From Pseudomonas fluorescens (GTDB lineage Bacteria > Pseudomonadota > Gammaproteobacteria > Pseudomonadales > Pseudomonadaceae), in assembly GCF_001623525.1 (NCBI RefSeq), contig NZ_CP015225.1, positions 5,096,501 through 5,160,500 of the forward strand: a DNA stretch of 64,000 bases, given 5' to 3'. The translations under genes were made by a program, and so were the position numbers. The notes under the pieces are model-generated. The model made no database searches, was not told the origin of the DNA, and saw only the letters and a program-made list of their open reading frames with translations. Positions 1 to 64,000 of the stretch are shown here, piece by piece (position 1 is the stretch's first letter; each line of letters begins with the position of its first letter).

Positions 1-77
1 ATAAATGTTTCTTTTTATGTGCAGTTTCCCACTGCGTAGCGAGTTATTGTGCGCATATTCCGCTCTTACACTTCTAG

Positions 78-299
78 TCACAACTGCACGGTTTTAGTGC
101 GGTCTCTATGCTTGGCAATAAGACGCTTCGATTGATAGAGTTGCGCCAAGTTATATTCCTTCAGAAATATTTCGATATATTCAGGCCATTGAAGGTCCTT
201 GAATTCAAAGCCAATCAGTGTTGAGGCAATCAACCTGTTCAAGAGGCGTGTCCAGGTAAAAAGTTCGCCCCTGAATATATGTTCAAAGAATAAACACTC
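78..299 (-). pseudogene. Possible 3' remnant of an unidentified gene
   Basis: On the minus strand a frame ending in TGA at 78-80 stays open through the whole region upstream of gltS and into gltS. The part outside gltS reads like protein, for example ...WPEYIEIFLKEYNLAQLYQ..., with mixed hydrophobic and charged residues and AT-rich codons unlike the neighbouring genes. No start codon gives a normal-length protein, and a stop lies in frame inside gltS at 489-491. I read this as the tail of a gene whose 5' part was lost. I do not recognise the family. A chance open frame of about 74 codons is the alternative. Confidence 0.35.
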
Positions 300-1508
300 A
301 TGTTTCAGCTCGATTTCTATGGAACACTTGTCGCCGCCTCTCTGGTGCTTTTGCTGGGGCGCGGACTTGTTACGCGTGTTGGTTTCCTTCGCGCCTACAA
401 TATCCCTGAGCCTGTAGCGGGCGGGCTGGTAGTTGCCCTGGTGCTCCTGGCTTTGCGGGGGCTTGAAGTTGAAGTTCGATTTGATACTTCATTGCAGACA
501 CCGTTGATGCTGGCATTTTTTGCCACGATTGGCCTGAGCGCGGACTTCGCGAGCCTGAAGAAAGGCGGGCGCGTGGTTGGGATTTTCCTGCTGGCGGTCG
601 TCGGCCTGTTGGTGGTCCAGAACGCCATGGGCGTCGGGCTCGCAACAGTGCTGGGGCTCGATCCGTTGATGGGGTTGCTGACTGGCTCGATCACCTTGGC
701 GGGCGGTCACGGTACTGGCGCGGCGTGGGGGACGGTGTTCAGCGAGAAGTTCGGCCTGGCTTCTGCCTCCGAACTTGCGATGGCTTCTGCGACGTTTGGC
801 TTGGTGTTAGGTGGCTTGATCGGTGGGCCGGTTGCGCGCCTGCTCATCAAGCGTGTTCAGTCACCCGGCGGTCTTGAATCAGAAAAGCCCCGGATACCCA
901 AGGGTTTCGAACAGCCGAACAAAGAGCGCTCGATTACGCCGTTTTCGTTTATTGAGACGCTCGCCCTGATTGCAGTCAGCCTGCTGGCCGGTACGCTCTT
1001 GAATGGGCAGCTCCACGACACCGCATTCGAGTTGCCGACGTTCGTTTGTGTCTTGTTCGTGGGGGTGGTCTTGCGCAATGGACTTTCGGCACTTGGCTTG
1101 TATCAGGTCTTTGAGCGAGAAGTATCCGTACTTGGCAATGTCAGCCTGTCACTGTTTCTGGCTATCGCCTTGATGTCACTCAAGTTGTGGGACCTGGCGT
1201 CACTGGCATTGCCGATATTCATTATCCTGGCGGCCCAGACATTGGTCATGGCGCTGTTTGCGATTTTCGTGACGTTCAGAATCATGGGCAGTCATTACGA
1301 TGCAGCCGTCTTGGCGGCAGGGCATTGCGGTTTTGGGTTGGGCGCCACGCCGACGGCCATCGCCAACATGCAGGCAGTGACTCAGCGCTATGGGCCTTCA
1401 CAGATAGCGTTTCTGGTGGTACCGATGGTGGGAGCGTTCTTCATCGATATCATTAACGTCATCGTCATCAAGTTGTACCTTGCCCTGCCGTTGTTTGCCG
1501 TGGCTTGA
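300..1508 (+). CDS. gltS: Sodium/glutamate symporter GltS
   Basis: This is an inner-membrane carrier that takes up glutamate with sodium. The 402-residue length equals the usual GltS length, and the protein is a run of about ten hydrophobic segments in two halves. The glycine-rich stretch around residues 134-146 (ITLAGGHGTGAAWG) and the matching C-terminal one near 342-355 (AGHCGFGLGATPTA) are the two re-entrant loop motifs of the family. The ATG at 300 has no clear Shine-Dalgarno sequence before it (AAAGAATAAACACTC). It is a single gene ending at a terminator shared with the convergent crc gene. Confidence 0.93.
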   Translation: MFQLDFYGTLVAASLVLLLGRGLVTRVGFLRAYNIPEPVAGGLVVALVLLALRGLEVEVRFDTSLQTPLMLAFFATIGLSADFASLKKGGRVVGIFLLAVVGLLVVQNAMGVGLATVLGLDPLMGLLTGSITLAGGHGTGAAWGTVFSEKFGLASASELAMASATFGLVLGGLIGGPVARLLIKRVQSPGGLESEKPRIPKGFEQPNKERSITPFSFIETLALIAVSLLAGTLLNGQLHDTAFELPTFVCVLFVGVVLRNGLSALGLYQVFEREVSVLGNVSLSLFLAIALMSLKLWDLASLALPIFIILAAQTLVMALFAIFVTFRIMGSHYDAAVLAAGHCGFGLGATPTAIANMQAVTQRYGPSQIAFLVVPMVGAFFIDIINVIVIKLYLALPLFAVA

Positions 1509-1530
1509 GGTTCTGCGCGGTAACGTTCGC

Positions 1531-1573
1531 CATAAAAAATGCCCGTATCTTGCGATACGGGCATTTTCTTTTT
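1531..1573. terminator. Bidirectional terminator between gltS and crc
   Basis: The sequence AAAAAATGCCCGTATC-TTGC-GATACGGGCATTTTCTTTT forms a strong stem with an A-run on one side and a T-run on the other. It lies between convergent gene ends, so it can stop transcription from both sides. Confidence 0.85.
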
Positions 1574-1601
1574 CGGTCGACCTGGGAATGTCGCCGGTAC
1601 G

Positions 1602-2381
1602 CTAGATGGTCAGCGTCCAGTCGTAATCCACGATCAGCGGCGCATGCTGCGAGAACCGTGGCTGGCGCGGCAGGCGGGCGCTGCGTACGAAGCGGCGCAG
1701 GCCAGGCGTCAGCAACTGGTAGTCGAAGCGCCAGCCAAGGTTGAGCATCTCGGCCTGTTCGTTGTCCGGCCACCAGCTGTACTGGTCGCCTTCACGGCTG
1801 ACTTCGCGCAGGGCGTCGACATAACCCATGTTGCCAATGATCTCGTCCATCCAGGCCCGTTCCGGCGCCAGGAAACCAGGAGATTGCTGGCTGTCGCGCC
1901 AGTTCTTGATATCCAGCTTCTGTTGCGCCACGTACAGCGAGCCACAATAGATGTACTCGCGACGTTTGCGCCGCTGTTTATCCAGATAACGGGCGAAGTC
2001 GTCCATCAACTTGAATTTCTGATTCAAATCTTCATCGCCGTTCTGCCCCGAAGGGAGCAGTAAGGTCGCGATGCTGACCTTGTCGAAATCGGCTTGCAGG
2101 TAGCGCCCGTAGCGGTCCGCCGTCTCGAAACCGAGACCGTTGATGACAGCCTTCGGTTGCAGCCGCGAGTACAAAGCCACGCCACCCTGGGCGGGGACTT
2201 CGGCATCGCAGGCATAAAGGAAGTAACCATCCAGTTGGAAGGCTGCATCGTCCAGTTCAAAGGCGGAGGCGCGGGTGTCCTGCAGGCAGATGACGTCGGC
2301 ATTCTGTGCTTGCAGCCAACTGAGCAAACCACGCTCGACTGCAGCCTGAATACCATTGACGTTCACACTGATGATCCGCAT
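1602..2381 (-). CDS. crc: Catabolite repression control protein Crc
   Basis: Crc works with Hfq to hold back translation of mRNAs with A-rich CA motifs, giving the succinate-first carbon preference of Pseudomonas. The protein has the fold of exonuclease III-type phosphohydrolases (start MRIISVNVNG, CLQDTRA near residue 36) but family knowledge says it has no nuclease activity. The start at 2381 gives 259 residues, the known Crc length; a start 12 bases upstream would add only four residues. It sits divergent from pyrE, as in other pseudomonads, with an 83-base gap. Similarity to ExoIII is the only likely source of misannotation. Confidence 0.93.
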   Translation of the reverse strand: MRIISVNVNGIQAAVERGLLSWLQAQNADVICLQDTRASAFELDDAAFQLDGYFLYACDAEVPAQGGVALYSRLQPKAVINGLGFETADRYGRYLQADFDKVSIATLLLPSGQNGDEDLNQKFKLMDDFARYLDKQRRKRREYIYCGSLYVAQQKLDIKNWRDSQQSPGFLAPERAWMDEIIGNMGYVDALREVSREGDQYSWWPDNEQAEMLNLGWRFDYQLLTPGLRRFVRSARLPRQPRFSQHAPLIVDYDWTLTI

Positions 2382-2402
2382 AAATGGCCCCAAAAATCAC
2401 GT

Positions 2403-2419
2403 GCGTGTATGATACACGC
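2403..2419. promoter_or_regulatory. Perfect 17-bp palindrome in the crc/pyrE divergent promoter region
   Basis: GCGTGTAT-G-ATACACGC is perfectly symmetric around position 2411. On the plus strand it contains TATGAT, a fair -10 box for pyrE; on the minus strand it contains TATCAT. It may be an operator or a symmetric promoter core. No protein known to me is tied to it. Confidence 0.4.
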
Positions 2420-2464
2420 CGTGTACCTATTTAGCTAAATCCGCGGTATTTGAGGCTTTTTTTC

Positions 2465-3109
2465 ATGCAGGCGTATCAGCGCGATTTCATTCGCTTTGCC
2501 ATCGATCGCGGCGTTTTGCGCTTCGGTGAGTTCACCCTCAAGTCCGGGCGCACCAGCCCGTACTTCTTCAATGCCGGCCTGTTCAACACCGGTTCTGCCC
2601 TGGCGCAACTGGGTCGTTTCTATGCGGCGGCGATCGTCGAGAGCGGCATCCCGTTCGACGTGCTGTTCGGCCCAGCCTACAAAGGCATCCCGCTGGCCGC
2701 CACCACCGCCGTCGCCCTGGCTGAACATCACGACCGCGACTTGCCTTGGTGCTTCAACCGCAAGGAAGCCAAGGCCCATGGCGAAGGCGGCAGCCTGGTG
2801 GGTGCCCCGCTGAGCGGCGACGTGTTGATCATCGACGACGTCATCACCGCCGGCACTGCCATTCGCGAAGTGATGCAGATCATCGCTGCCCAGGAAGGCG
2901 CCAAGGCCGCTGGCGTGCTGATCGCCCTGAACCGCCAGGAGCGCGGCAACGGTGAGCTGTCGGCGATCCAGGAAGTGGAGCGTGACTTCGGCATTCCGGT
3001 GATCAGCATTGTGTCGCTGAACCAGGTGCTGGAGTTTTTGGCCGACGATCCGCAGCTCAAGCAGCATTTGCCGGCGGTTGAGGCTTATCGGGCGCAGTTT
3101 GGTGTCTGA
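2465..3109 (+). CDS. pyrE: Orotate phosphoribosyltransferase
   Basis: PyrE joins orotate to PRPP to make OMP, the fifth step of pyrimidine synthesis, in the cytoplasm. The PRPP-binding motif [13 protein letters not shown] lies near residues 121-133, and the loop [13 protein letters not shown] near residues 95-107 is the mobile catalytic loop. The start at 2465 (MQAYQRDF) gives 214 residues, one more than I recall for P. aeruginosa PyrE; a GAGG box lies a few bases upstream. Earlier in-frame starts would add only five residues. The gene is divergent from crc and ends at its own terminator. Confidence 0.96.
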
Positions 3110-3111
3110 AA

Positions 3112-3143
3112 AACCAAAGGCCCTGTGAGACAGGGCCTTTTAT
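3112..3143 (+). terminator. Terminator of pyrE
   Basis: AAGGCCCTGT-GAG-ACAGGGCCTTTTATT is a stem with a T-run directly after the pyrE stop. It also lies at the 3' end of the convergent toxin-like gene. Confidence 0.85.
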
Positions 3144-3153
3144 TCAGTGGCGC

Positions 3154-4023
3154 TCACTTGCGAAGGCAAAGGGCGCGCAGTAAAGCATCCACTTGTCCAA
3201 ACGCGTCCTGTTGCCACTGGTCCGGGGTCCGATCCTCAAGGATTTGGCTGTCTTCGACGAAACGCCTTACAGAGGTCGGGCCATAGCCGTCGGCTACATC
3301 AAATTTTTGGCAGATGTGCAGGAAGCCTTGTTCGCCACTTCCGGTTTCAATGACGGGGCGGCATTCTTCAGCGAGTGCCGCTATGCCACCTGGATAATTA
3401 CGGACGCAATAGTAGATGTCGTAGGCGTCTTTTTGCTTATGTCGCCCATTAAGGGCATAGCCCTTCATCGCGAGCAGTGCCGGGATAGAGCAAACGGCAA
3501 CCTCGACGCGATTTTTGCCGCCAGTTGGCATGGGGCCTTCAATCGCGACCATCTGATAGAACCGCATTGCCAAATCGGCGCCATCGGCACGTTGAACCGC
3601 AAAGTCACTCAGGATAGGCGGTTTATTCTGGATGATCTCTGCATCGCGAGGCATCAAGAAATCCACGATCACATCTATCGGGGCGCCCCCATCGTTCACG
3701 GGAACCTGGCGAACGAGCTGGAAGCGTCGTAGCTCTCCTCTTTGCTCATACCCATTGCCCATCAGGGCCTCGACCAGTGTTGCGTACTCGCCATCGCCAA
3801 GTGCTTCTGCATCTAGGCTCAAGTCGACGTCGAGCGTACCCACATGCGGCATGTCATTATGGGCAAGGAGCAGCCATGGCACCGCTCCTCCGATCACTGC
3901 GAACTTGCCTTTGAAACTTCCCAGAATCTGGCCCATTTCGACGAGCACGGCCTTCACTGCGGCCGTAGTCCTATCCTCATAATCCGAGGCAGATTGAGGC
4001 TCTTGCGGCACTAACGGGGCCAT
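3154..4023 (-). CDS. AbiEii-like nucleotidyltransferase (putative toxin)
   Basis: The 289-residue protein has the nucleotidyltransferase signature of the AbiEii/DUF1814 group: GGAVPW near residue 45, then GTLDVDLSLD near residues 62-71 with the metal-binding Asp pair, and a later K-x4-R-x3-KDAYDIYY block near residue 195. In known type IV systems this partner is a toxin that uses NTPs to modify tRNA. It follows its partner gene with a 13-base overlap, so the two are translationally coupled. Toxin activity is inferred from the family and the pairing. The closest alternative is a nucleotidyltransferase with another role. Confidence 0.75.
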   Translation of the reverse strand: MAPLVPQEPQSASDYEDRTTAAVKAVLVEMGQILGSFKGKFAVIGGAVPWLLLAHNDMPHVGTLDVDLSLDAEALGDGEYATLVEALMGNGYEQRGELRRFQLVRQVPVNDGGAPIDVIVDFLMPRDAEIIQNKPPILSDFAVQRADGADLAMRFYQMVAIEGPMPTGGKNRVEVAVCSIPALLAMKGYALNGRHKQKDAYDIYYCVRNYPGGIAALAEECRPVIETGSGEQGFLHICQKFDVADGYGPTSVRRFVEDSQILEDRTPDQWQQDAFGQVDALLRALCLRK

Positions 4024-5069
4024 GTCAATTTTTCCTGGCGTAAATACTCAGCAGCTTCTTTTGCGCGTTCTCCGGCCACCGTCAAATCCAGATAGGTCTG
4101 AACCGGGCTGGTGCACAGCACGCCGGGTGCTGCTTCGACGGTGTCCAGTAAAAGTCCTTCGTCCCTGGGAACGGTGATCACCACATTTTCGCCCTTGGCC
4201 GCAGGGACAAGCTGTAGAGCTTCGATCAGTTTATCCAACCCTTCACTGTCGGCATAAAAGTAATGCGTGCCCACACGGGCATAGGGCGCGAGCCATTGCG
4301 CGGCGGAAAACGAGGAGAAAAGCGTGCGCCCGCAGCTCTGTTCGCCAATAACGCTCCGCGCTGCATTTTCCAGGGCGCTGCCATGTAAGGTGGTATAGAA
4401 CTTTTTACGCTCCCCCGATGGAGGTTCGTAGGCCTCGACCCATGCATCCAGCAGGGCCTGAGGATCGCATAGGAATAATCCATTGCTTGTTACCTGCCCC
4501 CATTCCCGATCAAGCAGGGCGGTACGCACATTGCTGACTTGACCCAAGCTTGCGCTGGCCACTTCGGAGAGCTCAATTACCCGCCATGCATGGGCCGGTT
4601 CGCGCAGCATTGCACGAAGGATCTGTGCTGACTTCGGCTTGAAGAGTGACTTCAGCTCTCTATGTTCTGCTGGCGGCTTATCCGCAACTTGACGGTCGAT
4701 GAATACGCCATCGAATGAAATCCAGGCATTACCCTCAAGGTCCAAGTAGCCGACACCTTTTTCCCGACATGCCTGCCTGGCAGCTGGCGAGAGATAGGGG
4801 GCGATTACGATAGCGGTGACGTCAATGTCCCACGCAGTTATGTAGTCACGAAGCTGAAGGATGGCTGCGTTTACAAATCTGGGCTGCCCACTGGCTTTAA
4901 CCTCGCAGACCAGAGAGCGAGATTTACCCGATGTGGCTATTTCAACGATGAAATCGGGGGCCCAGTATTTTGTCTGCGGCGCGGCTTCCAGGCTTTTTAT
5001 TTCGATGATTGGCACTTTGCGCAGGAGATCGCACAACGCCTCTTTTGAGCTTTTTTCGAAATCTTTCAT
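4011..5069 (-). CDS. AbiEi-like antitoxin/regulator with nuclease-like N-terminus
   Basis: The protein of 352 residues appears to have three parts. Residues 35-60 hold D39 and E56-V-K58 in a PD-(D/E)xK-like arrangement (PDF ... CEVKA). Residues about 145-200 look like a winged helix. The rest resembles the C-terminal half of AbiEi antitoxins. I chose the ATG at 5069 because the longer frame from 5255 runs through two palindromes that look like operators. It is the first gene of the pair with the nucleotidyltransferase. Known AbiEi antitoxins repress their own promoter, which fits the boxes upstream. The nuclease-like motif may be structural only. Confidence 0.65.
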   Translation of the reverse strand: MKDFEKSSKEALCDLLRKVPIIEIKSLEAAPQTKYWAPDFIVEIATSGKSRSLVCEVKASGQPRFVNAAILQLRDYITAWDIDVTAIVIAPYLSPAARQACREKGVGYLDLEGNAWISFDGVFIDRQVADKPPAEHRELKSLFKPKSAQILRAMLREPAHAWRVIELSEVASASLGQVSNVRTALLDREWGQVTSNGLFLCDPQALLDAWVEAYEPPSGERKKFYTTLHGSALENAARSVIGEQSCGRTLFSSFSAAQWLAPYARVGTHYFYADSEGLDKLIEALQLVPAAKGENVVITVPRDEGLLLDTVEAAPGVLCTSPVQTYLDLTVAGERAKEAAEYLRQEKLTWPR

Positions 5070-5081
5070 TGATGGAGCCCT

Positions 5082-5099
5082 TTTCAACGAATGTTGAAA
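5082..5099. promoter_or_regulatory. Operator copy 1 of the AbiE-like cassette
   Basis: TTTCAAC-GAAT-GTTGAAA is a perfect inverted repeat (8-base arms if 5081 and 5100 are counted). It lies 12 bases before the chosen antitoxin start, so binding here would cover the leader and ribosome site. A second copy lies 66 bp further upstream. Confidence 0.6.
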
Positions 5100-5147
5100 A
5101 TAGGTCAACTGGTGAAATTCTTCCAGTATTTTCAATAAATATGGCAG

Positions 5148-5165
5148 TTTCAGCGTTTGTTGAAA
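5148..5165. promoter_or_regulatory. Operator copy 2 of the AbiE-like cassette
   Basis: TTTCAGC-GTTT-GTTGAAA repeats the first box with one arm mismatch and a different 4-base centre. The conserved arms and varying centre point to a dimeric DNA-binding protein. Centre-to-centre distance to copy 1 is 66 bp, a little over six helical turns. Confidence 0.6.
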
Positions 5166-5243
5166 TGCGCGTATTTGATGAAACTCCAGCTTCCCTCGAC
5201 ATTCTCGAGCGCAAAAAAAATCGCGAGCCTCGCCAGCCCTAAC

Positions 5244-5267
5244 GGATTTTCGCAAACTCGAAAATCC
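5244..5267. repeat. Perfect stem (9-base arms) downstream of argB
   Basis: GGATTTTCG-CAAACT-CGAAAATCC lies about 40 bases after the argB stop in the direction of argB transcription. There is no T-run after it on the minus strand, so it is a weak terminator at best. It marks the border between the AbiE-like cassette and conserved chromosome. Confidence 0.5.
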
Positions 5268-5308
5268 AATTGGAGCTGTAAAGGTCGCGATCTGTTGCGT
5301 TTCCGGTA

Positions 5309-6214
<906 letters not shown>

Positions 6215-6241
6215 TCAGGGCTCCGGTAGTGCTTCAAAAAA

Positions 6242-7639
6242 TCAAAACGGTAGTTGGAGATCAGGTGCAACACGTTTGAGTTGGGTGTGGAACACATCCT
6301 TGATGCGCTGCAGTTCGGCCTCGTTGTCGGCCTCGAAACGCAGTACCAGCACCGGTGTGGTGTTGGATGCGCGAACCAGGCCCCAGCCGTGGGGATAGTC
6401 GACCCGCACACCATCGATGGTGGTCAGTTCGGCGCCTTCGCCCCATTGAGCGTCGTGCAGTGCATCAATGATGCTGAATTTGCTCTCTTCGGTCACATGG
6501 ATATTGATTTCTGGCGTAGAAATATCGTTCGGGAAGGTTGCGAACAGCTCTTCGGCCGTGGATTTTTCCTTGCTGAGGATTTCCAGCAGGCGCGCGGCGC
6601 TGTAGATGCCGTCGTCAAAACCGAACCAGCGCTCCTTGAAGAAGATGTGGCCGCTCATTTCGCCGGCCAACAGGGCGCCGCTTTGTTTCATTTTCTTCTT
6701 GATCAACGAATGACCGGTCTTCCACATCAATGGACGACCGCCATATTCCTTGATCAGCGGCACCAGGCGACGGGTGCATTTAACGTCAAAGATGATTTCG
6801 GCGTTCGGATTGCGCGCTACCACGTCCTTGGCAAACAGCATCAGCAGGCGGTCGGGGAACACCACGCTGCCGGTATTGGTCACCACGCCCACGCGGTCGC
6901 CGTCGCCGTCGAAGGCCAGGCCCAGGTCGGCGTTGGTTTCCTTGACCTTGGCGATCAGGTCTTCAAGGTTTTCCAGCTTGCCCGGATCCGGGTGGTGGTT
7001 AGGGAAGTTGCCATCCACGTCGCAGAACAGCGGGATGACTTCGCAGTTCAGGGCTTCGATCAGTTGCGGGGCGATCACGCCAGCCGCGCCGTTGCCGCAG
7101 TCGACCACCACTTTCAGGCGACGAGCGAGTTTCACGTCCTTGACGATTTCGTCGTTGTAGCGTTCGAGGATATCGACTTTGGTGATGCTGCCCTGGCCGC
7201 TGCTCAGGTCGTTGGTCTTGAGGCGGGTGTGCAGGGCCTGGATCTGCTCGTTGGCAAGGGTGTCGCCAGCGATGACGATCTTGAAGCCGTTGTAGTTCGA
7301 TGGGTTGTGGCTGCCGGTGAGCATCACCCCGGACTTGCCGGCCAACACGTTGGCGGCGTAATACAGCGCCGGGGTCGGCACCAGGCCCACGTCGCTGACG
7401 TGGCAGCCACTGTCGGCGACGCCTTTTATCAGTTGTTCGACCAGCTCAGGCCCCGACAAGCGGCCATCACGGCCGACGCACACGTTCGGTTCGCCCTGGG
7501 CCAGGCTCTGGGAGCCAATGGCCCGGCCGATCCAGTAGGCGGTTTCGGCGGTGAGGGTTTCCGGTACCACGCCACGGATGTCGTAGGCGCGGAAGATGCT
7601 GTCAGGGAAGATCGGGGCGATTGCGGCTGGGGTGTTCAT
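6242..7639 (-). CDS. algC: Phosphomannomutase/phosphoglucomutase AlgC
   Basis: AlgC interconverts the 1- and 6-phosphates of mannose and glucose, feeding alginate, LPS core and rhamnolipid synthesis. Sequence signs are the active-site serine loop LTGSHNPSNYNG, the metal loop FDGDGDRVG, the sugar loop GEMSGHIFF, and the phosphate loop VRASNTTPVLVLR near the C-terminus. At 465 residues it is close to the 463 of P. aeruginosa AlgC. It lies upstream of argB. A 257-base gap separates its start from the end of dut, and I see no gene there. Confidence 0.95.
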   Translation of the reverse strand: MNTPAAIAPIFPDSIFRAYDIRGVVPETLTAETAYWIGRAIGSQSLAQGEPNVCVGRDGRLSGPELVEQLIKGVADSGCHVSDVGLVPTPALYYAANVLAGKSGVMLTGSHNPSNYNGFKIVIAGDTLANEQIQALHTRLKTNDLSSGQGSITKVDILERYNDEIVKDVKLARRLKVVVDCGNGAAGVIAPQLIEALNCEVIPLFCDVDGNFPNHHPDPGKLENLEDLIAKVKETNADLGLAFDGDGDRVGVVTNTGSVVFPDRLLMLFAKDVVARNPNAEIIFDVKCTRRLVPLIKEYGGRPLMWKTGHSLIKKKMKQSGALLAGEMSGHIFFKERWFGFDDGIYSAARLLEILSKEKSTAEELFATFPNDISTPEINIHVTEESKFSIIDALHDAQWGEGAELTTIDGVRVDYPHGWGLVRASNTTPVLVLRFEADNEAELQRIKDVFHTQLKRVAPDLQLPF

Positions 7640-7896
7640 GGGCGGGGCGCTCTATCAGGAAAGTGACTGGACAGGCCGACGGGTCGCGTCGGCAGGCTCA
7701 AGCTGAAGGGTATGACGGCGTTTTTGACAGAGAGTTCGTGGTGGGAAAATGCCATGAGACAGCGTTACCCCGGCCTCGCTCGCCTAATACGTTGATTCCG
7801 GATGGGAAACCTAGCAGAAAGCCATTGCGCATTTTTTGTCCTGAAACACAAGCTTCACAAACGGGCCGGGCAGGACGCCCGGCTTGAAAACACCGG

Positions 7897-8352
7897 TCAA
7901 TGGCTGCCGGAATGCCCAAAACCACCCGCGCCACGCTGGCTTTCGTCGAACTCTTCGACCAGTTCGAAGTGGGCCTGGACCACCGGCACCAGCACCAGCT
8001 GCGCGATGCGTTCGCCCACGGCAATGTTGAAGGCTGTTTGGCCGCGGTTCCAGCACGACACCATCAGTTCGCCTTGATAGTCGGAGTCGATCAGGCCCAC
8101 CAGGTTGCCCAGCACGATGCCGTGCTTATGGCCCAGGCCCGAGCGCGGCAGGATCAGCGCGGCCAGGCCGGGATCCCCGATGTACACCGACAGGCCGGTA
8201 GGAATCAGCAGGGTCTGGCCCGGCTCCAGGATCGTGTCCTGCTTGAGCATCGCCCGCAGGTCGAGGCCGGCGGAGCCCGGTGTGGCGTATTGCGGCAGCG
8301 GGAATTCGTTGCCGATGCGTGGGTCGAGGATCTTGGCTTGTAGGGCGTGCAT
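7897..8352 (-). CDS. dut: dUTP diphosphatase
   Basis: Dut hydrolyses dUTP to dUMP, keeping uracil out of DNA and supplying thymidylate synthesis. All five trimeric dUTPase motifs are visible in order: GSAGLDLRA near residue 26, [22 protein letters not shown] with the catalytic Asp, [12 protein letters not shown], and the C-terminal [10 protein letters not shown] arm. The 151-residue length is standard. Its start is 4 bases from the coaBC stop, so it is the second gene of a coaBC-dut operon. Confidence 0.97.
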
Positions 8353-8356
8353 GACA

Positions 8357-9565
8357 TTAAACCTGGTTCAGACGTTCGGCGATAAAAGTGATCAGCTGGC
8401 GGGCAATCTTGCTCTTGCTGGTCTGGGCGAAAAGTGTGGCGTGCAACTGGCGGTCGATCACGCTGCAGGCGTTTTCTTCGCTGTTGAAGCCGATGCTCGG
8501 GTTGGCCACGTCGTTGGCGACGATCAAGTCGAGGTTCTTGTCCTTGAGCTTGCGTGCGGCGTAATCGAGCAGGTGTTCGGTCTCGGCGGCAAAGCCGACA
8601 CTGAACGGGCGGTCGGGGCGGGTGGCGATGCTGGCCAGGATGTCCGGGTTGCGCACCATTTGCAGGAGCAGGCCGTCGCCGCTTGTAGGGTCTTTCTTCA
8701 ATTTTTGCGGGGCGACGACTTCGGGGCGGTAGTCCGCCACCGCCGCCGAGGCGATGAACAGGTCGCAGGGGATGGCTGCTTCGCAGGCTGCGAGCATGTC
8801 CCGGGCGCTGACCACATCGATGCGCGTGACCCGGTCCGGAGTCGGCAGGTGCACGGGGCCGGTGATCAGTGTTACCCGGGCGCCGGCTTCTACCGCGGCT
8901 TCGGCCAGGGCGAAGCCCATTTTCCCGGAGCTGTGGTTGGTGATGTAGCGCACCGGGTCGATGTTTTCCTGGGTCGGTCCGGCGGTGATCAGCACGTGCT
9001 TGCCGGTCAGGGCCTGGCGCTGGAAGCAGTCGGCGGCGCACTGGGCCAGGTCGGTGGCTTCAAGCATGCGGCCCATGCCGACATCGCCACAGGCCTGGCT
9101 GCCGGAGGCGGGGCCGAAGACTTTCAGGGCGCGGCTTTCGAGCAATTGCAGGTTGGCCTGGGTGGCCGGGTCGCGCCACATGGCCTGGTTCATGGCCGGC
9201 GCCACGGCGACCACCGCGTCGGTGGCGAGCACCAGGGTGGTCAGCAGGTCGTCGGCGATGCCTTGGGCCAAACGGGCGATCAGGTCGGCCGTGGCCGGGG
9301 CGATCAGCACCAGGTCGGCCCACTTGGCCAGTTCGATGTGACCCATGGCGGCTTCGGCCGCCGGGTCGAGCAAATCCAGGTGGACCGGGTGCCCGGATAG
9401 GGCTTGCATGGTCAGCGGGGTAATGAACTCGCTGCCACCGCGGGTCATGACGACCCGTACTTCCGCGCCCTGGTCGATAAGCCTGCGAACCAGCTCGGCG
9501 CTCTTGTAGGCGGCAATGCCGCCGCCGACGCCCAGAACGATGCGTTTCCGATACAGCCGCTGCAT
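8357..9565 (-). CDS. coaBC: Bifunctional phosphopantothenoylcysteine decarboxylase/synthase
   Basis: This enzyme carries out two consecutive steps of coenzyme A synthesis: coupling 4'-phosphopantothenate to cysteine (CoaB, C-terminal half) and FMN-dependent decarboxylation (CoaC, N-terminal half). The N-terminal flavoprotein part shows [10 protein letters not shown] (residues 12-21), the PAMNQAMW motif, and the [10 protein letters not shown] flap cysteine. The second half starts with [17 protein letters not shown], the CoaB nucleotide site. At 402 residues it is full length. It is divergent from radC. Confidence 0.96.
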
Positions 9566-9709
9566 AGGCCTGCCTTTCGATTTCAGTGGTCAGTGCAAGA
9601 CGAACCCCTTGGCAGCAGCTGCCAGGGTGCAAATCGCCTGCAAAAAAGATGGGCTACGATATCACAGCGACCGCTATGGAACAGCGGCGCCCACAATCAG
9701 GGAGATGCC

Positions 9710-10384
9710 ATGAGTATTCGCGATTGGCCCGCGGCCGAGCGGCCACGGGAGCGGTTATTGGCGCTAGGGGCGGGGAGTCTATCGGACGCCGAGCTGCTGG
9801 CGATTTTTTTGCGCACCGGCGTGTCGGGCAAAAGCGCGGTGGATCTGGCGCGACAACTATTGATTCAATTTGGCAGCCTGCGCGCGCTGCTTGAAGCCGA
9901 TCAGATCACATTCAGTAATCATATGGGGCTCGGGCCGGCGAAGTTCGCCCAGCTGCAAGCGGCTCAGGAAATGAGTCGTCGGCATTTGGCTGAACGGGCA
10001 CGGGAAAAGACCCCGCTGGAAAGCCCGTTCGCGGTGCGTGAGTACCTGAAATCGATGCTGCGTCACGAACCCCACGAGGTGTTCGGTTGCCTGTTTCTCA
10101 ATGCCAAGCACCAGGTGCTGACCTTCGAGGCGCTGTTCCGCGGCTCTATCGACAGCGCCAGTGTCCATCCCCGGCAGGTCGTCAAGCGCGCCCTGGCCCA
10201 CAACGCCGCCGCGTTGATCCTGTGCCACAACCACCCCTCCGGCAACACCGAGCCCAGCCAGGCCGACCGGGTGCTCACTGAACGGCTTCAGGAGGCGTTG
10301 GAGCTGATCGATGTGCGGGTGCTCGACCATGTCATCGTTGGCGATGGGGAGCCGTTATCCATGGCGGAGCGTGGGTGGATGTGA
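9710..10384 (+). CDS. radC: RadC-family JAB metalloprotein
   Basis: The ATG at 9710, after GGGAGA, gives 224 residues, the usual RadC length. The N-terminal part has helix-hairpin-helix-like character. The C-terminal JAMM motif is intact: [10 protein letters not shown], then [15 protein letters not shown] with the two histidines and aspartate for zinc. RadC is named as a DNA repair protein, but its role in repair is doubtful in other bacteria and its true substrate is not known. It is transcribed away from coaBC. Confidence 0.93.
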
Positions 10385-10386
10385 GG

Positions 10387-10476
10387 CAGCGGCAAGCTGT
10401 CAGCTTCAAGCCGCAAGTTCAGAGCCGGGTGTGATCTGCTCTTGAGCTTGCAGCTTGCAGCTTACGGCTTGAGCCT
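10387..10476. repeat. AAGCTGCAAGC-type intergenic palindrome
   Basis: Between the convergent radC and solute-binding gene ends lie imperfect inverted copies of a CAAGC/GCTTG-rich unit (GCGGCAAGCTGTCAGCTTCAAGCCGCAAG and, inverted, CTTGAGCTTGCAGCTTGCAGC). The repeat runs past the solute-binding gene's stop codon at 10462-10464, so it supplies that stop and the last residues. Confidence 0.5.
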
Positions 10477-12051
10477 GACCTTCGAGTAATCCTGCCGCCC
10501 AAACGGGCTGACCGAGTAACCCTGCACATCCTTGCGGGTCAGGGCGAACGCGGTCGGGTGCGCCAGGGGCAGCCACAGGGCCTGTTGCTGGATCTGGGCC
10601 TGGGCCTGCTCGTAGAGCTTGGCCCGCACGCCTTGTTCGCCGGTGGTCTTGCCGGCGCTGATCAGTTTGTCCAGGTCGGGATTGCAGTAGCGGGCGAAGT
10701 TGGTGCCGGACTTGACCGCCGCGCAGGAAAACTGTGGCGTGAGGAAGTTGTCCGGGTCGCCGTTGTCGCCGGCCCAACCCATGAACAGCAAATCATGTTC
10801 GCCGGCCTTGGCGCGACGGATCAGTTCGCCCCATTCGATCACCCGGATCTCGGCCTGGATGCCGATCTGCGCCAGGTCGGATTGCAGCAGTTGTGCGCCG
10901 ACGCTGGGGTTGGGGTTCAGCAGGCTGCCGGAAGGGCGGGTCCAGATGGTGGTCTGGAAGCCTTCCTTCAAGCCGGCCTTGGCCAACAGGTCGCGGGCCT
11001 TGGCCAGATCATGGGTGTAGCCGGGCAGGCTTTTGGCGTAGCTCCAGGTGTTGGGCGGGTAGGGGCCATTGGCGGCTTCGGCGGTGCCTTCGAAGACGGT
11101 CTTCAGGTAGCTGGCCTTGTCGAAGGCCAGGTTGATGGCTTGGCGCACCTCAGGCTTGTCCAGCGGCGGATGCTGGCTGTTGATGGCCACGAATGCGGTC
11201 ATGAAGGCGTCGGTCTGCTCGACCTTCAGCGTAGGTTCTTGCTTGGCGGCTTGTACGTCCAGCGGCTTGGGCGACAGGGCGATCTGGCATTCGTTGCGAC
11301 GCAGTTTCTGCAGGCGCACATTGGCATCCGGCGTGATGGCGAAGACCAGCGGGTCCACTTGAGGCTTGCCGCCGAAATAGGCGTCGTTGGCCTTGTAGCG
11401 AATCGAGGCGTCCTTCTGGAACCGGCTGAAAATGAACGGGCCGGTGCCGATCGGCAGGCTGTTGAGCTTTTCCGGCGTACCGGCCTTCATCAACTGATCG
11501 GCGTATTCGGCCGAGTAAATGGAGGCAAAACCCATGCTCAACGTCGCCAGGAAGGTCGAGTCGGCGTGATCGAGGGTGAAGCGCACGGTCAACGGGTCCA
11601 GCGCATCGACTTTCTTGATCAGCGCCGGCAGTTGCATGGACTGGGCGTGGGGGAAACCGCTTTGCGCCACCTTGTGCCAGGGGTTCGCCGGATCGAGCAT
11701 GCGCTCGAAGCTGAACTTCACGTCCTCGGCGGTCAGGTCGCGGCGCGGCGTGAAGTAGTCGGTGTGGTGGAACTTGACCTGTGGCCGCAGCTTGAACACG
11801 TAGGTCAGGCCATCGGTGGAGACTTCCCAGCGCTCGGCCAGGCTGGGGACCACTTTGCCGCCGGCGGTATCGAAGTCCACCAGGCGGTTCATCAGCACGT
11901 CGGCGGAGGCGTTGGTGGTCGTCAGGGAGTTGTACTGGACGACATCGAACCCTTCCGGGCTGGCTTCGGTGCAGACGCTCAGGGCGGCGGCCAAGGCCTG
12001 TGGGGTGATCAGCAGAGGGGCGAGCAACAATGGTAGGGCAGCGAGGCGCAT
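10462..12051 (-). CDS. Peptide/nickel-type ABC transporter solute-binding protein
   Basis: This is a periplasmic family 5 binding protein, most like dipeptide-binding DppA proteins. From the ATG at 12051 the protein has 529 residues and begins with a clear signal peptide (MRLAALPLLLAPLLITPQALA, about residues 1-21). The pattern SLAERWEVSTDGLTYVFKLR, then FSFERMLDP, is typical of this family. No permease or ATPase gene is nearby, so it must share a transporter encoded elsewhere. The ligand cannot be told from sequence. An earlier in-frame start at 12069 would weaken the signal peptide. Confidence 0.88.
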   Translation of the reverse strand: MRLAALPLLLAPLLITPQALAAALSVCTEASPEGFDVVQYNSLTTTNASADVLMNRLVDFDTAGGKVVPSLAERWEVSTDGLTYVFKLRPQVKFHHTDYFTPRRDLTAEDVKFSFERMLDPANPWHKVAQSGFPHAQSMQLPALIKKVDALDPLTVRFTLDHADSTFLATLSMGFASIYSAEYADQLMKAGTPEKLNSLPIGTGPFIFSRFQKDASIRYKANDAYFGGKPQVDPLVFAITPDANVRLQKLRRNECQIALSPKPLDVQAAKQEPTLKVEQTDAFMTAFVAINSQHPPLDKPEVRQAINLAFDKASYLKTVFEGTAEAANGPYPPNTWSYAKSLPGYTHDLAKARDLLAKAGLKEGFQTTIWTRPSGSLLNPNPSVGAQLLQSDLAQIGIQAEIRVIEWGELIRRAKAGEHDLLFMGWAGDNGDPDNFLTPQFSCAAVKSGTNFARYCNPDLDKLISAGKTTGEQGVRAKLYEQAQAQIQQQALWLPLAHPTAFALTRKDVQGYSVSPFGRQDYSKVRLKP

Positions 12052-12488
12052 GGTCGGTTTCCTGTGCAAGTCGAAGGCCCATCTGCGAGTGCAGTCTGGA
12101 AAAGGCCTACCCTAGTGGGCTCGCCGCTAAATGACTATCCCCTTTTTGCATTTTCCGGCACTCTGCGCCGACACGTGGATGGACTAAAAATCGCCACAGA
12201 TGAAAAAAACCTGCATGCAGCGACGAGTGGTAAGGTGCTGTGCCAGCCTCTGCCCCCGCCGCCCGGGGCGGTTGGTCGATGATTCGCCATGAAGACAAAT
12301 CACATCGGCTGTTGTTGCGCTGTGGTCTTTCTGGTATAAAGCAGCGCTCTTTTCTAGGGGCCCGGTTCCTTCACTGTAGGTGTAGCCGGTAAGACCCTTA
12401 AAGAAACGCGGCGCCTGGCGCCAAATGACTGAGAGATTAAGCGGCCAACCCATGCCGGGTTGGGCATGTGGTTTTAGAGGGCTGAGGC
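12052..12488. other. Long spacer with rpmB leader; no gene seen
   Basis: This 437-base stretch separates the solute-binding gene from rpmB. The half next to rpmB holds a promoter and a leader of about 145 bases with possible stems at GGCGCC-TGGCGCC (near 12409-12421) and around AACCCATGCCGGGTTGGGCATG (near 12446-12468). I see no protein-coding signal. Confidence 0.6.
12312..12340 (+). promoter_or_regulatory. Candidate sigma-70 promoter of rpmB-rpmG
   Basis: TTGTTG at 12312-12317 and TATAAA at 12335-12340 are separated by 17 bases, the ideal spacing. The transcript would start near 12347 and carry a leader of about 140 bases before rpmB. Confidence 0.5.
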
Positions 12489-12722
12489 ATGTCGAGAGTC
12501 TGTCAAGTTACCGGTAAGGGTCCGGTGACTGGGAATAACATTTCCCACGCAAACAACAAAACCCGTCGTCGTTTCCTGCCGAACCTGCAGCATCACCGCT
12601 TCTGGGTTGAAGAAGAGAAACGTTTTGTGCGTCTGCGCGTATCTGCCAAGGGCATGCGTATCATCGACAAGCGTGGCATCAGTGTCGTGCTGGCCGAACT
12701 TCGTCGCGATGGCAAGGTTTAA
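12489..12722 (+). CDS. rpmB: 50S ribosomal protein L28
   Basis: L28 is a small basic protein of the large ribosomal subunit. The start [12 protein letters not shown] and the following block [19 protein letters not shown] are diagnostic. The 77-residue length is normal. A GAGGGCTGAGGC purine stretch lies before the ATG. It is the first gene of the conserved rpmB-rpmG pair, 11 bases before rpmG. Confidence 0.98.
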
Positions 12723-12733
12723 GGGAGCTAATC

Positions 12734-12889
12734 ATGCGTGAATTGATTCGTTTGATCTCGAGCGCCGGTACTGGTCACTTCTACACTACCGACAAGAACA
12801 AGCGTACTACTCCGGACAAAATCGAGATCAAGAAATATGATCCGGTTGTTCGCAAGCACGTGATCTACAAGGAAGGCAAAATCAAGTAA
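12734..12889 (+). CDS. rpmG: 50S ribosomal protein L33
   Basis: A 51-residue basic protein starting [20 protein letters not shown] and ending KEGKIK is L33 of the large subunit. A clear GGGAG site lies before the ATG. This paralogue lacks the CXXC zinc pairs, so it is the zinc-independent form. It is co-transcribed with rpmB and ends 21 bases before a terminator. Confidence 0.97.
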
Positions 12890-12910
12890 TTGATTTTTCC
12901 CTTCTTACGA

Positions 12911-12945
12911 AAAAGGCCCGTATCGCGAGATACGGGCCTTTTTTG
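12911..12945 (+). terminator. Terminator of rpmB-rpmG
   Basis: AAAAGGCCCGTATC-GCGA-GATACGGGCCTTTTTT has a 10-base GC-rich stem and a T-run. It could also serve the convergent I78-type gene. Confidence 0.9.
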
Positions 12946-12979
12946 TTGCGCTTGGATTGTGTGGTCAGCGACGAGGGGG

Positions 12980-13198
12980 TCAGCCGCAGTTGATGCTGAC
13001 AATGATCCTGTCGGCGTCGGTGTGCAGGTTGATCCGTCGCGGACGCAGGTCCCAGCTCGAAGGATATTTCGGGCCTGTGGCGCGGACGGGGGCTCCATTG
13101 GCCAAGGCGCGAACCTCTTCAAGCAATTGAGGGGTGCATTTTTGGCCGATGGTGTATTGGGCGATGGCGAGATCGCATTGATCGGGTACGACGGGCAT
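12980..13198 (-). CDS. Small protein of the I78 peptidase-inhibitor family
   Basis: The 72-residue protein ends with WDLRPRRINLHTDADRIIV followed by NCG, the C-terminal signature of the I78/elastase-inhibitor-like family, in which the inhibitor core resembles potato inhibitor I. I chose the ATG at 13198 because a strong GGAGG stands before it. With this start no signal peptide is seen, whereas many family members are exported. The longer frame starting at 13237 adds 13 residues that do not make a convincing signal sequence. The target protease is unknown. Confidence 0.7.
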   Translation of the reverse strand: MPVVPDQCDLAIAQYTIGQKCTPQLLEEVRALANGAPVRATGPKYPSSWDLRPRRINLHTDADRIIVSINCG

Positions 13199-13363
13199 AT
13201 TGCCTCCTTGCAATAGTGATAGGGTCAGGGCGCTCACCTGTCGGTTGGCCGCACGTCCTGTGCGTGCCGTTGCGACGATAAAATACGTGATGCCCGTGAG
13301 CAGTCTTATCTGCTGCGCTGGTCTTTACCAGCGATAGAGTGTCAGCTTCTTTTTCGGCGAGGC

Positions 13364-13726
13364 TCAAGCCTTCTGCTCGAACACCACGTAAATCTTGCGG
13401 CACGGCTCCAGCACTTCCCAAGTGCCCTGGAAACCCGCTGGGATCACAAAGCGGTCGCCGGCCCGCAGGGTCTTGGCATTGCCATCGTCGTCCCGCAGCA
13501 CGGAAACACCCTGGACGATCTCGCAATACTCATGCTCGGTGTAATTGACCGTCCACTGACCGACGGCGCCTTCCCATACGCCCGCGTTCATTTGCCCGCA
13601 GGGGCTGCTGTAATGGTTGAACACGGTTTGCTCGGGGTCGCCCTTGAACACCTTGGCCGGGTCCGGGCGATAACGTTCGGCGGTGGTATTGGCCTGGCTG
13701 AAATCGACGATGTCCTGAATGCTCAT
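13364..13726 (-). CDS. Cupin-domain protein (DUF861-like)
   Basis: The ATG at 13726 (MSIQDIVDFSQ) gives 120 residues. The beta-barrel pattern EHEYCEIVQGVSVLRDDDG ... LRAGDRFVIPAGFQGTWEV is a single cupin of the DUF861 type seen in ureidoglycine aminohydrolase relatives and in many small proteins next to amine catabolism genes. It is divergent from kauB, with 234 bases between the starts, which suggests a link to amine or aldehyde metabolism. Activity is unknown. Confidence 0.75.
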   Translation of the reverse strand: MSIQDIVDFSQANTTAERYRPDPAKVFKGDPEQTVFNHYSSPCGQMNAGVWEGAVGQWTVNYTEHEYCEIVQGVSVLRDDDGNAKTLRAGDRFVIPAGFQGTWEVLEPCRKIYVVFEQKA

Positions 13727-13960
13727 GCGGGTGATCCCCAGTGATCGCTTGGAAGGCTTCGAGTCTATGTTTATTAAAACGAACATCGCAAGGTCGTTTG
13801 CCCGCGTTGTGTCAAATATATTGAAACATGACCAGCCGCTGGTTTAGGGTGGCGGGTGCCCTATGCCGAAAACGGCGCCGAAACCAGGCTGGTTGGGCAG
13901 AATACTTTTGAGCGCTGCGCACCGCGCGGCGTTCGTACTCAATAAGAGGAGGACACACGC

Positions 13961-15454
13961 ATGACCACCCTGACTCGTGCCGACTGGGAACAACGCGCCC
14001 GCGACCTGAAGATTGAGGGCCGCGCCTTCATCAACGGCGAGTACACTGATGCGGTGTCCGGCGAAACCTTCGATTGCCTCAGCCCGGTCGATGGCCGCCT
14101 GCTGGGCAAGATCGCCAGCTGTGACGTCGCCGACGCCCAGCGTGCAGTCGAAAACGCCCGCGCCACATTCAGTTCCGGCGTCTGGTCGCGCCTGGCACCC
14201 AGCAAGCGCAAAGCCACCATGATTCGTTTTGCCGGCCTGCTCAAGCAGCATGCCGAAGAACTGGCCCTGCTCGAAACCCTGGACATGGGCAAGCCGATCA
14301 GTGATTCCCTGAACATCGACGTTCCCGGCGCGGCGCAAGCCTTGAGCTGGAGCGGTGAAGCCATCGACAAGCTCTACGACGAAGTGGCGGCTACGCCGCA
14401 CGATCAGTTGGGCCTGGTAACCCGTGAGCCGGTGGGTGTCGTGGGCGCTATCGTGCCCTGGAACTTCCCGTTGATGATGGCCTGCTGGAAGCTCGGCCCG
14501 GCGCTGTCCACCGGTAACTCGGTGGTGCTCAAACCGTCGGAAAAATCCCCGCTGACCGCTCTCCGCATCGCCGCACTGGCGATCGAGGCCGGCATTCCGA
14601 AAGGCGTGCTGAACGTGCTGCCAGGCTATGGCCACACCGTCGGCAAGGCCCTGGCCCTGCATATGGACGTCGATACGCTGGTGTTCACCGGCTCTACCAA
14701 GATCGCCAAGCAACTGATGATCTACTCCGGCGAATCCAACATGAAACGTATCTGGCTGGAAGCCGGCGGCAAGAGCCCGAACATCGTGTTCGCCGATGCC
14801 CCGGACCTGCAAGCCGCCGCCGAATCCGCCGCCAGCGCCATCGCCTTCAACCAGGGCGAAGTTTGCACTGCCGGCTCGCGGCTGTTGGTGGAGCGTTCCA
14901 TCAAGGACACGTTCCTGCCACTGGTGATCGAAGCCCTCAAGGGCTGGAAGCCTGGTAACCCTCTGGACCCGGCCACCAATGTCGGCGCCCTGGTCGATAC
15001 CCAGCAGATGAACACCGTGCTGTCCTACATCGAGGCCGGTCACAGCGACGGCGCCAAACTGGTGGCCGGCGGCAAACGCATCCTTGAGGAAACGGGCGGT
15101 ACGTACGTCGAGCCGACGATTTTCGACGGTGTGAGCAACGCGATGAAAATCGCCCAGGAAGAGATTTTCGGCCCGGTGTTGTCGGTCATTGCCTTCGACA
15201 CCGCCGAGCAGGCCATCGAGATCGCCAACGACACGCCGTACGGCCTCGCCGCGGCGGTATGGACCAAGGATATCTCCAAGGCCCACCTGACCGCCAAGGC
15301 CCTGCGTGCCGGCAGCGTCTGGGTCAACCAGTATGACGGCGGCGACATGACCGCGCCGTTCGGTGGTTTCAAGCAATCGGGTAATGGTCGCGACAAGTCG
15401 CTGCATGCGTTCGACAAGTACACCGAGCTGAAGTCGACCTGGATCAAACTCTGA
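13961..15454 (+). CDS. kauB: Aldehyde dehydrogenase of polyamine catabolism (KauB/PauC/PuuC type)
   Basis: This NAD(P)-dependent enzyme oxidises omega-amino aldehydes such as gamma-glutamyl-aminobutyraldehyde or 4-guanidinobutyraldehyde to acids. The 497 residues contain the cofactor motif FTGSTKIAKQL, the general base region LEAGGKSPNIV with the Glu, and the catalytic cysteine in FNQGEVCTAGSR. The end GGFKQSGNGRDKSLHAFDKYTE matches the PuuC/KauB subgroup. A strong AGAGGAGG lies before the ATG. Several nearby genes (PuuB-like oxidase, pauR) support a polyamine role. Exact substrate preference is inferred. Confidence 0.88.
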   Translation: MTTLTRADWEQRARDLKIEGRAFINGEYTDAVSGETFDCLSPVDGRLLGKIASCDVADAQRAVENARATFSSGVWSRLAPSKRKATMIRFAGLLKQHAEELALLETLDMGKPISDSLNIDVPGAAQALSWSGEAIDKLYDEVAATPHDQLGLVTREPVGVVGAIVPWNFPLMMACWKLGPALSTGNSVVLKPSEKSPLTALRIAALAIEAGIPKGVLNVLPGYGHTVGKALALHMDVDTLVFTGSTKIAKQLMIYSGESNMKRIWLEAGGKSPNIVFADAPDLQAAAESAASAIAFNQGEVCTAGSRLLVERSIKDTFLPLVIEALKGWKPGNPLDPATNVGALVDTQQMNTVLSYIEAGHSDGAKLVAGGKRILEETGGTYVEPTIFDGVSNAMKIAQEEIFGPVLSVIAFDTAEQAIEIANDTPYGLAAAVWTKDISKAHLTAKALRAGSVWVNQYDGGDMTAPFGGFKQSGNGRDKSLHAFDKYTELKSTWIKL

Positions 15455-15498
15455 TCCCTTTTGTGGGAGCGGAAGATTTGCGGTAGACACACATCCCC

Positions 15499-15588
15499 TG
15501 TGGGAGCGCGCTTGCTCGCGATCGCGGTATGACAGTCGACGACTTTGTTGAATGTCGCGCCGCTATGGCGAGCAAGCTCGCTCCCACA
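15499..15588. repeat. REPIN, family A
   Basis: Two inverted copies of TGTGGGAGCGMGCTTGCTCGCG face each other across about 35 bases, between kauB and the MFS gene. The unit recurs at 38521, 52281 and 63038. Confidence 0.8.
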
Positions 15589-15637
15589 ATGTTTTGGGTG
15601 GCGCTTGGGATTGATAACTGTCCACAGGAGCGTGGAA

Positions 15638-16780
15638 ATGCGTTGGGCGACCTATTTCGCCGTGTTGGCGTCTGTCCTGAGTGTCGGCCTGGCCTTGGGT
15701 GTGAGCATGCCGCTGGTGTCGCTGCGCCTGGAGGGCTGGGGTTATGGCTCGTTTGCCATTGGCGTGATGGCCGCCATGCCGGCCGTGGGGGTGTTGCTCG
15801 GGGCCAAGGTGTCCAGCCGGCTGGCGGCGCGGTTTGGCACGGCAGCGTTGATGCGTCTGTGCCTATGGGGCGGCGCGGTGTCCATCGGGTTGCTGGCGTT
15901 GCTGCCCAGCTATCCGGTCTGGCTGCTGCTGCGCCTGTTGATTGGCGTGGTCCTGACCTTGGTGTTCATTCTGGGTGAGAGTTGGATCAACCAACTGGTC
16001 ATTGAGAAATGGCGTGGGCGACTGGTGGCGCTGTACGGCAGCAGCTACGCCTTGAGCCAGTTGTCCGGCCCGCTGCTGCTGGGCGCGCTGGGGACCGCTC
16101 ATGACTACGGGTTCTGGGTGGGTGTCGGTTTGCTGCTGGTCGCACCCTTACTGTTGCTGGGCCGTAGCGGTGCGCCGAGCAGCGAGGCTGGCAGCGTTAC
16201 GTTTGGCGACTTGTGGACGTTTTGCCGGGGCTTGCCGGCGATTGCCTGGGCGGTCTCGTTGTTCGCCGCGTTCGAGGCCATGATCCTCACGTTGCTGCCG
16301 GTCTATTGCCTGCGCCAGGGCTTCACCGCCGACGTAGCGCTGGCGATGGTCAGCACCGTGGTGGTCGGTGATGCCCTGTTGCAGTTGCCCATTGGTGCCC
16401 TGGCCGATCGCGTGTCTCGTCGGGCGCTGTTGACGGGCTGTGCAGTGGTGCTGACGTTATCGAGCCTGGCGGTTCCGCTGTTGATCGATACCCTGTTGAT
16501 CTGGCCGCTGTGGGTACTGTTCGGCGCCAGTGCCGGCGGTTTGTTCACGTTGTCGCTGATCCTGATCGGCGAGCGTTACCGTGACGATGCGCTGGTGCGG
16601 GCCAACGCTCACATCGCGCAGCTGTGGGGCCTTGGTTGCCTGATCGGGCCGCTGGTGGCGGGGGCGGGCAGTCAGTGGATCAGCGGGCATGCGCTGCCTT
16701 TGTTCATGGCCGCAGGGGCGTTTGGCCTGGTGATCCTGCTGTTGCGCCAGGGGGCATTCGGGGCGACACAGGCGGCCTGA
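15638..16780 (+). CDS. MFS transporter (YcaD/DHA-like)
   Basis: The protein has 380 residues with twelve hydrophobic segments, typical of drug/proton antiporter-like major facilitators. The family loop between helices 2 and 3 appears as GAKVSSRLAARFGTAALMRL, and the half-way repeat as GALADRVSRRALL. I chose the ATG at 15638 because CAGGAG precedes it and the extra N-terminal part of the longer frame falls inside a REPIN. The gene order kauB-MFS-phospholipase-like matches P. aeruginosa as I recall it. Substrate unknown. Confidence 0.85.
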   Translation: MRWATYFAVLASVLSVGLALGVSMPLVSLRLEGWGYGSFAIGVMAAMPAVGVLLGAKVSSRLAARFGTAALMRLCLWGGAVSIGLLALLPSYPVWLLLRLLIGVVLTLVFILGESWINQLVIEKWRGRLVALYGSSYALSQLSGPLLLGALGTAHDYGFWVGVGLLLVAPLLLLGRSGAPSSEAGSVTFGDLWTFCRGLPAIAWAVSLFAAFEAMILTLLPVYCLRQGFTADVALAMVSTVVVGDALLQLPIGALADRVSRRALLTGCAVVLTLSSLAVPLLIDTLLIWPLWVLFGASAGGLFTLSLILIGERYRDDALVRANAHIAQLWGLGCLIGPLVAGAGSQWISGHALPLFMAAGAFGLVILLLRQGAFGATQAA

Positions 16781-16793
16781 GCACACCAAACCC

Positions 16794-16888
16794 CTGTGGT
16801 GAGGGAGCTTGCTCCCGCTCGGTTGCGCAGCAACCGCAAAAGCCGGGACTGCTTCGCAGTCCAGCGGGAGCAAGCTCCCTCGCCACAA
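16794..16888. repeat. REPIN, family B
   Basis: TGTGGTGAGGGAGCTTGCTCCCGCTCGG and its inverse (CAGCGGGAGCAAGCTCCCTCGCCACA) enclose a GCTTCGCAGTCC centre, between the convergent MFS and phospholipase-like genes. Family B copies recur at 20401, 57765 and 61829. Confidence 0.8.
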
Positions 16889-16901
16889 CAGCGGGGTGCC
16901 C

Positions 16902-18467
16902 CTACAGCATCCGCTCCAACCCGATCGTCGTGCTGAACCAGGCATTGAATCGGCGCCACCAACTGCCCGGTTCGCGGTTCAGGTCGTGCGTCTGGCCATT
17001 GTCTTCGGTGGTCCAGACGAGCGTTCCATCCTCCAGCCTGGCCTGATAGCTCAGGGCTGGCGCCATGCCCTGCAAGGCCAGTTCGCGCACTTGGCTGGCG
17101 AGTTCAGGGCTGTCCACCAGCACGCCGACTTCGGTGTTCCACAGCACCGAGCGCGGATCGAAATTGAACGAGCCGATGAACGATTTCTGCTGGTCGAAGA
17201 TGATCGCCTTGCTGTGCAGGCTGGAGTCCGATTGGCCGTAGGACTTGCTGTAGAACAGGTGCGGGCTGCTGCCGGTGTCGCCCGGTTGTCGTCGCAGTTC
17301 GAACAGGCGCACGCCATGTTGCAACAGGGCCTTGCGGTACGGTGCATAGCCGCCGTGCACGGCGGGCACGTCGGTGGCTTCCAGGGAGTTGGTCAGCAGG
17401 CTCACCGACACGCCGGCATCGGCGCGACTGGTCAGATACACCAAGCCTGGCTGGCCGGGGACGAAGTAGGCGGAAATCATGATCAGTTCTTTGCTGACAC
17501 CCGTCAGCTCGGGGGCCAGTTGGGTGGTCAACAACAGTTGAGGGTCCGGTTCGTCCTTGGCCAGCACTTTGCTGGGCGCGTCCCACAGTGCCTGGTTCCA
17601 GGCCCAGATCAGTTGATCGCGCCAAGTGTCCAGGCGTGGTTGGGTTTTGTAGGCGGTCAGCTGCTGGTAGAGCGCGTGGTTTTCCTTGTGGGTCTGCTCC
17701 AGGGACTCTTGCAGGCGCAGGCGGTTGTTGGCCAGGTCCTTGGGCGTGGGGCGATGGGACAGGAACTGTTCGATGGGTTTGCTCAGGGCGCTGTTCCAGT
17801 ACTGGTCGAAGCTGTGGCCCAATTGTTCGGCCACCGGACCGACACTGAGCAGGTCGATGTCGGTGAAGTTCAGGTTGGGTTCGGCGTCGAAGTACTCATC
17901 GCCCAGGTTGCGACCGCCGACGATGGCCATGCTGTTGTCCGCCAGCCACAGCTTGTTGTGCATCCGGCGGTGTTGCAACGACAGGTTGAACAGGCGCCCA
18001 AGGCTGCGAGTCACGCCGGTAGCGCGTCCCAGGTGCAGCGGATTGAACAGGCGGATCTGGATTTGCGGATGAGCGGCGAGGGTGGCGATGATCTGATCCT
18101 GGCCATCGCTGGTGGTGTCGTCCAGCAATATCCGTACGCGCACGCCCCGGTCGGCGGCCTTGAGCAATTCATCCACCAGCATCCGCGTGCTGATGCCGTC
18201 ATGGACGATGTAGTACTGCAAATCCAGGCTGCCTTGGGCGTGGCGAATCAACTCGGCCCGGGCGATGAACGCGTCGGTGCTGTCCGACAGCAGCCGAAAG
18301 CCCGAGCGTCCTTCATGGGCGGCAGCCTGGGCCTGGACCGAGCGGCCGAACGAAGATTCGGCGGCCGGTAAGGCCTGGGAGGGCTCGCGAGTGACATCAA
18401 GACTGGCGCAGCCGCTCAGCAGTGAGGCGACTAACAGCAGCGCAGGCAGGATCGGTCTGGATCTCAC
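16902..18467 (-). CDS. Phospholipase D-family lipoprotein, ClsC-like
   Basis: The 521-residue protein starts at a GTG (18467) with a lipoprotein signal ending LLSGC, so Cys20 would be lipidated. Two HKD catalytic motifs are present: HNKLWLAD followed by GGRN, and HSKAIIFD followed by GSFN. This matches phospholipase D-type enzymes such as cardiolipin synthase C (YmdC). Substrate may be phosphatidyl lipids of the envelope. It is convergent with the MFS gene and 61 bases downstream of the MocR regulator. Confidence 0.85.
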   Translation of the reverse strand: MRSRPILPALLLVASLLSGCASLDVTREPSQALPAAESSFGRSVQAQAAAHEGRSGFRLLSDSTDAFIARAELIRHAQGSLDLQYYIVHDGISTRMLVDELLKAADRGVRVRILLDDTTSDGQDQIIATLAAHPQIQIRLFNPLHLGRATGVTRSLGRLFNLSLQHRRMHNKLWLADNSMAIVGGRNLGDEYFDAEPNLNFTDIDLLSVGPVAEQLGHSFDQYWNSALSKPIEQFLSHRPTPKDLANNRLRLQESLEQTHKENHALYQQLTAYKTQPRLDTWRDQLIWAWNQALWDAPSKVLAKDEPDPQLLLTTQLAPELTGVSKELIMISAYFVPGQPGLVYLTSRADAGVSVSLLTNSLEATDVPAVHGGYAPYRKALLQHGVRLFELRRQPGDTGSSPHLFYSKSYGQSDSSLHSKAIIFDQQKSFIGSFNFDPRSVLWNTEVGVLVDSPELASQVRELALQGMAPALSYQARLEDGTLVWTTEDNGQTHDLNREPGSWWRRFNAWFSTTIGLERML

Positions 18468-18528
18468 GTAGGATCGTTCCGCTTGTTCACGTTGATCGGC
18501 TGTTGGGTGCTGCTTCCCTGGGTAAAGT

Positions 18529-19962
18529 TCAGACGACGTCGCGCTGGGTTTCGTTCAACAACGCGATAGCGGCGGTTCCGACCTTGCGTACGGCCTCTTC
18601 GATCTGGGCCGTTGGTTTGGCAGCGTAGTTCATCCGCAGGCAGTTGCGGTACTTGCCCGATGCCGAAAAGATGCTGCCGACAGCGACCTGCACGCCTTGG
18701 TCGAGCAGGACCCGATTGAGCTTCAGCGTGTCGAAGCCTTCCGGCAATTCGACCCACAGCATGAAGCTGCCCCGCGGGCGACTGGCCCGGGTGCCCGGTG
18801 GGAAATAGCGGCTGACCCAATCGATCATCACGTCGCGATTGCGCTGGTATTGCGTACGCATCCGGCGTAAATGGGGTTCGAAATGCCCTCCCTTGAGAAA
18901 TTCGGCAATGGCGATCTGCGGTTGTGGCGCGGTGGAGCCGGTGCTGATGTATTTCATGTGCAGCGCCCGCTCCAGATACCGGCCCGGCGCGACCCAGCCA
19001 ATGCGCAGTCCTGGCGCCAGGGTCTTGGAAAAAGAACTGCAGAGCAGGACGCGGCCGTCTTCATCGAAGGACTTGATGGTGCGCGGGCGAGGGTAGGTGT
19101 AGGCCAGCTCGCCATACACATCATCTTCGATGATCGCCACGTCGAAGCGCTGTGCCAGGGTCAGCAGCGCGCGTTTATTAGCGTCGGGCATGATGTAGCC
19201 CAGCGGGTTATTGCAGCTGGGAGTCAACTGTATGGCCTTGATCGGCCATTGCTCCAGCGCCAGTTCCAGGGCATCGAGGCTGATGCCGGTGAGCGGGTCG
19301 GTGGGGATTTCCAAAGCCTTCATGCCCAGGCCCTTGAGGGTTTGCATGGCCCCGTGAAAGCTGGGTGAATCCACTGCGACGATATCGCCTTGTTCGCAGG
19401 TGGCGCGGATGCTGACCGACAGGGCCTCATGACAGCCAGTGGTGACGATCAAGTCGTTGGGCCCCAGCTGGCAGCCGGAGTCCAGCGACAGCCGGGCGAT
19501 CTGTTCACGTAGCGCGAGGTTGCCGTAGATGTTGTCGTAATACAGGCCGGGCATGTCTTGTCGGCGGCTGATCTGCGCCAGGCTGCGCAGCAGCGGTTTC
19601 ATGGTCGGCGAATGGATATCCGGCATGCCGCGTCCCAGTTGCACCACGTCCGGGCGCGGTACGGCGCGGATCAGTTCCAGCACCTGGTCCCACTGGGAAA
19701 TATCCACTGGGCGCTGGGCCGGACGGCCTACCACCGGCAGGTCCGGCAGTTCGCGGCCCACGGGTACGAAATAGCCGGACTTGGGCCTCGGCATCGCCAG
19801 CCCGCTGTCTTCCAGCACGCGATAGGCCTGCTGCACCGTACTCAAGCTGACCCCATGTTCCGTGCTCAATGCCCGCACTGATGGCAGCCGGTCGCCGGGG
19901 CGGTAGAAGCCCTGTTCGATGCGGGTACCGAGCAATTCGGCGAGGTTCACGTAGAGGGTCAT
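18529..19962 (-). CDS. MocR/GntR-type regulator with aminotransferase-like domain
   Basis: The 477 residues from the ATG at 19962 (GGGAGCG precedes it) form an N-terminal GntR winged helix (residues 5-70, YRPGDRLPSVRALSTEHGVSLS...) joined to a fold type I PLP domain. The PLP lysine is in SSFSKTLAPGLRIGW, and CNNPLGYIM is a typical active-site block. Such MocR regulators sense PLP or an amine and usually control a divergent gene. Here the divergent neighbour is the DUF1127 gene, 180 bases away. The effector is unknown. Confidence 0.88.
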   Translation of the reverse strand: MTLYVNLAELLGTRIEQGFYRPGDRLPSVRALSTEHGVSLSTVQQAYRVLEDSGLAMPRPKSGYFVPVGRELPDLPVVGRPAQRPVDISQWDQVLELIRAVPRPDVVQLGRGMPDIHSPTMKPLLRSLAQISRRQDMPGLYYDNIYGNLALREQIARLSLDSGCQLGPNDLIVTTGCHEALSVSIRATCEQGDIVAVDSPSFHGAMQTLKGLGMKALEIPTDPLTGISLDALELALEQWPIKAIQLTPSCNNPLGYIMPDANKRALLTLAQRFDVAIIEDDVYGELAYTYPRPRTIKSFDEDGRVLLCSSFSKTLAPGLRIGWVAPGRYLERALHMKYISTGSTAPQPQIAIAEFLKGGHFEPHLRRMRTQYQRNRDVMIDWVSRYFPPGTRASRPRGSFMLWVELPEGFDTLKLNRVLLDQGVQVAVGSIFSASGKYRNCLRMNYAAKPTAQIEEAVRKVGTAAIALLNETQRDVV

Positions 19963-20142
19963 GGTGCGCTCCCGATGAGATGAGGCAACTGCAACCAATA
20001 CAGTTGGGGTGGAAAATGGCAATTCAGTGCCGCTAATGCCGAATCTGTATGCTTATAAAAGAAACTGGTTGAATCTGTATCGCTTCAAGCCGTCCGCGCA
20101 TCATGAAACCTCTGGCTACCCAAGTAAACAGGAGCGATCAAA

Positions 20143-20388
20143 ATGAACGGCTTGAGCGATGTGCGGCTGACGTTACACAGTCAGGAACTGGCGGCAGGGC
20201 GGAAGAAAGGGCTGCGCAGCGCGACATTGCGCAATGCGCCGTCCGGCCTGAACCGCTGGGCCCTGTTCTGGCATCGTCTGCATACACGCAAGGCCTTGTT
20301 GGAACTTACACCCGAACAGTTGCGTGACATCGGGCTGAGTCGGGAGCAGGCACGGGAGGAGGGGCTCAAACCGTTCTGGCGGCTTTGA
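20143..20388 (+). CDS. DUF1127 small protein
   Basis: The 81-residue basic protein ends with a DUF1127 motif: RLHTRKALLELTPEQLRDIGLSREQAREE. Proteins of this type are short, rich in arginine and leucine, and in some bacteria have been tied to RNA turnover and metabolic control. It is divergent from the MocR regulator and may be its target. A REPIN of family B directly follows its stop. The start at 20143 lies 11 bases after an AGGAG-like box (ACAGGAGCGATCAAA). Confidence 0.8.
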   Translation: MNGLSDVRLTLHSQELAAGRKKGLRSATLRNAPSGLNRWALFWHRLHTRKALLELTPEQLRDIGLSREQAREEGLKPFWRL

Positions 20389-20400
20389 AGCAATAGGAAC

Positions 20401-20497
20401 CCGGTGGCGAGGGAGCTTGCTCCCGCTCGGTTGCGCAGCAACCGCAAAAAGAAGGTCTGCTACGCAGCCCAGCGGGAGCAAGCTCCCTCGCCACCGG
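20401..20497. repeat. REPIN, family B
   Basis: CCGGTGGCGAGGGAGCTTGCTCCCGCTCGG and its inverse form a long stem-loop between the DUF1127 gene and the convergent oxidase gene. Confidence 0.8.
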
Positions 20498-20505
20498 ATC
20501 CAGGA

Positions 20506-21819
20506 CTAAACCAACTCTTTCAACCGATGCCACAACATCCCCAGCGCCAACAGCGGTGAGCGCAAATGCTTGCCTCCCGGGAAGGTCATGTGCGGGACCT
20601 GGGCGAACAGATCGAAACCGCTGCTGTGCTGCCCGCTGATGGCTTCGGCCAATAGTTTGCCGGCCAGGTGCGTGGCATTCACCCCATGGCCGGAATAGGC
20701 CTGGGCGTAATACACATTGGGTTGGTCCTTGAGCCGACCGATCTGTGGCAAACGGTTGGCGCCGATACCAATCATCCCGCCCCATTGATAATCGATTTTC
20801 ACATCCGCCAATTGCGGGAACACCTTGAGCATCTTCGGACGCATGTAGGCGCCAATATCCTGCGGGTCGCGACCGGAATAGTGACAGGCCCCGCCGAACA
20901 GCAAGCGTCGATCCGCCGAAAGCCGGTAGTAGTCCAGGGCCACGCGTTGATCGCAGACCGCCATGTTCTGTGGCAACAACGCCTGCGCCTGGGCCTGGCT
21001 CAAGGGTTCGGTGGCGATGATGTAGCTGCCAGCGGGCAGCACTTTGCCGCCCAGTTGCGGATTGAGTCCATTGAGGTAAGCGTTGCAGCCCAGCACCAGC
21101 GTCTTGGCGCGGACCGAGCCCTGTTGGGTGTGCACCTTCACTTCAGGACCGTAGTCGATCCGTGTGACCGCCGATTGCTCGAACAGCCGGACCCCCAGCT
21201 GTTGCGCGGCGGCGGCTTCGCCCAGGGCCAGGTTCAGTGGATGCAGATGCCCCGAGCCCATGTCGATCAACCCACCGACGTAGCGATCCGAACCCACGAC
21301 GCTGTGCATTTCGTTGGCTTGCAGCAGTCGGGTCGGATGGCGATAACCCAGGCTGCGCAGTTCTTCGGCGTCTTCGGCGAAGCCCTCCAGGTCGCTGGGC
21401 TTGTTGGCGAGGTCGCAGTAACCCCAGGTGAGGTCGCACGGGATCTGGAAACGCTCGACGCGCTGTCGGACGATTTCCACGGCCTCAAGGCCCATGAGCT
21501 TCATCTGGCGCACGCCGTCGGCGCCGATGATCGGCGCAAACTGATCGAGGCCATGGCCGACGCCACGAATCAATTGGCCGCCGTTGCGCCCGCTGGCGCC
21601 CCAGCCGATCCGGTGCGCTTCCAGCAGCACCACGCTCATGCCGCGCTCCGCCAGTTCGATGGCCGTGTTCAACCCGGAGAACCCGCCGCCGACCACGCAG
21701 ACATCCGCCAGCAGTTCACCCTGCAGCAGCGGATGGTCCGGTTGCGGCAGGCTGCTGGCGGCGTAATAAGAGGCGGCGTGCGCGTGGCTCGGGACAGGTT
21801 GCTGAACACGGGCGTTCAT
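20506..21819 (-). CDS. FAD-dependent amine oxidoreductase, PuuB/PauB-like
   Basis: The 437-residue flavoprotein has a DAO fold: VCVVGGGFSGLNTAIELAERG (residues 40-60) binds FAD, GASGRNGGQ follows, and the C-terminal block YAQAYSGHGVNATHLAGKL closes the FAD site. This matches gamma-glutamylputrescine oxidases; the gene stands where PauB4 (PA5309) stands in P. aeruginosa as I recall. It would oxidise a glutamylated diamine to the aldehyde that KauB then uses. The exact substrate is inferred. It starts at an ATG after AGGA. Confidence 0.83.
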   Translation of the reverse strand: MNARVQQPVPSHAHAASYYAASSLPQPDHPLLQGELLADVCVVGGGFSGLNTAIELAERGMSVVLLEAHRIGWGASGRNGGQLIRGVGHGLDQFAPIIGADGVRQMKLMGLEAVEIVRQRVERFQIPCDLTWGYCDLANKPSDLEGFAEDAEELRSLGYRHPTRLLQANEMHSVVGSDRYVGGLIDMGSGHLHPLNLALGEAAAAQQLGVRLFEQSAVTRIDYGPEVKVHTQQGSVRAKTLVLGCNAYLNGLNPQLGGKVLPAGSYIIATEPLSQAQAQALLPQNMAVCDQRVALDYYRLSADRRLLFGGACHYSGRDPQDIGAYMRPKMLKVFPQLADVKIDYQWGGMIGIGANRLPQIGRLKDQPNVYYAQAYSGHGVNATHLAGKLLAEAISGQHSSGFDLFAQVPHMTFPGGKHLRSPLLALGMLWHRLKELV

Positions 21820-21964
21820 GTGCGTAATCCTGATTTTTGTGTTTGAGAAATTTTACGGAGCATAAGCTGGCGATTCCTTACTGGGCAACACCGGTCGGCT
21901 GGCGCTGTCTGGTGCGCGGCTTTTAAGGCAGAATCCTGGACCGTCTCCTTCGGTAACCGCCTCG

Positions 21965-22318
21965 ATGAGCTGCAACAGTCAAAAAATCCGCACGCTACGC
22001 CAGCAGATTCCCTCGTTCGAGTGCGTACCGGGCTGCCATGACTGCTGTGGTCCGGTGACCACCTCGCCCGAGGAAATGGCCCGCTTGCCCCGCAAGACTC
22101 GGGCCGAACAGGACGCGGCCATGGACGCACTCGACTGCGTGCACTTGGGGCCTGACGGTTGCACCGTCTACGACGAGCGCCCGCTGATCTGCCGGCTGTT
22201 CGGCACCACGGCGACCTTGCCGTGTCCCAATGGACGGCGGCCGGTGGAACTGATTCATCCGCGGGTCGAGAAGCAGATTCATGAATACATGGCTGCTAAT
22301 CGGCAGGTTCTAGTCTAG
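21965..22318 (+). CDS. YkgJ-family cysteine cluster protein
   Basis: The 117-residue protein has two cysteine groups, FECVPGCHDCC near residues 19-27 and LDCVHLGPDGC...LICRLFG near residues 57-80, which is the zinc- or iron-chelate pattern of the YkgJ/Fli(B)-like family. Function is unknown. It stands alone between divergent and convergent neighbours, and a CGTTCCCA stem follows its stop. Confidence 0.8.
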   Translation: MSCNSQKIRTLRQQIPSFECVPGCHDCCGPVTTSPEEMARLPRKTRAEQDAAMDALDCVHLGPDGCTVYDERPLICRLFGTTATLPCPNGRRPVELIHPRVEKQIHEYMAANRQVLV

Positions 22319-22324
22319 TGAGAT

Positions 22325-22349
22325 CGTTCCCATGTTTCGCGTGGGAATG
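22325..22349. repeat. CGTTCCCAYG-type inverted repeat
   Basis: CGTTCCCATG-TTTCG-CGTGGGAATG is a short stem of a repeat type common in Pseudomonas genomes. It lies between the convergent ykgJ-like and lrp genes and may end transcription from both. Confidence 0.55.
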
Positions 22350-22382
22350 CTGCCCGCTCGCGAAAGCGGTCCGGAGCCAGGC

Positions 22383-22871
22383 TCAATCCGGAATCGGCAG
22401 GTTCAAGCTCTCCTTCACCTCTTCCATCACGATGTAGCTCTTGGATTCACGCACATGGGGCAGCTTGAGCAGGATGTCCCCCAGCAGCTTGCGGTACGAA
22501 GCCATCTCGGAAATCCGTGCTTTCACCAGATAGTCGAAATCCCCTGACACCAAGTGACATTCCAACACGTGAGGCAGTTTCAGCACGGCGCGTCGGAACT
22601 CTTCGAACGTGTCGCCGGATTTGTAGTCGAGGCTGATCTCGACAAACACCAGCAGGCTACCCTTCAAGTGCTGCGGATTGAGCCGGGCGTTATAGCCCAT
22701 GATGATGCCCTCGCGCTCCAGGCGCCGTACCCGCTCGGTGCAGGGCGTGGTGGAGAGGCCGACCTTTTCCCCCAGCTCGGTGAAGGAGATGCGCCCGTCC
22801 GCCTGGAGTATGCGCAGGATATTGCGGTCGATCTTGTCCAGCTCACGTTTGGTCTGGGTGTTGGTACGCAC
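22383..22871 (-). CDS. lrp: Leucine-responsive regulator of D-alanine catabolism (Lrp/DadR)
   Basis: This Lrp/AsnC regulator is divergent from dadA and in P. aeruginosa activates the dad operon in answer to L-alanine. The GTG at 22871 gives 162 residues beginning MRTNTQTKRELDKIDRNIL, the length and start of P. aeruginosa Lrp, and GGAGG lies 10 bases upstream. The ATG at 22919 would add 16 unrelated residues. Residues 10-60 are the helix-turn-helix (FTELGEKVGLSTTPCTERVRRLE), the rest the RAM ligand domain. Confidence 0.93.
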   Translation of the reverse strand: MRTNTQTKRELDKIDRNILRILQADGRISFTELGEKVGLSTTPCTERVRRLEREGIIMGYNARLNPQHLKGSLLVFVEISLDYKSGDTFEEFRRAVLKLPHVLECHLVSGDFDYLVKARISEMASYRKLLGDILLKLPHVRESKSYIVMEEVKESLNLPIPD

Positions 22872-22903
22872 AGGTGATGCGCCTCCGTGAAAAGGGTTTT
22901 TGC

Positions 22904-22915
22904 CGAGAATTCTCG
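22904..22915. promoter_or_regulatory. Candidate Lrp operator between lrp and dadA
   Basis: CGAGAATTCTCG is a perfect 12-bp palindrome 32 bases before the lrp start and about 110 bases before dadA. Its AT centre with symmetric arms fits the form of Lrp sites, but the site is inferred only from symmetry and position. Confidence 0.4.
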
Positions 22916-23026
22916 CCAAATATAGGCGTTTATATAGTGAAAAGCACTGGCTGATCTTTTTTACACTGCGACCATCAAAGCTATGTACAACAAACGTCAG
23001 CGGTTATCCGCGATGAGGGCATCAAC

Positions 23027-24331
23027 ATGCGCGTTCTGGTCTTGGGTAGCGGCGTCATCGGTACCGTCAGTGCTTATTATCTGGCCCGTGCCGGGTTTGA
23101 AGTGGTGGTGGTCGACCGTCAGCCGGCGCCTGCCATGGAAACCAGTTTCGCCAACGCCGGCCAGGTGTCGCCGGGTTATGCCTCGCCGTGGGCCGCACCG
23201 GGCGTGCCGCTCAAGGCCATCAAGTGGCTGCTGCAGCGCCACGCGCCGCTGGCGATCAAGGCCACTGCCGATATTGACCAATACCTGTGGATGGCACAGA
23301 TGCTGCGCAACTGCACCGCCAGCCGCTATGCGATCAACAAGGAGCGCATGGTGCGCCTGTCCGAGTACAGCCGTGACTGCCTCGACGAGCTGCGCGCCGA
23401 AACCGGCATTGCCTACGAGGGCCGTAGCCTGGGGACCACCCAGCTGTTCCGCACCCAGGCCCAGCTCGATGGCGCGGCAAAAGACATCGCCGTGCTGAAA
23501 GAGTCGGGTGTGCCGTTCGAAGTACTCGACCGCGCGGGCATTGCCCGGGTTGAACCGGCCCTGGCGAATGTCACCGACATTCTGGCCGGCGCCCTGCGCT
23601 TGCCCAACGACCAGACCGGCGACTGCCAGATGTTTACCACGCGCTTGGCGGAAATGGCCGAGAAGCTCGGAGTGCAATTCCGCTTCGGCCAGGATATCCA
23701 GCGCCTGGACTTCGCCGGTGACCGCATCAACGGTGTCTGGATCGACGGCAAGCTGGAAACCGCCGACCGCTACGTCCTTGCCCTGGGCAGCTACTCGCCG
23801 CAACTGCTCAAGCCTCTCGGGATCCGTGCACCGGTGTATCCGCTCAAGGGCTACTCCCTGACCGTGCCGATCACCAACCCGGCGATGGCGCCGACTTCGA
23901 CCATTCTCGACGAAACCTATAAGGTCGCGATCACCCGCTTCGACAACCGTATTCGGGTGGGCGGCATGGCGGAAATCGCCGGTTTTGACCTGTCTCTCAA
24001 CCCACGTCGGCGCGAAACCCTGGAGATGATCGTCAACGACCTTTATCCTCAGGGCGGCAATCTGGCCGAGGCGAGTTTCTGGACCGGCTTGCGCCCGACC
24101 ACCCCGGATGGCACGCCCATCGTTGGTGCTACGCCCTTCAAGAATCTGTTCCTGAACACCGGCCATGGCACCCTTGGATGGACCATGGCCTGTGGTTCCG
24201 GTCGCCTGTTGGCCGACCTGATGGCGAAGAAAAAGCCGCAGATCAGCGCCGAAGGCCTCGATATTTCCCGTTATGGCAGCAAACACCAGGAGTCTGCAGA
24301 ACATGTCAATCCAGCGCCAGCTCACCAATGA
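23027..24331 (+). CDS. dadA: D-amino acid dehydrogenase
   Basis: DadA oxidises D-alanine and other D-amino acids to the keto acid, passing electrons to the respiratory chain at the inner membrane. FAD is bound by [18 protein letters not shown] (residues 3-20). The C-terminal block [16 protein letters not shown] ... [16 protein letters not shown] is typical of DadA. At 434 residues it is full length. GAGGGC lies before the ATG. Its end overlaps ridA by 29 bases, which couples their translation. Confidence 0.96.
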
Positions 24332-24656
24332 CCGCATGAGCCAGGTTGTCGTGCACAACGGCACCGTTTACCTGGCCGGACAGGTCGGCGACGACATGAA
24401 CGCCGGTATTGAACAGCAGACCCGCGAAAGCCTGGCCAATATCGAGCGCTTGCTGGACCTGGCCGGAACCGACAAGAATCGTTTGCTATCGGTGACGATC
24501 TACTTGAAGGACATCGAGGCTCACTTCGAAGGCATGAACGCGGTCTGGGACAAATGGTTGCCCAAGGGCGTCGCCCCGGCCCGCGCCACGGTGGAAGCCA
24601 AGCTGTGCGAACCGGAGATCCTGGTGGAGCTGTCCGTCGTGGCCGCGTTGCCTTAA
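24303..24656 (+). CDS. RidA-family imine/enamine deaminase
   Basis: RidA proteins hydrolyse reactive 2-aminoacrylate and imino acids made by PLP and flavin amino acid enzymes. This 117-residue protein begins [13 protein letters not shown] at the ATG at 24303, after CAGGAG. The family block ...[21 protein letters not shown] and the arginine in [10 protein letters not shown] are present. Lying inside the dadA-dadX operon and overlapping dadA, it would clear the imino acid DadA releases. Confidence 0.9.
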
Positions 24657-24680
24657 ATACCGGCCCAAACGATCCCTCTC

Positions 24681-24725
24681 CCGGTGCTGTTGGTGGTTCA
24701 TGCTGTCAGCCAGCACCGGTTTTTT
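24681..24725 (+). terminator. Terminator-like stem between ridA and dadX
   Basis: CCGGTGCTG (24681-24689) pairs with CAGCACCGG (24711-24719) across a 21-base loop and is followed by TTTTTT. It has the form of an intrinsic terminator or attenuator inside the dad operon, so dadX may be expressed less than dadA or need readthrough. Confidence 0.65.
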
Positions 24726-24753
24726 ATTCATGACCGCCTAGAAGCCTGCCGCC

Positions 24754-25827
24754 ATGCGTCCTGCCCGTGCCCTGATCGATCTCCAAGCCCTGCGTCACAA
24801 TTACCAATTGGCCCGCGAAGTCACGGGGGCCAAGGCCCTTGCGGTGATCAAGGCCGACGCCTACGGGCACGGCGCGGTGCGTTGCGCCGAGGCGCTGCAG
24901 GACACGGCAGACGGGTTTGCCGTGGCCTGCATCGAAGAAGCCCTGGAGCTGCGGGCCGGTGGGATCCGCGGACCGATCCTGCTGCTGGAGGGTTTTTTCG
25001 AGGCCAGTGAGCTGTCGTTGATCGTCGAGCACGATTTCTGGTGCGTGGTGCATTCGTTGTGGCAGCTCGAAGCGATTGAAAAAGCCGCGCTGAGCCAGCC
25101 GATCACGGTCTGGCTCAAGCTCGATTCCGGTATGCACCGGGTCGGCCTGCATCCGGCGGATTACCAAGCGGCCTACCGTCGCCTGCTCGCCAGCGGCAAG
25201 GTGGCGAAGATCGTGTTGATGAGTCACTTCGCCCGTGCCGATGAACTGCACGATCCCAGCAGCACCGAGCAACTGGCGATATTCGACAAAGCCCGCCAGG
25301 GCCTGGTGGCGCAGATCAGCCTGCGCAACTCACCGGCCGTGCTGGGCTGGCCGCAGGTACCCAGCGACTGGGTGCGCCCGGGCATCATGCTCTACGGGGC
25401 CACGCCCTTCGACGAGCCCAACGCCGTCGCCTCGCGCCTGCAACCGGTGATGACGCTGGAGTCGAAGATCATCTGCGTGCGCGAATTGCCCGCTGGCGAA
25501 CCGGTGGGCTACGGTGCTCGTTTTGTGACCACGCAACCGACCCGGGTCGGGGTGGTCGCCATGGGCTATGCCGACGGCTACCCGCGCCAGGCGCCGAACG
25601 GTACGCCGGTGCTGGTGGATGGGCAGCGCAGCCAACTGGTCGGGCGGGTGTCGATGGACATGCTGTGTGTCGACTTGACCGATGTCCCCCAGGCCGGGCT
25701 CGGCTCGACCGTGGAGTTGTGGGGCAAGAACATCCTTGCCAGCGACGTTGCCAAGGCCGCCGACACCATCCCCTATCAGATTTTCTGCAACCTGCGGCGG
25801 GTGCCACGGCTCTATTCCGGGCATTGA
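24754..25827 (+). CDS. dadX: Catabolic alanine racemase DadX
   Basis: DadX converts L- to D-alanine so that DadA can oxidise it. It is a PLP enzyme: the Schiff-base lysine is K33 in [12 protein letters not shown], and the opposing catalytic tyrosine is in PVGYGARF. The 357-residue length is that of P. aeruginosa DadX. It is the last gene of lrp|dadA-ridA-dadX. The ATG stands next to a fair purine stretch (GAAGCCTGCCGCC). Confidence 0.96.
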
Positions 25828-25955
25828 CGTACGGCGTCGGCTACCGAAAGTCGCTTCACCGCACAGGATTCGGGTCCAAGTGTTGTAAATACTGAACGCT
25901 GTCGCCATGATAACGCTCACTTTCCTCACAACCTGATTCCCTGGAGGCTCCAGCA

Positions 25956-26504
25956 TTGGACGTCGGTGAACGACTGCAATCCATTCGTAAACTCAAAGGC
26001 CTTTCCCAGCGTGAGCTCGCCAAGCGTGCGGGCGTCACCAACAGCACTATTTCAATGATCGAGAAGAACAGCGTCAGCCCCTCGATCAGCTCGCTGCGTA
26101 AGGTCCTTGGCGGGATTCCCATGTCCATGGTCGAGTTTTTCTCCGAAGAAATCCTTCAGGAGAAACCGACTCAGATCGTTTATAAAGCCAACGAACTGAT
26201 CGACATCTCCGACGGCGCCGTGACCATGAAGCTGGTGGGCAGGGCACACCCGAGCCGGGCGATCGCCTTCCTCAACGAAATCTATCCGCCTGGCGCCGAT
26301 ACCGGTGAAGAGATGCTCACCCATGAGGGCGAGGAGACCGGGATCCTGGTAGAGGGGCGGCTGGAACTGGTGGTCGGTGTCGAAACCTTCGTGCTCGAAG
26401 CAGGCGACAGCTACTATTTCGAAAGCACCAAGCCCCACCGTTTCCGTAATCCGTTCGATGTGCCGGCGCGACTTATCAGCGCAGCCACACCGGCGAATTT
26501 CTAG
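25956..26504 (+). CDS. pauR: Polyamine-responsive regulator PauR (XRE-cupin)
   Basis: The protein of 182 residues has an N-terminal XRE helix-turn-helix (LSQRELAKRAGVTNSTISMIEKNSVSPS, residues 18-45) and a C-terminal cupin (EEMLTHEGEETGILVEGRLEL). This matches PauR, the repressor of the polyamine gene set in P. aeruginosa, which lies at the same place after dadX. The start is the TTG at 25956, after CTGGAGG; the frame has no ATG early enough. Rare TTG use suggests low protein supply. Likely targets here include kauB and the PuuB-like oxidase. Confidence 0.88.
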   Translation: MDVGERLQSIRKLKGLSQRELAKRAGVTNSTISMIEKNSVSPSISSLRKVLGGIPMSMVEFFSEEILQEKPTQIVYKANELIDISDGAVTMKLVGRAHPSRAIAFLNEIYPPGADTGEEMLTHEGEETGILVEGRLELVVGVETFVLEAGDSYYFESTKPHRFRNPFDVPARLISAATPANF

Positions 26505-26674
26505 GAAAAGAGGCGTCAGGCCAGCATGGCAAAGGTGCCCGAGGACCCAGCCGTCTCACAAACAAGACCCTTGCGACTTTGGGGTTGTTTCAGTGTGACG
26601 GCCTTACCGCTATACTTGCGCCCGCCTGCAAACCGTGGCCGCAGGCGTGACTAGCCACCATTGAGGGTGTACGC

Positions 26675-27100
26675 GTGAACCTAATTATGAAAATGCTGGC
26701 TGCACCAGCAACCGTATTGGCCCTATGGGCAGTCAGTGCCCAAGCGGCGACCACCGACGAAATCGCCAAGCGCCTCGAACCGGTTGGCCAGGTCTGCGTC
26801 CAGGGGAAAGAATGCAAAGGCATGGAAGTTGCCACTGCCGCTGGCGGCGCGGGTGGTGCCAAGAAGCCGGCTGACGTGATTGCAAAGCATTGCAACGCTT
26901 GCCACGGCACAGGCCTGCTGGGCGCGCCGAAAATCGGTGACAAGGCGGCCTGGAAAGAGCGCGCCGATCACCAGGGCGGCCTCGACGGCATCCTGGCCAA
27001 GGCCATTACCGGCGTCAATGCCATGCCGCCTAAGGGCACCTGCGCCGATTGCTCGGATGACGACCTCAAGGGCGCCATCAAAGAGATGTCCGGCCTGTAA
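26675..27100 (+). CDS. cycB: Cytochrome c5 (CycB)
   Basis: A monoheme periplasmic cytochrome c of 141 residues. It has a signal peptide (about residues 1-24, ending SAQA), a low-complexity linker TAAGGAGGAKK, the haem motif CNACH near residue 73-77, and a second cysteine pair (CADC, near residues 119-122) typical of cytochrome c5. The GTG at 26675 has GAGGG 7 bases upstream, so I prefer it to the ATG at 26687. A possible -10 TATACT lies at 26611. It is monocistronic, ending at a terminator. Confidence 0.92.
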   Translation: MNLIMKMLAAPATVLALWAVSAQAATTDEIAKRLEPVGQVCVQGKECKGMEVATAAGGAGGAKKPADVIAKHCNACHGTGLLGAPKIGDKAAWKERADHQGGLDGILAKAITGVNAMPPKGTCADCSDDDLKGAIKEMSGL

Positions 27101-27118
27101 TACGCCGATATCTTGCGC

Positions 27119-27148
27119 AAAAAAGCCGCTTACGAGCGGCTTTTTTGT
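27119..27148 (+). terminator. Terminator of cycB
   Basis: AAAAAAGCCGCT-TACG-AGCGGCTTTTTT has a 6-8 base stem and a long T-run, 19 bases after the cycB stop. Confidence 0.9.
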
Positions 27149-27236
27149 GCCCCGGGGTTTTCCAGGGCTGTTCATCGCAACCAAGACCCGGCAAGCTCGG
27201 TCCAACCCACATTCATGGAGTGTCCAGGAGGGTCCG

Positions 27237-29159
27237 ATGGTGCAGTTGTGTTCAATCGAGCAGGCGGTGGATGACGTGCTCGAGCGCCTGCCCGCGCATA
27301 TTCATCTCGGCATGCCCCTGGGGCTAGGCAAACCCAACCTGTTCGCCAACGCGCTGTACCGGCGCATTGCACAACTGCCCGAGCGGCAGTTGACCATCTA
27401 TACGGCCCTGAGCCTGGGCCGACCGAAATTGGGCGATGGTCTGCAGAAGCGCTTCCTCGAGCCCTTTGTCGAACGGGTCTTCGGCGACTATCCCGAACTG
27501 GATTACCTGGCCGACCTGCATCAGGACAGCCTGCCACCCAACATACGAGTCGAGCAGTTCTTCATGCAGCCCGGCAGCTTGCTGCACAGCGCCTCGGCCC
27601 AGCAGAGCTACGTCAGCAGCAACTACAGCCATGCCGCCCGGGACATCAACGCCGCCGGCTTGAACCTGGTGGCGCAACTGGTGGCGAGCGATCCTGAGCA
27701 TCCGGATCGCCTGAGCCTGAGCTGCAACCCGGACATCACCCTCGACCTGCTGCCGATGATCGCCAAGCGGCGGGCGGCCGGGGAGACCATCCTCCTGGTC
27801 GGCCAGGTGCACAACGATTTGCCCTACATGCCGGGCGACGCGGAAGTCGGCATCGACGCTTTCGACCTGTTGATCGACGAGAAGGACAGCCACACCTTGT
27901 TTTCCACGCCGAACATGCCGGTGGGCTTCCAGGACCATCTGATCGGCCTGCACGCCAGTACCCTGGTGCGCGACGGCGGGACGCTGCAGATCGGCATCGG
28001 CGCCATGGGCGATGCATTGACCGCAGCGTTGCTGGCGCGTCAGGCCGATAACGCCGGCTACCAGGCCTTGCTGGCCGATCTGAACCTCAGCCAGTGGGCA
28101 CAATTGATCGAGCGCGAAGGCGGGGTCGAGCCGTTTGCCAAAGGGCTTTATGGCTGCAGTGAAATGTTCGTCAACGGTTTGCTGGTGCTGGCGGAGGCCG
28201 GAATCGTCCGGCGCAAGGTCTATCCCGATGTTCCGACCCAGGAACGGGCCAACGCCGGCACCCTCGATGAGGCGGCGCAACCTGACGGCATTTGCATACA
28301 CGGCGGATTTTTCCTCGGGCCGCGCAGTTTTTATGAGCGCCTGCGCGAGTTGCCGCAAAGCCGTCTTCTCGAATTCAACATGACACGCATCAGTTACATC
28401 AACGAGCTGTACGGCCAGGAACAGCTCAAGCGCCTGCAGCGCCTCGACGCCCGCTTCATCAATACGGTCTTCATCATGACCCTGATGGGTGCCGGGGTGG
28501 CCGATCAGCTGGAGGACGGGCGGGTGCTCAGCGGCGTGGGCGGGCAGTACAACTTCGTTGCCCAGGGCCATGCGCTGGAGGGTGGGCGTTCGATCCTGCT
28601 GCTGCGCAGTTGGCGTGAGGCCGGGGGCGAGATCAGCTCGAATATCGTCTGGGACTACGGACATTGCACGATTCCCCGGCACTTGCGCGACATCGTGGTG
28701 ACCGAATACGGCATCGCCGACCTGCGCGGCAAGACCGATGCGGCGGTGATCGAGGCGCTGCTGAACATCAGCGACTCACGCTTCCAGCCGGGGCTGATCG
28801 AGCAGGCACAAAAAGCCGGTAAGTTGCCGAAGGATTTTCGTCTCGATCCGCGATTCGCCGACAACACTTCGGAGCGTTTGCAGGCGATCCAGGCGCGGCA
28901 TCCGAACCTGTTTCCGGAGTATCCGCTGGGCTGCGATTTTGACGACGTAGAGCGAGACCTGTTGCGGGCGCTGAACTGGCTCAAGAGCAAGTTCAAGCTC
29001 ACCGAGATCCTGGAGCTGGGCAAGGCCGCCCTCGATGCGCCGGAGCCCTGGGAGTTTGCCGGGCATTTGGGGCGGATGCAGCTGACCAGCCCCGAAGGGC
29101 TGAAGGAGGAGTTGTTCCAGCGTTTGTTGCTTGCCGGCCTCAAGGCCACTGCGCCATAG
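27237..29159 (+). CDS. Acetyl-CoA hydrolase/CoA-transferase family protein
   Basis: The ATG at 27237 follows CCAGGAGGG and gives 640 residues, longer than ordinary CoA-transferases (about 430-500). The family glutamate is kept in GLYGCSEMFVNG, and the loop LQIGIGAMGDALT is the CoA-binding strand. The C-terminal block VVTEYGIADLRGKTD is the family end, followed by about 130 extra residues of unknown role. It could be a CoA hydrolase or transferase; the acyl group is not known. Confidence 0.83.
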   Translation: MVQLCSIEQAVDDVLERLPAHIHLGMPLGLGKPNLFANALYRRIAQLPERQLTIYTALSLGRPKLGDGLQKRFLEPFVERVFGDYPELDYLADLHQDSLPPNIRVEQFFMQPGSLLHSASAQQSYVSSNYSHAARDINAAGLNLVAQLVASDPEHPDRLSLSCNPDITLDLLPMIAKRRAAGETILLVGQVHNDLPYMPGDAEVGIDAFDLLIDEKDSHTLFSTPNMPVGFQDHLIGLHASTLVRDGGTLQIGIGAMGDALTAALLARQADNAGYQALLADLNLSQWAQLIEREGGVEPFAKGLYGCSEMFVNGLLVLAEAGIVRRKVYPDVPTQERANAGTLDEAAQPDGICIHGGFFLGPRSFYERLRELPQSRLLEFNMTRISYINELYGQEQLKRLQRLDARFINTVFIMTLMGAGVADQLEDGRVLSGVGGQYNFVAQGHALEGGRSILLLRSWREAGGEISSNIVWDYGHCTIPRHLRDIVVTEYGIADLRGKTDAAVIEALLNISDSRFQPGLIEQAQKAGKLPKDFRLDPRFADNTSERLQAIQARHPNLFPEYPLGCDFDDVERDLLRALNWLKSKFKLTEILELGKAALDAPEPWEFAGHLGRMQLTSPEGLKEELFQRLLLAGLKATAP

Positions 29160-29170
29160 CGAACACCGAT

Positions 29171-29204
29171 AACCCTGTGGGAGCTTGCTCACACCCACAG
29201 GGTT
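29171..29204. terminator. Symmetric stem between convergent gene ends
   Basis: AACCCTGTGGG-AGCTTGCTCACA-CCCACAGGGTT has perfect 11-base arms and holds an AGCTTGCTC core like the REPINs. It lies between the convergent CoA-transferase and xpt genes and can fold on either strand. Confidence 0.65.
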
Positions 29205-29215
29205 AAATGGGGTGC

Positions 29216-29845
<630 letters not shown>

Positions 29846-31855
29846 CTAGCGCTTTAGCATCGCGCGTATATCCGCCAGGGCGCTGTTGCCGCGAACGACT
29901 TTGACTTCCGTCGGCGTGTCGTCGTTGCCTTCCCAGGCCAGGTCGTCGGGCGGCAGCTCATCGAGAAAGCGGCTGGGGGCGCAGTCGATCACTTCGCCGT
30001 ATTGCTTGCGCTTGGCGGCAAAGGTGAAGGCCAGCGTCTGGCGTGCCCGGGTAATGCCGACGTAGGCCAGGCGCCGTTCTTCCTCGATGGTGTCGGCCTC
30101 GATGCTGGAGCGGTGCGGCAGGATTTCTTCTTCCATGCCCATGATGAACACGTAGGGGAATTCCAGGCCCTTGGAGGCGTGCAGCGTCATCATCTGCACG
30201 CCTTCGGCGCCGTCTTCCTCTTCTTGCTGGCGTTCGAGCATGTCCCGCAGCACGAGTTTGCCGATGGCGTCCTCGACGGTCATGTCGCCGTCTTCGTCTT
30301 TTTCCAGGGTGTTCTTCAACGCCTCGATCAGGAACCAGACGTTGCTCATGCGGTAGTCGGCGGCCTTGTCGCTGGAGCTGTTGGTACGCAGCCAGTTTTC
30401 GTAGTCGATGTCCATGACCATGCTGCGCAGTGCTGAAATCGGATCTTCCCCGGCGCACTGTTCGCGAACCTTGTCCATGAAGCGCTTGAAGCGCGCCAGG
30501 CGGTCGGTGAAGCGGCTGTCCAGGTGCTCGCCCAGGCCGATTTCGTCGGTGGCGGCGTACATCGAGATCTTGCGCTCGGTGGCGTAGTTGCCGAGTTTTT
30601 CCAGGGTGGTCGAACCGATTTCCCGGCGCGGCACGTTGATCACCCGCAGGAAGGCGTTGTCGTCGTCCGGGTTCACGATCAGGCGGAAGTAGGCCATCAG
30701 GTCCTTCACTTCCTGGCGTCCGAAAAAGCTGTTGCCCCCCGACAGGCGATAAGGAATCTGGTGGTGCTGCAGTTTCAGCTCGATCAGCTTGGCCTGGTAG
30801 TTGCCGCGGTACAGGATCGCGAAGTCGCTGTACGGCCGGTCGGTGCGCAGGTGCAGGCTGAGGATTTCCATGGCCACGCGCTCGGCTTCGGCGTCTTCGT
30901 TGCGGCAACGGATCACACGGATCTCGTCGCCGTGGCCCATCTCGCTCCACAGTTGTTTTTCGAACTCGTGGGGGTTGTTGGAAATCAGCACGTTGGCACA
31001 GCGCAGGATGCGGCTGGTGGAGCGGTAGTTCTGCTCCAGCATCACCACTTTGAGCGACGGATAGTCATCCTTGAGCAGCATCAGGTTTTCCGGCCGCGCG
31101 CCGCGCCAGGCATAGATCGACTGGTCGTCGTCGCCTACCACGGTGAACTGGTTGCGCGTACCGATCAGCAGCTTCACCAGCAAGTACTGGCTGGCGTTGG
31201 TGTCCTGGTATTCGTCCACCAGCAGGTAGCGGACCTTGTTCTGCCATTTCTCGAGGATGTCGGCGTGGTCCTGGAACAGCTTGACCGGCAACAGGATCAG
31301 GTCGTCGAAGTCCACCGCGTTGAACGCCTTGAGCGTGCGCTGGTAGTGGGTGTAGACGATGGCGGCGGTCTGCTCCTTGGGATTACGGGCGTTTTCCAGG
31401 GCTTGTGGCGGCAGGATCAGGTCGTTTTTCCACGAGCCGATCATGTTCTTGATCTCGTCCACGCCGTCGTCGCCCGAGTATTCCTTCTGCATGATGTCGG
31501 TCATCAGGGCCTTGACGTCGGTCTCGTCGAAAATCGAGAACCCTGGCTTATAGCCCAGCCGCGCGTGTTCCTTGCGGATGATGTTCAGGCCCAGGTTGTG
31601 GAAGGTGCAGACCGTCAGGCCGCGGCCTTCGCCGGCGCGCAGCAGGCCGCCGACCCGTTCCTTCATTTCCCGGGCGGCCTTGTTGGTGAAGGTCATGGCG
31701 ACGATGTACTGGGCGCGGATGCCACAATTCTGGATCAGGTGCGCGATCTTGCGGGTGATTACGCTGGTCTTGCCGGAGCCTGCACCGGCGAGCACCAAAA
31801 GAGGGCCGCCGACATAGTTCACGGCTTCTTGCTGCCGGGGATTGAGTCGGGACAT
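29846..31855 (-). CDS. rep: ATP-dependent DNA helicase Rep
   Basis: Rep is a superfamily 1A 3'-5' helicase that moves with the replication fork and clears proteins. Motif I GAGSGKTS (residues 21-28), motif Ia MTFTNKAA, motif II VDEYQDTNASQ, motif III GDDDQSIYAWRGA, and motif VI YVGITRARQ are all present. The 669-residue length is right for Rep rather than UvrD (about 720-730). The start lacks a strong ribosome site. Confidence 0.96.
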   Translation of the reverse strand: MSRLNPRQQEAVNYVGGPLLVLAGAGSGKTSVITRKIAHLIQNCGIRAQYIVAMTFTNKAAREMKERVGGLLRAGEGRGLTVCTFHNLGLNIIRKEHARLGYKPGFSIFDETDVKALMTDIMQKEYSGDDGVDEIKNMIGSWKNDLILPPQALENARNPKEQTAAIVYTHYQRTLKAFNAVDFDDLILLPVKLFQDHADILEKWQNKVRYLLVDEYQDTNASQYLLVKLLIGTRNQFTVVGDDDQSIYAWRGARPENLMLLKDDYPSLKVVMLEQNYRSTSRILRCANVLISNNPHEFEKQLWSEMGHGDEIRVIRCRNEDAEAERVAMEILSLHLRTDRPYSDFAILYRGNYQAKLIELKLQHHQIPYRLSGGNSFFGRQEVKDLMAYFRLIVNPDDDNAFLRVINVPRREIGSTTLEKLGNYATERKISMYAATDEIGLGEHLDSRFTDRLARFKRFMDKVREQCAGEDPISALRSMVMDIDYENWLRTNSSSDKAADYRMSNVWFLIEALKNTLEKDEDGDMTVEDAIGKLVLRDMLERQQEEEDGAEGVQMMTLHASKGLEFPYVFIMGMEEEILPHRSSIEADTIEEERRLAYVGITRARQTLAFTFAAKRKQYGEVIDCAPSRFLDELPPDDLAWEGNDDTPTEVKVVRGNSALADIRAMLKR

Positions 31856-32128
31856 GACAGAGTCAGGGAGTCGTTTGCGAAATGGGCCGGCATTTTAACA
31901 GGCTCTGAGAATTGTGCTGCTCTGTCCGACTTGTGACGCACAGCGCATTGTCATTTGCCGCTTCTGCTACTTTCACGCAGGATGTGGGGCCAATTGCGTC
32001 CAGCGCAGGATTTGGAGTGGAAAAAAACCACCAAAACCGCGTGTTTGAGAACCATTGGCATTGGTCATTGCCCATCGGCGCGTCATAATGCCCGGCGCCT
32101 ACCACCTTGCAGAGTCTAGGGAGTCAGC

Positions 32129-33799
32129 TTGTCAACGCCTGTCGAACCCTTGCGTTTGCTGTTATTGGCCCAAGAGCCTGCGTGGTCAGCAATATTGCGC
32201 GAGTGCCTGGCGCCCTTGGGGCCCTCGGTCGTGTTGATCAGCGCCCCGAGCTGGGAGTCGGTCAGCAGCCTGTTCGAAGATAATCGCAACGCGGTGTTGC
32301 TGACCGTTACGGCGTTGCAGCCGGCGCCGGGCCGTTGCAGCCTGCCGACGATCCTGTTGCTTGAGCACGAGCCGGCGGTTGCCCCCGACGGTGTCAGCGA
32401 CTGGTTGGTGCGTGATGTCCTCGACAGCGCGACCCTGCGTCGTTGCCTGCGCCATGTGCGCGAACGCGGCGTGCTGGAAAACACCTTGCAGCGCCTCGCC
32501 GAACAGGACCCGTTGACGGGCATCGCCAATCGCCAGGGTTTCCAGACGCTGCTGGCGGCGCGCCTGGCGGAAAACGACGGCCGTGGCCTGGCGCTCGGTC
32601 ACCTGGACCTGGACAACTTTCGTCACGCCAACGACGCCCTCGGTCACCAGGCCGGTGACCGCTTGATCCTGCAAGTGGTGTCGCGGCTCAAGAGCTCGCT
32701 CGAGGCCGGCGATCAATTGGCGCGGTTGGGCAGTGATGAATTTGCCCTGCTGATCGACACCCGCCGCGCACCACAGCGGGCCGAGTGGATGGCCGAGCGT
32801 ATTACCGAAGCCTTGGCCGAACCCTATTGGGTGGACGGTGAAAGCCTGCTGATCGGCTGCAGCCTGGGCGTTGCCCATGCTCGCGCCCAGGCCGGCGCCG
32901 ATCCGCTGATGTGGCACGCCCACATCGCCATGCAGCAGGCCAAGAGCACCCAGGGCTGCACCTTTCATATCTTCAACGAGCGCATCAATCGCAACGCCCG
33001 CAGCCTCGCCGACCTGGAAAGCGAACTGCGCCGGGCACTGCGCCGTGACGAGTTGGAACTGCATTACCAGCCACGGCTGAACCTCGATGGCGGCCACATT
33101 GTCGGCCTCGAAGCGTTGGTACGCTGGCGTCACGGCGAACGTGGCTTGCTGCCACCGAGTGAGTTCGTGCCGCTGGCCGAACAGAGCGGCCTGATCGTGC
33201 CGCTGGGCTACTGGGTGATTTCCCGGGCGCTGCGGGACATGCAGGCCCTGCGCGAGCGTGGGCTGGCGCCGTTGCACATGGCGGTCAACCTGTCGTTCCG
33301 GCAGTTCCAGGACAGCCAGTTGCTGCCGACCCTGAGCCGGCTGATTGCCGAGCGGGGTGTCGAGGCGCAATGGCTGGAGTTCGAACTCACCGAAACCGCC
33401 GTCATGCGCCGCAGCGAACTGGTCAAGCAGACCATGGATGCCCTGGGCCGCCTGGGGGTGCGCTTCTCCCTGGACGACTTCGGCACCGGCTTCTCCTCGT
33501 TCGTGCACCTCAACAGCCTGCCGATCGCCTTGCTCAAGATCGACAAGAGCTTCGTCGGTGGCATGGAGCAGCGCGAAGAGAACCGCAAACTGGTGCACGC
33601 GATGATCAACCTGGCGCACAACCTCAATCTGGAAGTGGTGGCCGAAGGTGTGGAAACCCAGGAACAACTGGACCTGCTACGCGGCTTCGGTTGCGACCAG
33701 GTGCAGGGTTTCCTGATCAGCAAGCCGTTGCCGTTGCCGGAGTTGGTTGAGTACTTGATGTTCGAGGGTGATCAGCAGTCGATGCTGGAAATCAGCTGA
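32129..33799 (+). CDS. c-di-GMP phosphodiesterase with degenerate GGDEF and intact EAL domain (ProE-like)
   Basis: The 556 residues hold an N-terminal region of about 130 residues with receiver-like features, a GGDEF domain whose signature is GSDEF (RLGSDEF), and an EAL domain. In the EAL half all catalytic residues are kept: EALVRW, VNLSFRQF, ELTET, DDFGTGFSS, LKIDKSF, and EGVE...QGF. So it should hydrolyse c-di-GMP, with the GGDEF part inactive or GTP-binding. The gene stands where P. aeruginosa PA5295 (ProE) stands. The TTG start (32129) follows TAGGGAG. Confidence 0.87.
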   Translation: MSTPVEPLRLLLLAQEPAWSAILRECLAPLGPSVVLISAPSWESVSSLFEDNRNAVLLTVTALQPAPGRCSLPTILLLEHEPAVAPDGVSDWLVRDVLDSATLRRCLRHVRERGVLENTLQRLAEQDPLTGIANRQGFQTLLAARLAENDGRGLALGHLDLDNFRHANDALGHQAGDRLILQVVSRLKSSLEAGDQLARLGSDEFALLIDTRRAPQRAEWMAERITEALAEPYWVDGESLLIGCSLGVAHARAQAGADPLMWHAHIAMQQAKSTQGCTFHIFNERINRNARSLADLESELRRALRRDELELHYQPRLNLDGGHIVGLEALVRWRHGERGLLPPSEFVPLAEQSGLIVPLGYWVISRALRDMQALRERGLAPLHMAVNLSFRQFQDSQLLPTLSRLIAERGVEAQWLEFELTETAVMRRSELVKQTMDALGRLGVRFSLDDFGTGFSSFVHLNSLPIALLKIDKSFVGGMEQREENRKLVHAMINLAHNLNLEVVAEGVETQEQLDLLRGFGCDQVQGFLISKPLPLPELVEYLMFEGDQQSMLEIS

Positions 33800-33805
33800 C
33801 ACAAA

Positions 33806-33838
33806 CCCATGTGTGCGGGCTTGCTCGCTCCCACAAAG
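33806..33838. repeat. Single REP-like unit
   Basis: A lone copy (GTGCGGGCTTGCTCGCTCCCACA) of the family A half-unit lies between the convergent EAL and MATE genes. It has no partner, so it is a solo REP or a decayed REPIN. Confidence 0.5.
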
Positions 33839-33847
33839 GGATGGATT

Positions 33848-35242
33848 TCACTTGGCCTGGATGGCCTCGAAACGCTGCCGTCCGGGCTCACTGCGAATCA
33901 TCCGCTTCATCTTCCATTCAAACGCCGCTGTCAGGCTCACGGCCGCGCAGGCCAGCCCCAGGGCCAGGCCCCACCAGACGCCAGTCGGCCCCCAGTTCAG
34001 GTGGAACGCCATCCACCACGCCGCCGGCGCGCCGATCAGCCAATAGCAACCCAGGCCCACCAGGAAGGTGGTCTTGGCGTCCTTGAGCCCGCGAATGCAG
34101 CCCATGGCGATGGTTTGCGTGCCATCGAACAGCTCGAACCATGCAGCCACCGCCAGCAGGCTCACAGCCAGGTTGATCACATCGCGGAACGCCGGGTCGT
34201 CGTGGTCCAGGAACAAGCCGACCAATTGATGGGGCAGCAGCCAGAACACCATGGCGAACGCCAGCATGGCGGCCGCGCCAAAGCCAATCCCGACCCGACC
34301 GGCCAGGCGTGCCATCAGCAGTTGCCCGGCACCGTAGTGCTGGCCGATGCGCATGGTGATGGCGTAGGACATCCCGGCCGGCACCATGAACGCCACCGAG
34401 ACGATTTGCAGCGCGATCTGGTGGGCTGCCAACGACGTGCTGCCCATGGTGCCCATGCACAGCGCGGCGAACGCAAACAGCCCGACCTCCACCGCGTAGG
34501 TGCCGCCAATCGGCAGGCCCAGGCGCCACAGTTCCTTGAGGTACTGGCGATTGGGCCGCGACAGGCCTTCGAGCAACGGATAGGCGCGGTAGGCCGGGTG
34601 CCGATGGATATGCCAGGCCAGCGCCAGGGCCATGCAGTTGGCAACGATAGCCGTGACCAGGCCAATCCCCATCAGGCCGAGTTTCGGCAGGCCGAACATT
34701 CCGGTGATGAGCGCGTAATTGAGCAGGAAGTTGGCCACGGTGCCGCCGAGGCTGATCACCATGACCGGTGTGGCCCGGCCAATGGCGCTGGTGAAACCGC
34801 GCAGGGCCATGAAGCTCAAGTAGCCGGGCAGGGCGAACGGCAGCGCCAGCAGGAACTGTCCGGCGGACAGCACGTTGGTTTCGGTCTGGCCGAACATCAG
34901 CAGCACTGGTTTGAGATTCCACAACAGCAACCCGGCCATCAGCGCCATCAGCCAGGCCAGCCATAACCCGGCCTGGGTCAACCGGGTGGCGCCTTCGACA
35001 TCGCCTGCGCCCTGGCGGATCGCGACCAGCGTGCCCACCGCAGCGATCACGCCGATGCAGAAGATCGACACGAACGAATAGGTGGCCGCCCCAAGCCCGC
35101 CGCCGGCCAAGGCTTCGGGGCTCAGGCGCGCCATCATCACGGTGTCGGTGAGCACCATCAGCATGTGCGCCAACTGCGAGGCAATCAACGGCCCCGCCAG
35201 CCGCAGGAGGGCCCAGAGTTCGGTACGCACCGGATGCCGCAT
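33848..35242 (-). CDS. MATE-family multidrug efflux transporter (NorM-like)
   Basis: The protein has about 464 residues and twelve membrane segments in two halves, as in NorM sodium- or proton-driven exporters. The MATE block PLIASQLAHMLMVLTDTVMMA lies near the N-terminus. Three in-frame starts lie close together: GTG at 35251, ATG at 35248 and ATG at 35242. The last has GGAG 10 bases before it. The gene is divergent from the LysR regulator, which is a natural candidate for its control. Substrate unknown. Confidence 0.88.
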   Translation of the reverse strand: MRHPVRTELWALLRLAGPLIASQLAHMLMVLTDTVMMARLSPEALAGGGLGAATYSFVSIFCIGVIAAVGTLVAIRQGAGDVEGATRLTQAGLWLAWLMALMAGLLLWNLKPVLLMFGQTETNVLSAGQFLLALPFALPGYLSFMALRGFTSAIGRATPVMVISLGGTVANFLLNYALITGMFGLPKLGLMGIGLVTAIVANCMALALAWHIHRHPAYRAYPLLEGLSRPNRQYLKELWRLGLPIGGTYAVEVGLFAFAALCMGTMGSTSLAAHQIALQIVSVAFMVPAGMSYAITMRIGQHYGAGQLLMARLAGRVGIGFGAAAMLAFAMVFWLLPHQLVGLFLDHDDPAFRDVINLAVSLLAVAAWFELFDGTQTIAMGCIRGLKDAKTTFLVGLGCYWLIGAPAAWWMAFHLNWGPTGVWWGLALGLACAAVSLTAAFEWKMKRMIRSEPGRQRFEAIQAK

Positions 35243-35400
35243 GATCATCACGCTCCATGTTCAAACAAGGCAGTAAAGCAACGATTCTCGGCGCTCTCGG
35301 CGGATTGCACAAAGGGATAAAAAAGATCGCTGGCATGATTAAAACTCATGCTGGACGCGTTTCTGGTAGGGTTTGCAAACAACGCCATGGAGCTTTTGCG

Positions 35401-36321
35401 ATGTCTCGTCGTCTTCCTCCTCTTTATGCGCTGCGGGCATTCGAAGCCGCGGCGCGCTACAGCTCGTTCACCCGCGCCGCTGAAGAGCTGTCGATCACCC
35501 AGAGCGCCGTCAGCCGGCACATTCGCACGCTGGAAGATCACTTTGCCTGTCGGCTGTTCTTGCGCAGCGGCCGTAACCTGCAATTGACCGAGGCCGCACG
35601 GTTGCTGTTGCCGGGCGTACGTGAGGGCTTCATGGCGCTGGAGCGGGCTTGCCATACCTTGCATGGTGAGGACGGCATCCTGCGCATGAAGGCGCCTTCC
35701 ACGCTGACCATGCGCTGGTTGTTGGCGCGCTTGAGTCGCTTCCGGCATTTGCAGCCCGGCAACGAGGTGCAACTGACCAGTGCCTGGATGGACGTCGACT
35801 CGGTGGACTTCAACGTCGAGCCCTTCGATTGCGCCGTGCTACTGGGCAACGGGCATTTTCCGGCAGACTGGGAGGCCAGTTTGCTGTTTCCCGAGGAATT
35901 GATCCCGGTGGGCGCGCCGAACCTGTTGAACGACCAGCCCTGGGATGTGGCGCGGTTGGCCAGCGCTGAATTGCTGCACCCCACGCCGGATCGCCGGGAC
36001 TGGCGCAATTGGCTGCAACGCATGGGGCTGTCCGACAAGGTCTCGCTCAAAGGGGGGCAGGTGTTCGATACCCTGGAGCTGGGCATGATCGCGGCAGCAC
36101 GCGGCTATGGGGTCTCCATGGGCGATCTGCTGATGGTGGCTGAAGACGTCGCCCAGGGGCGCCTGAGCCTGCCATGGCCGACGGCTGTCGCCAGCGGTGA
36201 ACACTATTACCTGGTCTGGCCGAAAACCCGGCCGGGAGGTGAACGTTTGCGCCGGCTCAGCGACTTCCTCCAAGGTGAGGTGAAGGCCATGCAATTACCT
36301 GATGTGCAGCGTCTGGGCTGA
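35401..36321 (+). CDS. LysR-family transcriptional regulator (GcvA-like)
   Basis: The ATG at 35401 follows GGAGCTTTTGCG and gives 306 residues. The helix-turn-helix covers residues about 5-60 (LRAFEAAARYSSFTRAAEELSITQSAVSRHIRTLE), of the GcvA/DsdC subgroup. The rest is a periplasmic-binding-like effector domain. The earlier starts of the longer frame lie in the intergenic region shared with the MATE gene. The target and effector are unknown; the divergent MATE gene is one candidate. Confidence 0.87.
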   Translation: MSRRLPPLYALRAFEAAARYSSFTRAAEELSITQSAVSRHIRTLEDHFACRLFLRSGRNLQLTEAARLLLPGVREGFMALERACHTLHGEDGILRMKAPSTLTMRWLLARLSRFRHLQPGNEVQLTSAWMDVDSVDFNVEPFDCAVLLGNGHFPADWEASLLFPEELIPVGAPNLLNDQPWDVARLASAELLHPTPDRRDWRNWLQRMGLSDKVSLKGGQVFDTLELGMIAAARGYGVSMGDLLMVAEDVAQGRLSLPWPTAVASGEHYYLVWPKTRPGGERLRRLSDFLQGEVKAMQLPDVQRLG

Positions 36322-36508
36322 AACGTTGCAGTTGGCGTGCTAGCCACTTGATATTAATCCTTCCAAGCCGCTCAAGTATTTGGCTTTGCCGCCGAATCCG
36401 TGAACATGGAACCCTCGTTCAGAAAGGGTCTACTTACACCTCACCCGAATAAAATGCCGAGCGTGCGAGCGTGATCAGGATGATCCGGTCTCTCGGCCAG
36501 GAGCCGTC

Positions 36509-38485
36509 ATGTCTCAACCCCGTGCCCGGATCGCCTCACAGCTAGGCCTTGCCCTCGCTGTGATATTGGCGGTCGTGATCTCCGGCAGTACCGTCTTCGC
36601 CTTGCGTTCGCTGGACGCTGCCAACCTCGCCACCCGTGAAGAACACCTGGCCAGCGAAGCGCGCCTGATGGCCGATCAGCTCAATACGTTCCACGGTACC
36701 TTGCGCGAGAGTACCCAGCGCTTGGCCGGCCTGTTCGAAAAGCGCTTCAGCGCGGGCCTGAGCGTGCATCCAGACCAGCCGGTGACAGTGGCGGGCGTGC
36801 AAACCCCAGGCTTGAACCTGGGTAGCGAAGTGTTGAACAACAACTTCAAGGAAGTGGACGACTTCAAAGCGATGACAGCCGGGGTCGCCACGGTATTCGT
36901 GCGCAGCGGCGACGATTTCATCCGCGTCAGTACTTCCGTCAGCAAACAGGACGGTACGCGGGCCATCGGCACTGTGCTCGACCGCGCCGGTCCCGCCTAC
37001 GGCCCGGTGATCAGCGGGCAGAGCTACATTGGTCGGGCCCTGCTTTTCGGGCGCTTCTACATGTCGCAGTACACGCCGGTACGCGACAGCAGCGGCAAGA
37101 TCATTGCCGTGTTGTACGTAGGCTTCGACTACACCGATGCGCAGAACGCGCAGTTCGAGAACCTCAAGCGCTTCCGTATCGGCCAGACCGGTTCCCTGGC
37201 GCTGCTGGACGAACAAAACAAATGGCTGGTACCGCCGGCCGGCGTTCAGGCGCTGGACAACGCTACCGCAACCATCACGGGCCTGATCAAAAAGCCGGGC
37301 AAAGGCGCGTTCTGGACCGATACCGCCGAAGACTTCTACAGCGTTGCCGTACCGTTCGAAGGTGGGCCGTGGGCGGTGGTGGCGAGCATGCCCAAAACCG
37401 AGATTCGTGCCGTGACCTGGAGCGTCGGTACGCAACTGGCCATTGGCAGCCTGCTGGCGATGTTGTTGGCGGTCGGCTCGGCGATGTGGTTGCTGCGCAG
37501 CAAACTGGCGCCGCTCGGGGACCTGGTGCGCCAGGCCGAAGCCTTGGGCGCCGGTGACCTGAGCGTGCGCCTGAACGTGTCGAGCCATGATGAGATCGGT
37601 CAGTTGGCCCGTGCCTTCAACCAGATGAGCCAGGCCTTGTCGACCATGGTTGAGCACATCCGCAAGGCCTCCCAGGAGGTCAACAGCCGTGCCCAGGCGC
37701 TGTCCGGGTTGTCCAGCGGGGCGTATGAAGGCATGGAGCAGCAATCCGGCGAAATCACCAGCATGGCCGGCGCGGTGGAAGAGTTCAGTGCGACCTCATT
37801 GAACATTGCCGACAACATGGGCAACACCGAGCGCCTGGCCCAGGAAAACGCCCAGCAAACCCGCATTGGCCGAACCTCGATGGACGAAGCGTCGTCGTCC
37901 CTGGAGCAAATTGCCGGTGCGCTGAACAGCACGGCCACGGTCATCAATACCTTGGGCCAGCGCTCCCAGGAAATCGGCGGCATCGTGGGTGTGATCACCT
38001 CGATCGCCGAGCAGACCAACCTGCTGGCCTTGAACGCCGCCATCGAAGCCGCCCGCGCAGGCGAGCAGGGCCGTGGTTTCGCCGTGGTGGCCGATGAAGT
38101 CCGCAGCCTGGCTTCCCGTACTCGCCAGGCTACTGACGAAATTTCCAGCATGATCAATAGCATCCAGCAGGAAACCGGCAATGCCATCAGCACGATGGAG
38201 CAGGGCAACCTGTTGATGCAGGAAGGCCTGTCGCGCAACGCCAACGTGGCCACGGCCCTGGCCCGAATCGATGAGCAGAGCCGTTCGGCGGGCCAGCAGT
38301 TTGCGGCGATCACCACCGCCACACAGGAACAAAGCAGCACTGCGACCCTGCTCAGCAGTAACCTGCAAAGCATCGCCATGGCCAACAGCGAACAGCGCGA
38401 AGTGGTCTCGAACCTGGCACTCACCGCCAAGGAACTGGAGAAACTGGCCCAGGACCTGCGCCAAGAGGTTGATCGGTTCCGCTGA
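36509..38485 (+). CDS. Methyl-accepting chemotaxis protein with Cache-type sensor
   Basis: The 658-residue receptor has a first membrane helix (about 12-34), a periplasmic Cache_3-Cache_2-like domain (about 35-300, including [20 protein letters not shown] and [19 protein letters not shown]), a second helix (about 303-323), a HAMP unit, and a long signalling hairpin with tip [32 protein letters not shown]. No chemotaxis enzyme gene is nearby. The ligand is unknown. The CAGGAG before the ATG supports the start. Confidence 0.9.
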
Positions 38486-38520
38486 AGACTCCCGTCATGA
38501 GCAAGCTCACCCATACCCCA

Positions 38521-38607
38521 GTGAGCGAGCTTGCTCGCGATGACGGCCGCCCGGCCAACATCATCTCAATCTGACCCACCGCCTTCGCGAGCAGACTCGC
38601 TCCCACA
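38521..38607. repeat. REPIN, family A
   Basis: GTGAGCGAGCTTGCTCGCGATGACGG and, inverted, CGCCTTCGCGAGCAGACTCGCTCCCACA flank about 30 bases, after the chemoreceptor stop. A second partial copy (CATGAGCAAGCTC) lies at 38497. Confidence 0.75.
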
Positions 38608-38720
38608 AAAGCTGCCATCTGGTGGTCGTGCATTTTTTAGGAATATTGCTGTTTTTAAGCTTGCTGAAACGTTTCTTCAAGTCTATAAAAACCGCACAAC
38701 TCCAATAAAAGGTCGTGACC

Positions 38721-39935
38721 ATGACTCCGCTCAAACTCCTCATCACCCTTGGCGCCTTGGGCGCTGCCTCCCAGGCGATGGCTTGGGACTACGTCCTGCT
38801 GGATACGGATAAAGCCGCTCAACCCTGGCAAATCACCAGCCAGCAACTCGGTGTGAAAACCGGCAAGCCCTTTTCCGTGACGATGCGCACCCTGCACGGC
38901 GGCCGGCAGGAAGGCGTCAGCATTGTCGACATCGACAATGGCACCCTGAAGCTTTCAGTCGTCCCGACCCGTGGCATGAACGTGCTGCAGGCTTCGGTCG
39001 GGAATGTGCGCATGGGTTGGGATTCGCCCGTCAAGGAAGTGGTCAACCCGGCGTTCATCGAACTCAACGGTCGAGGCGGGCTGGGCTGGCTCGAAGGGTT
39101 CAACGAGCTGGTCACCCGTTGCGGCTACGAGTGGGTCGGCCATCCCGGCATGGACAATGGTGAGCTGCTGACCCTGCATGGTCGCGCCGCTAATATTCCT
39201 GCCAACAAAGTCACGTTGCACATTGATGAAAAACCGCCTTACGCCATCACCCTGCGGGGCGAGTTGAAGGAGCAGGCGTTCAAGAAGGTCGACTTTTCGG
39301 TACAGACCGAGCTGGTCACCGAGCCCGGCAGTGTGACGTTCGCGCTCAGCGACACACTGACCAACAACGGCGATTACCCGAAGGAATACCAAGCGCTCTA
39401 CCACAGCAATTTCAGCACGCCTTTCCTGGAGCAGGGCGCTCGTTTCGCGGCACCGGTCAAGCAGGTCTCGCCGTTCAACGACAAGGCCAAGGGCGATTTG
39501 CCGGATTGGCAAACCTACCGAGCCCCGACCAAGGATTATGACGAAACTGTCTATAACGTCGTGCCCTATGCTGACGCCAAGGGCGACACCCTCACCGTGC
39601 TGCACAACAAGGCCGGCAGCCTCGGTGTGTCGGTAGGCTTCAACACCGGTACGCTGCCCGTGTTCTCCCTGTGGAAAAATACCGATACCCAAGGCCAGGG
39701 CTACGTGACCGGGTTGGAACCGGGCACCAGTTTTTCCTATAACCGCCGGTATCAGCGGCCACTGGGCCTGGTGCCCACGATCGGGCCGAAAGAGCACAAG
39801 CAGTTCCAGATCCACTACAGCCTGTTGGCGGACAAGGGCGCTGTGGATAAGGCGCTCAAGCGCATCGATGCGATCCAGAACGGTCAAAAGACCGAAGTGC
39901 GCGATACGCCGCTGGTGGACCTGACCAAGCCGTGA
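38721..39935 (+). CDS. Exported aldose 1-epimerase-like protein (DUF4432)
   Basis: The 404-residue protein has a signal peptide (about residues 1-20, ending SQAMA) and a galactose mutarotase-like fold seen in LSVVPTRGMNVLQ, TRCGYEWVGHPG and LTLHGRAANIPA, the DUF4432 signature. Family members usually lack a signal peptide, so export is unusual. I chose the ATG at 38721, which has AAAGG 8 bases upstream, over the GTG at 38715. It may act on a sugar or sugar derivative in the periplasm. Its stop codon abuts that of comM. Confidence 0.8.
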   Translation: MTPLKLLITLGALGAASQAMAWDYVLLDTDKAAQPWQITSQQLGVKTGKPFSVTMRTLHGGRQEGVSIVDIDNGTLKLSVVPTRGMNVLQASVGNVRMGWDSPVKEVVNPAFIELNGRGGLGWLEGFNELVTRCGYEWVGHPGMDNGELLTLHGRAANIPANKVTLHIDEKPPYAITLRGELKEQAFKKVDFSVQTELVTEPGSVTFALSDTLTNNGDYPKEYQALYHSNFSTPFLEQGARFAAPVKQVSPFNDKAKGDLPDWQTYRAPTKDYDETVYNVVPYADAKGDTLTVLHNKAGSLGVSVGFNTGTLPVFSLWKNTDTQGQGYVTGLEPGTSFSYNRRYQRPLGLVPTIGPKEHKQFQIHYSLLADKGAVDKALKRIDAIQNGQKTEVRDTPLVDLTKP

Positions 39936-41429
39936 TCAGGGTGTGGCAGGCCGATACTGCAACGCTTCGGCCAGATGCTCGCGGCGGATGCTTGCCGCTT
40001 GTTCCAGGTCGGCCAATGTCCGGGCGACCTTGAGCAGGCGGTGGGCGGCACGCAGCGACAAGGTCAGCCGCTCGCAGGCGGTTTCCAGCCAGGTTTCGTC
40101 GGCTGTGGATAACTTGCAATGCCGACGCAGGCCCGGAAGATCCAGGAAGGCATTGGCGCAGCCCTGGCGTCGCTGTTGGCGTTCCCGGGCCTCGGCCACT
40201 CGTTCGGCGACGGTGGCCGTGTCCTCGCCCGTTGTGCTCTTCGGGTTAAGTGCGGTGGCTTCCCGGGCCACGGTCAAGTGCAGGTCGATACGGTCCAGCA
40301 ACGGACCGGACAACTTGTTGCGGTAGCGCTGCACCATGTCCGGTGAGCAGGAGCAACGACCGCTGGGTTCGCCAAGATATCCACAGGGGCAGGGGTTCAT
40401 CGCCGCCACCAGTTGGAAGCGTGCCGGAAACCGTACTCGATCACGGGCGCGGGACACCACGATGTGCCCTGACTCCAGCGGTTCCCTCAAGACTTCCAGC
40501 ACCTTGCGGTCGAACTCCGGCAGCTCGTCGAGAAACAGCACGCCATGGTGGGCGAGGGTTATTTCCCCGGGTTGCGGTTTCGACCCGCCACCCACCAGCG
40601 CTGGGCCGGAAGCCGAGTGATGGGGCTGGCGAAACGGCCGCTGCGGCCAATGGCTCAGCGGCACGCAACTGGCAACCGACTGAATCGCCGCTACCTCAAG
40701 GGCCTCGCTCTCGGCCAGGGGCGGCAGCAGCCCGGGCAGACGACTCGCCAGCAAGGTCTTGCCGGTGCCCGGTGGTCCGCTGAACAACAGGTTATGGGCC
40801 CCCGCGGCAGCGATCAGCAGGGCACGCTTGGCCCCGGCCTGGCCTTGTACTTCATTCAGATCGGGGTAGGGCTTGCTGGCCGAGAGCAGCCCATTGGAAA
40901 CGAAAGGCTCGACCGGTGTGTGCCCATTGAAGTGGGCCACTGCTTCGAGCAGATGATCCACGGCGATCACCTTCAGGCCCGACGCGAGGCAGGCTTCCTC
41001 GGCGTTGGCCCGTGGCACCACCAGCATGCGTCCGGCCTTGCGAGCCGCCAGCGCCGCTGGCAGTACCCCGCGCACCGGGCGCACCGCGCCGGACAAGGCC
41101 AACTCACCGAGACACTCGACGTCGTCCAGCGTCAGGGTTGGCACCTGCACACTGGCCGACAGGATGCCCAGGGCAATCGCCAGGTCGAACCGCCCGCCGT
41201 CCTTGGGCAGATCCGCCGGCGCCAGGTTCAGGGTGATGCGCCGCGCTGGGAAGCTCAGGCCCGAATTGATGATCGCGCTGCGCACCCGGTCCTTGCTTTC
41301 CTTCACCGCCGCCTCCGGCAGGCCAACCATCGTCAGCGACGGCAAGCCATTGGCCAGGTGGACTTCAACGGTAACGGCAGGCGCCTCGACCCCTACTTGG
41401 GCGCGGCTGTGGACGATGGCAAGCGACAT
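39936..41429 (-). CDS. comM: Mg-chelatase-like AAA+ ATPase ComM (YifB)
   Basis: ComM is a hexameric AAA+ helicase that helps branch migration during natural transformation. The 497 residues have an N-terminal DnaJ/Lon-like domain (residues 1-170), Walker A GPPGTGKT near residue 218, Walker B LFLDELPEF, and the zinc-type cysteines in MNPCPCGYLG. The start at 41429 follows AAGGAATG. Its stop is immediately next to that of the upstream DUF4432 gene (TGATCA), with no space for a terminator between them. Confidence 0.92.
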   Translation of the reverse strand: MSLAIVHSRAQVGVEAPAVTVEVHLANGLPSLTMVGLPEAAVKESKDRVRSAIINSGLSFPARRITLNLAPADLPKDGGRFDLAIALGILSASVQVPTLTLDDVECLGELALSGAVRPVRGVLPAALAARKAGRMLVVPRANAEEACLASGLKVIAVDHLLEAVAHFNGHTPVEPFVSNGLLSASKPYPDLNEVQGQAGAKRALLIAAAGAHNLLFSGPPGTGKTLLASRLPGLLPPLAESEALEVAAIQSVASCVPLSHWPQRPFRQPHHSASGPALVGGGSKPQPGEITLAHHGVLFLDELPEFDRKVLEVLREPLESGHIVVSRARDRVRFPARFQLVAAMNPCPCGYLGEPSGRCSCSPDMVQRYRNKLSGPLLDRIDLHLTVAREATALNPKSTTGEDTATVAERVAEARERQQRRQGCANAFLDLPGLRRHCKLSTADETWLETACERLTLSLRAAHRLLKVARTLADLEQAASIRREHLAEALQYRPATP

Positions 41430-41694
41430 GAATCATTCCTTGAGTGAATAGGGCGCCGCGTCCTGCGGCTCTGGAAGGTTAGTCGTGGGGATGAGCTTGG
41501 GCGCGGCAATTGAAGGGGGAAAATTTGGCAGGATGTTTCGACAGCGAGTGACGGCCGAGGGCGACAAGTGCGGTGCGGTAGCGCATATCACCGTCTCGCC
41601 TGTCCACGCAAAATGCCTGGGAAGGGCCCTCTGCTAGACTCCGATTTGCCCAGTCGGCACTTGGCGGTATCAACGGCACAACGAGGAAGTGGCC

Positions 41695-42972
41695 ATGAAC
41701 GATTTGCTGGCTCTGTTAACCGACAAGCGCTTCATGCCCCACGGGCATTGCTACATGTGGCGTCCGGATCTGCTGTGGACGAATGTGATCGCCGATAGCT
41801 TGATCGCCCTGTCCTACGTCACCATCCCCTTCACGCTCCTGTACTTTATCCACAAGCGCAAGGACGTGCCGTTCGACTGGATGCTCGCGGCCTTTGGCGT
41901 GTTTATCCTGGCCTGCGGGACCAGCCATGTGATGGAGATCCTGACCATCTGGCAGCCTTATTACTGGTTGATGGCGCTGGTCAAGGTCATCACTGCGATT
42001 GCCTCGGTGATTACCGCCATCCTGCTGGTCCGGCTGGTACCGGCGGCCCTGAAGATCCCCAGCCCGCAGCAATTGGCCAAGGTCAACGACGAGTTGCGCG
42101 AGGCCCAGGCCGAACTGGTCACCACCGCCCGCCGCGCCGGCATGGCGGAGATCGCCACCAATGTGCTGCACAACGTTGGCAATGTGCTCAACAGCGTCAA
42201 TGTGTCAGCCCAGGTCCTGTACGAGAAGGTGCACACCTCCAAGGGGCCCGGGGTGGCCAAGGTTGTCCAGTTGATGAAGGAGCATCCCGACGACCTCGGC
42301 GACTTCATCAGCAGCGACCCGAAAGGACGCGCGCTACCGGACTATCTCGACAAGCTGGCCGACGCGTTGGCCGTCGAGCAGCAGGGCATGATCGCCGAGT
42401 TGGCGCAGTTGACCCGCCGCATCGACCACATCAAGGAAATCGTCGCCACCCAGCAATCCTACGCCGGCAACGCCAGCGTGCTGGAGCCGGGCTCGTTGCG
42501 TGAGCTGGTCGAGGATGTCGTGCGCATTTGCGATGTGTCCCTGGCCCGTCACCACATCACGCTGATCAAGGAGTTCAGCGATATACCGCAAATGCCACTG
42601 GACAAGCACCGCGTGCTGCAGATCCTGGTCAATCTGATCAACAACGCCAAGCAGGCGCTGGACGCCGGTGTGAACCGGCCACCGCAGATCATCCTGCGCC
42701 TGAAGGTCGTTGACGATGGGCGCGTGCGGGTCGAGGTCCAGGACAATGGCGAGGGGATTGCGCAGGACAATCTTGCGCGGGTGTTCGAGCACGGCTTCAC
42801 CACGCGTGTCGACGGTCACGGCTTTGGTTTGCACAGCTGTATTCTGGCGGCGCACGAGATGGGCGGCGATCTGACGGCGCAGAGCGCGGGGCCGGGCCAG
42901 GGCGCGCTCTTTATCCTGGAGCTGCCGCTGGCACTGACCCCGGCTCCCTCTCAGCGGGTGGCGGGCGGTTGA
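41695..42972 (+). CDS. Histidine kinase with ethylene-receptor-like sensor domain
   Basis: The 425-residue protein has three membrane helices (about 28-53, 63-83 and 90-115) that match the ethylene-binding domain of plant ETR1. Asp34, Tyr41, Pro45, Ile71, Cys74 and His78 keep the spacing of ETR1 Asp25, Tyr32, Pro36, Ile62, Cys65 and His69 (the last two hold copper). A coiled coil leads directly to the kinase: phosphoacceptor H159 in VLHNVGN, N box NLINNAKQAL, G1 DNGEGI, G2 GHGFGLH. No GAF or receiver is present, and no response regulator is nearby. The ATG at 41695 follows GAGGAAG. Ethylene sensing is an inference. Confidence 0.85.
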   Translation: MNDLLALLTDKRFMPHGHCYMWRPDLLWTNVIADSLIALSYVTIPFTLLYFIHKRKDVPFDWMLAAFGVFILACGTSHVMEILTIWQPYYWLMALVKVITAIASVITAILLVRLVPAALKIPSPQQLAKVNDELREAQAELVTTARRAGMAEIATNVLHNVGNVLNSVNVSAQVLYEKVHTSKGPGVAKVVQLMKEHPDDLGDFISSDPKGRALPDYLDKLADALAVEQQGMIAELAQLTRRIDHIKEIVATQQSYAGNASVLEPGSLRELVEDVVRICDVSLARHHITLIKEFSDIPQMPLDKHRVLQILVNLINNAKQALDAGVNRPPQIILRLKVVDDGRVRVEVQDNGEGIAQDNLARVFEHGFTTRVDGHGFGLHSCILAAHEMGGDLTAQSAGPGQGALFILELPLALTPAPSQRVAGG

Positions 42973-42979
42973 GCTGGCC

Positions 42980-44614
42980 CTACACCTCCCTCAGCAATTG
43001 ATCGGCGATACGAATGCTCAGTGCGGCCCCAGTCAACGTGGGGTTCACGCAGGACGATGACGGCATCACGCTGGTCCCGGCGATAAACAGGTTGGCGTGG
43101 TCGTGGCTACGGCAGTCGCGGTCGACCACCGAGTTCTTCGGATCGTCGCCCATGATGGTGGTGCCCATGATGTGCTGACGGTTCTGGAAGTTGACGTCGG
43201 TGCTGAGGATGTCGGCGTCGAGCAGGTGGGCGAACTGCTTGAGGTCCTCCAAGGCCTTTTCCTTGCCCGCGTGCCAGTAGTCGGGAACGCTGTAGTAGAT
43301 TTCCGGTACCGGCAGGCCTATCGCGTCGAAGCGAGTCTTGCTCGGGGTGACGCGGTTTTCCGGCAACGGCAGGGTCTCGAAGTCCACCGCCCAGTTCAAG
43401 GAACGTGCCGACTGCAGGCGGATCTGTTCGTCGAGCTTGGAGCCCAGCACGCCCTTGGCGATCAGGTTGGTGGTGATCTGCGAGGTGGGCACCGTGTTGC
43501 GGACCTTGATCTTGTAGCTCGGGTAGTCCTTGCGGAACGCGCCGTCGCGGCTGTTCAGGTAGACCAGCAACTGGGTCGGACCCTCGCCGGGCCACATGTC
43601 CTCCTTGGTCATCACGTTCATGCTCACGCCGGTGTGGTCCATCAGGTTGCGACCGACCTGATCGGAAGTATTGGCGATGCCGTTGGGGTATTTCTCGGAC
43701 GTGGACATCAGCAACAGCTTCGGCGATTCGATGCCATAGGCCGCCAGCACGAAGTACCGGGCGGTCAGGCGATGTTGGCTCTTGTCGGGGCGCATGTACC
43801 AGATCGCGGTGATCTTGCTGTCATCGCCGGCCTCGATCCGGTACACCACCGAATTGTCCAGAACCTTGGCGCCATGGCGCTCGGCCTCGTCGATATGCAT
43901 CGAACCGTCGTACTTGGCGGCAATCGGGCAGACCGGGTTGCAGTTGTTGTTGCCCGCGCACGGTGGGCGTTTGCCATAGGGGCGGGTGGCGCGACCATTG
44001 GGTTCGAGGATCGGGTTGTAGCCGCCCTTGCTCAACAGGCTCGAGAGGCGCTTGAACATGTAGCTGGGCTTCAGGCCTTCCATCGGGTAGGGGATCGAGC
44101 GCGGTGGATAAGCCGCGCCACCCTGGCCGCTTTCATCCTGGCCGTCGACCCCGGACACACCCAGCTCGGTCTCGGCGCGGGCGTAGAAGGGTTCCAATTC
44201 GTCATAGCTGATCGGCCAGTCACGCCCGCGTCCGTAGAGGGAGTTGAGGCGGAAGTCGTTGGGCAGCATGCGCCACAGCGAGGAACCGAAGTGCCAAGTG
44301 GTGCCGCCGACCACCCGCAGGTAGGAGGTGTTGTACTTCACCGGGCCGACCTGCTGCAGGTAGTCGCCATAGGTGGAGGGCGCATGGGGCAGGCTCGGAT
44401 AGGGCGAGCCGGCACCCTGCAGCTTGGCGTTGGCCAGCGAGAGCTTGACCGGCGCGTTGCGGAAGGTCTCGACGATGTCGCGGCGGTTCACCCGTGGGCC
44501 CGCTTCGAGGACGATCACGGATTTGTTCGCCTTGGCCAGCTCGCTGGCAATCAAGCCACCCATCACGCCGGAACCGATGACGACCACATCGGCGTCATAA
44601 ACAACGCTGCTCAT
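42980..44614 (-). CDS. GMC-family flavoprotein subunit of a periplasmic dehydrogenase
   Basis: The 544-residue flavoprotein binds FAD with VVIGSGVMGGLIASELAKA (residues 10-28) and ends with the GMC C-terminal block GTSVMPSSSCVNPTLTGAALSIRIADQL, as in the gluconate/sorbitol dehydrogenase large subunits. It has no signal peptide of its own; in this family the Tat-signalled small subunit carries it across the membrane. It is the last of three genes, and its start overlaps the small-subunit stop by 4 bases. The sugar or alcohol oxidised is unknown. Confidence 0.88.
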   Translation of the reverse strand: MSSVVYDADVVVIGSGVMGGLIASELAKANKSVIVLEAGPRVNRRDIVETFRNAPVKLSLANAKLQGAGSPYPSLPHAPSTYGDYLQQVGPVKYNTSYLRVVGGTTWHFGSSLWRMLPNDFRLNSLYGRGRDWPISYDELEPFYARAETELGVSGVDGQDESGQGGAAYPPRSIPYPMEGLKPSYMFKRLSSLLSKGGYNPILEPNGRATRPYGKRPPCAGNNNCNPVCPIAAKYDGSMHIDEAERHGAKVLDNSVVYRIEAGDDSKITAIWYMRPDKSQHRLTARYFVLAAYGIESPKLLLMSTSEKYPNGIANTSDQVGRNLMDHTGVSMNVMTKEDMWPGEGPTQLLVYLNSRDGAFRKDYPSYKIKVRNTVPTSQITTNLIAKGVLGSKLDEQIRLQSARSLNWAVDFETLPLPENRVTPSKTRFDAIGLPVPEIYYSVPDYWHAGKEKALEDLKQFAHLLDADILSTDVNFQNRQHIMGTTIMGDDPKNSVVDRDCRSHDHANLFIAGTSVMPSSSCVNPTLTGAALSIRIADQLLREV

Positions 44615-45159
44615 AGTTTGAAATCCTGCGTGTCGGCTGGCTTGGCGCCCCAGGATTCGGGGCCGCCACCGTAGGTTGGAATGATGAGAATGCCGTGGGT
44701 CGGGCGATACATCAGCGCTTCGCGGTAGCTGATCAGTTCGGCATCGGCGAGCTCGCCGACGATGCCCAAGTACCAGGCCGAGATGATGCTGGTGGCCGTC
44801 GCTTTCAACGATGGGTCCGGGTTGGCCTGGGCCAGGTATTCATCCACATGCTTGAAGCCCTGCCCGTCGACCAGTTGCTTGAGGGCGCCGACATTGCCGC
44901 TGAAGTTCGGTGCGCGCCGGCTCAGGGCGCGGTAGTAGCGCGCCGCCAGGACCGGGTTGACCGGACGGCTGACAAGGAATTGCGACAGGGCGATAAAGTC
45001 CTGGTCGCCCTCGGCCATCACCGATTGCCAGGGGGCGAGCCCTCCGGCCAGGGCCACCAGGCCCAGGGTGACTGACCCGCGCAGCAGGCTACGGCGGGAC
45101 AGTCGGGCGGTAGGGATGGATGAAACGGGCATGTGGGTGTCGGTCATTGAAGTTTCCAT
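44611..45159 (-). CDS. Tat-signalled small subunit of the dehydrogenase
   Basis: The 182-residue protein begins with a twin-arginine signal (LSRRSLLRG, near residues 20-28, then a hydrophobic stretch to about residue 45). The rest resembles small subunits of sorbitol or gluconate 2-dehydrogenase. Such subunits ferry and hold the GMC flavoprotein. It starts with the ATG at 45159, 8 bases after GGAGG, 3 bases after the cytochrome stop. Confidence 0.82.
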   Translation of the reverse strand: METSMTDTHMPVSSIPTARLSRRSLLRGSVTLGLVALAGGLAPWQSVMAEGDQDFIALSQFLVSRPVNPVLAARYYRALSRRAPNFSGNVGALKQLVDGQGFKHVDEYLAQANPDPSLKATATSIISAWYLGIVGELADAELISYREALMYRPTHGILIIPTYGGGPESWGAKPADTQDFKL

Positions 45160-45162
45160 TGC

Positions 45163-46533
45163 TCAGGCCTCCTGCAGCCGGCGACGAGCCTTGAGTCTGT
45201 AAAGCCCCAGGATGATCAGCAGGCCGAGCACAACCAGTGCCGGTACGCTGTAGCGTGCCAGCACGGCGATGGGGGCCTTGGGTCCACCTTCGCGTACCTG
45301 TGCCACATCGGCGGCAGTCACGTTCAAGCCGGCGTTGCCGTAGCGGGACAGGACGTAGTTGCTGACGTCGGCGATCTGCTGGTCGTCGAGGCGATCGGTG
45401 AACAGCGCGCCGGGACCGAAGGCCGGCATGTCGATTGCCACGCCGTCGACTTCGCGATGCACGCCGTAGACGATGGTCGCGATCAGGTTGTCGCGGCGGC
45501 TGGTCGCGGTGTTGTGGAACAGTGACGGATACTCACGGGTGCCCTCGCCGTTGGCCTGGTGACAGTTGGCACAGGTGCCGCTGAAGATGTGCCAGCCCGG
45601 ATTGTCCTGCGGCTTGCCGCCGCGCAGGTTGAGTTCGTCGTTCGAGGCCTGGCCGAAGGTATGGCGGGCCTGGCGTTCGCCGGTGGCGATTGGCTGGGTC
45701 TGCAGCAAGTAGGCGGCGATGGCCTTGAGGTCCTCCTCGCCGAGGTACTGCAGGCTGTGCTCGACCGCCTCGGCCATGGGCCCGGCAGCCTGCGCCTTGC
45801 CCTCCACATGACCGCTGCGCAGGTAGGCAACGAGCTCATCGCTCGACCAGGCGCCGATACCGCTGGTCTTGTCCGAGGTGATGTTCGGGGCGTACCAGGC
45901 CCCCAGCGAACCACCGGAAAGCGCCTTGGCGTTATCCGCCGCCATCAGGACATTGCGTGGGGTATGGCAGGTGTCGCAATGGGCCAGTGCGTTGACCAGG
46001 TAGTCGCCGCGATTGACCTGCGCGGACTTGCCCGGATCCGCCTCGAAGCGTTTCTGGCGATGGAACAAGGCGTTCCAGCCGAGCATCGAGGCGCGGATAT
46101 TGAACGGAAAGTCGAGCTCGGTCTTGGGGCTGGGCGTATCCACCGGCTCGACTTCATCCATGAAGTACTGGTACAGGGCGGCGACGTCACTGTCGGTCAT
46201 CTTTGCGTAGGAGGTGTAGGGCATTGCCGGGTACAGGTGGGTGCCGTCCGGGGTCACACCGTCGCGCACGGCGCGGGCGAAGTCTGCCTGAGTGTATTGG
46301 CCGATGCCGGCACTCCTGGAAGGGGTGATGTTGGTTGAGTAGATGGTGCCCATCGGCGAGTTGAGTGGGTAACCGCCGGCAAAGGGCTTGCCACCGACGG
46401 TGCTATGGCAGGCCACGCAATCGGCGGCCACCGCCAGTCGCTTGCCGGGCGAAGCGCTGGTGTCGAGTGTCTCGCCGTGGGTCGCCAGGCTGATCGTCAT
46501 CAGGGCCAGGCCGCCCGCGAGCATATTCCTCAT
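45163..46533 (-). CDS. Triheme cytochrome c subunit of the dehydrogenase
   Basis: The 456-residue protein has a signal peptide (MRNMLAGGLALMTISLATHG), three haem motifs CVACH, CDTCH and CANCH, and a C-terminal membrane anchor (VLARYSVPALVVLGLLIILGLYRL) before a basic end. It is the quinone-reducing cytochrome of gluconate/alcohol dehydrogenase complexes. I chose the ATG at 46533, after AAGGTG. It is the first gene of the operon cytochrome-small subunit-flavoprotein. Confidence 0.9.
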   Translation of the reverse strand: MRNMLAGGLALMTISLATHGETLDTSASPGKRLAVAADCVACHSTVGGKPFAGGYPLNSPMGTIYSTNITPSRSAGIGQYTQADFARAVRDGVTPDGTHLYPAMPYTSYAKMTDSDVAALYQYFMDEVEPVDTPSPKTELDFPFNIRASMLGWNALFHRQKRFEADPGKSAQVNRGDYLVNALAHCDTCHTPRNVLMAADNAKALSGGSLGAWYAPNITSDKTSGIGAWSSDELVAYLRSGHVEGKAQAAGPMAEAVEHSLQYLGEEDLKAIAAYLLQTQPIATGERQARHTFGQASNDELNLRGGKPQDNPGWHIFSGTCANCHQANGEGTREYPSLFHNTATSRRDNLIATIVYGVHREVDGVAIDMPAFGPGALFTDRLDDQQIADVSNYVLSRYGNAGLNVTAADVAQVREGGPKAPIAVLARYSVPALVVLGLLIILGLYRLKARRRLQEA

Positions 46534-46646
46534 GGACTTCACCTTGCCCACGCCGGGCAATGGCTGGTCCCTCCTCTGCGGATACATGTGTCACTCCTCA
46601 TGGGTTTCGACGCGTGGCCTTTGGCTCGGTTCGTAAAAATTGCACG

Positions 46647-46659
46647 GTTGTACGATGTC
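46647..46659. promoter_or_regulatory. Repeated box GTTGTACGAYGTC, copy 1
   Basis: GTTGTACGATGTC is matched by a second copy 224 bp away with one mismatch. The GTACGA core and spacing suggest a GntR-type operator for the dehydrogenase operon. Confidence 0.4.
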
Positions 46660-46870
46660 TTGCGTTGCGACAAAGATTTCACATGGTGTAACATTTTGCA
46701 ACGTTTATGGCTAATGGCTACTATCCGTTTGTTTTTATTTAATGGCTCTAGTACGCGCATTTCAGAAAATCATTAGCAAAATAATCGTCAACGAAGAAGG
46801 CCAGAAAGAAAGGAAATTGCTTCATCCAGATTGAGGGTGAACAGAGAGGTGCGGTTTACATTTTTGTAAT

Positions 46871-46883
46871 GTTGTACGACGTC
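46871..46883. promoter_or_regulatory. Repeated box GTTGTACGAYGTC, copy 2
   Basis: GTTGTACGACGTC continues as ATAAC, so it reads as GTTGTACGACGTCATAAC, close to an inverted repeat (GTTRT...). This is the form of many FadR-type operators. It lies 176 bases before the chemoreceptor start. Confidence 0.4.
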
Positions 46884-47046
46884 ATAACGAAAAAACCATC
46901 AAGCGGTACGCCAACGATGCCCTGTCGGCAGACGAGCCCGAGCAGCGATGGAATCAGGACACAGGCCCTTGACCTGGCGTTACGCGGGGCAGGGAAATGC
47001 ACACATGACCGGGCTGCTGGACCAGCACCCCCATGAGGATCCACCG

Positions 47047-48687
47047 ATGAACTGGCTCAACGACGCAAAACTATCGACCAAATTGATCACCTCGTTTTTC
47101 CTCTGCGCCCTGATAACGCTCGCCGTGGGCCTGCTTGGCGTCAGTGGGGTTTCCGCGCTGTCGACACGTTTGCAGGGAGTGTTCAACAACAACCTGGTCT
47201 CGGTCGCCAATACGTCGCAGACCAAGACCAAGGCGGTCGGCCAGACGCGTGACATGTATCGGTTGTATGTCGCTACCGCCGGCAATGCTCCGCAGAGCAT
47301 GAAGGATGAGTTCCTCGCTTCGATGAAAGCCAATCAGTTGGCCAGCGAAAAGGCTTTCGCCGATTACCGCAAGGGCAATCTGGCTGAAGACGAGCGCATC
47401 GCCGGCGACCAGATGGCCCGCGATTGGCCGGTCTACCAGGCCATGGTGCAGCAGTACCTGGCAATGATGGCGGCTGGCGACCTGGAGAATGGCCGCACCC
47501 TGCTGCTGGGGGATTTGCAGAAGGCGTATCGCAAGGTGATGGACCAGTTGACCATCATGATCGACTCCAATGACCGTCAGATCAGCGAAGACGCCAAGGC
47601 CGCCACGCAGCAGGAGGTGACGGCCAAGACCGTGTTGTACAGCGGCATCGTCGTGGCGTTTATCGCCGCACTCCTGTTGGGTATGTTTATCAGTCGCCTG
47701 ATCAGTCGACCGATTGCGGTGGCGGTCGATTGCGCACAACGCATCGCCCAGGGCGACCTCACTCAGCACATCACCAGCAACAGTCGCGACGAGGCCGGCC
47801 AGTTGCTCAAGGCCCTGGGCGACATGCAGACGAGTTTGAAGACCACCATCCAGCAGATTGCCAGCGCTTCGGACCAATTGGCTTCCGCCGCCGAGGAGCT
47901 GACGGCGGTCACCGATGATGGCAGTCGTGCCTTGATCCGACAGAATGATGAAATCCAGCAGGCCGCCACGGCCGTGACCGAGATGACTTCCGCAGTCGAG
48001 GAAGTGGCCCGCAACGCGGTCTCCACTTCACAGGCTTCGCAATCGACCAGCTCACAAGCCAGCGAGGGGCGTGATCAGGCCCGTAGCGCGGTGCAGGCGA
48101 TCAACACCGCAACCCAGGAAATCACCTCGTCCACTGGGCTGGTCAAGGATCTTGCCGTGCAGGTGCGCGATATTGGCAAGGTGCTGGATGTGATCCGCGG
48201 GATCGCTGAACAGACTAACCTGTTGGCGCTCAACGCGGCCATCGAGGCGGCACGCGCCGGGGAACAGGGTCGCGGTTTTGCTGTGGTGGCCGATGAGGTT
48301 CGCGCCCTGGCAGCCCGCACCCAGGCGTCAACCGGTGAAATCGAGAGCATGATCCACGCGGTACAGGACCGTGCCGACAGTGCGGTTGATGCGATGGGCA
48401 AGAGCCAGGCGTTGGTGACCGAGACCCAGGACCTGGCCCGGGCCACTGGCGAGGCGCTGGAGCAGATCGCCGATAATATTTCGCAGATCAATGACCGTAA
48501 CCTGGTGATTGCCACGGCGTCCGAGGAGCAGGCCCATGTGGCCCGCGAGGTCGATCGCAACCTGGTGAATATCCAGGATCTCTCGACCCAGACTGCGGCC
48601 GGGGCGAACCAGACCAATGCTTCGAGCCAGGAGCTGTCCAACCTGGCCCTGTCATTCAATAGCCTGGTTGGCCGTTTCCGTCTCTGA
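47047..48687 (+). CDS. Methyl-accepting chemotaxis protein with four-helix-bundle sensor
   Basis: The ATG at 47047 gives 546 residues with TGAGGATCCACCG before it. The first membrane helix is at about residues 11-33, a helical sensor of the 4HB_MCP type follows (residues 34-188), then the second helix (about 192-212), a HAMP unit ([23 protein letters not shown]) and the signalling hairpin ([32 protein letters not shown]). The upstream dehydrogenase genes are transcribed the other way; shared regulation is possible. Ligand unknown. Confidence 0.88.
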
Positions 48688-48740
48688 TCCTTCAGGTTGA
48701 ATACGCCTGGGCTACCGGGCGTATGTCGCAGGCGCGCTGC

Positions 48741-49001
48741 TTATTCCTGGGCCGGAACCAGTCGCGCTTCCAGCTCAGCGACCTTGGCCTCCAGGCTTTC
48801 CAGCCGCGCTCGGGTCCGGGCCAGCACGACCATCTGGCTGTCGAATTCTTCCCGGCTTACCAGGTCCAGTTTGCTGAAGCCGCTTTGCAGCAGGGCCTTG
48901 AACTGGCTTTCGATTTCGCTTTTTGGCAGGGGGGTGTCACCACTCAAGAGGCGGGAGGCGTGGCCGCTCAGGGCGTCGAGGAGGTCTTTGGGCGCAAGCA
49001 T
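48741..49001 (-). CDS. ubiK: UbiK accessory factor (YqiC/BMFP)
   Basis: The 86-residue protein has a C-terminal coiled coil (VVLARTRARLESLEAKVAELEARL) and the family core LLQSGFSKLDLVSREEFDSQ. UbiK helps the cytoplasmic ubiquinone-synthesis complex hold hydrophobic intermediates. Length is typical. It lies alone between the chemoreceptor and glnK, transcribed on the minus strand. Confidence 0.88.
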   Translation of the reverse strand: MLAPKDLLDALSGHASRLLSGDTPLPKSEIESQFKALLQSGFSKLDLVSREEFDSQMVVLARTRARLESLEAKVAELEARLVPAQE

Positions 49002-49104
49002 GGCAGGTGTCCTGAAAACAATGGCGGGCAGTGTATCACGCAGTGTCTATAGTCAATTCGCAAGCCAGGGATGCACGCTTTTCGCGCATGGACCTGGGCA
49101 TTGC

Positions 49105-49121
49105 TGCACTGTTGTTGTGCG
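49105..49121 (+). promoter_or_regulatory. Candidate NtrC enhancer upstream of glnK
   Basis: TGCAC-TGTTGTT-GTGCG fits the NtrC form TGCAC-N7-GTGCA with one change. It lies 196 bases before the sigma-54 -24 element, a typical enhancer distance. A weaker partial copy TGCAC-TGATGCA-GTCG lies at 49229. Confidence 0.45.
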
Positions 49122-49189
49122 TATCGCTGCGGTTCATGGCGCAACGCACGTCGAGCAGGTGGCCAAGAGACTGAAATCAGAGGGTTTGA

Positions 49190-49753
<564 letters not shown>

Positions 49754-49786
49754 GCCGCCAAACCCAACGCCCCAGGAGAAAACAAT

Positions 49787-51121
49787 ATGACTCTGCGTAA
49801 ATTCGCAGGGCTAGGAGCCCTGTTGTCCTTCGCAATGCCTGGCCTGGCCATGGCAGAAGAAGCGGCAGCCCCAGTCCTGAACTCCGGCGACACCGCCTGG
49901 ATGCTCACGGCAACGATTCTTGTACTGTTCATGACCATTCCCGGCCTGGCGCTGTTCTACGGCGGCATGGTTCGGTCGAAAAACCTTCTTTCCGTGATGA
50001 TGCAGTGTTTTGCCATTACCGGTCTGATCAGCATCCTGTGGGTCATCTACGGCTACAGCATTGCGTTCGACACCACCGGCATGGAGCAGGGCGTCGTCAA
50101 CTTCAATTCCTTCATCGGCGGTTTCGGCAAAGCCTTCTTGGCGGGCGTCACACCTGCCAGCCTGACCGGCCCGGCGGCGCTGTTCCCTGAAGCGGTGTTC
50201 ATCACCTTCCAGATGACCTTCGCCATCATCACCCCGGCCCTGATCGTCGGCGCATTTGCCGAGCGGATGAAGTTCTCCGCCATGCTGATCTTCATGGGCG
50301 TGTGGTTCACCCTGGTGTATGCACCGATTGCCCACATGGTCTGGTCCGGTAACGGCGGCCTGCTGTGGGACTGGGGCGTACTGGACTTCGCTGGCGGCAC
50401 CGTAGTGCATATCAACGCCGGTATCGCAGGCCTGGTGGCGTGCCTGGTGTTGGGCAAGCGCAAAGGCTTCCCGACCACGCCAATGGCGCCGCACAACTTG
50501 GGTTACACCTTGATGGGCGCGGCCATGCTGTGGGTCGGCTGGTTCGGCTTCAACGCCGGTTCCGCTGTCGCCGCCAACGGCACCGCCGGCATGGCGATGC
50601 TGGTGACCCAGATCGCGACCGCTGCGGCGGCGCTGGGCTGGATGTTTGCCGAGTGGATCACCCACGGCAAGCCAAGCGCACTGGGCATCGCCTCGGGCGT
50701 TGTGGCAGGCCTGGTTGCCATCACCCCGGCTGCCGGCACCGTGGGCCCGATGGGCGCCCTGGTGATCGGCCTGGCAGCGGGCGTGGTGTGCTTCTTCTGC
50801 GCCACTACCCTCAAGCGTAAACTCGGCTACGACGATTCCCTGGACGCCTTCGGCGTGCATGGCATCGGCGGTATCCTCGGCGCGATCCTGACCGGTGTGT
50901 TCGCGGCACCGGCCCTGGGTGGCTTCGGCACCGTGACCGATATCGGTGCGCAAGTGTGGATTCAATTCAAGGGTGTGGGTTTCACGGTGGTCTACACCGC
51001 GATCGTCACCTTCATCATCCTCAAGGTCCTGGACGCCGTCATGGGTCTGCGTGTCACCGAGGAAGAAGAAGCGGTGGGCCTGGACCTGGCCCAGCACAAC
51101 GAACGTGGCTACAATCTGTAA
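49787..51121 (+). CDS. amtB: Ammonium transporter AmtB
   Basis: A 444-residue inner-membrane channel with a signal peptide (about residues 1-23) and eleven helices. The pore histidines lie in PIAHMVWSGNGGLL and DSLDAFGVHGIGGI. The Amt signature AGGTVVHINAGIAGLV is present. It is the second gene of the operon with its own regulator glnK, and a strong AGGAG precedes it. Confidence 0.97.
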   Translation: MTLRKFAGLGALLSFAMPGLAMAEEAAAPVLNSGDTAWMLTATILVLFMTIPGLALFYGGMVRSKNLLSVMMQCFAITGLISILWVIYGYSIAFDTTGMEQGVVNFNSFIGGFGKAFLAGVTPASLTGPAALFPEAVFITFQMTFAIITPALIVGAFAERMKFSAMLIFMGVWFTLVYAPIAHMVWSGNGGLLWDWGVLDFAGGTVVHINAGIAGLVACLVLGKRKGFPTTPMAPHNLGYTLMGAAMLWVGWFGFNAGSAVAANGTAGMAMLVTQIATAAAALGWMFAEWITHGKPSALGIASGVVAGLVAITPAAGTVGPMGALVIGLAAGVVCFFCATTLKRKLGYDDSLDAFGVHGIGGILGAILTGVFAAPALGGFGTVTDIGAQVWIQFKGVGFTVVYTAIVTFIILKVLDAVMGLRVTEEEEAVGLDLAQHNERGYNL

Positions 51122-51137
51122 GCTCACGCACACGCAA

Positions 51138-51169
51138 TAAAAAATGCCCGGTTCGCCGGGCATTTTTTT
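51138..51169 (+). terminator. Terminator of glnK-amtB
   Basis: AATAAAAAATGCCCGG-TTCG-CCGGGCATTTTTTTG has a seven-to-eight-base stem with a T-run, 16 bases after amtB. Confidence 0.92.
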
Positions 51170-51339
51170 GTCTGGAATTTGTCATTGCTCAGAGGACGCC
51201 CCGGTTTTTCCGACGCCTTTTGTTGTGGATGCGACATGGGTTTTTATACCGCCAAAGGCTTACACCGAAGCAAGAATATTAGGCCCTTTGTTTTTTCCCA
51301 GAGCGCGCTAGAATGCGCGCCGAACGTGCGGAGATCTGT

Positions 51340-51765
51340 ATGTGGCAACAGACGCTGATAACCCTGCGGGCAAGGCCTCGGGGCTTTCATCTGGTGACGG
51401 ACGAGTTGCTTGCCGGCCTGCCTGAACTCCAGGCGTGTCGTGTCGGTCTGTTGCATCTGTGGCTGCAGCATACCTCGGCTTCGTTGACCATCAACGAGAA
51501 CGCCGATCCGGCGGTACGTCGAGACTTCGAACGATTTTTCAATCGGCTGATCCCACAAGGAACCGCCGATTATGAGCACAACGACGAAGGCCTGGACGAC
51601 CTCCCGGCGCACTTCAAGGCCAGTGTGCTCGGTTGTCAACTCAGCCTGCCGGTCACGGCAGGGCGGCTGGCATTGGGTACCTGGCAAGGTGTTTATCTGG
51701 GCGAGCACCGTGATCACGGCGGTGCTCGTAAAGTCCTCGCCACCTTGTACGGTGAAGGGGCATAA
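51340..51765 (+). CDS. YjbQ/UPF0047-family protein
   Basis: The 141 residues hold the family block [21 protein letters not shown] near residues 40-60 and [16 protein letters not shown] at the end, with the conserved histidines. Family members have been linked to a weak thiamine-phosphate synthase activity, but their true role is unclear. I chose the ATG at 51340 (GGAG precedes it) rather than 51313. Confidence 0.85.
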
Positions 51766-51867
51766 CCGCTGATTGCCGGCGGATGTTGAATTTTTTCTGG
51801 CAGCCTTCGAACAGATGGCGAAGCTGGGCTATAACTAATCTGCTTTTCGCAAGTCATGAGGTAGAAC

Positions 51868-52191
51868 ATGAGCGACGATGATCTGGAAAACGACGACCTC
51901 GAAGTAGGTGACGAAGACGAGACCGAAGAAGGCCTTGAAGCGGCGGCGGAAGACGTTGCCGACGACGATGGGGCCGATGTTCCGGTTCCTACCGCCAAAG
52001 GCAAGGCCAAGGCGGCCGTTTCGGTCGACGAGTTGCCGAGCGTAGAGGCCAAGAACAAGGAGCGTGATGCGCTCGCCAAGGCCATGGAGGAATTCCTGGC
52101 CAGGGGCGGTAAGGTGCAGGAGGTGGAGGCCAACGTGGTCGCTGATCCGCCCAAGAAGCCTGACAACAAGTACGGCAGCCGCCCTATCTGA
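51868..52191 (+). CDS. sutA: Transcription regulator SutA
   Basis: SutA is a small, largely disordered protein that binds RNA polymerase and raises transcription of ribosomal and other genes in slow growth. The 107-residue protein has a very acidic N-terminal half (SDDDLENDDLEVGDEDETEE...), a middle helix LPSVEAKNKERDALAKAME and the conserved end NVVADPPKKPDNKYGSRPI, which is the same pattern I recall for P. aeruginosa SutA. It is followed by a terminator and a REPIN. Confidence 0.88.
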   Translation: MSDDDLENDDLEVGDEDETEEGLEAAAEDVADDDGADVPVPTAKGKAKAAVSVDELPSVEAKNKERDALAKAMEEFLARGGKVQEVEANVVADPPKKPDNKYGSRPI

Positions 52192-52213
52192 GTATCGGCT
52201 TCATTGCTTGCTG

Positions 52214-52243
52214 AAAAAGCCCGCCGTCGCTGCGGGCTTTTTC
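52214..52243 (+). terminator. Terminator of sutA
   Basis: AAAAAGCCCGC-CGTC-GCTGCGGGCTTTTTC is a stem with A- and T-runs, starting 23 bases after sutA. Confidence 0.85.
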
Positions 52244-52280
52244 ATGGACGCGATTCCATTCCCAGGCCAGGCACAATCCC

Positions 52281-52370
52281 TGTGGGAGCGAGCTTGCTCG
52301 CGATAGCGGTGGGTCTGTTGGCATTGATGTTGGATGTACCGCCGTCATCGCGAGCAAGCTCGCTCCCACA
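52281..52370. repeat. REPIN, family A
   Basis: TGTGGGAGCGAGCTTGCTCGCGATAGCGG pairs with CCGCCGTCATCGCGAGCAAGCTCGCTCCCACA, across about 28 bases, between convergent sutA and yigB. Confidence 0.85.
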
Positions 52371-52398
52371 GAGGGCTTTGGCGGCTGTGAGGCAGGGT

Positions 52399-53103
52399 TC
52401 AGCGCTGGCGATGCCACCCTGCCAATAACCCTGGCAGTTCGGTCAGGCTACGAATCTCCGCATCCGGCGCATGGTCGGCCTCCCAGGCCTTGCCCGTCGG
52501 GTTGAACCACACCGCACGCAGGCCGGCCTGTTGGGCGCCAGCGATGTCATCGCCGGGGTGATCGCCAATGTGCACGGCGGTCTGCGCCGTCGCGCCGCCG
52601 CGCAGCAAGGCCTCGTGGAACAGTCGGGCGTCAGGCTTGGCGATGCCGATGTCTTCAGCACACAAGGCGAACTTGAAATAGTCCGCCAGCCCCAGGCGGC
52701 GCACATCGGCGTTGCCATTGGTGACCACACCGAGGGCGAAATGATTGGCCAGGATCTCCAGGGTGGGCTGCACCTCGGGGAAAATCTCCAGCTGATGACG
52801 GGCGTGCAAGAACGTCTCGAAGGCCTGGTCTGCCAGCTCAGAGGCTTGCCACTGGTCGTAGCCGGCTTCCTGCAGGGCGCGAAACAGCACCCGTCGGCGC
52901 AGGGCGCTGATGCGGTGCTTCAGCCCAGGCTCCTCGCGCAGCACTTGTTCGCGAATCGAAAAAAGATGCTCCACCGGCACGCCGCCCAGATTCGGCGCGT
53001 TGTCGGTCAGCCATTGGCGGAGTATGGCTTCGGCGCTGGCGATCACCGGCGCGGTGTCCCACAGGGTGTCGTCCAGATCGAAAGTGATGAGTTCGATAGT
53101 CAT
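52399..53103 (-). CDS. yigB: HAD-family phosphatase YigB
   Basis: The 234-residue protein has HAD motif 1 [10 protein letters not shown] (residues 8-17), motif 2 VVTNGN, motif 3 [10 protein letters not shown] and motif 4 [11 protein letters not shown]. YigB relatives dephosphorylate an intermediate of riboflavin synthesis (5-amino-6-(5-phosphoribitylamino)uracil). The order dapF-DUF484-xerC-yigB is the one in E. coli. It overlaps xerC by 4 bases. Confidence 0.87.
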
Positions 53104-53999
53104 GATTCGTCACCCTTGGTGCGTTTGGCCCTGGGGTGGGCACTGTCATAGACCGTCGCCAGGTGCTGGAAATCCAGGTGGGTGTAGATCTGGGTGGTCT
53201 TGATGTCCGAGTGCCCCAATAGCTCTTGAACGGCGCGCAGGTCCTGGGAGGACTCCAGCAAATGGCTGGCGAAGGAGTGCCGGAGCATGTGCGGGTGCAG
53301 GTTCTGTCCCAGCTCCCGTTCGCCGGCAGCCTTGACCCGCAATTGAATGGCCCGCGGGCCAAGGCGCCGCCCCTGTTGGCTGACGAAGACCGCGTCGTCG
53401 GCGGGGTTGGACAGCGCCCGCAGCGGCAGCCATTGCTCCAGGGCTTCACGGGCCTTGCGGCCGACGGGCAGCAGGCGGGTCTTGCTGCCTTTGCCGAGCA
53501 CCTGGACCATTCCATCGGCCAGGTCCAGTTGATCCAAGTTAAGCCCTGTCAGCTCTGAAAGTCGCAGGCCGGAAGAATAGAACAGCTCGAGCATCGCCTG
53601 GTCGCGCCGTGCGAGGAAGTCATCCTCGACGGCGCCTTCGAGCAGTTGCAGGGCGCGGTCGGTGTCGAGGGTCTTTGGCAGCCGGCGCTCGCCTTTGGGC
53701 GGTGCCAGCCCGGTGGCCGGGTCGTGATCGCACAGGCCTTCGCGATTGAGGTAGTGATACAGGCCGCGTACCGCTGACAACAGGCGTGCCAGGCTGCGAG
53801 AGGACTGCCCCTGTTGATGCAGGCGGGCGATCAGGCTGCGCAAGCGCTGGATGTCCAGGGCCGCCCAGCTGCCGATGTTCTGCTTCTGGCACCAGCCCAG
53901 CACTTTTTCCAGGTCGCGGCGATAGGCCGACAACGTGTGAGGCGACACTTGGCGCTCACTGCGCAGGTGTTCGCAGTAGGCGTCCAGTTGCCGTTCCAT
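53100..53999 (-). CDS. xerC: Tyrosine recombinase XerC
   Basis: XerC with XerD resolves chromosome dimers at dif. The 299 residues have an N-terminal core-binding domain (SAM-like, residues 1-90) and the catalytic domain with Arg in [10 protein letters not shown], the [12 protein letters not shown] block, the second His in [17 protein letters not shown], and the nucleophile Tyr in that last block. It is in the lysA-to-yigB operon, 2 bases after the DUF484 stop. Confidence 0.94.
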
Positions 54000-54001
54000 C
54001 C

Positions 54002-54724
54002 TCAGCGTACCGAGCGCAGCGAACCGGCGACCCGCGGCAGCACCCGGCCGGTGACTTCTGCGATGTAGCTCAAAAACAGCGTGCCCACCGAGCTCTTGTA
54101 GTGCTGCGGATCGCGACTGGCGATGGCCAGCACGCCGTGCACGCCCTGATGGGCGATGGCGACGACGGCGGTGGAGCCGATCTGCTTGCGTTGTTCTTCG
54201 CCGAACAGGAAGTCCAGCTCATGCTCGCGCAGGCTGCCGCTGACGCTTTTGTTTTCCGTGAGCAGGCCGCCGATGGCCGTCTGCGCTTCGGCATGGGTCA
54301 CCCAGCGGCCCACCGGCATAGCGTTGTCGCCGAACAGGATCAGGCTGACAAAGGGCACCTGGAAATCCTGGCGCAGGCTGTCTTCGACGCTCATGACCAG
54401 GTCTTCGAGGGTGCTGGCGTCCATCAGGGCGAGGATCAGCCGACGGGTCTTGTCGAACAGTCGGTCGTTGTCCCGGGCTACATCCATCAGGTGCGAAAGA
54501 CGATGGCGCATTTCGATGTTGCGCTCGCGCAGGATTTTCATCTGGTGCTCCACCAGCGACACGGTATCGCCGCGTCGGTGGGGGATGCGCATCGTCGCGA
54601 GCAGTTCTTCATGCGCGACGAAGAAGTCCGGGTTAGCCTCCAGGTAAGCCGCTACGGCCGCGGTTTCTGGCAGACTGGGGGATTCGTCGGGCTGTGGGGC
54701 TGGAACCTGTGGCTGGTCGGTCAT
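54002..54724 (-). CDS. DUF484 protein (YigA-like)
   Basis: The 240-residue protein has a GAF-like fold in its C-terminal half and an N-terminal helical part ([19 protein letters not shown]). It is the DUF484 homologue always found between dapF and xerC in proteobacteria. Function unknown. It is 13 bases downstream of dapF in the operon. Confidence 0.88.
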
Positions 54725-54737
54725 GGGTTTGGCTCAC

Positions 54738-55568
54738 TCAAAGACGAACTTGTCCTTCGTATACGCGCACTGCCGGGCCGGTCATCATCACCGGTTGGCC
54801 AGGGCCTGCCCATTCGATGGACAGGCGCCCGCCGGGCAGGTCGATCAACAATGGCGAATCCATCCACCCCTGGCTGATCGCAGCGACTGCGGCCGCACAG
54901 GCGCCGGTACCGCAGGCCTGGGTTTCCCCGGCACCGCGTTCCCAGACGCGCAATTGTGCGCGGTGACGGTCGATGACTTGCAGGAAACCGACGTTCACTC
55001 GCGCGGGGAAGCGCGGATGATGCTCGATTTTCGGCCCCAGCTCATGCACCGGAGCACTGTTGATATCGGCCACTCGCAGCACGGCATGGGGGTTGCCCAT
55101 GGAAACCGCTGCCAGCTCCACCGTGGTGCCGTCGACTTCCACCTGATAGCTCAAGGCCTGGGCCGGTGCCTGGAATGGAATGTCCGCCGGTACCAGGCGC
55201 GGAGCGCCCATGTTGACGCCGATCTGGCCGTCGCTGCGCACATCCAGTTCGATGATGCCGCTTTTGGTCTCGACGCGGATCTGCCGCTTGGCGGTCAGGC
55301 GCTTGTCCAGCACGAAGCGGGCGAAGCAGCGCGCGCCATTGCCGCATTGCTCCACTTCCGAACCGTCGGCGTTGAAGATCCGATAACGGAAATCCACGTC
55401 CGGGTTATTGGGTGCCTCGACGATCAACAACTGGTCGAAACCGATACCGGTGTGCCGGTCCCCCCATTGCTTGGCGTGCTTGGGCAGGATGTGCGCGTGC
55501 TGGCTGACCAGGTCGAGGACCATGAAGTCATTGCCCAGGCCGTGCATCTTGGTAAAACGCAGCAGCAT
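54738..55568 (-). CDS. dapF: Diaminopimelate epimerase
   Basis: DapF converts LL- to meso-diaminopimelate for lysine and cell wall synthesis. The start [15 protein letters not shown] at the ATG at 55568 gives 276 residues. The two catalytic cysteines lie in [14 protein letters not shown] and [15 protein letters not shown]. The longer frame to 55601 adds 11 residues before the normal start. It is 4 bases downstream of lysA. Confidence 0.96.
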
Positions 55569-55572
55569 GGTT

Positions 55573-56820
55573 TTACTCCGGCAGCAGGCTTTCGCCGGCA
55601 AACAACTCGGCTACCGTCTCGCGGCGACGCACTTCGAATGCCTGATCACCGTCCACCAGCACCTCGGCGCAACGGCCGCGAGTGTTGTAGTTGGAACTCA
55701 TGACAAACCCGTAGGCTCCAGCCGAATGCACGGCCAGCAGATCGCCTTCTTCCAGCGCCAGCTCCCGACCCTTGGCCAGGAAGTCGCCGGTTTCGCAGAT
55801 CGGCCCGACGATGTCGTAGGGGCGGGCCGCAGTGTCGCGAGGGCGCACGGCAGTGACGTCCATCCAGGCCTGGTACAGCGCCGGGCGGATCAGGTCGTTC
55901 ATCGCCGCGTCGACGATGGCGAAATCCTTGTGCTCAGTGTGCTTGAGGTACTCGACCTGGGTCAGCAGCACGCCGGCGTTGGCGACGATGTAGCGGCCCG
56001 GTTCGAACATCAGCGCCAGGTCACGCCCGTCGAGGCGCTCACGCACGGCCTTGATGTAGTCGGCCACCAGCGGCGGCTCTTCATCGCGATAGCGCACGCC
56101 GACACCGCCACCGAGGTCGATGTGGCGCAGGTAGATGCCGCAGTCGCCGAGGCGGTCGACCAGCGCCAGCAGGCGGTCGAGGGCATCGATGAACGGTTCG
56201 AGGGTGGTCAGTTGCGAGCCGATGTGGCAGTCGACGCCCAGCACTTCCAGGTTTGGCAGTTGGGCAGCGCGTACGTACACGTCTTCGGCGTCGGCAATGG
56301 CGATGCCGAACTTGTTTTCCTTCAGGCCGGTGGAAATGTACGGGTGGGTGCCGGCGTCGACGTCCGGGTTCACGCGCAGGGAGACCGGTGCGCGAACGCC
56401 CAGCTCGGCGGCGACAACCTGCAGGCGCTCCAGCTCGTCGGTGGATTCGATGTTGAAGCAGTGCACGCCGACTTCCAGGGCGCGGCGCATGTCTTCACGG
56501 GTCTTGCCGACGCCGGAGAAGACGATCTTGTCGGCGCTGCCGCCAGCGGCCAGCACACGTTCGAGCTCGCCACCGGAGACGATGTCGAAACCGGCGCCCA
56601 GGCGCGCCAGGACATTGAGCACACCCAGGTTGGAGTTGGCTTTTACAGCGAAACACACCAGGTGCGGCATGCCCACGAGGGCATCGGCGAATGTCCGGTA
56701 CTGGGCTTCAATGTGAGCGCGGGAATAGACATAGGTCGGCGTGCCGAAACGTTCGGCGATCGCGGACAGGGCAACCCCTTCCGCGAACAGCTCCCCGCCA
56801 CGGTAGTTAAAAGCGTCCAT
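55573..56820 (-). CDS. lysA: Diaminopimelate decarboxylase
   Basis: LysA makes lysine from meso-diaminopimelate. The 415-residue fold type III PLP protein has its lysine in CFAVKANSN, the glycine loop [21 protein letters not shown], and the cysteine of GPICETGDF at the dimer interface. It is the second gene after lptM and directly before dapF. Confidence 0.97.
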
Positions 56821-56829
56821 GGCGTTCCC

Positions 56830-57003
56830 TTAGTAAGTGGTGGTGTGGGTGTCGTGCGAGTGGGATTTGGCCTGGGACGACTTGGCCTGTTCTTCAGGGG
56901 ACTTGCTGTCATCAGGCAGGTACAGCGGACCTTTTTGACCACAGGCTGTCACGAGGCAGGCAACCGCGACGAGCGCAGCAAGGGAAGAGATCAGGCGCTT
57001 CAT
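56830..57003 (-). CDS. lptM: Lipoprotein LptM (YifL/LppL)
   Basis: The 57-residue protein has a lipoprotein signal ending VTACGQKGPLYLP, the signature of LptM/YifL, which helps the LptD assembly complex in E. coli. The ATG at 57003 gives the normal length. The protein has a hydrophilic, His-rich tail. It begins the operon lptM-lysA-dapF-DUF484-xerC-yigB, divergent from cyaY. Confidence 0.92.
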   Translation of the reverse strand: MKRLISSLAALVAVACLVTACGQKGPLYLPDDSKSPEEQAKSSQAKSHSHDTHTTTY

Positions 57004-57188
57004 GGCGAAATCCTTGAAAATGCTTTAATTGCGCCGGAGTATACCGGCCACCCGTCAGCTTGCCTATGCAACGGGGTGCCCGTCTGGCGGCGCTGGTGGT
57101 CGTCAGTGGGTATAACCTTTGCAATCGCCGGGAAGCGTCCGTATCTTGCGGCGCTTGAGCATGAGCAGACATTTTCGAGGTTGCCGCA

Positions 57189-57521
57189 ATGAGTTTGACT
57201 GAAGCCCGTTTCCACGATCTGGTCGATGCGACCCAGCAAACGCTGGAGGATGTGTTCGATGACAGTGGCCTGGACATTGACCTGGAAGTCTCTGCCGGTG
57301 TACTCACCGTCAAGTTCGAAAACGGCAGTCAGTTGATTTTCAGTCGCCAGGAGCCGTTGCGGCAATTGTGGCTGGCGGCGGTGTCCGGGGGCTTTCACTT
57401 CGACTACGACGAAGAAAGCGAGCGCTGGATGTGCGACAAGAGCGAAGAGCAGTTGGGCGAGATGCTCGAGCGCATCGTCAAGCAGCAGGCGGGCGTGGAA
57501 CTCGATTTCGAAGGGCTGTAA
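57189..57521 (+). CDS. cyaY: Frataxin-like iron donor CyaY
   Basis: CyaY binds iron and IscS and tunes iron-sulphur cluster assembly. The 110 residues have the acidic first helix (RFHDLVDATQQTLEDVFDD) and the frataxin sheet pattern GVLTVKFENGSQLIFSRQEPLRQLWLAAVSGGFHFDY. It starts an operon with the DUF1289 gene, 4 bases apart. In E. coli it stands by cyaA, as here. Confidence 0.93.
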   Translation: MSLTEARFHDLVDATQQTLEDVFDDSGLDIDLEVSAGVLTVKFENGSQLIFSRQEPLRQLWLAAVSGGFHFDYDEESERWMCDKSEEQLGEMLERIVKQQAGVELDFEGL

Positions 57522-57525
57522 CCGC

Positions 57526-57744
57526 GTGAACCAGGCAGCCCCGGCGCGGCCACCCAAGCCGCTCTACAGCAATGTCAGCCCCGCCGTTCCGTCGCCCTGC
57601 ACCAGCGTGTGCAAGCTGGATGAAGAGAAGGTCTGTCTCGGCTGTTTCCGCCATGTGGAAGATATCCGCGAATGGCGCTCGGCCGACGATGAGCGCCGCC
57701 GGGTTATCTGTTCCGAGGCGGCTAAGCGCCAATCCCTGAGGTAA
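57526..57744 (+). CDS. DUF1289 protein
   Basis: The 72-residue protein has four cysteines in PCTSVCKLDEEKVCLGCFR, the DUF1289 zinc-finger-like pattern. The GTG at 57526 is 4 bases after the cyaY stop, so they are coupled. Function unknown. A family B REPIN follows. Confidence 0.87.
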   Translation: MNQAAPARPPKPLYSNVSPAVPSPCTSVCKLDEEKVCLGCFRHVEDIREWRSADDERRRVICSEAAKRQSLR

Positions 57745-57764
57745 CCATTGGCCTTGGAAGCTTT

Positions 57765-57858
57765 TGTGGCGAGGGAGCTTGCTCCCGCTCGGCTGCGCAG
57801 CAGTCGCAGGATTTTGGGGTCGCTTCGCAACCCAGCGGGAGCAAGCTCCCTCGCCACA
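57765..57858. repeat. REPIN, family B
   Basis: TGTGGCGAGGGAGCTTGCTCCCGCTCGGCTGCGCAGCAG pairs with CAGCGGGAGCAAGCTCCCTCGCCACA across a GCTTCGC centre. Confidence 0.85.
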
Positions 57859-57976
57859 GGGATTTGTTTGGCCCGGGGACATGGTTCACTGTCCATAGAT
57901 AGGGCAGGTCCCGCCTGACTTGTTTATTTATTGAGCTGTGATAGTGTCCGGTTACGCCTCAATCCATCGAGGCCCG

Positions 57977-58013
57977 TGAAAACCCCGCCTTTTTGTGGCG
58001 GGGTTTTGCTTTT
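57977..58013 (+). terminator. Stem with T-run in front of rnk
   Basis: AAAACCCCGCC-TTTTTGT-GGCGGGGTTTTGCTTTTTTT looks like an intrinsic terminator. It lies 32 bases before rnk, so it may end the cyaY operon or act as a leader attenuator. Confidence 0.7.
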
Positions 58014-58044
58014 TTTGTGCAGAAGAAAGGAGTCTGCCAGGATC

Positions 58045-58455
58045 ATGACCGCACCTTCCATCACCCTTACCCGTCTGGACGTACAGCGTCTGGAACGCCT
58101 GATCGACAGCCTTGATGAAACGCTGCCGGGTGTGATTGCGCTGCAAACCGAACTGGATCGCGCCGAGAACGTGGTGGGCCACGAAGAAGTGCCTGCCGAT
58201 GTCGTGACCATGAACTCGCGCGTGCATTGTCGCGAAGAAAGCAGCGGCAAGGACTATCACCTCACGCTGGTTTATCCGCAGGACGCGAACGCCGACGAAG
58301 GCCGGATCTCGATCCTGGCGCCAGTGGGCAGTGCGTTGCTGGGCCTGAAGGTCGGCCAGCACATCGACTGGCCGGCCCCGGGTGGCAAGACGTTGAAGCT
58401 GACGCTGCTGGAGGTCGAGTCGCAGCCGGTCAATGGCGGCGACTGTGCGTTCTGA
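58045..58455 (+). CDS. rnk: Nucleoside diphosphate kinase regulator Rnk
   Basis: Rnk is a GreA/GreB-like protein that binds RNA polymerase. The 136-residue protein has an N-terminal coil (RLDVQRLERLIDSLDETLPGV) and a C-terminal FKBP-like domain (VVTMNSRVHCREE...RISILAPVGSALLGLKVGQHIDWPAPGG). The ATG at 58045 follows AGGAG. Earlier starts in the same frame would pass through the terminator-like stem. It is convergent with cyaA. Confidence 0.9.
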   Translation: MTAPSITLTRLDVQRLERLIDSLDETLPGVIALQTELDRAENVVGHEEVPADVVTMNSRVHCREESSGKDYHLTLVYPQDANADEGRISILAPVGSALLGLKVGQHIDWPAPGGKTLKLTLLEVESQPVNGGDCAF

Positions 58456-58462
58456 ACCCGTC

Positions 58463-61306
58463 TCAGACCTGGTTCAGTGCCTCGTTCAGGGCGCGCTCCA
58501 GGTCGGCCTTGTAGCGCAGGTACAAATTGCTTGAACAGGCGCCGTCGCCCACCAGGCCCGAGAGGTCCAGGTCGGTGATGTAGCAGCGATAGCGCTGGGC
58601 TTCGCGGCGCTGTTCGACGATCTCCCTGGCGACCACGCGGAACAGTTGGTCGCCATGTTCCAGTTCGGAAAACTCCTGCTGATCGCAGTACAGGGTGACG
58701 TGCACCTGCCCGTGCGCCGCTTTGCCGATGATCGCCTGCACGTCATAGAACGGCTTGTTGACCAGCATCTGCGGGGCTTGCCGCGCTTCGATCCGTCGCG
58801 CCCTGCCGCTGCCTGAGGGCAATAACTGGTAGTACAGGGTTTCCAGGGTTAGCGGCTGGGCGGCATCCAGCGGCAGCAGGGCATCGCGACGATAAAGCAC
58901 CGACTGCAAAAAGCGTTGTAGCGGCACCAGCAGGCTTTGTTCGTCGTGATAAGGCACGTGTTGTTGCCACAGTGCGTTGAACTCGTCGAGCACGTACAGA
59001 TCGGCCTCGTCTTCGTCGACGCGGTAGAACACCTGGATGCACTCGGGCTGGCCCATGGGCAGGATCAGCGCCAGGTCATGGTCCTCCAGGGCCATCGGGT
59101 CCAGGTGCAAGGGGCTGTAGGTTGTCAGTTCCTCGCCCAGGTAATCCATCAGCGCCGACAGGCTGCCCAGCGCCACGTGATTGACCTGGCCGGGCACCAG
59201 CTCCAACACGTGGTAGTGCTGCTGGACCTGAAGCAGGTAGCGGTGATTGAGCCTGCTCAGCAGCAGGGTCTGCGCCGTGTCGATGACTTCTTCCACGCGC
59301 CGCGCAATGAATTGGGCGCGGTTGTGGCAGAAACAGCGCACCTGCAAGCGTGGCTGGTGCTGGGTGACGGGCAGGTCGTTGAGGTAATCGCGCAGGCAGT
59401 CGAGCAGGGCGTGTTCGCCGTCAAAACGGTTGACCAGCACCTCGTTCCAGCTGTTGAGCGTGACCTGGTCGAGGGTCAGCACCAGGTTCTCCCGGACCCC
59501 GGCATAGCTCAGGGAGTCGGTGCGCTCGGTGGTCATCAGGATATTCAGGTCGCGGTGGTGCTTGAGCGGGTCGACGCCTACGTTCACCAGGATCAACACT
59601 TCGCTGGGCACGCTGGCGCGCAGCAACTGTGCTTCATCCACGGTGGTCAAGGGCAGGGCGATGGACTGTTGCAGGCTGCCCAGCAGGTTGAACAGTTCGA
59701 ACTCGCTCAGGTCGCTGTCGCCTGGGTGCAGCGCCAGGCGCGTGCTGCTGTCGATCACGCCGTTGCGATGGCACCAGGTCAGCAGTTCCAGCAACTCGCG
59801 GCAGCGCTTGATCGGCGCGAAATTCTCCCACTCCAGGGCGTTGAGGCTGCCGTTGTACAGCGCCCACTGGTTCTGCCCCGGTTCTTTCTTGTTGGGTGAC
59901 TGGACCAGCGTCAGGGTGTCTTCGGCCAGGTCCGGCGCAATGCCGGGGTTGATGAACTCGACCTTGTCGGCCTTGCGTTCGAAGGCGGCATACAGCCGCC
60001 GGCCAAGCACGTTGAGATCGCGCTTGTTGATCAGGCTGACGGTTTTCTCGGTGCGGGCGAACTGGGTCAGGAAGCGGTAGCTGTGGGTGAGTTCGTTGAC
60101 CAGGGCCCGTCGCTCGTGGCTGACCTGGCGGACTTTCCATTGGCTGCGGGCGTCCAGCAGCGCCAGTTGACGCTGGTCCCAGCCCCATTCCCGAGCCAGT
60201 CGTTCGAGCAGCACCCGTTGCCAGCCGTTGCTACGCATCTGGCCGGTGAGCTTGCGATTGACCTTCAGGTACAGCGCGCGGCGGATCAACTCCAGGCGTT
60301 CGGATTCGCCGCGGGCATTGAGGTATTCCTCGATGCGGCGATAGACCAGCATGTACGGATCCAGCTCTTCGAGGTCCAGGCGATTGGCAAATACGGCCTG
60401 TTTGAAGCGCAGGCTCAGGCAGCGAACATTCGGGTGTTCACTGGCATAGACCTCGGTCAGCAGCAGCTTGAGCACGGATTTGTAGGGCGACTCGATACCT
60501 TTGAACAACTGCCAGAGCCCGGCACCGACGAATTCGCCTGGCGGAATGTAGGCCAGGTGTCCCAGGTCCAGGGTTTCATCGGCGCGAATGAAACGCTTGG
60601 ACATCAGCGTATGGGTGTATTGCTCATAGTTCTCTTCTTCATAGACCGGTACCAGCCACCAGATCGGCGTGCGCCCGGCCAGCCAGATCGCGGTGCGGTA
60701 GAACTCGTCCAGCAGCAGGTAATGCTGGGTGGTGCCGCAATCGTCGGAACTGAGCTGGTTGTCCCGCTCGCCCCGCACGAAACGCGCCGGGTCGATCAGG
60801 AAAAAGTGGGCTTCGGCGCCCTGGGTCGCCGCCCAGATCTCCAGCAACTGGCATTTCTTGCGCAGTTCGGCCAGTTCATCGTCGCTCAGGTCTGGCCCGT
60901 GGCACACCCAAACGTCCATGTCGCTCTGGTCGGCCTGGGCCAGGGTACCGAGGCTGCCCATCAGGAACAGGCCAAGGATCGGTCGTGGCGGGTTGCTGCC
61001 ATGCCGGGGCTTGTAGGAAAACGAACGGGTCAGCCGCTGGGCTTCGGCAAGGATATTGGCGTCAGGCTCGTAGTTCGACAGCCCGGCAGGCGTGCTGCCG
61101 GAAACGTAGCCGGGCAGCAGTGGATGGTTGACGTGGAAGAACAGCGGCAGCAACGTCAGCACGCCTTGCTGGCGCGGCGACAGGCCTTCGAGGGCGCGCT
61201 CCATCCGCACGGTGTTGAGCTTGAGAAAACGTGCGCGCAACTGGTTCAAGACCTTGCGGTCGATTCCCTCGTCCAGATCAGGGCGTATTTCGTGATTGCG
61301 GGTCAT
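58463..61306 (-). CDS. cyaA: Class I adenylate cyclase
   Basis: CyaA makes cAMP. The 947-residue class I enzyme (family length about 850-950) has its catalytic domain in the N-terminal half, with GSLGTLAQADQSDMDVWVCH carrying the nucleotidyltransferase-type GS...D-x-D motif, and a regulatory C-terminal half. It is the gene PA5272 position. The start at 61306 lacks a strong ribosome site, as in enteric cyaA. It is convergent with rnk. Confidence 0.94.
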   Translation of the reverse strand: MTRNHEIRPDLDEGIDRKVLNQLRARFLKLNTVRMERALEGLSPRQQGVLTLLPLFFHVNHPLLPGYVSGSTPAGLSNYEPDANILAEAQRLTRSFSYKPRHGSNPPRPILGLFLMGSLGTLAQADQSDMDVWVCHGPDLSDDELAELRKKCQLLEIWAATQGAEAHFFLIDPARFVRGERDNQLSSDDCGTTQHYLLLDEFYRTAIWLAGRTPIWWLVPVYEEENYEQYTHTLMSKRFIRADETLDLGHLAYIPPGEFVGAGLWQLFKGIESPYKSVLKLLLTEVYASEHPNVRCLSLRFKQAVFANRLDLEELDPYMLVYRRIEEYLNARGESERLELIRRALYLKVNRKLTGQMRSNGWQRVLLERLAREWGWDQRQLALLDARSQWKVRQVSHERRALVNELTHSYRFLTQFARTEKTVSLINKRDLNVLGRRLYAAFERKADKVEFINPGIAPDLAEDTLTLVQSPNKKEPGQNQWALYNGSLNALEWENFAPIKRCRELLELLTWCHRNGVIDSSTRLALHPGDSDLSEFELFNLLGSLQQSIALPLTTVDEAQLLRASVPSEVLILVNVGVDPLKHHRDLNILMTTERTDSLSYAGVRENLVLTLDQVTLNSWNEVLVNRFDGEHALLDCLRDYLNDLPVTQHQPRLQVRCFCHNRAQFIARRVEEVIDTAQTLLLSRLNHRYLLQVQQHYHVLELVPGQVNHVALGSLSALMDYLGEELTTYSPLHLDPMALEDHDLALILPMGQPECIQVFYRVDEDEADLYVLDEFNALWQQHVPYHDEQSLLVPLQRFLQSVLYRRDALLPLDAAQPLTLETLYYQLLPSGSGRARRIEARQAPQMLVNKPFYDVQAIIGKAAHGQVHVTLYCDQQEFSELEHGDQLFRVVAREIVEQRREAQRYRCYITDLDLSGLVGDGACSSNLYLRYKADLERALNEALNQV

Positions 61307-61473
61307 GTCAGCTCAAACCGGCTCGCGGCGTCGAACGTGGGGTGATGGCAGGTTAGCGCCCGATCTTGGGAATTCTTAAGCTGAAAACAGAATTCGGATG
61401 CCGGTTTTTTACGCAGGGCACCCGTGCGCCTGCGGAAATCCCGTAAGGGAGATTTCCGTGGGCGACAGGGGGA

Positions 61474-61719
61474 TCAGGCGGCTTCTTGCACGCTGAGTAT
61501 TGTCAGGACGGTTTGTACGTTTTGGGCGGCATCTCGGCCCAGGCTTGTCAGGTAACCACCATCGGGCTGGGTGATCAGTTCTTTTTCGAACAGGCGTTGG
61601 GCAGCGGCAATCGCTTTAGGGGCAGCGGTCTGATGAATTTTCAGGCCTTCCTGGGAACTGTCCAGGTTGAAGAGTGCAAGGATTTCCAGTTCGGCAACCA
61701 GCTCAGGGGTAAGCGACAT
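61474..61719 (-). CDS. Small TIGR02647-type DNA-binding-like protein
   Basis: The 81-residue protein MSLTPELVAELEILALFNLDSS... has the pattern of the TIGR02647 family in Pseudomonas, which has a winged-helix look. The ATG at 61719 follows GGAGTCCTT. The longer frame to 61803 lacks such a site. It is a monocistronic gene with a REPIN upstream. Function unknown. Confidence 0.75.
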   Translation of the reverse strand: MSLTPELVAELEILALFNLDSSQEGLKIHQTAAPKAIAAAQRLFEKELITQPDGGYLTSLGRDAAQNVQTVLTILSVQEAA

Positions 61720-61828
61720 AAGGACTCCAGACTTTCTAGGAATTTGGTCGACAGCGTCACTAAGGTGAGCGCACTCGGCCGAGCTGTCCAGTCTCAGTGT
61801 CATGCTTTTTTTGTTTAAAGCAATTCTT

Positions 61829-61923
61829 TGTGGCGAGGGAGCTTGCTCCCGCTCGGCTGCGCAGCAGTCGTCAAGCTATTGGGGCCGCTTCGCGCCCCAG
61901 CGGGAGCAAGCTCCCTCGCCACA
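61829..61923. repeat. REPIN, family B
   Basis: TGTGGCGAGGGAGCTTGCTCCCGCTCGGCTGCGCAGCAG pairs with CAGCGGGAGCAAGCTCCCTCGCCACA. It lies between two minus-strand small genes. Confidence 0.85.
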
Positions 61924-61944
61924 GGAGCAACTTTGCCTCACGGT

Positions 61945-62229
61945 TTATTTCTTTTCCGGCGGCAACTCGGGGAGGGCGCGCAGCGCCGCTTCGTACCATT
62001 GGGTATCGAAGGCGCGGTCCTCTTCCAGGATCGCGTCGATTTCCACCGCCAGCACATGGGCCATCAGGTTGAGGATTTCTTCGCGCTCATAACCGACCAG
62101 GGTCAACTTGTTGAAAGTGGCCTTGGCCGCAGGCGGATTGTCACTTTCGATCTGGTTTTCGATGGCCTGGATCAGCGTGTTCTCGACGAATTCTTCTTCG
62201 TCGTTGTCGATGTCGGTTGGCTCGCTCAT
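61945..62229 (-). CDS. Conserved small acidic protein of unknown function
   Basis: The 94-residue protein MSEPTDIDNDEEEFVENTLIQ... is acidic and mostly helical. It has no motif I recognise. GGAG precedes the ATG at 62229. It lies next to a glutathione transferase gene, divergent from it. Coding is supported by the good start and codon use. Confidence 0.75.
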   Translation of the reverse strand: MSEPTDIDNDEEEFVENTLIQAIENQIESDNPPAAKATFNKLTLVGYEREEILNLMAHVLAVEIDAILEEDRAFDTQWYEAALRALPELPPEKK

Positions 62230-62353
62230 GGCAGGCTCCTGGGAGAAAGGTCGCCAGTTTACCTGCATTCAGCGGCGTGATGCGCCTGGCAAGAAATACC
62301 CTGGCGGTCTATAACGCTTGGCTGCCAACCCCGCACGGCCTGGAGGCTTTGTG

Positions 62354-63013
62354 ATGCTCAAGCTTTACGGTTTTTCTGTCAGTAACTACTACAACATGGT
62401 CAAACTGGCGCTGCTGGAGAAGGGCCTGCCTTTCGAGGAAGTGCCGTTTTACCCTAGCCAGACCCCCGAAGCGCTCGCCGTCAGCCCGCGCGGCAAGGTC
62501 CCGGTGTTGAAGACCGAACAAGGGTTTATCAACGAGACCAGCGTGATCCTCGAGTACATCGAGCAAACCCAACCCGGGAAAGCCCTGCTGCCCGGTGACC
62601 CGTTCGAGCGTGCCCAGGTGCTGGCCTTGTGCAGGGAAATCGAGTTGTACATCGAGCTGCCGGGGCGAGCCTGTTATGGCGAGGCATTTTTCGGCACGTC
62701 GGTGCCCGATGCCATCAAGCAAAAGACCAAGGCCGAATTGCTGCTGGGGTTTGCCTCGCTTGGCAGGCACGGCAAATTCTCGCCCTATGTGGCGGGCGAG
62801 CGCATGAGCCTGGCCGATCTGTATTTCTTCTACAGCTTATCCCTGGCCTTGCAGGTGGGCAGGAAGCTGTTCGATATCGACTTGCTGGCAGGCATGCCAG
62901 CGGCCAAGGCGCTGATGGAGCGCTTGGAGCAGAATCCAAATGTGCAGCGGATTGCGGCGGACAGAGAGGCGGCGATGCCGGCGTTTTTGGCGATGATCGC
63001 TGCCAAGAAATGA
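62354..63013 (+). CDS. Glutathione S-transferase
   Basis: The 219-residue protein has an N-terminal thioredoxin-like GST domain (MLKLYGFSVSNYYNMVKLAL, with NETSVILEYIEQ as the glutathione site) and an all-helical C-terminal domain (GERMSLADLYFFYSL). Ser/Cys/Tyr role is not settled. The ATG at 62354 follows TGGAGG. The substrate is unknown. Confidence 0.87.
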   Translation: MLKLYGFSVSNYYNMVKLALLEKGLPFEEVPFYPSQTPEALAVSPRGKVPVLKTEQGFINETSVILEYIEQTQPGKALLPGDPFERAQVLALCREIELYIELPGRACYGEAFFGTSVPDAIKQKTKAELLLGFASLGRHGKFSPYVAGERMSLADLYFFYSLSLALQVGRKLFDIDLLAGMPAAKALMERLEQNPNVQRIAADREAAMPAFLAMIAAKK

Positions 63014-63037
63014 GTTTCGTGGTGTTTTGAAGTGAGT

Positions 63038-63112
63038 TATCGCGAGCAAGCTCGCTCCCACAATGAATCTCTACATGAATATCCACTGTGGGAGCGAGCT
63101 TGCTCGCGATGC
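63038..63112. repeat. REPIN, family A
   Basis: TATCGCGAGCAAGCTCGCTCCCACA and TGTGGGAGCGAGCTTGCTCGCGATGC flank about 24 bases, between convergent GST and argH. The arms point outward, opposite to the other family A copies. Confidence 0.8.
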
Positions 63113-63114
63113 TT

Positions 63115-64000
63115 TTAGCGGCTGGCGAGTAACGCCTGGCCACGTACCACAGCTGCCTTGACCTGCGCCGGTGCGGTACCGCCGATATGATCACGGGCGT
63201 TGACCGAGCCTTCGAGGGTCAGCACGGCAAACACGTCCTGTTCGATCTGGTCGCTGAACTGGCGCAGTTCGTCCAGGCTCATTTCCGCCAGGTCCTTGCC
63301 GCTGTCCACGCCGTACTTCACGGCGTGACCGACGATTTCGTGGCAGTCACGGAATGGCAGGCCACGGCGCACCAGGTAATCGGCCAGGTCCGTGGCGGTG
63401 GAAAAGCCGCGCAGGGCTGCTTCGCGCATCACCGCGTGCTTGGGCTTGATGGCCGGGATCATGTCGGCGAAGGCCCGCAGCGAGTCGCGCAAGGTATCGG
63501 CGGCGTCGAACAGCGGTTCCTTGTCTTCCTGGTTGTCCTTGTTGTAGGCCAGCGGCTGGCCTTTCATCAGGGTCAGCAGGCCCATCAATGCGCCGAACAC
63601 CCGGCCGCTCTTGCCCCGTACCAGCTCCGGCACGTCAGGGTTTTTCTTTTGCGGCATGATCGAGCTGCCGGTGCAGAAGCGGTCCGGCAGGTCAATGAAC
63701 TGGAATTGCGCACTGGTCCACAGCACCAGCTCTTCGGAGAAGCGCGACAGGTGCATCATCGCGATGCTTGCGGCGGCGCAGAATTCGATGGCGAAATCGC
63801 GGTCCGAGACGTTATCCAGCGAGTTGCCGCCCACGGCGTCGAAGCCCAGCAACTGCGCGGTGTATTCACGGTCGATCGGGTACGTGGTGCCGGCCAGCGC
63901 GGCGCTGCCCAGGGGCATGCGGTTGGTGCGCTTGCGACAGTCCACCAGGCGCTCGTAGTCGCGGCTGAGCATTTCGAACCAGGCCAGCATGTGATGCCCA
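63115..64000 (-). CDS. argH: Argininosuccinate lyase, C-terminal part (cut by window end)
   Basis: ArgH splits argininosuccinate to arginine and fumarate. The frame is open to the window edge; the start lies beyond. The fumarase-superfamily signature [12 protein letters not shown] with the catalytic serine is present, and the end is [28 protein letters not shown]. The visible 294 residues are about 60% of a normal 464-residue ArgH. Upstream [13 protein letters not shown] motifs fit ArgH rather than PurB. Confidence 0.94.

Follow-up and report, generated by a model that had tools for sequence, protein, structure and literature searches.

A histidine kinase gene of Pseudomonas fluorescens, at 41695..42972 of the window (the whole stretch of 64,000 nucleotides that was analysed), joins an ethylene-binding domain (EBD) of the plant ETR1 type to a kinase module of a family whose partner receivers can be named by genome comparison. 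We consider it fairly probable that the protein, here called EBD-HK, is a membrane ethylene receptor kinase signalling in trans to a hub of cyclic di-GMP (c-di-GMP) enzymes. The observed basis comprises the domain with its residues, the assignment of the kinase module to its family, and the co-occurrence and adjacency of that module with one family of receivers. It further includes a genome, G149, with a single such kinase and a single such receiver. Comparison of genomes thus brings a receptor, a family of kinases and named c-di-GMP enzymes into one line. The ETR1-type domain class was already known; the wiring to this kinase family and the predicted c-di-GMP partner are new. If the reading is correct, a gas-sensing domain of plant-hormone type feeds enzymes that help to decide between swimming and settling.

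The features of the gene and of its site in the window are as follows.

41695..42972, + strand: EBD histidine kinase gene (EBD-HK), 425 aa; single copy in the genome (open reading frame, Pfam)
41770..42057, + strand: ETR1_N (PF25487) ethylene-binding domain, residues 26-121 (Pfam E 7.8e-37; AlphaFold helices)
41914..41928, + strand: Cys74 (codon 41914-41916) and His78 (codon 41926-41928), which would be the Cu(I) ligands (translation, alignment; role by analogy with ETR1 and AzoEtr1)
42106..42930, + strand: kinase module of the LHNxGN family, residues 138-412, with the H-box His159 at 42169-42171 (four 57-58% paralogues in the genome; alignment)
42601..42933, + strand: HATPase_c, residues 303-413 (Pfam E 2.5e-18)
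39936..41429, - strand: yifB/comM-like gene (Mg_chelatase/ChlI domains), bounding the apparent insertion site on the left (Pfam; gene order in relatives)
48741..49001, - strand: BMFP-family gene, right edge of the apparent insertion site, followed by P-II at 49415-49753 (Pfam; gene order)

The Ethylene-Binding Domain

The reading frame starts at an ATG at 41695, preceded by GAGGA at 41683-41687, and its stop ends at 42972; the program-made listing of open reading frames places the start two codons upstream, at a GTG. An initial annotation, made from the letters alone, had described a gene with a three-helix membrane domain here. The frame was confirmed, and an AlphaFold model shows three long helices, at residues 24-54, 61-86 and 90-120, with moderate confidence (mean pLDDT 67.7). 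The profile search proposed at that time gave a clear match to ETR1_N, with 125.9 bits against a cut-off of 27 over profile positions 2-97 of 97. Searched genome-wide, the profile matched in one place (E 2.5e-37), and it matched in none of 14 control genomes.

Residues D34, Y41, I44, P45, I71, C74 and H78 are all present in the translation, and the six that had been listed earlier stand where they were placed, with the spacing of ETR1. Each binding residue carries the ETR1 number plus 9, the ETR1 counterparts of Tyr41, Pro45 and Ile71 being Tyr32, Pro36 and Ile62. The numbers D25, C65 and H69 are published (PMC11819568, excerpt). Among 26 aligned EBDs (7 from Pseudomonas and 19 others, leaving aside L055-L058, which score below threshold, and nearly identical copies from Pseudomonas), 24 retain Cys74, 25 retain His78 and 25 Tyr41; Ile71 is retained in 23, Pro45 and Lys97 each in 22 and Asp34 in 21. 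The Asp34-Lys97 spacing equals that of D35 and K98 in AzoEtr1 of Azospirillum brasilense, a protein with all seven required residues; its N-terminal 130 residues, produced in yeast, bind ethylene (PMC11819568, excerpt). Given the ETR1_N match, the binding residues and the AzoEtr1 precedent, the sensor of EBD-HK is therefore a genuine member of the ethylene-binding-domain class, and it would be expected to bind ethylene itself. Two ETR1_N proteins, at loci L052 and L053, have Ser and Ala instead of the copper-ligand Cys, and that of L052 also has Tyr for His; proteins of this kind are possibly non-ethylene versions of the domain.

The closeness of Cys74 and His78 in the model says nothing about a copper site, because the two are i and i+4 on one helix and residues so placed are always close. 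The best PDB matches of the model are ZraS and HK853, and the structure search supports the kinase part only; a sequence search for a solved EBD structure, at E up to 1, found none. Pfam detects neither PAS nor, at E up to 1, GAF, and the domain joins the kinase directly, as had been described.

A Sensor-Swapping Kinase Family

HATPase_c is the only kinase domain of EBD-HK that Pfam matches; there is no match to HisKA (PF00512). The H-box reads LHNVGN, with HN where classical histidine kinases have HE/D. Within its own genome the module (residues 138-412) has four paralogues at 57-58% identity, and the other 29 of its 34 matches reach at most 38%. Two of these paralogues have DAHL inputs and a third has a dCache match that stays under the cut-off. 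The fourth, encoded next to acdS, is a large HAMP-HisKA-HATPase-REC hybrid that ends in the module. All five kinases share GMAEIAT[N/T]VLHNVGNVLNSVN. EBD-HK matches the module alignment (A1, seven rows, of which it is one) at E 2.1e-150. Judged by sequence, the LHNxGN kinases are a sensor-swapping family with five members in this genome.

Outside Pseudomonas the combination with an EBD was not seen. The motif occurs in none of the 18 EBD proteins of a first set, some of which are cut by locus ends, and the module in none of 27 readable order-level loci. The latter come from 28 fetched of 43 listed matches (L180 was unreadable), and they include two cut loci (L168, L182) and three short ones (L179, L181, L183).

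Pairing with a Receiver Family

The module alignment A1 (threshold E <=1e-40) and a three-row receiver alignment, A2 (E <=1e-20), were both run against the same 185 Gammaproteobacterial genomes. The module was found in 10 of these (20 hits) and a receiver with the motif DD[TND]xxIHxD in 13 (21 hits), including all 10 that carry the module (Fisher p 2.8e-14, kinship ignored). For 11 of the 20 module hits a receiver gene starts 20-88 bases downstream on the same strand, with at least one such pair in every module genome; the remaining nine have no adjacent receiver. The three genomes with a receiver and no module gave weak receiver hits only (1e-24 to 1e-35).

Both motifs are present in all ten pairs taken from other genera (L126-L135), and the two genes overlap by 4 bases in five of them, with gene starts chosen mechanically. 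The inputs of these ten kinases are diverse: PAS (two), CHASE8-HAMP, MASE1-GAF, MHYT, HAMP-PAS, MASE3-PAS, PilJ-PAS, hybrid-kinase and receiver-PAS. Six of their receivers carry a GGDEF-EAL output and three an HATPase, and in the tenth Pfam recognises no additional domain. The MHYT membrane sensor belongs to the kinase at 3596-5293 of L129, which is paired with a REC-GGDEF-EAL protein.

Among 48 Pseudomonas genomes the receiver occurs in all 32 that carry the module, and G018 has a receiver without it. Every one of the 24 genomes with an EBD has the receiver, G149 in a single copy and the other 23 in three. Among 24 EBD-negative genomes, which were the first of the draw and not a random sample, it occurs in nine (Fisher p 2.4e-6, kinship ignored).

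The c-di-GMP Hub and Genome G149

In the genome of the window three receivers with the DD[TND]xxIHxD motif lie in a hub at 6274 to 6284 kb, about 1.1 Mb from EBD-HK; the locus holding the hub genes is L125 (genome 6274000-6292000), positions 1-9532.

Genome 6279645-6281936: hub REC-PAS-GGDEF-EAL, 763 aa, GGDEF motif intact, EAL motif degenerate
Other hub genes: MauG-type cytochrome; DAHL kinase; REC-GGDEF-EAL (GSDEF motif, EAL intact); REC-HisKA-HATPase; divergent REC-HD (HD-GYP type)

The REC-PAS-GGDEF-EAL protein is, from its motifs, likely to be a diguanylate cyclase. The REC-HisKA-HATPase gene overlaps the hub DAHL kinase gene by 4 bases and the REC-GGDEF-EAL gene lies beyond that for the MauG-type cytochrome; the receivers of both proteins begin RRILxxDDTPxIHxDFRKIL. 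Five LHNxGN kinases face three receivers in this genome.

The case of G149 is simpler. At the thresholds used, its sole module is that of EBD-HK and its sole receiver that of the convergent neighbour, a REC-PAS-GGDEF-EAL protein, and the 3' ends of the two genes overlap by 14 bases. Over 742 aa this neighbour shares 65% identity with the 763-aa REC-PAS-GGDEF-EAL protein in the hub of the window genome, and it gives partial matches, at 40-58%, to the other two hub proteins. The initial annotation had noted that no response regulator lies beside the gene, which holds for the ten neighbouring genes scanned in the window, and had called for a search for the partner. That search finds none adjacent in the window, but genome comparison names the DD[TND]xxIHxD receiver family, which the annotation had missed. 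EBD-HK is an orphan by gene position only, because comparing genomes points to a predicted partner receiver for its kinase family. Other orphan kinases of the LHNxGN family gain candidate partners from the receiver motif as well.

Apparent Exchange of Kinase Halves

In a 39-row kinase tree, for which 5 of the 10 other-genus modules and 20 of about 120 listed module stretches were used, the kinase halves of EBD-HK proteins occupy two separate positions, with G070 and G079 grouping among hybrid kinases (92/80). They were joined as one clade in none of 200 bootstraps, and a single kinase-half clade gave an AU p of 0.023, in a test without outgroups on a group named after the first tree had been seen. 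In a 53-row tree without L052, L053, L054 and L180 the Pseudomonas EBD halves make up a single clade (97/86), with L156 and L157 as its neighbours; a smaller EBD tree, of 26 rows, leaves out the first three of these loci. A single origin of the fusion is thus weakly rejected for the kinase half by the AU test and kept for the EBD half. The simplest reading of these trees is that the sensor was retained and kinase halves were swapped inside the LHNxGN family, and such exchange would fit a shared partner.

Genomic Site and Distribution

Genes were called in 19 EBD-HK loci with wide flanks (L025-L035 and L097-L104; L033 and L102 are one contig). In 15 of them EBD-HK is flanked by yifB on one side and a BMFP-glnK-amtB block on the other, with extra genes before BMFP in L028, L034 and L104; in L097-L100 it occupies other sites. 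For comparison, 24 yifB loci without an EBD were taken from 20 Pseudomonas genomes picked by hand, many for acdS. BMFP adjoins yifB in nine of these (L073, L079-L084, L088 and L089), a small call lies between them in L074, and the other 14 are partial or have no BMFP call within 1.5 kb. Since yifB stands next to BMFP in these nine EBD-free loci, EBD-HK looks like an insertion into the core chromosome. At the alternative sites it lies beside an MCP gene with genes that are presumably Che-like and gyrB-like (L097, L098), or beside a REC-PAS-GGDEF-EAL gene and presumed gyrB-like genes (L099); a receiver gene adjoins it in only one of the four kinds of Pseudomonas site.

In the window EBD-HK sits between two chemoreceptor genes. 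One of these, of the 4HB type, shares the insertion site with a GMC/FAD-SLDH/cytochrome c dehydrogenase set (42980-48687), and this arrangement occurs at the site, besides the window strain, only in L028 and L104 of the 19 wide loci.

The EBD is uncommon in the genus, occurring in 24 of 398 Pseudomonas species genomes with one copy each. In 23 of the 24 the hit lies in an open frame of 418-477 aa, and in the copy of G124 (L103) the gene is broken into two frames, called as 232 and 184 aa, with one TAG flagged. The nearest named relatives are P. brassicacearum (97%), P. kilonensis (96%) and P. thivervalensis (95%), which agrees with the earlier view of a copy in a plant- or soil-type Pseudomonas. 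The named carriers are P. brassicacearum (two subspecies), P. thivervalensis, P. kilonensis, P. frederiksbergensis SI8, P. mediterranea, P. tehranensis, P. uvaldensis, P. zanjanensis, P. agronomica and Pseudomonas sp. RGM2987.

The statement in the initial annotation that such domains are known from some cyanobacteria and a few other bacteria proved incomplete, as 12 of 369 Gammaproteobacterial genomes and 36 of 293 genomes of the order have an ETR1_N match above the Pfam cut-off, the own genome included in both counts, and marine genera such as Psychrosphaera and Paraglaciecola also carry the domain. EBDs being so widespread, plant ethylene need not be the signal source. Two of the 18 non-Pseudomonas proteins scanned (L045 and L048, both cut by locus ends) have the EBD fused directly to PAS-GGDEF, so that it is joined to c-di-GMP enzymes elsewhere too.

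The acdS cut-off was passed in 14 of 24 EBD genomes and 37 of 374 others (Fisher p 4.3e-8, kinship ignored). A functional link between EBD-HK and ACC deaminase is not drawn from this association, because the named carriers are mostly of one species group.

Proposed Mechanism and Alternatives

From this material we infer the ligand, the phosphotransfer, the direction and the phenotype of the pathway. Cu(I) would sit at Cys74 and His78 within three membrane helices that would, as the residues suggest, bind ethylene. This would change the autophosphorylation of His159 in the cytoplasmic LHNxGN module, probably lowering it, by a weak analogy. Phosphate would pass in trans to the DD[TND]xxIHxD receivers, above all to the hub REC-PAS-GGDEF-EAL protein, with its operon mates REC-GGDEF-EAL and REC-HisKA-HATPase perhaps further targets. 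Ethylene would thus tune c-di-GMP and so the choice between biofilm and motility, and the four other family kinases (two DAHL, one weak dCache and one hybrid) would feed the same hub. The prediction rests on the family pairing, the c-di-GMP outputs, G149 and the 65% hub orthologue. That a direct phosphorelay leads from ethylene to c-di-GMP in root-associated Pseudomonas, with sensor-swapping kinases converging on a hub with both diguanylate cyclase and phosphodiesterase, appears to us an even proposition; if it does, ethylene and four other inputs jointly set biofilm against motility. Counting against this reading are the HN H-box without a HisKA match, the distance of about 1.1 Mb, the five kinases on three receivers, the nine of 20 modules with no receiver next to them and the receiver neighbour at just one of four kinds of Pseudomonas site, and against a c-di-GMP output the three of ten paired receivers that drive a kinase and the one with nothing recognised.

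Kinase activity falls in response to ethylene in plants and, as indirect evidence indicates, in Synechocystis; in Azospirillum ethylene lowers c-di-GMP by a route stated as unknown (PMC11819568, excerpt). The direction of the EBD-HK response cannot be read off, because the effects of ethylene on biofilm are opposite in Azospirillum and Synechocystis (PMC11819568, excerpt).

The same hub could instead serve a protein that binds Cu(I) but senses another signal, such as copper, redox state, CO, acetylene or some other small gas. EBDs in marine and other bacteria without obvious plant contact would fit such a role, as would the Cys-less ETR1_N proteins of L052 and L053. So too would the carriage by the same kinase module, in L129, of MHYT, a membrane domain suggested to bind copper and to sense gases. 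We regard this as unlikely, since EBD-HK keeps the full ETR1 residue set, Asp34 and Lys97 included, and ethylene can also be made outside plants; AzoEtr1, with the required residue set, does bind ethylene (PMC11819568, excerpt). A departure at the other end of the pathway, by which an ethylene receptor would act on an unrelated regulator or on neighbouring chemoreceptors and Che proteins, draws on the position of EBD-HK between two chemoreceptor genes with no hub receiver adjacent, and on the MCP and what we take to be Che-like genes beside it in G070 and G079. The two chemoreceptor genes are not both kept beside it in relatives, however, the 4HB one being present in L028 and L104 only of the 19 wide loci. 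Moreover, module and receiver are tightly paired in other genera, with the H-box and the receiver helix-1 motif kept in ten pairs, and in G149 one kinase faces one receiver; an output of this kind therefore seems to us distinctly improbable.

It would be more surprising still if EBD-HK were a decaying mobile passenger without present function. Its patchy presence (24/398), its several different sites and the broken copy of G124 are what such a passenger might leave, but the other 23 hits lie in open frames, and copies with 61-97% identity to one another still share the key residues and the H-box. We accordingly give this explanation very little weight and favour that of an ethylene receptor kinase acting on the hub.

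Relation to Known Systems

Plant ETR1, which carries a GAF domain between EBD and kinase, shares with EBD-HK the same EBD, the residue spacing and the three membrane helices. It differs in the receiver present in some members and in signalling through CTR1 that is mostly kinase-independent (PMC11819568, excerpt). AzoEtr1 is similarly a single-copy EBD histidine kinase with the required residues in a plant-associated proteobacterium, but it has 525 aa, a PAS domain and an adjacent gene for a 135-aa lone receiver (PMC11819568, excerpt). EBD-HK, in contrast, lacks PAS, belongs to another kinase family and has no adjacent regulator, its predicted partner being a c-di-GMP enzyme in trans. In Synechocystis, SynEtr1 (slr1212) likewise combines an EBD with a histidine kinase and a phosphorelay to a response regulator; it has a GAF light sensor, and its partner slr1213 activates transcription of an sRNA (PMC11819568, PMC7700396, excerpts), whereas EBD-HK has no GAF and a predicted enzyme as partner.

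Two systems resemble the proposed output. In the CfcA-CfcR system of Pseudomonas putida the kinase gene also lies apart from an orphan REC-PAS-GGDEF-EAL protein, which is a diguanylate cyclase once phosphorylated (PMC4951495, PMC6849547, excerpts). CfcA, with H496, is a hybrid of the CHASE3/GAF kind, and D65 is the phosphorylation site of CfcR (PMC4951495, excerpt); the corresponding Asp of the hub receiver is expected near residue 89, so that this receiver looks different from CfcR. CfcR was set aside as the partner by description, that is, by the published position of the phospho-Asp and the kinase type. In the AsrK-AsrR system of Vibrio furnissii a membrane sensor kinase also controls c-di-GMP via a regulator, and its ligand inhibits the autokinase, but the sensor is a dCache domain for autoinducer-2 (PMC11796354, excerpt).

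Movement of Pseudomonas towards ethylene was reported by Kim et al. 2007, as cited in PMC4686702 and PMC8515041 (excerpts). The literature searched, with subscription reviews mostly outside its coverage and a prior mention therefore possible, yielded no description of an EBD receptor in Pseudomonas, and the word Pseudomonas does not occur in the main text of PMC11819568 or PMC7700396.

Three minor observations may be added. At 3157-5069 of the window are two genes with low coding scores, of which the second gave no PADLOC match and the first is a weak match to AbiEii (22.9 bits). Locus L069 (genome 2147000-2160000) holds, at 5552-12226, a 1239-aa double kinase (HAMP-HisKA-HATPase-REC plus LHNxGN module) beside acdS, the ACC deaminase gene, together with a divergent Lrp-type regulator gene and a gene for a periplasmic binding protein. 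In G395 (L100, 4641-9002) EBD-HK lies beside heme oxygenase and bacteriophytochrome genes, an arrangement that recalls the joint sensing of ethylene and light by SynEtr1.
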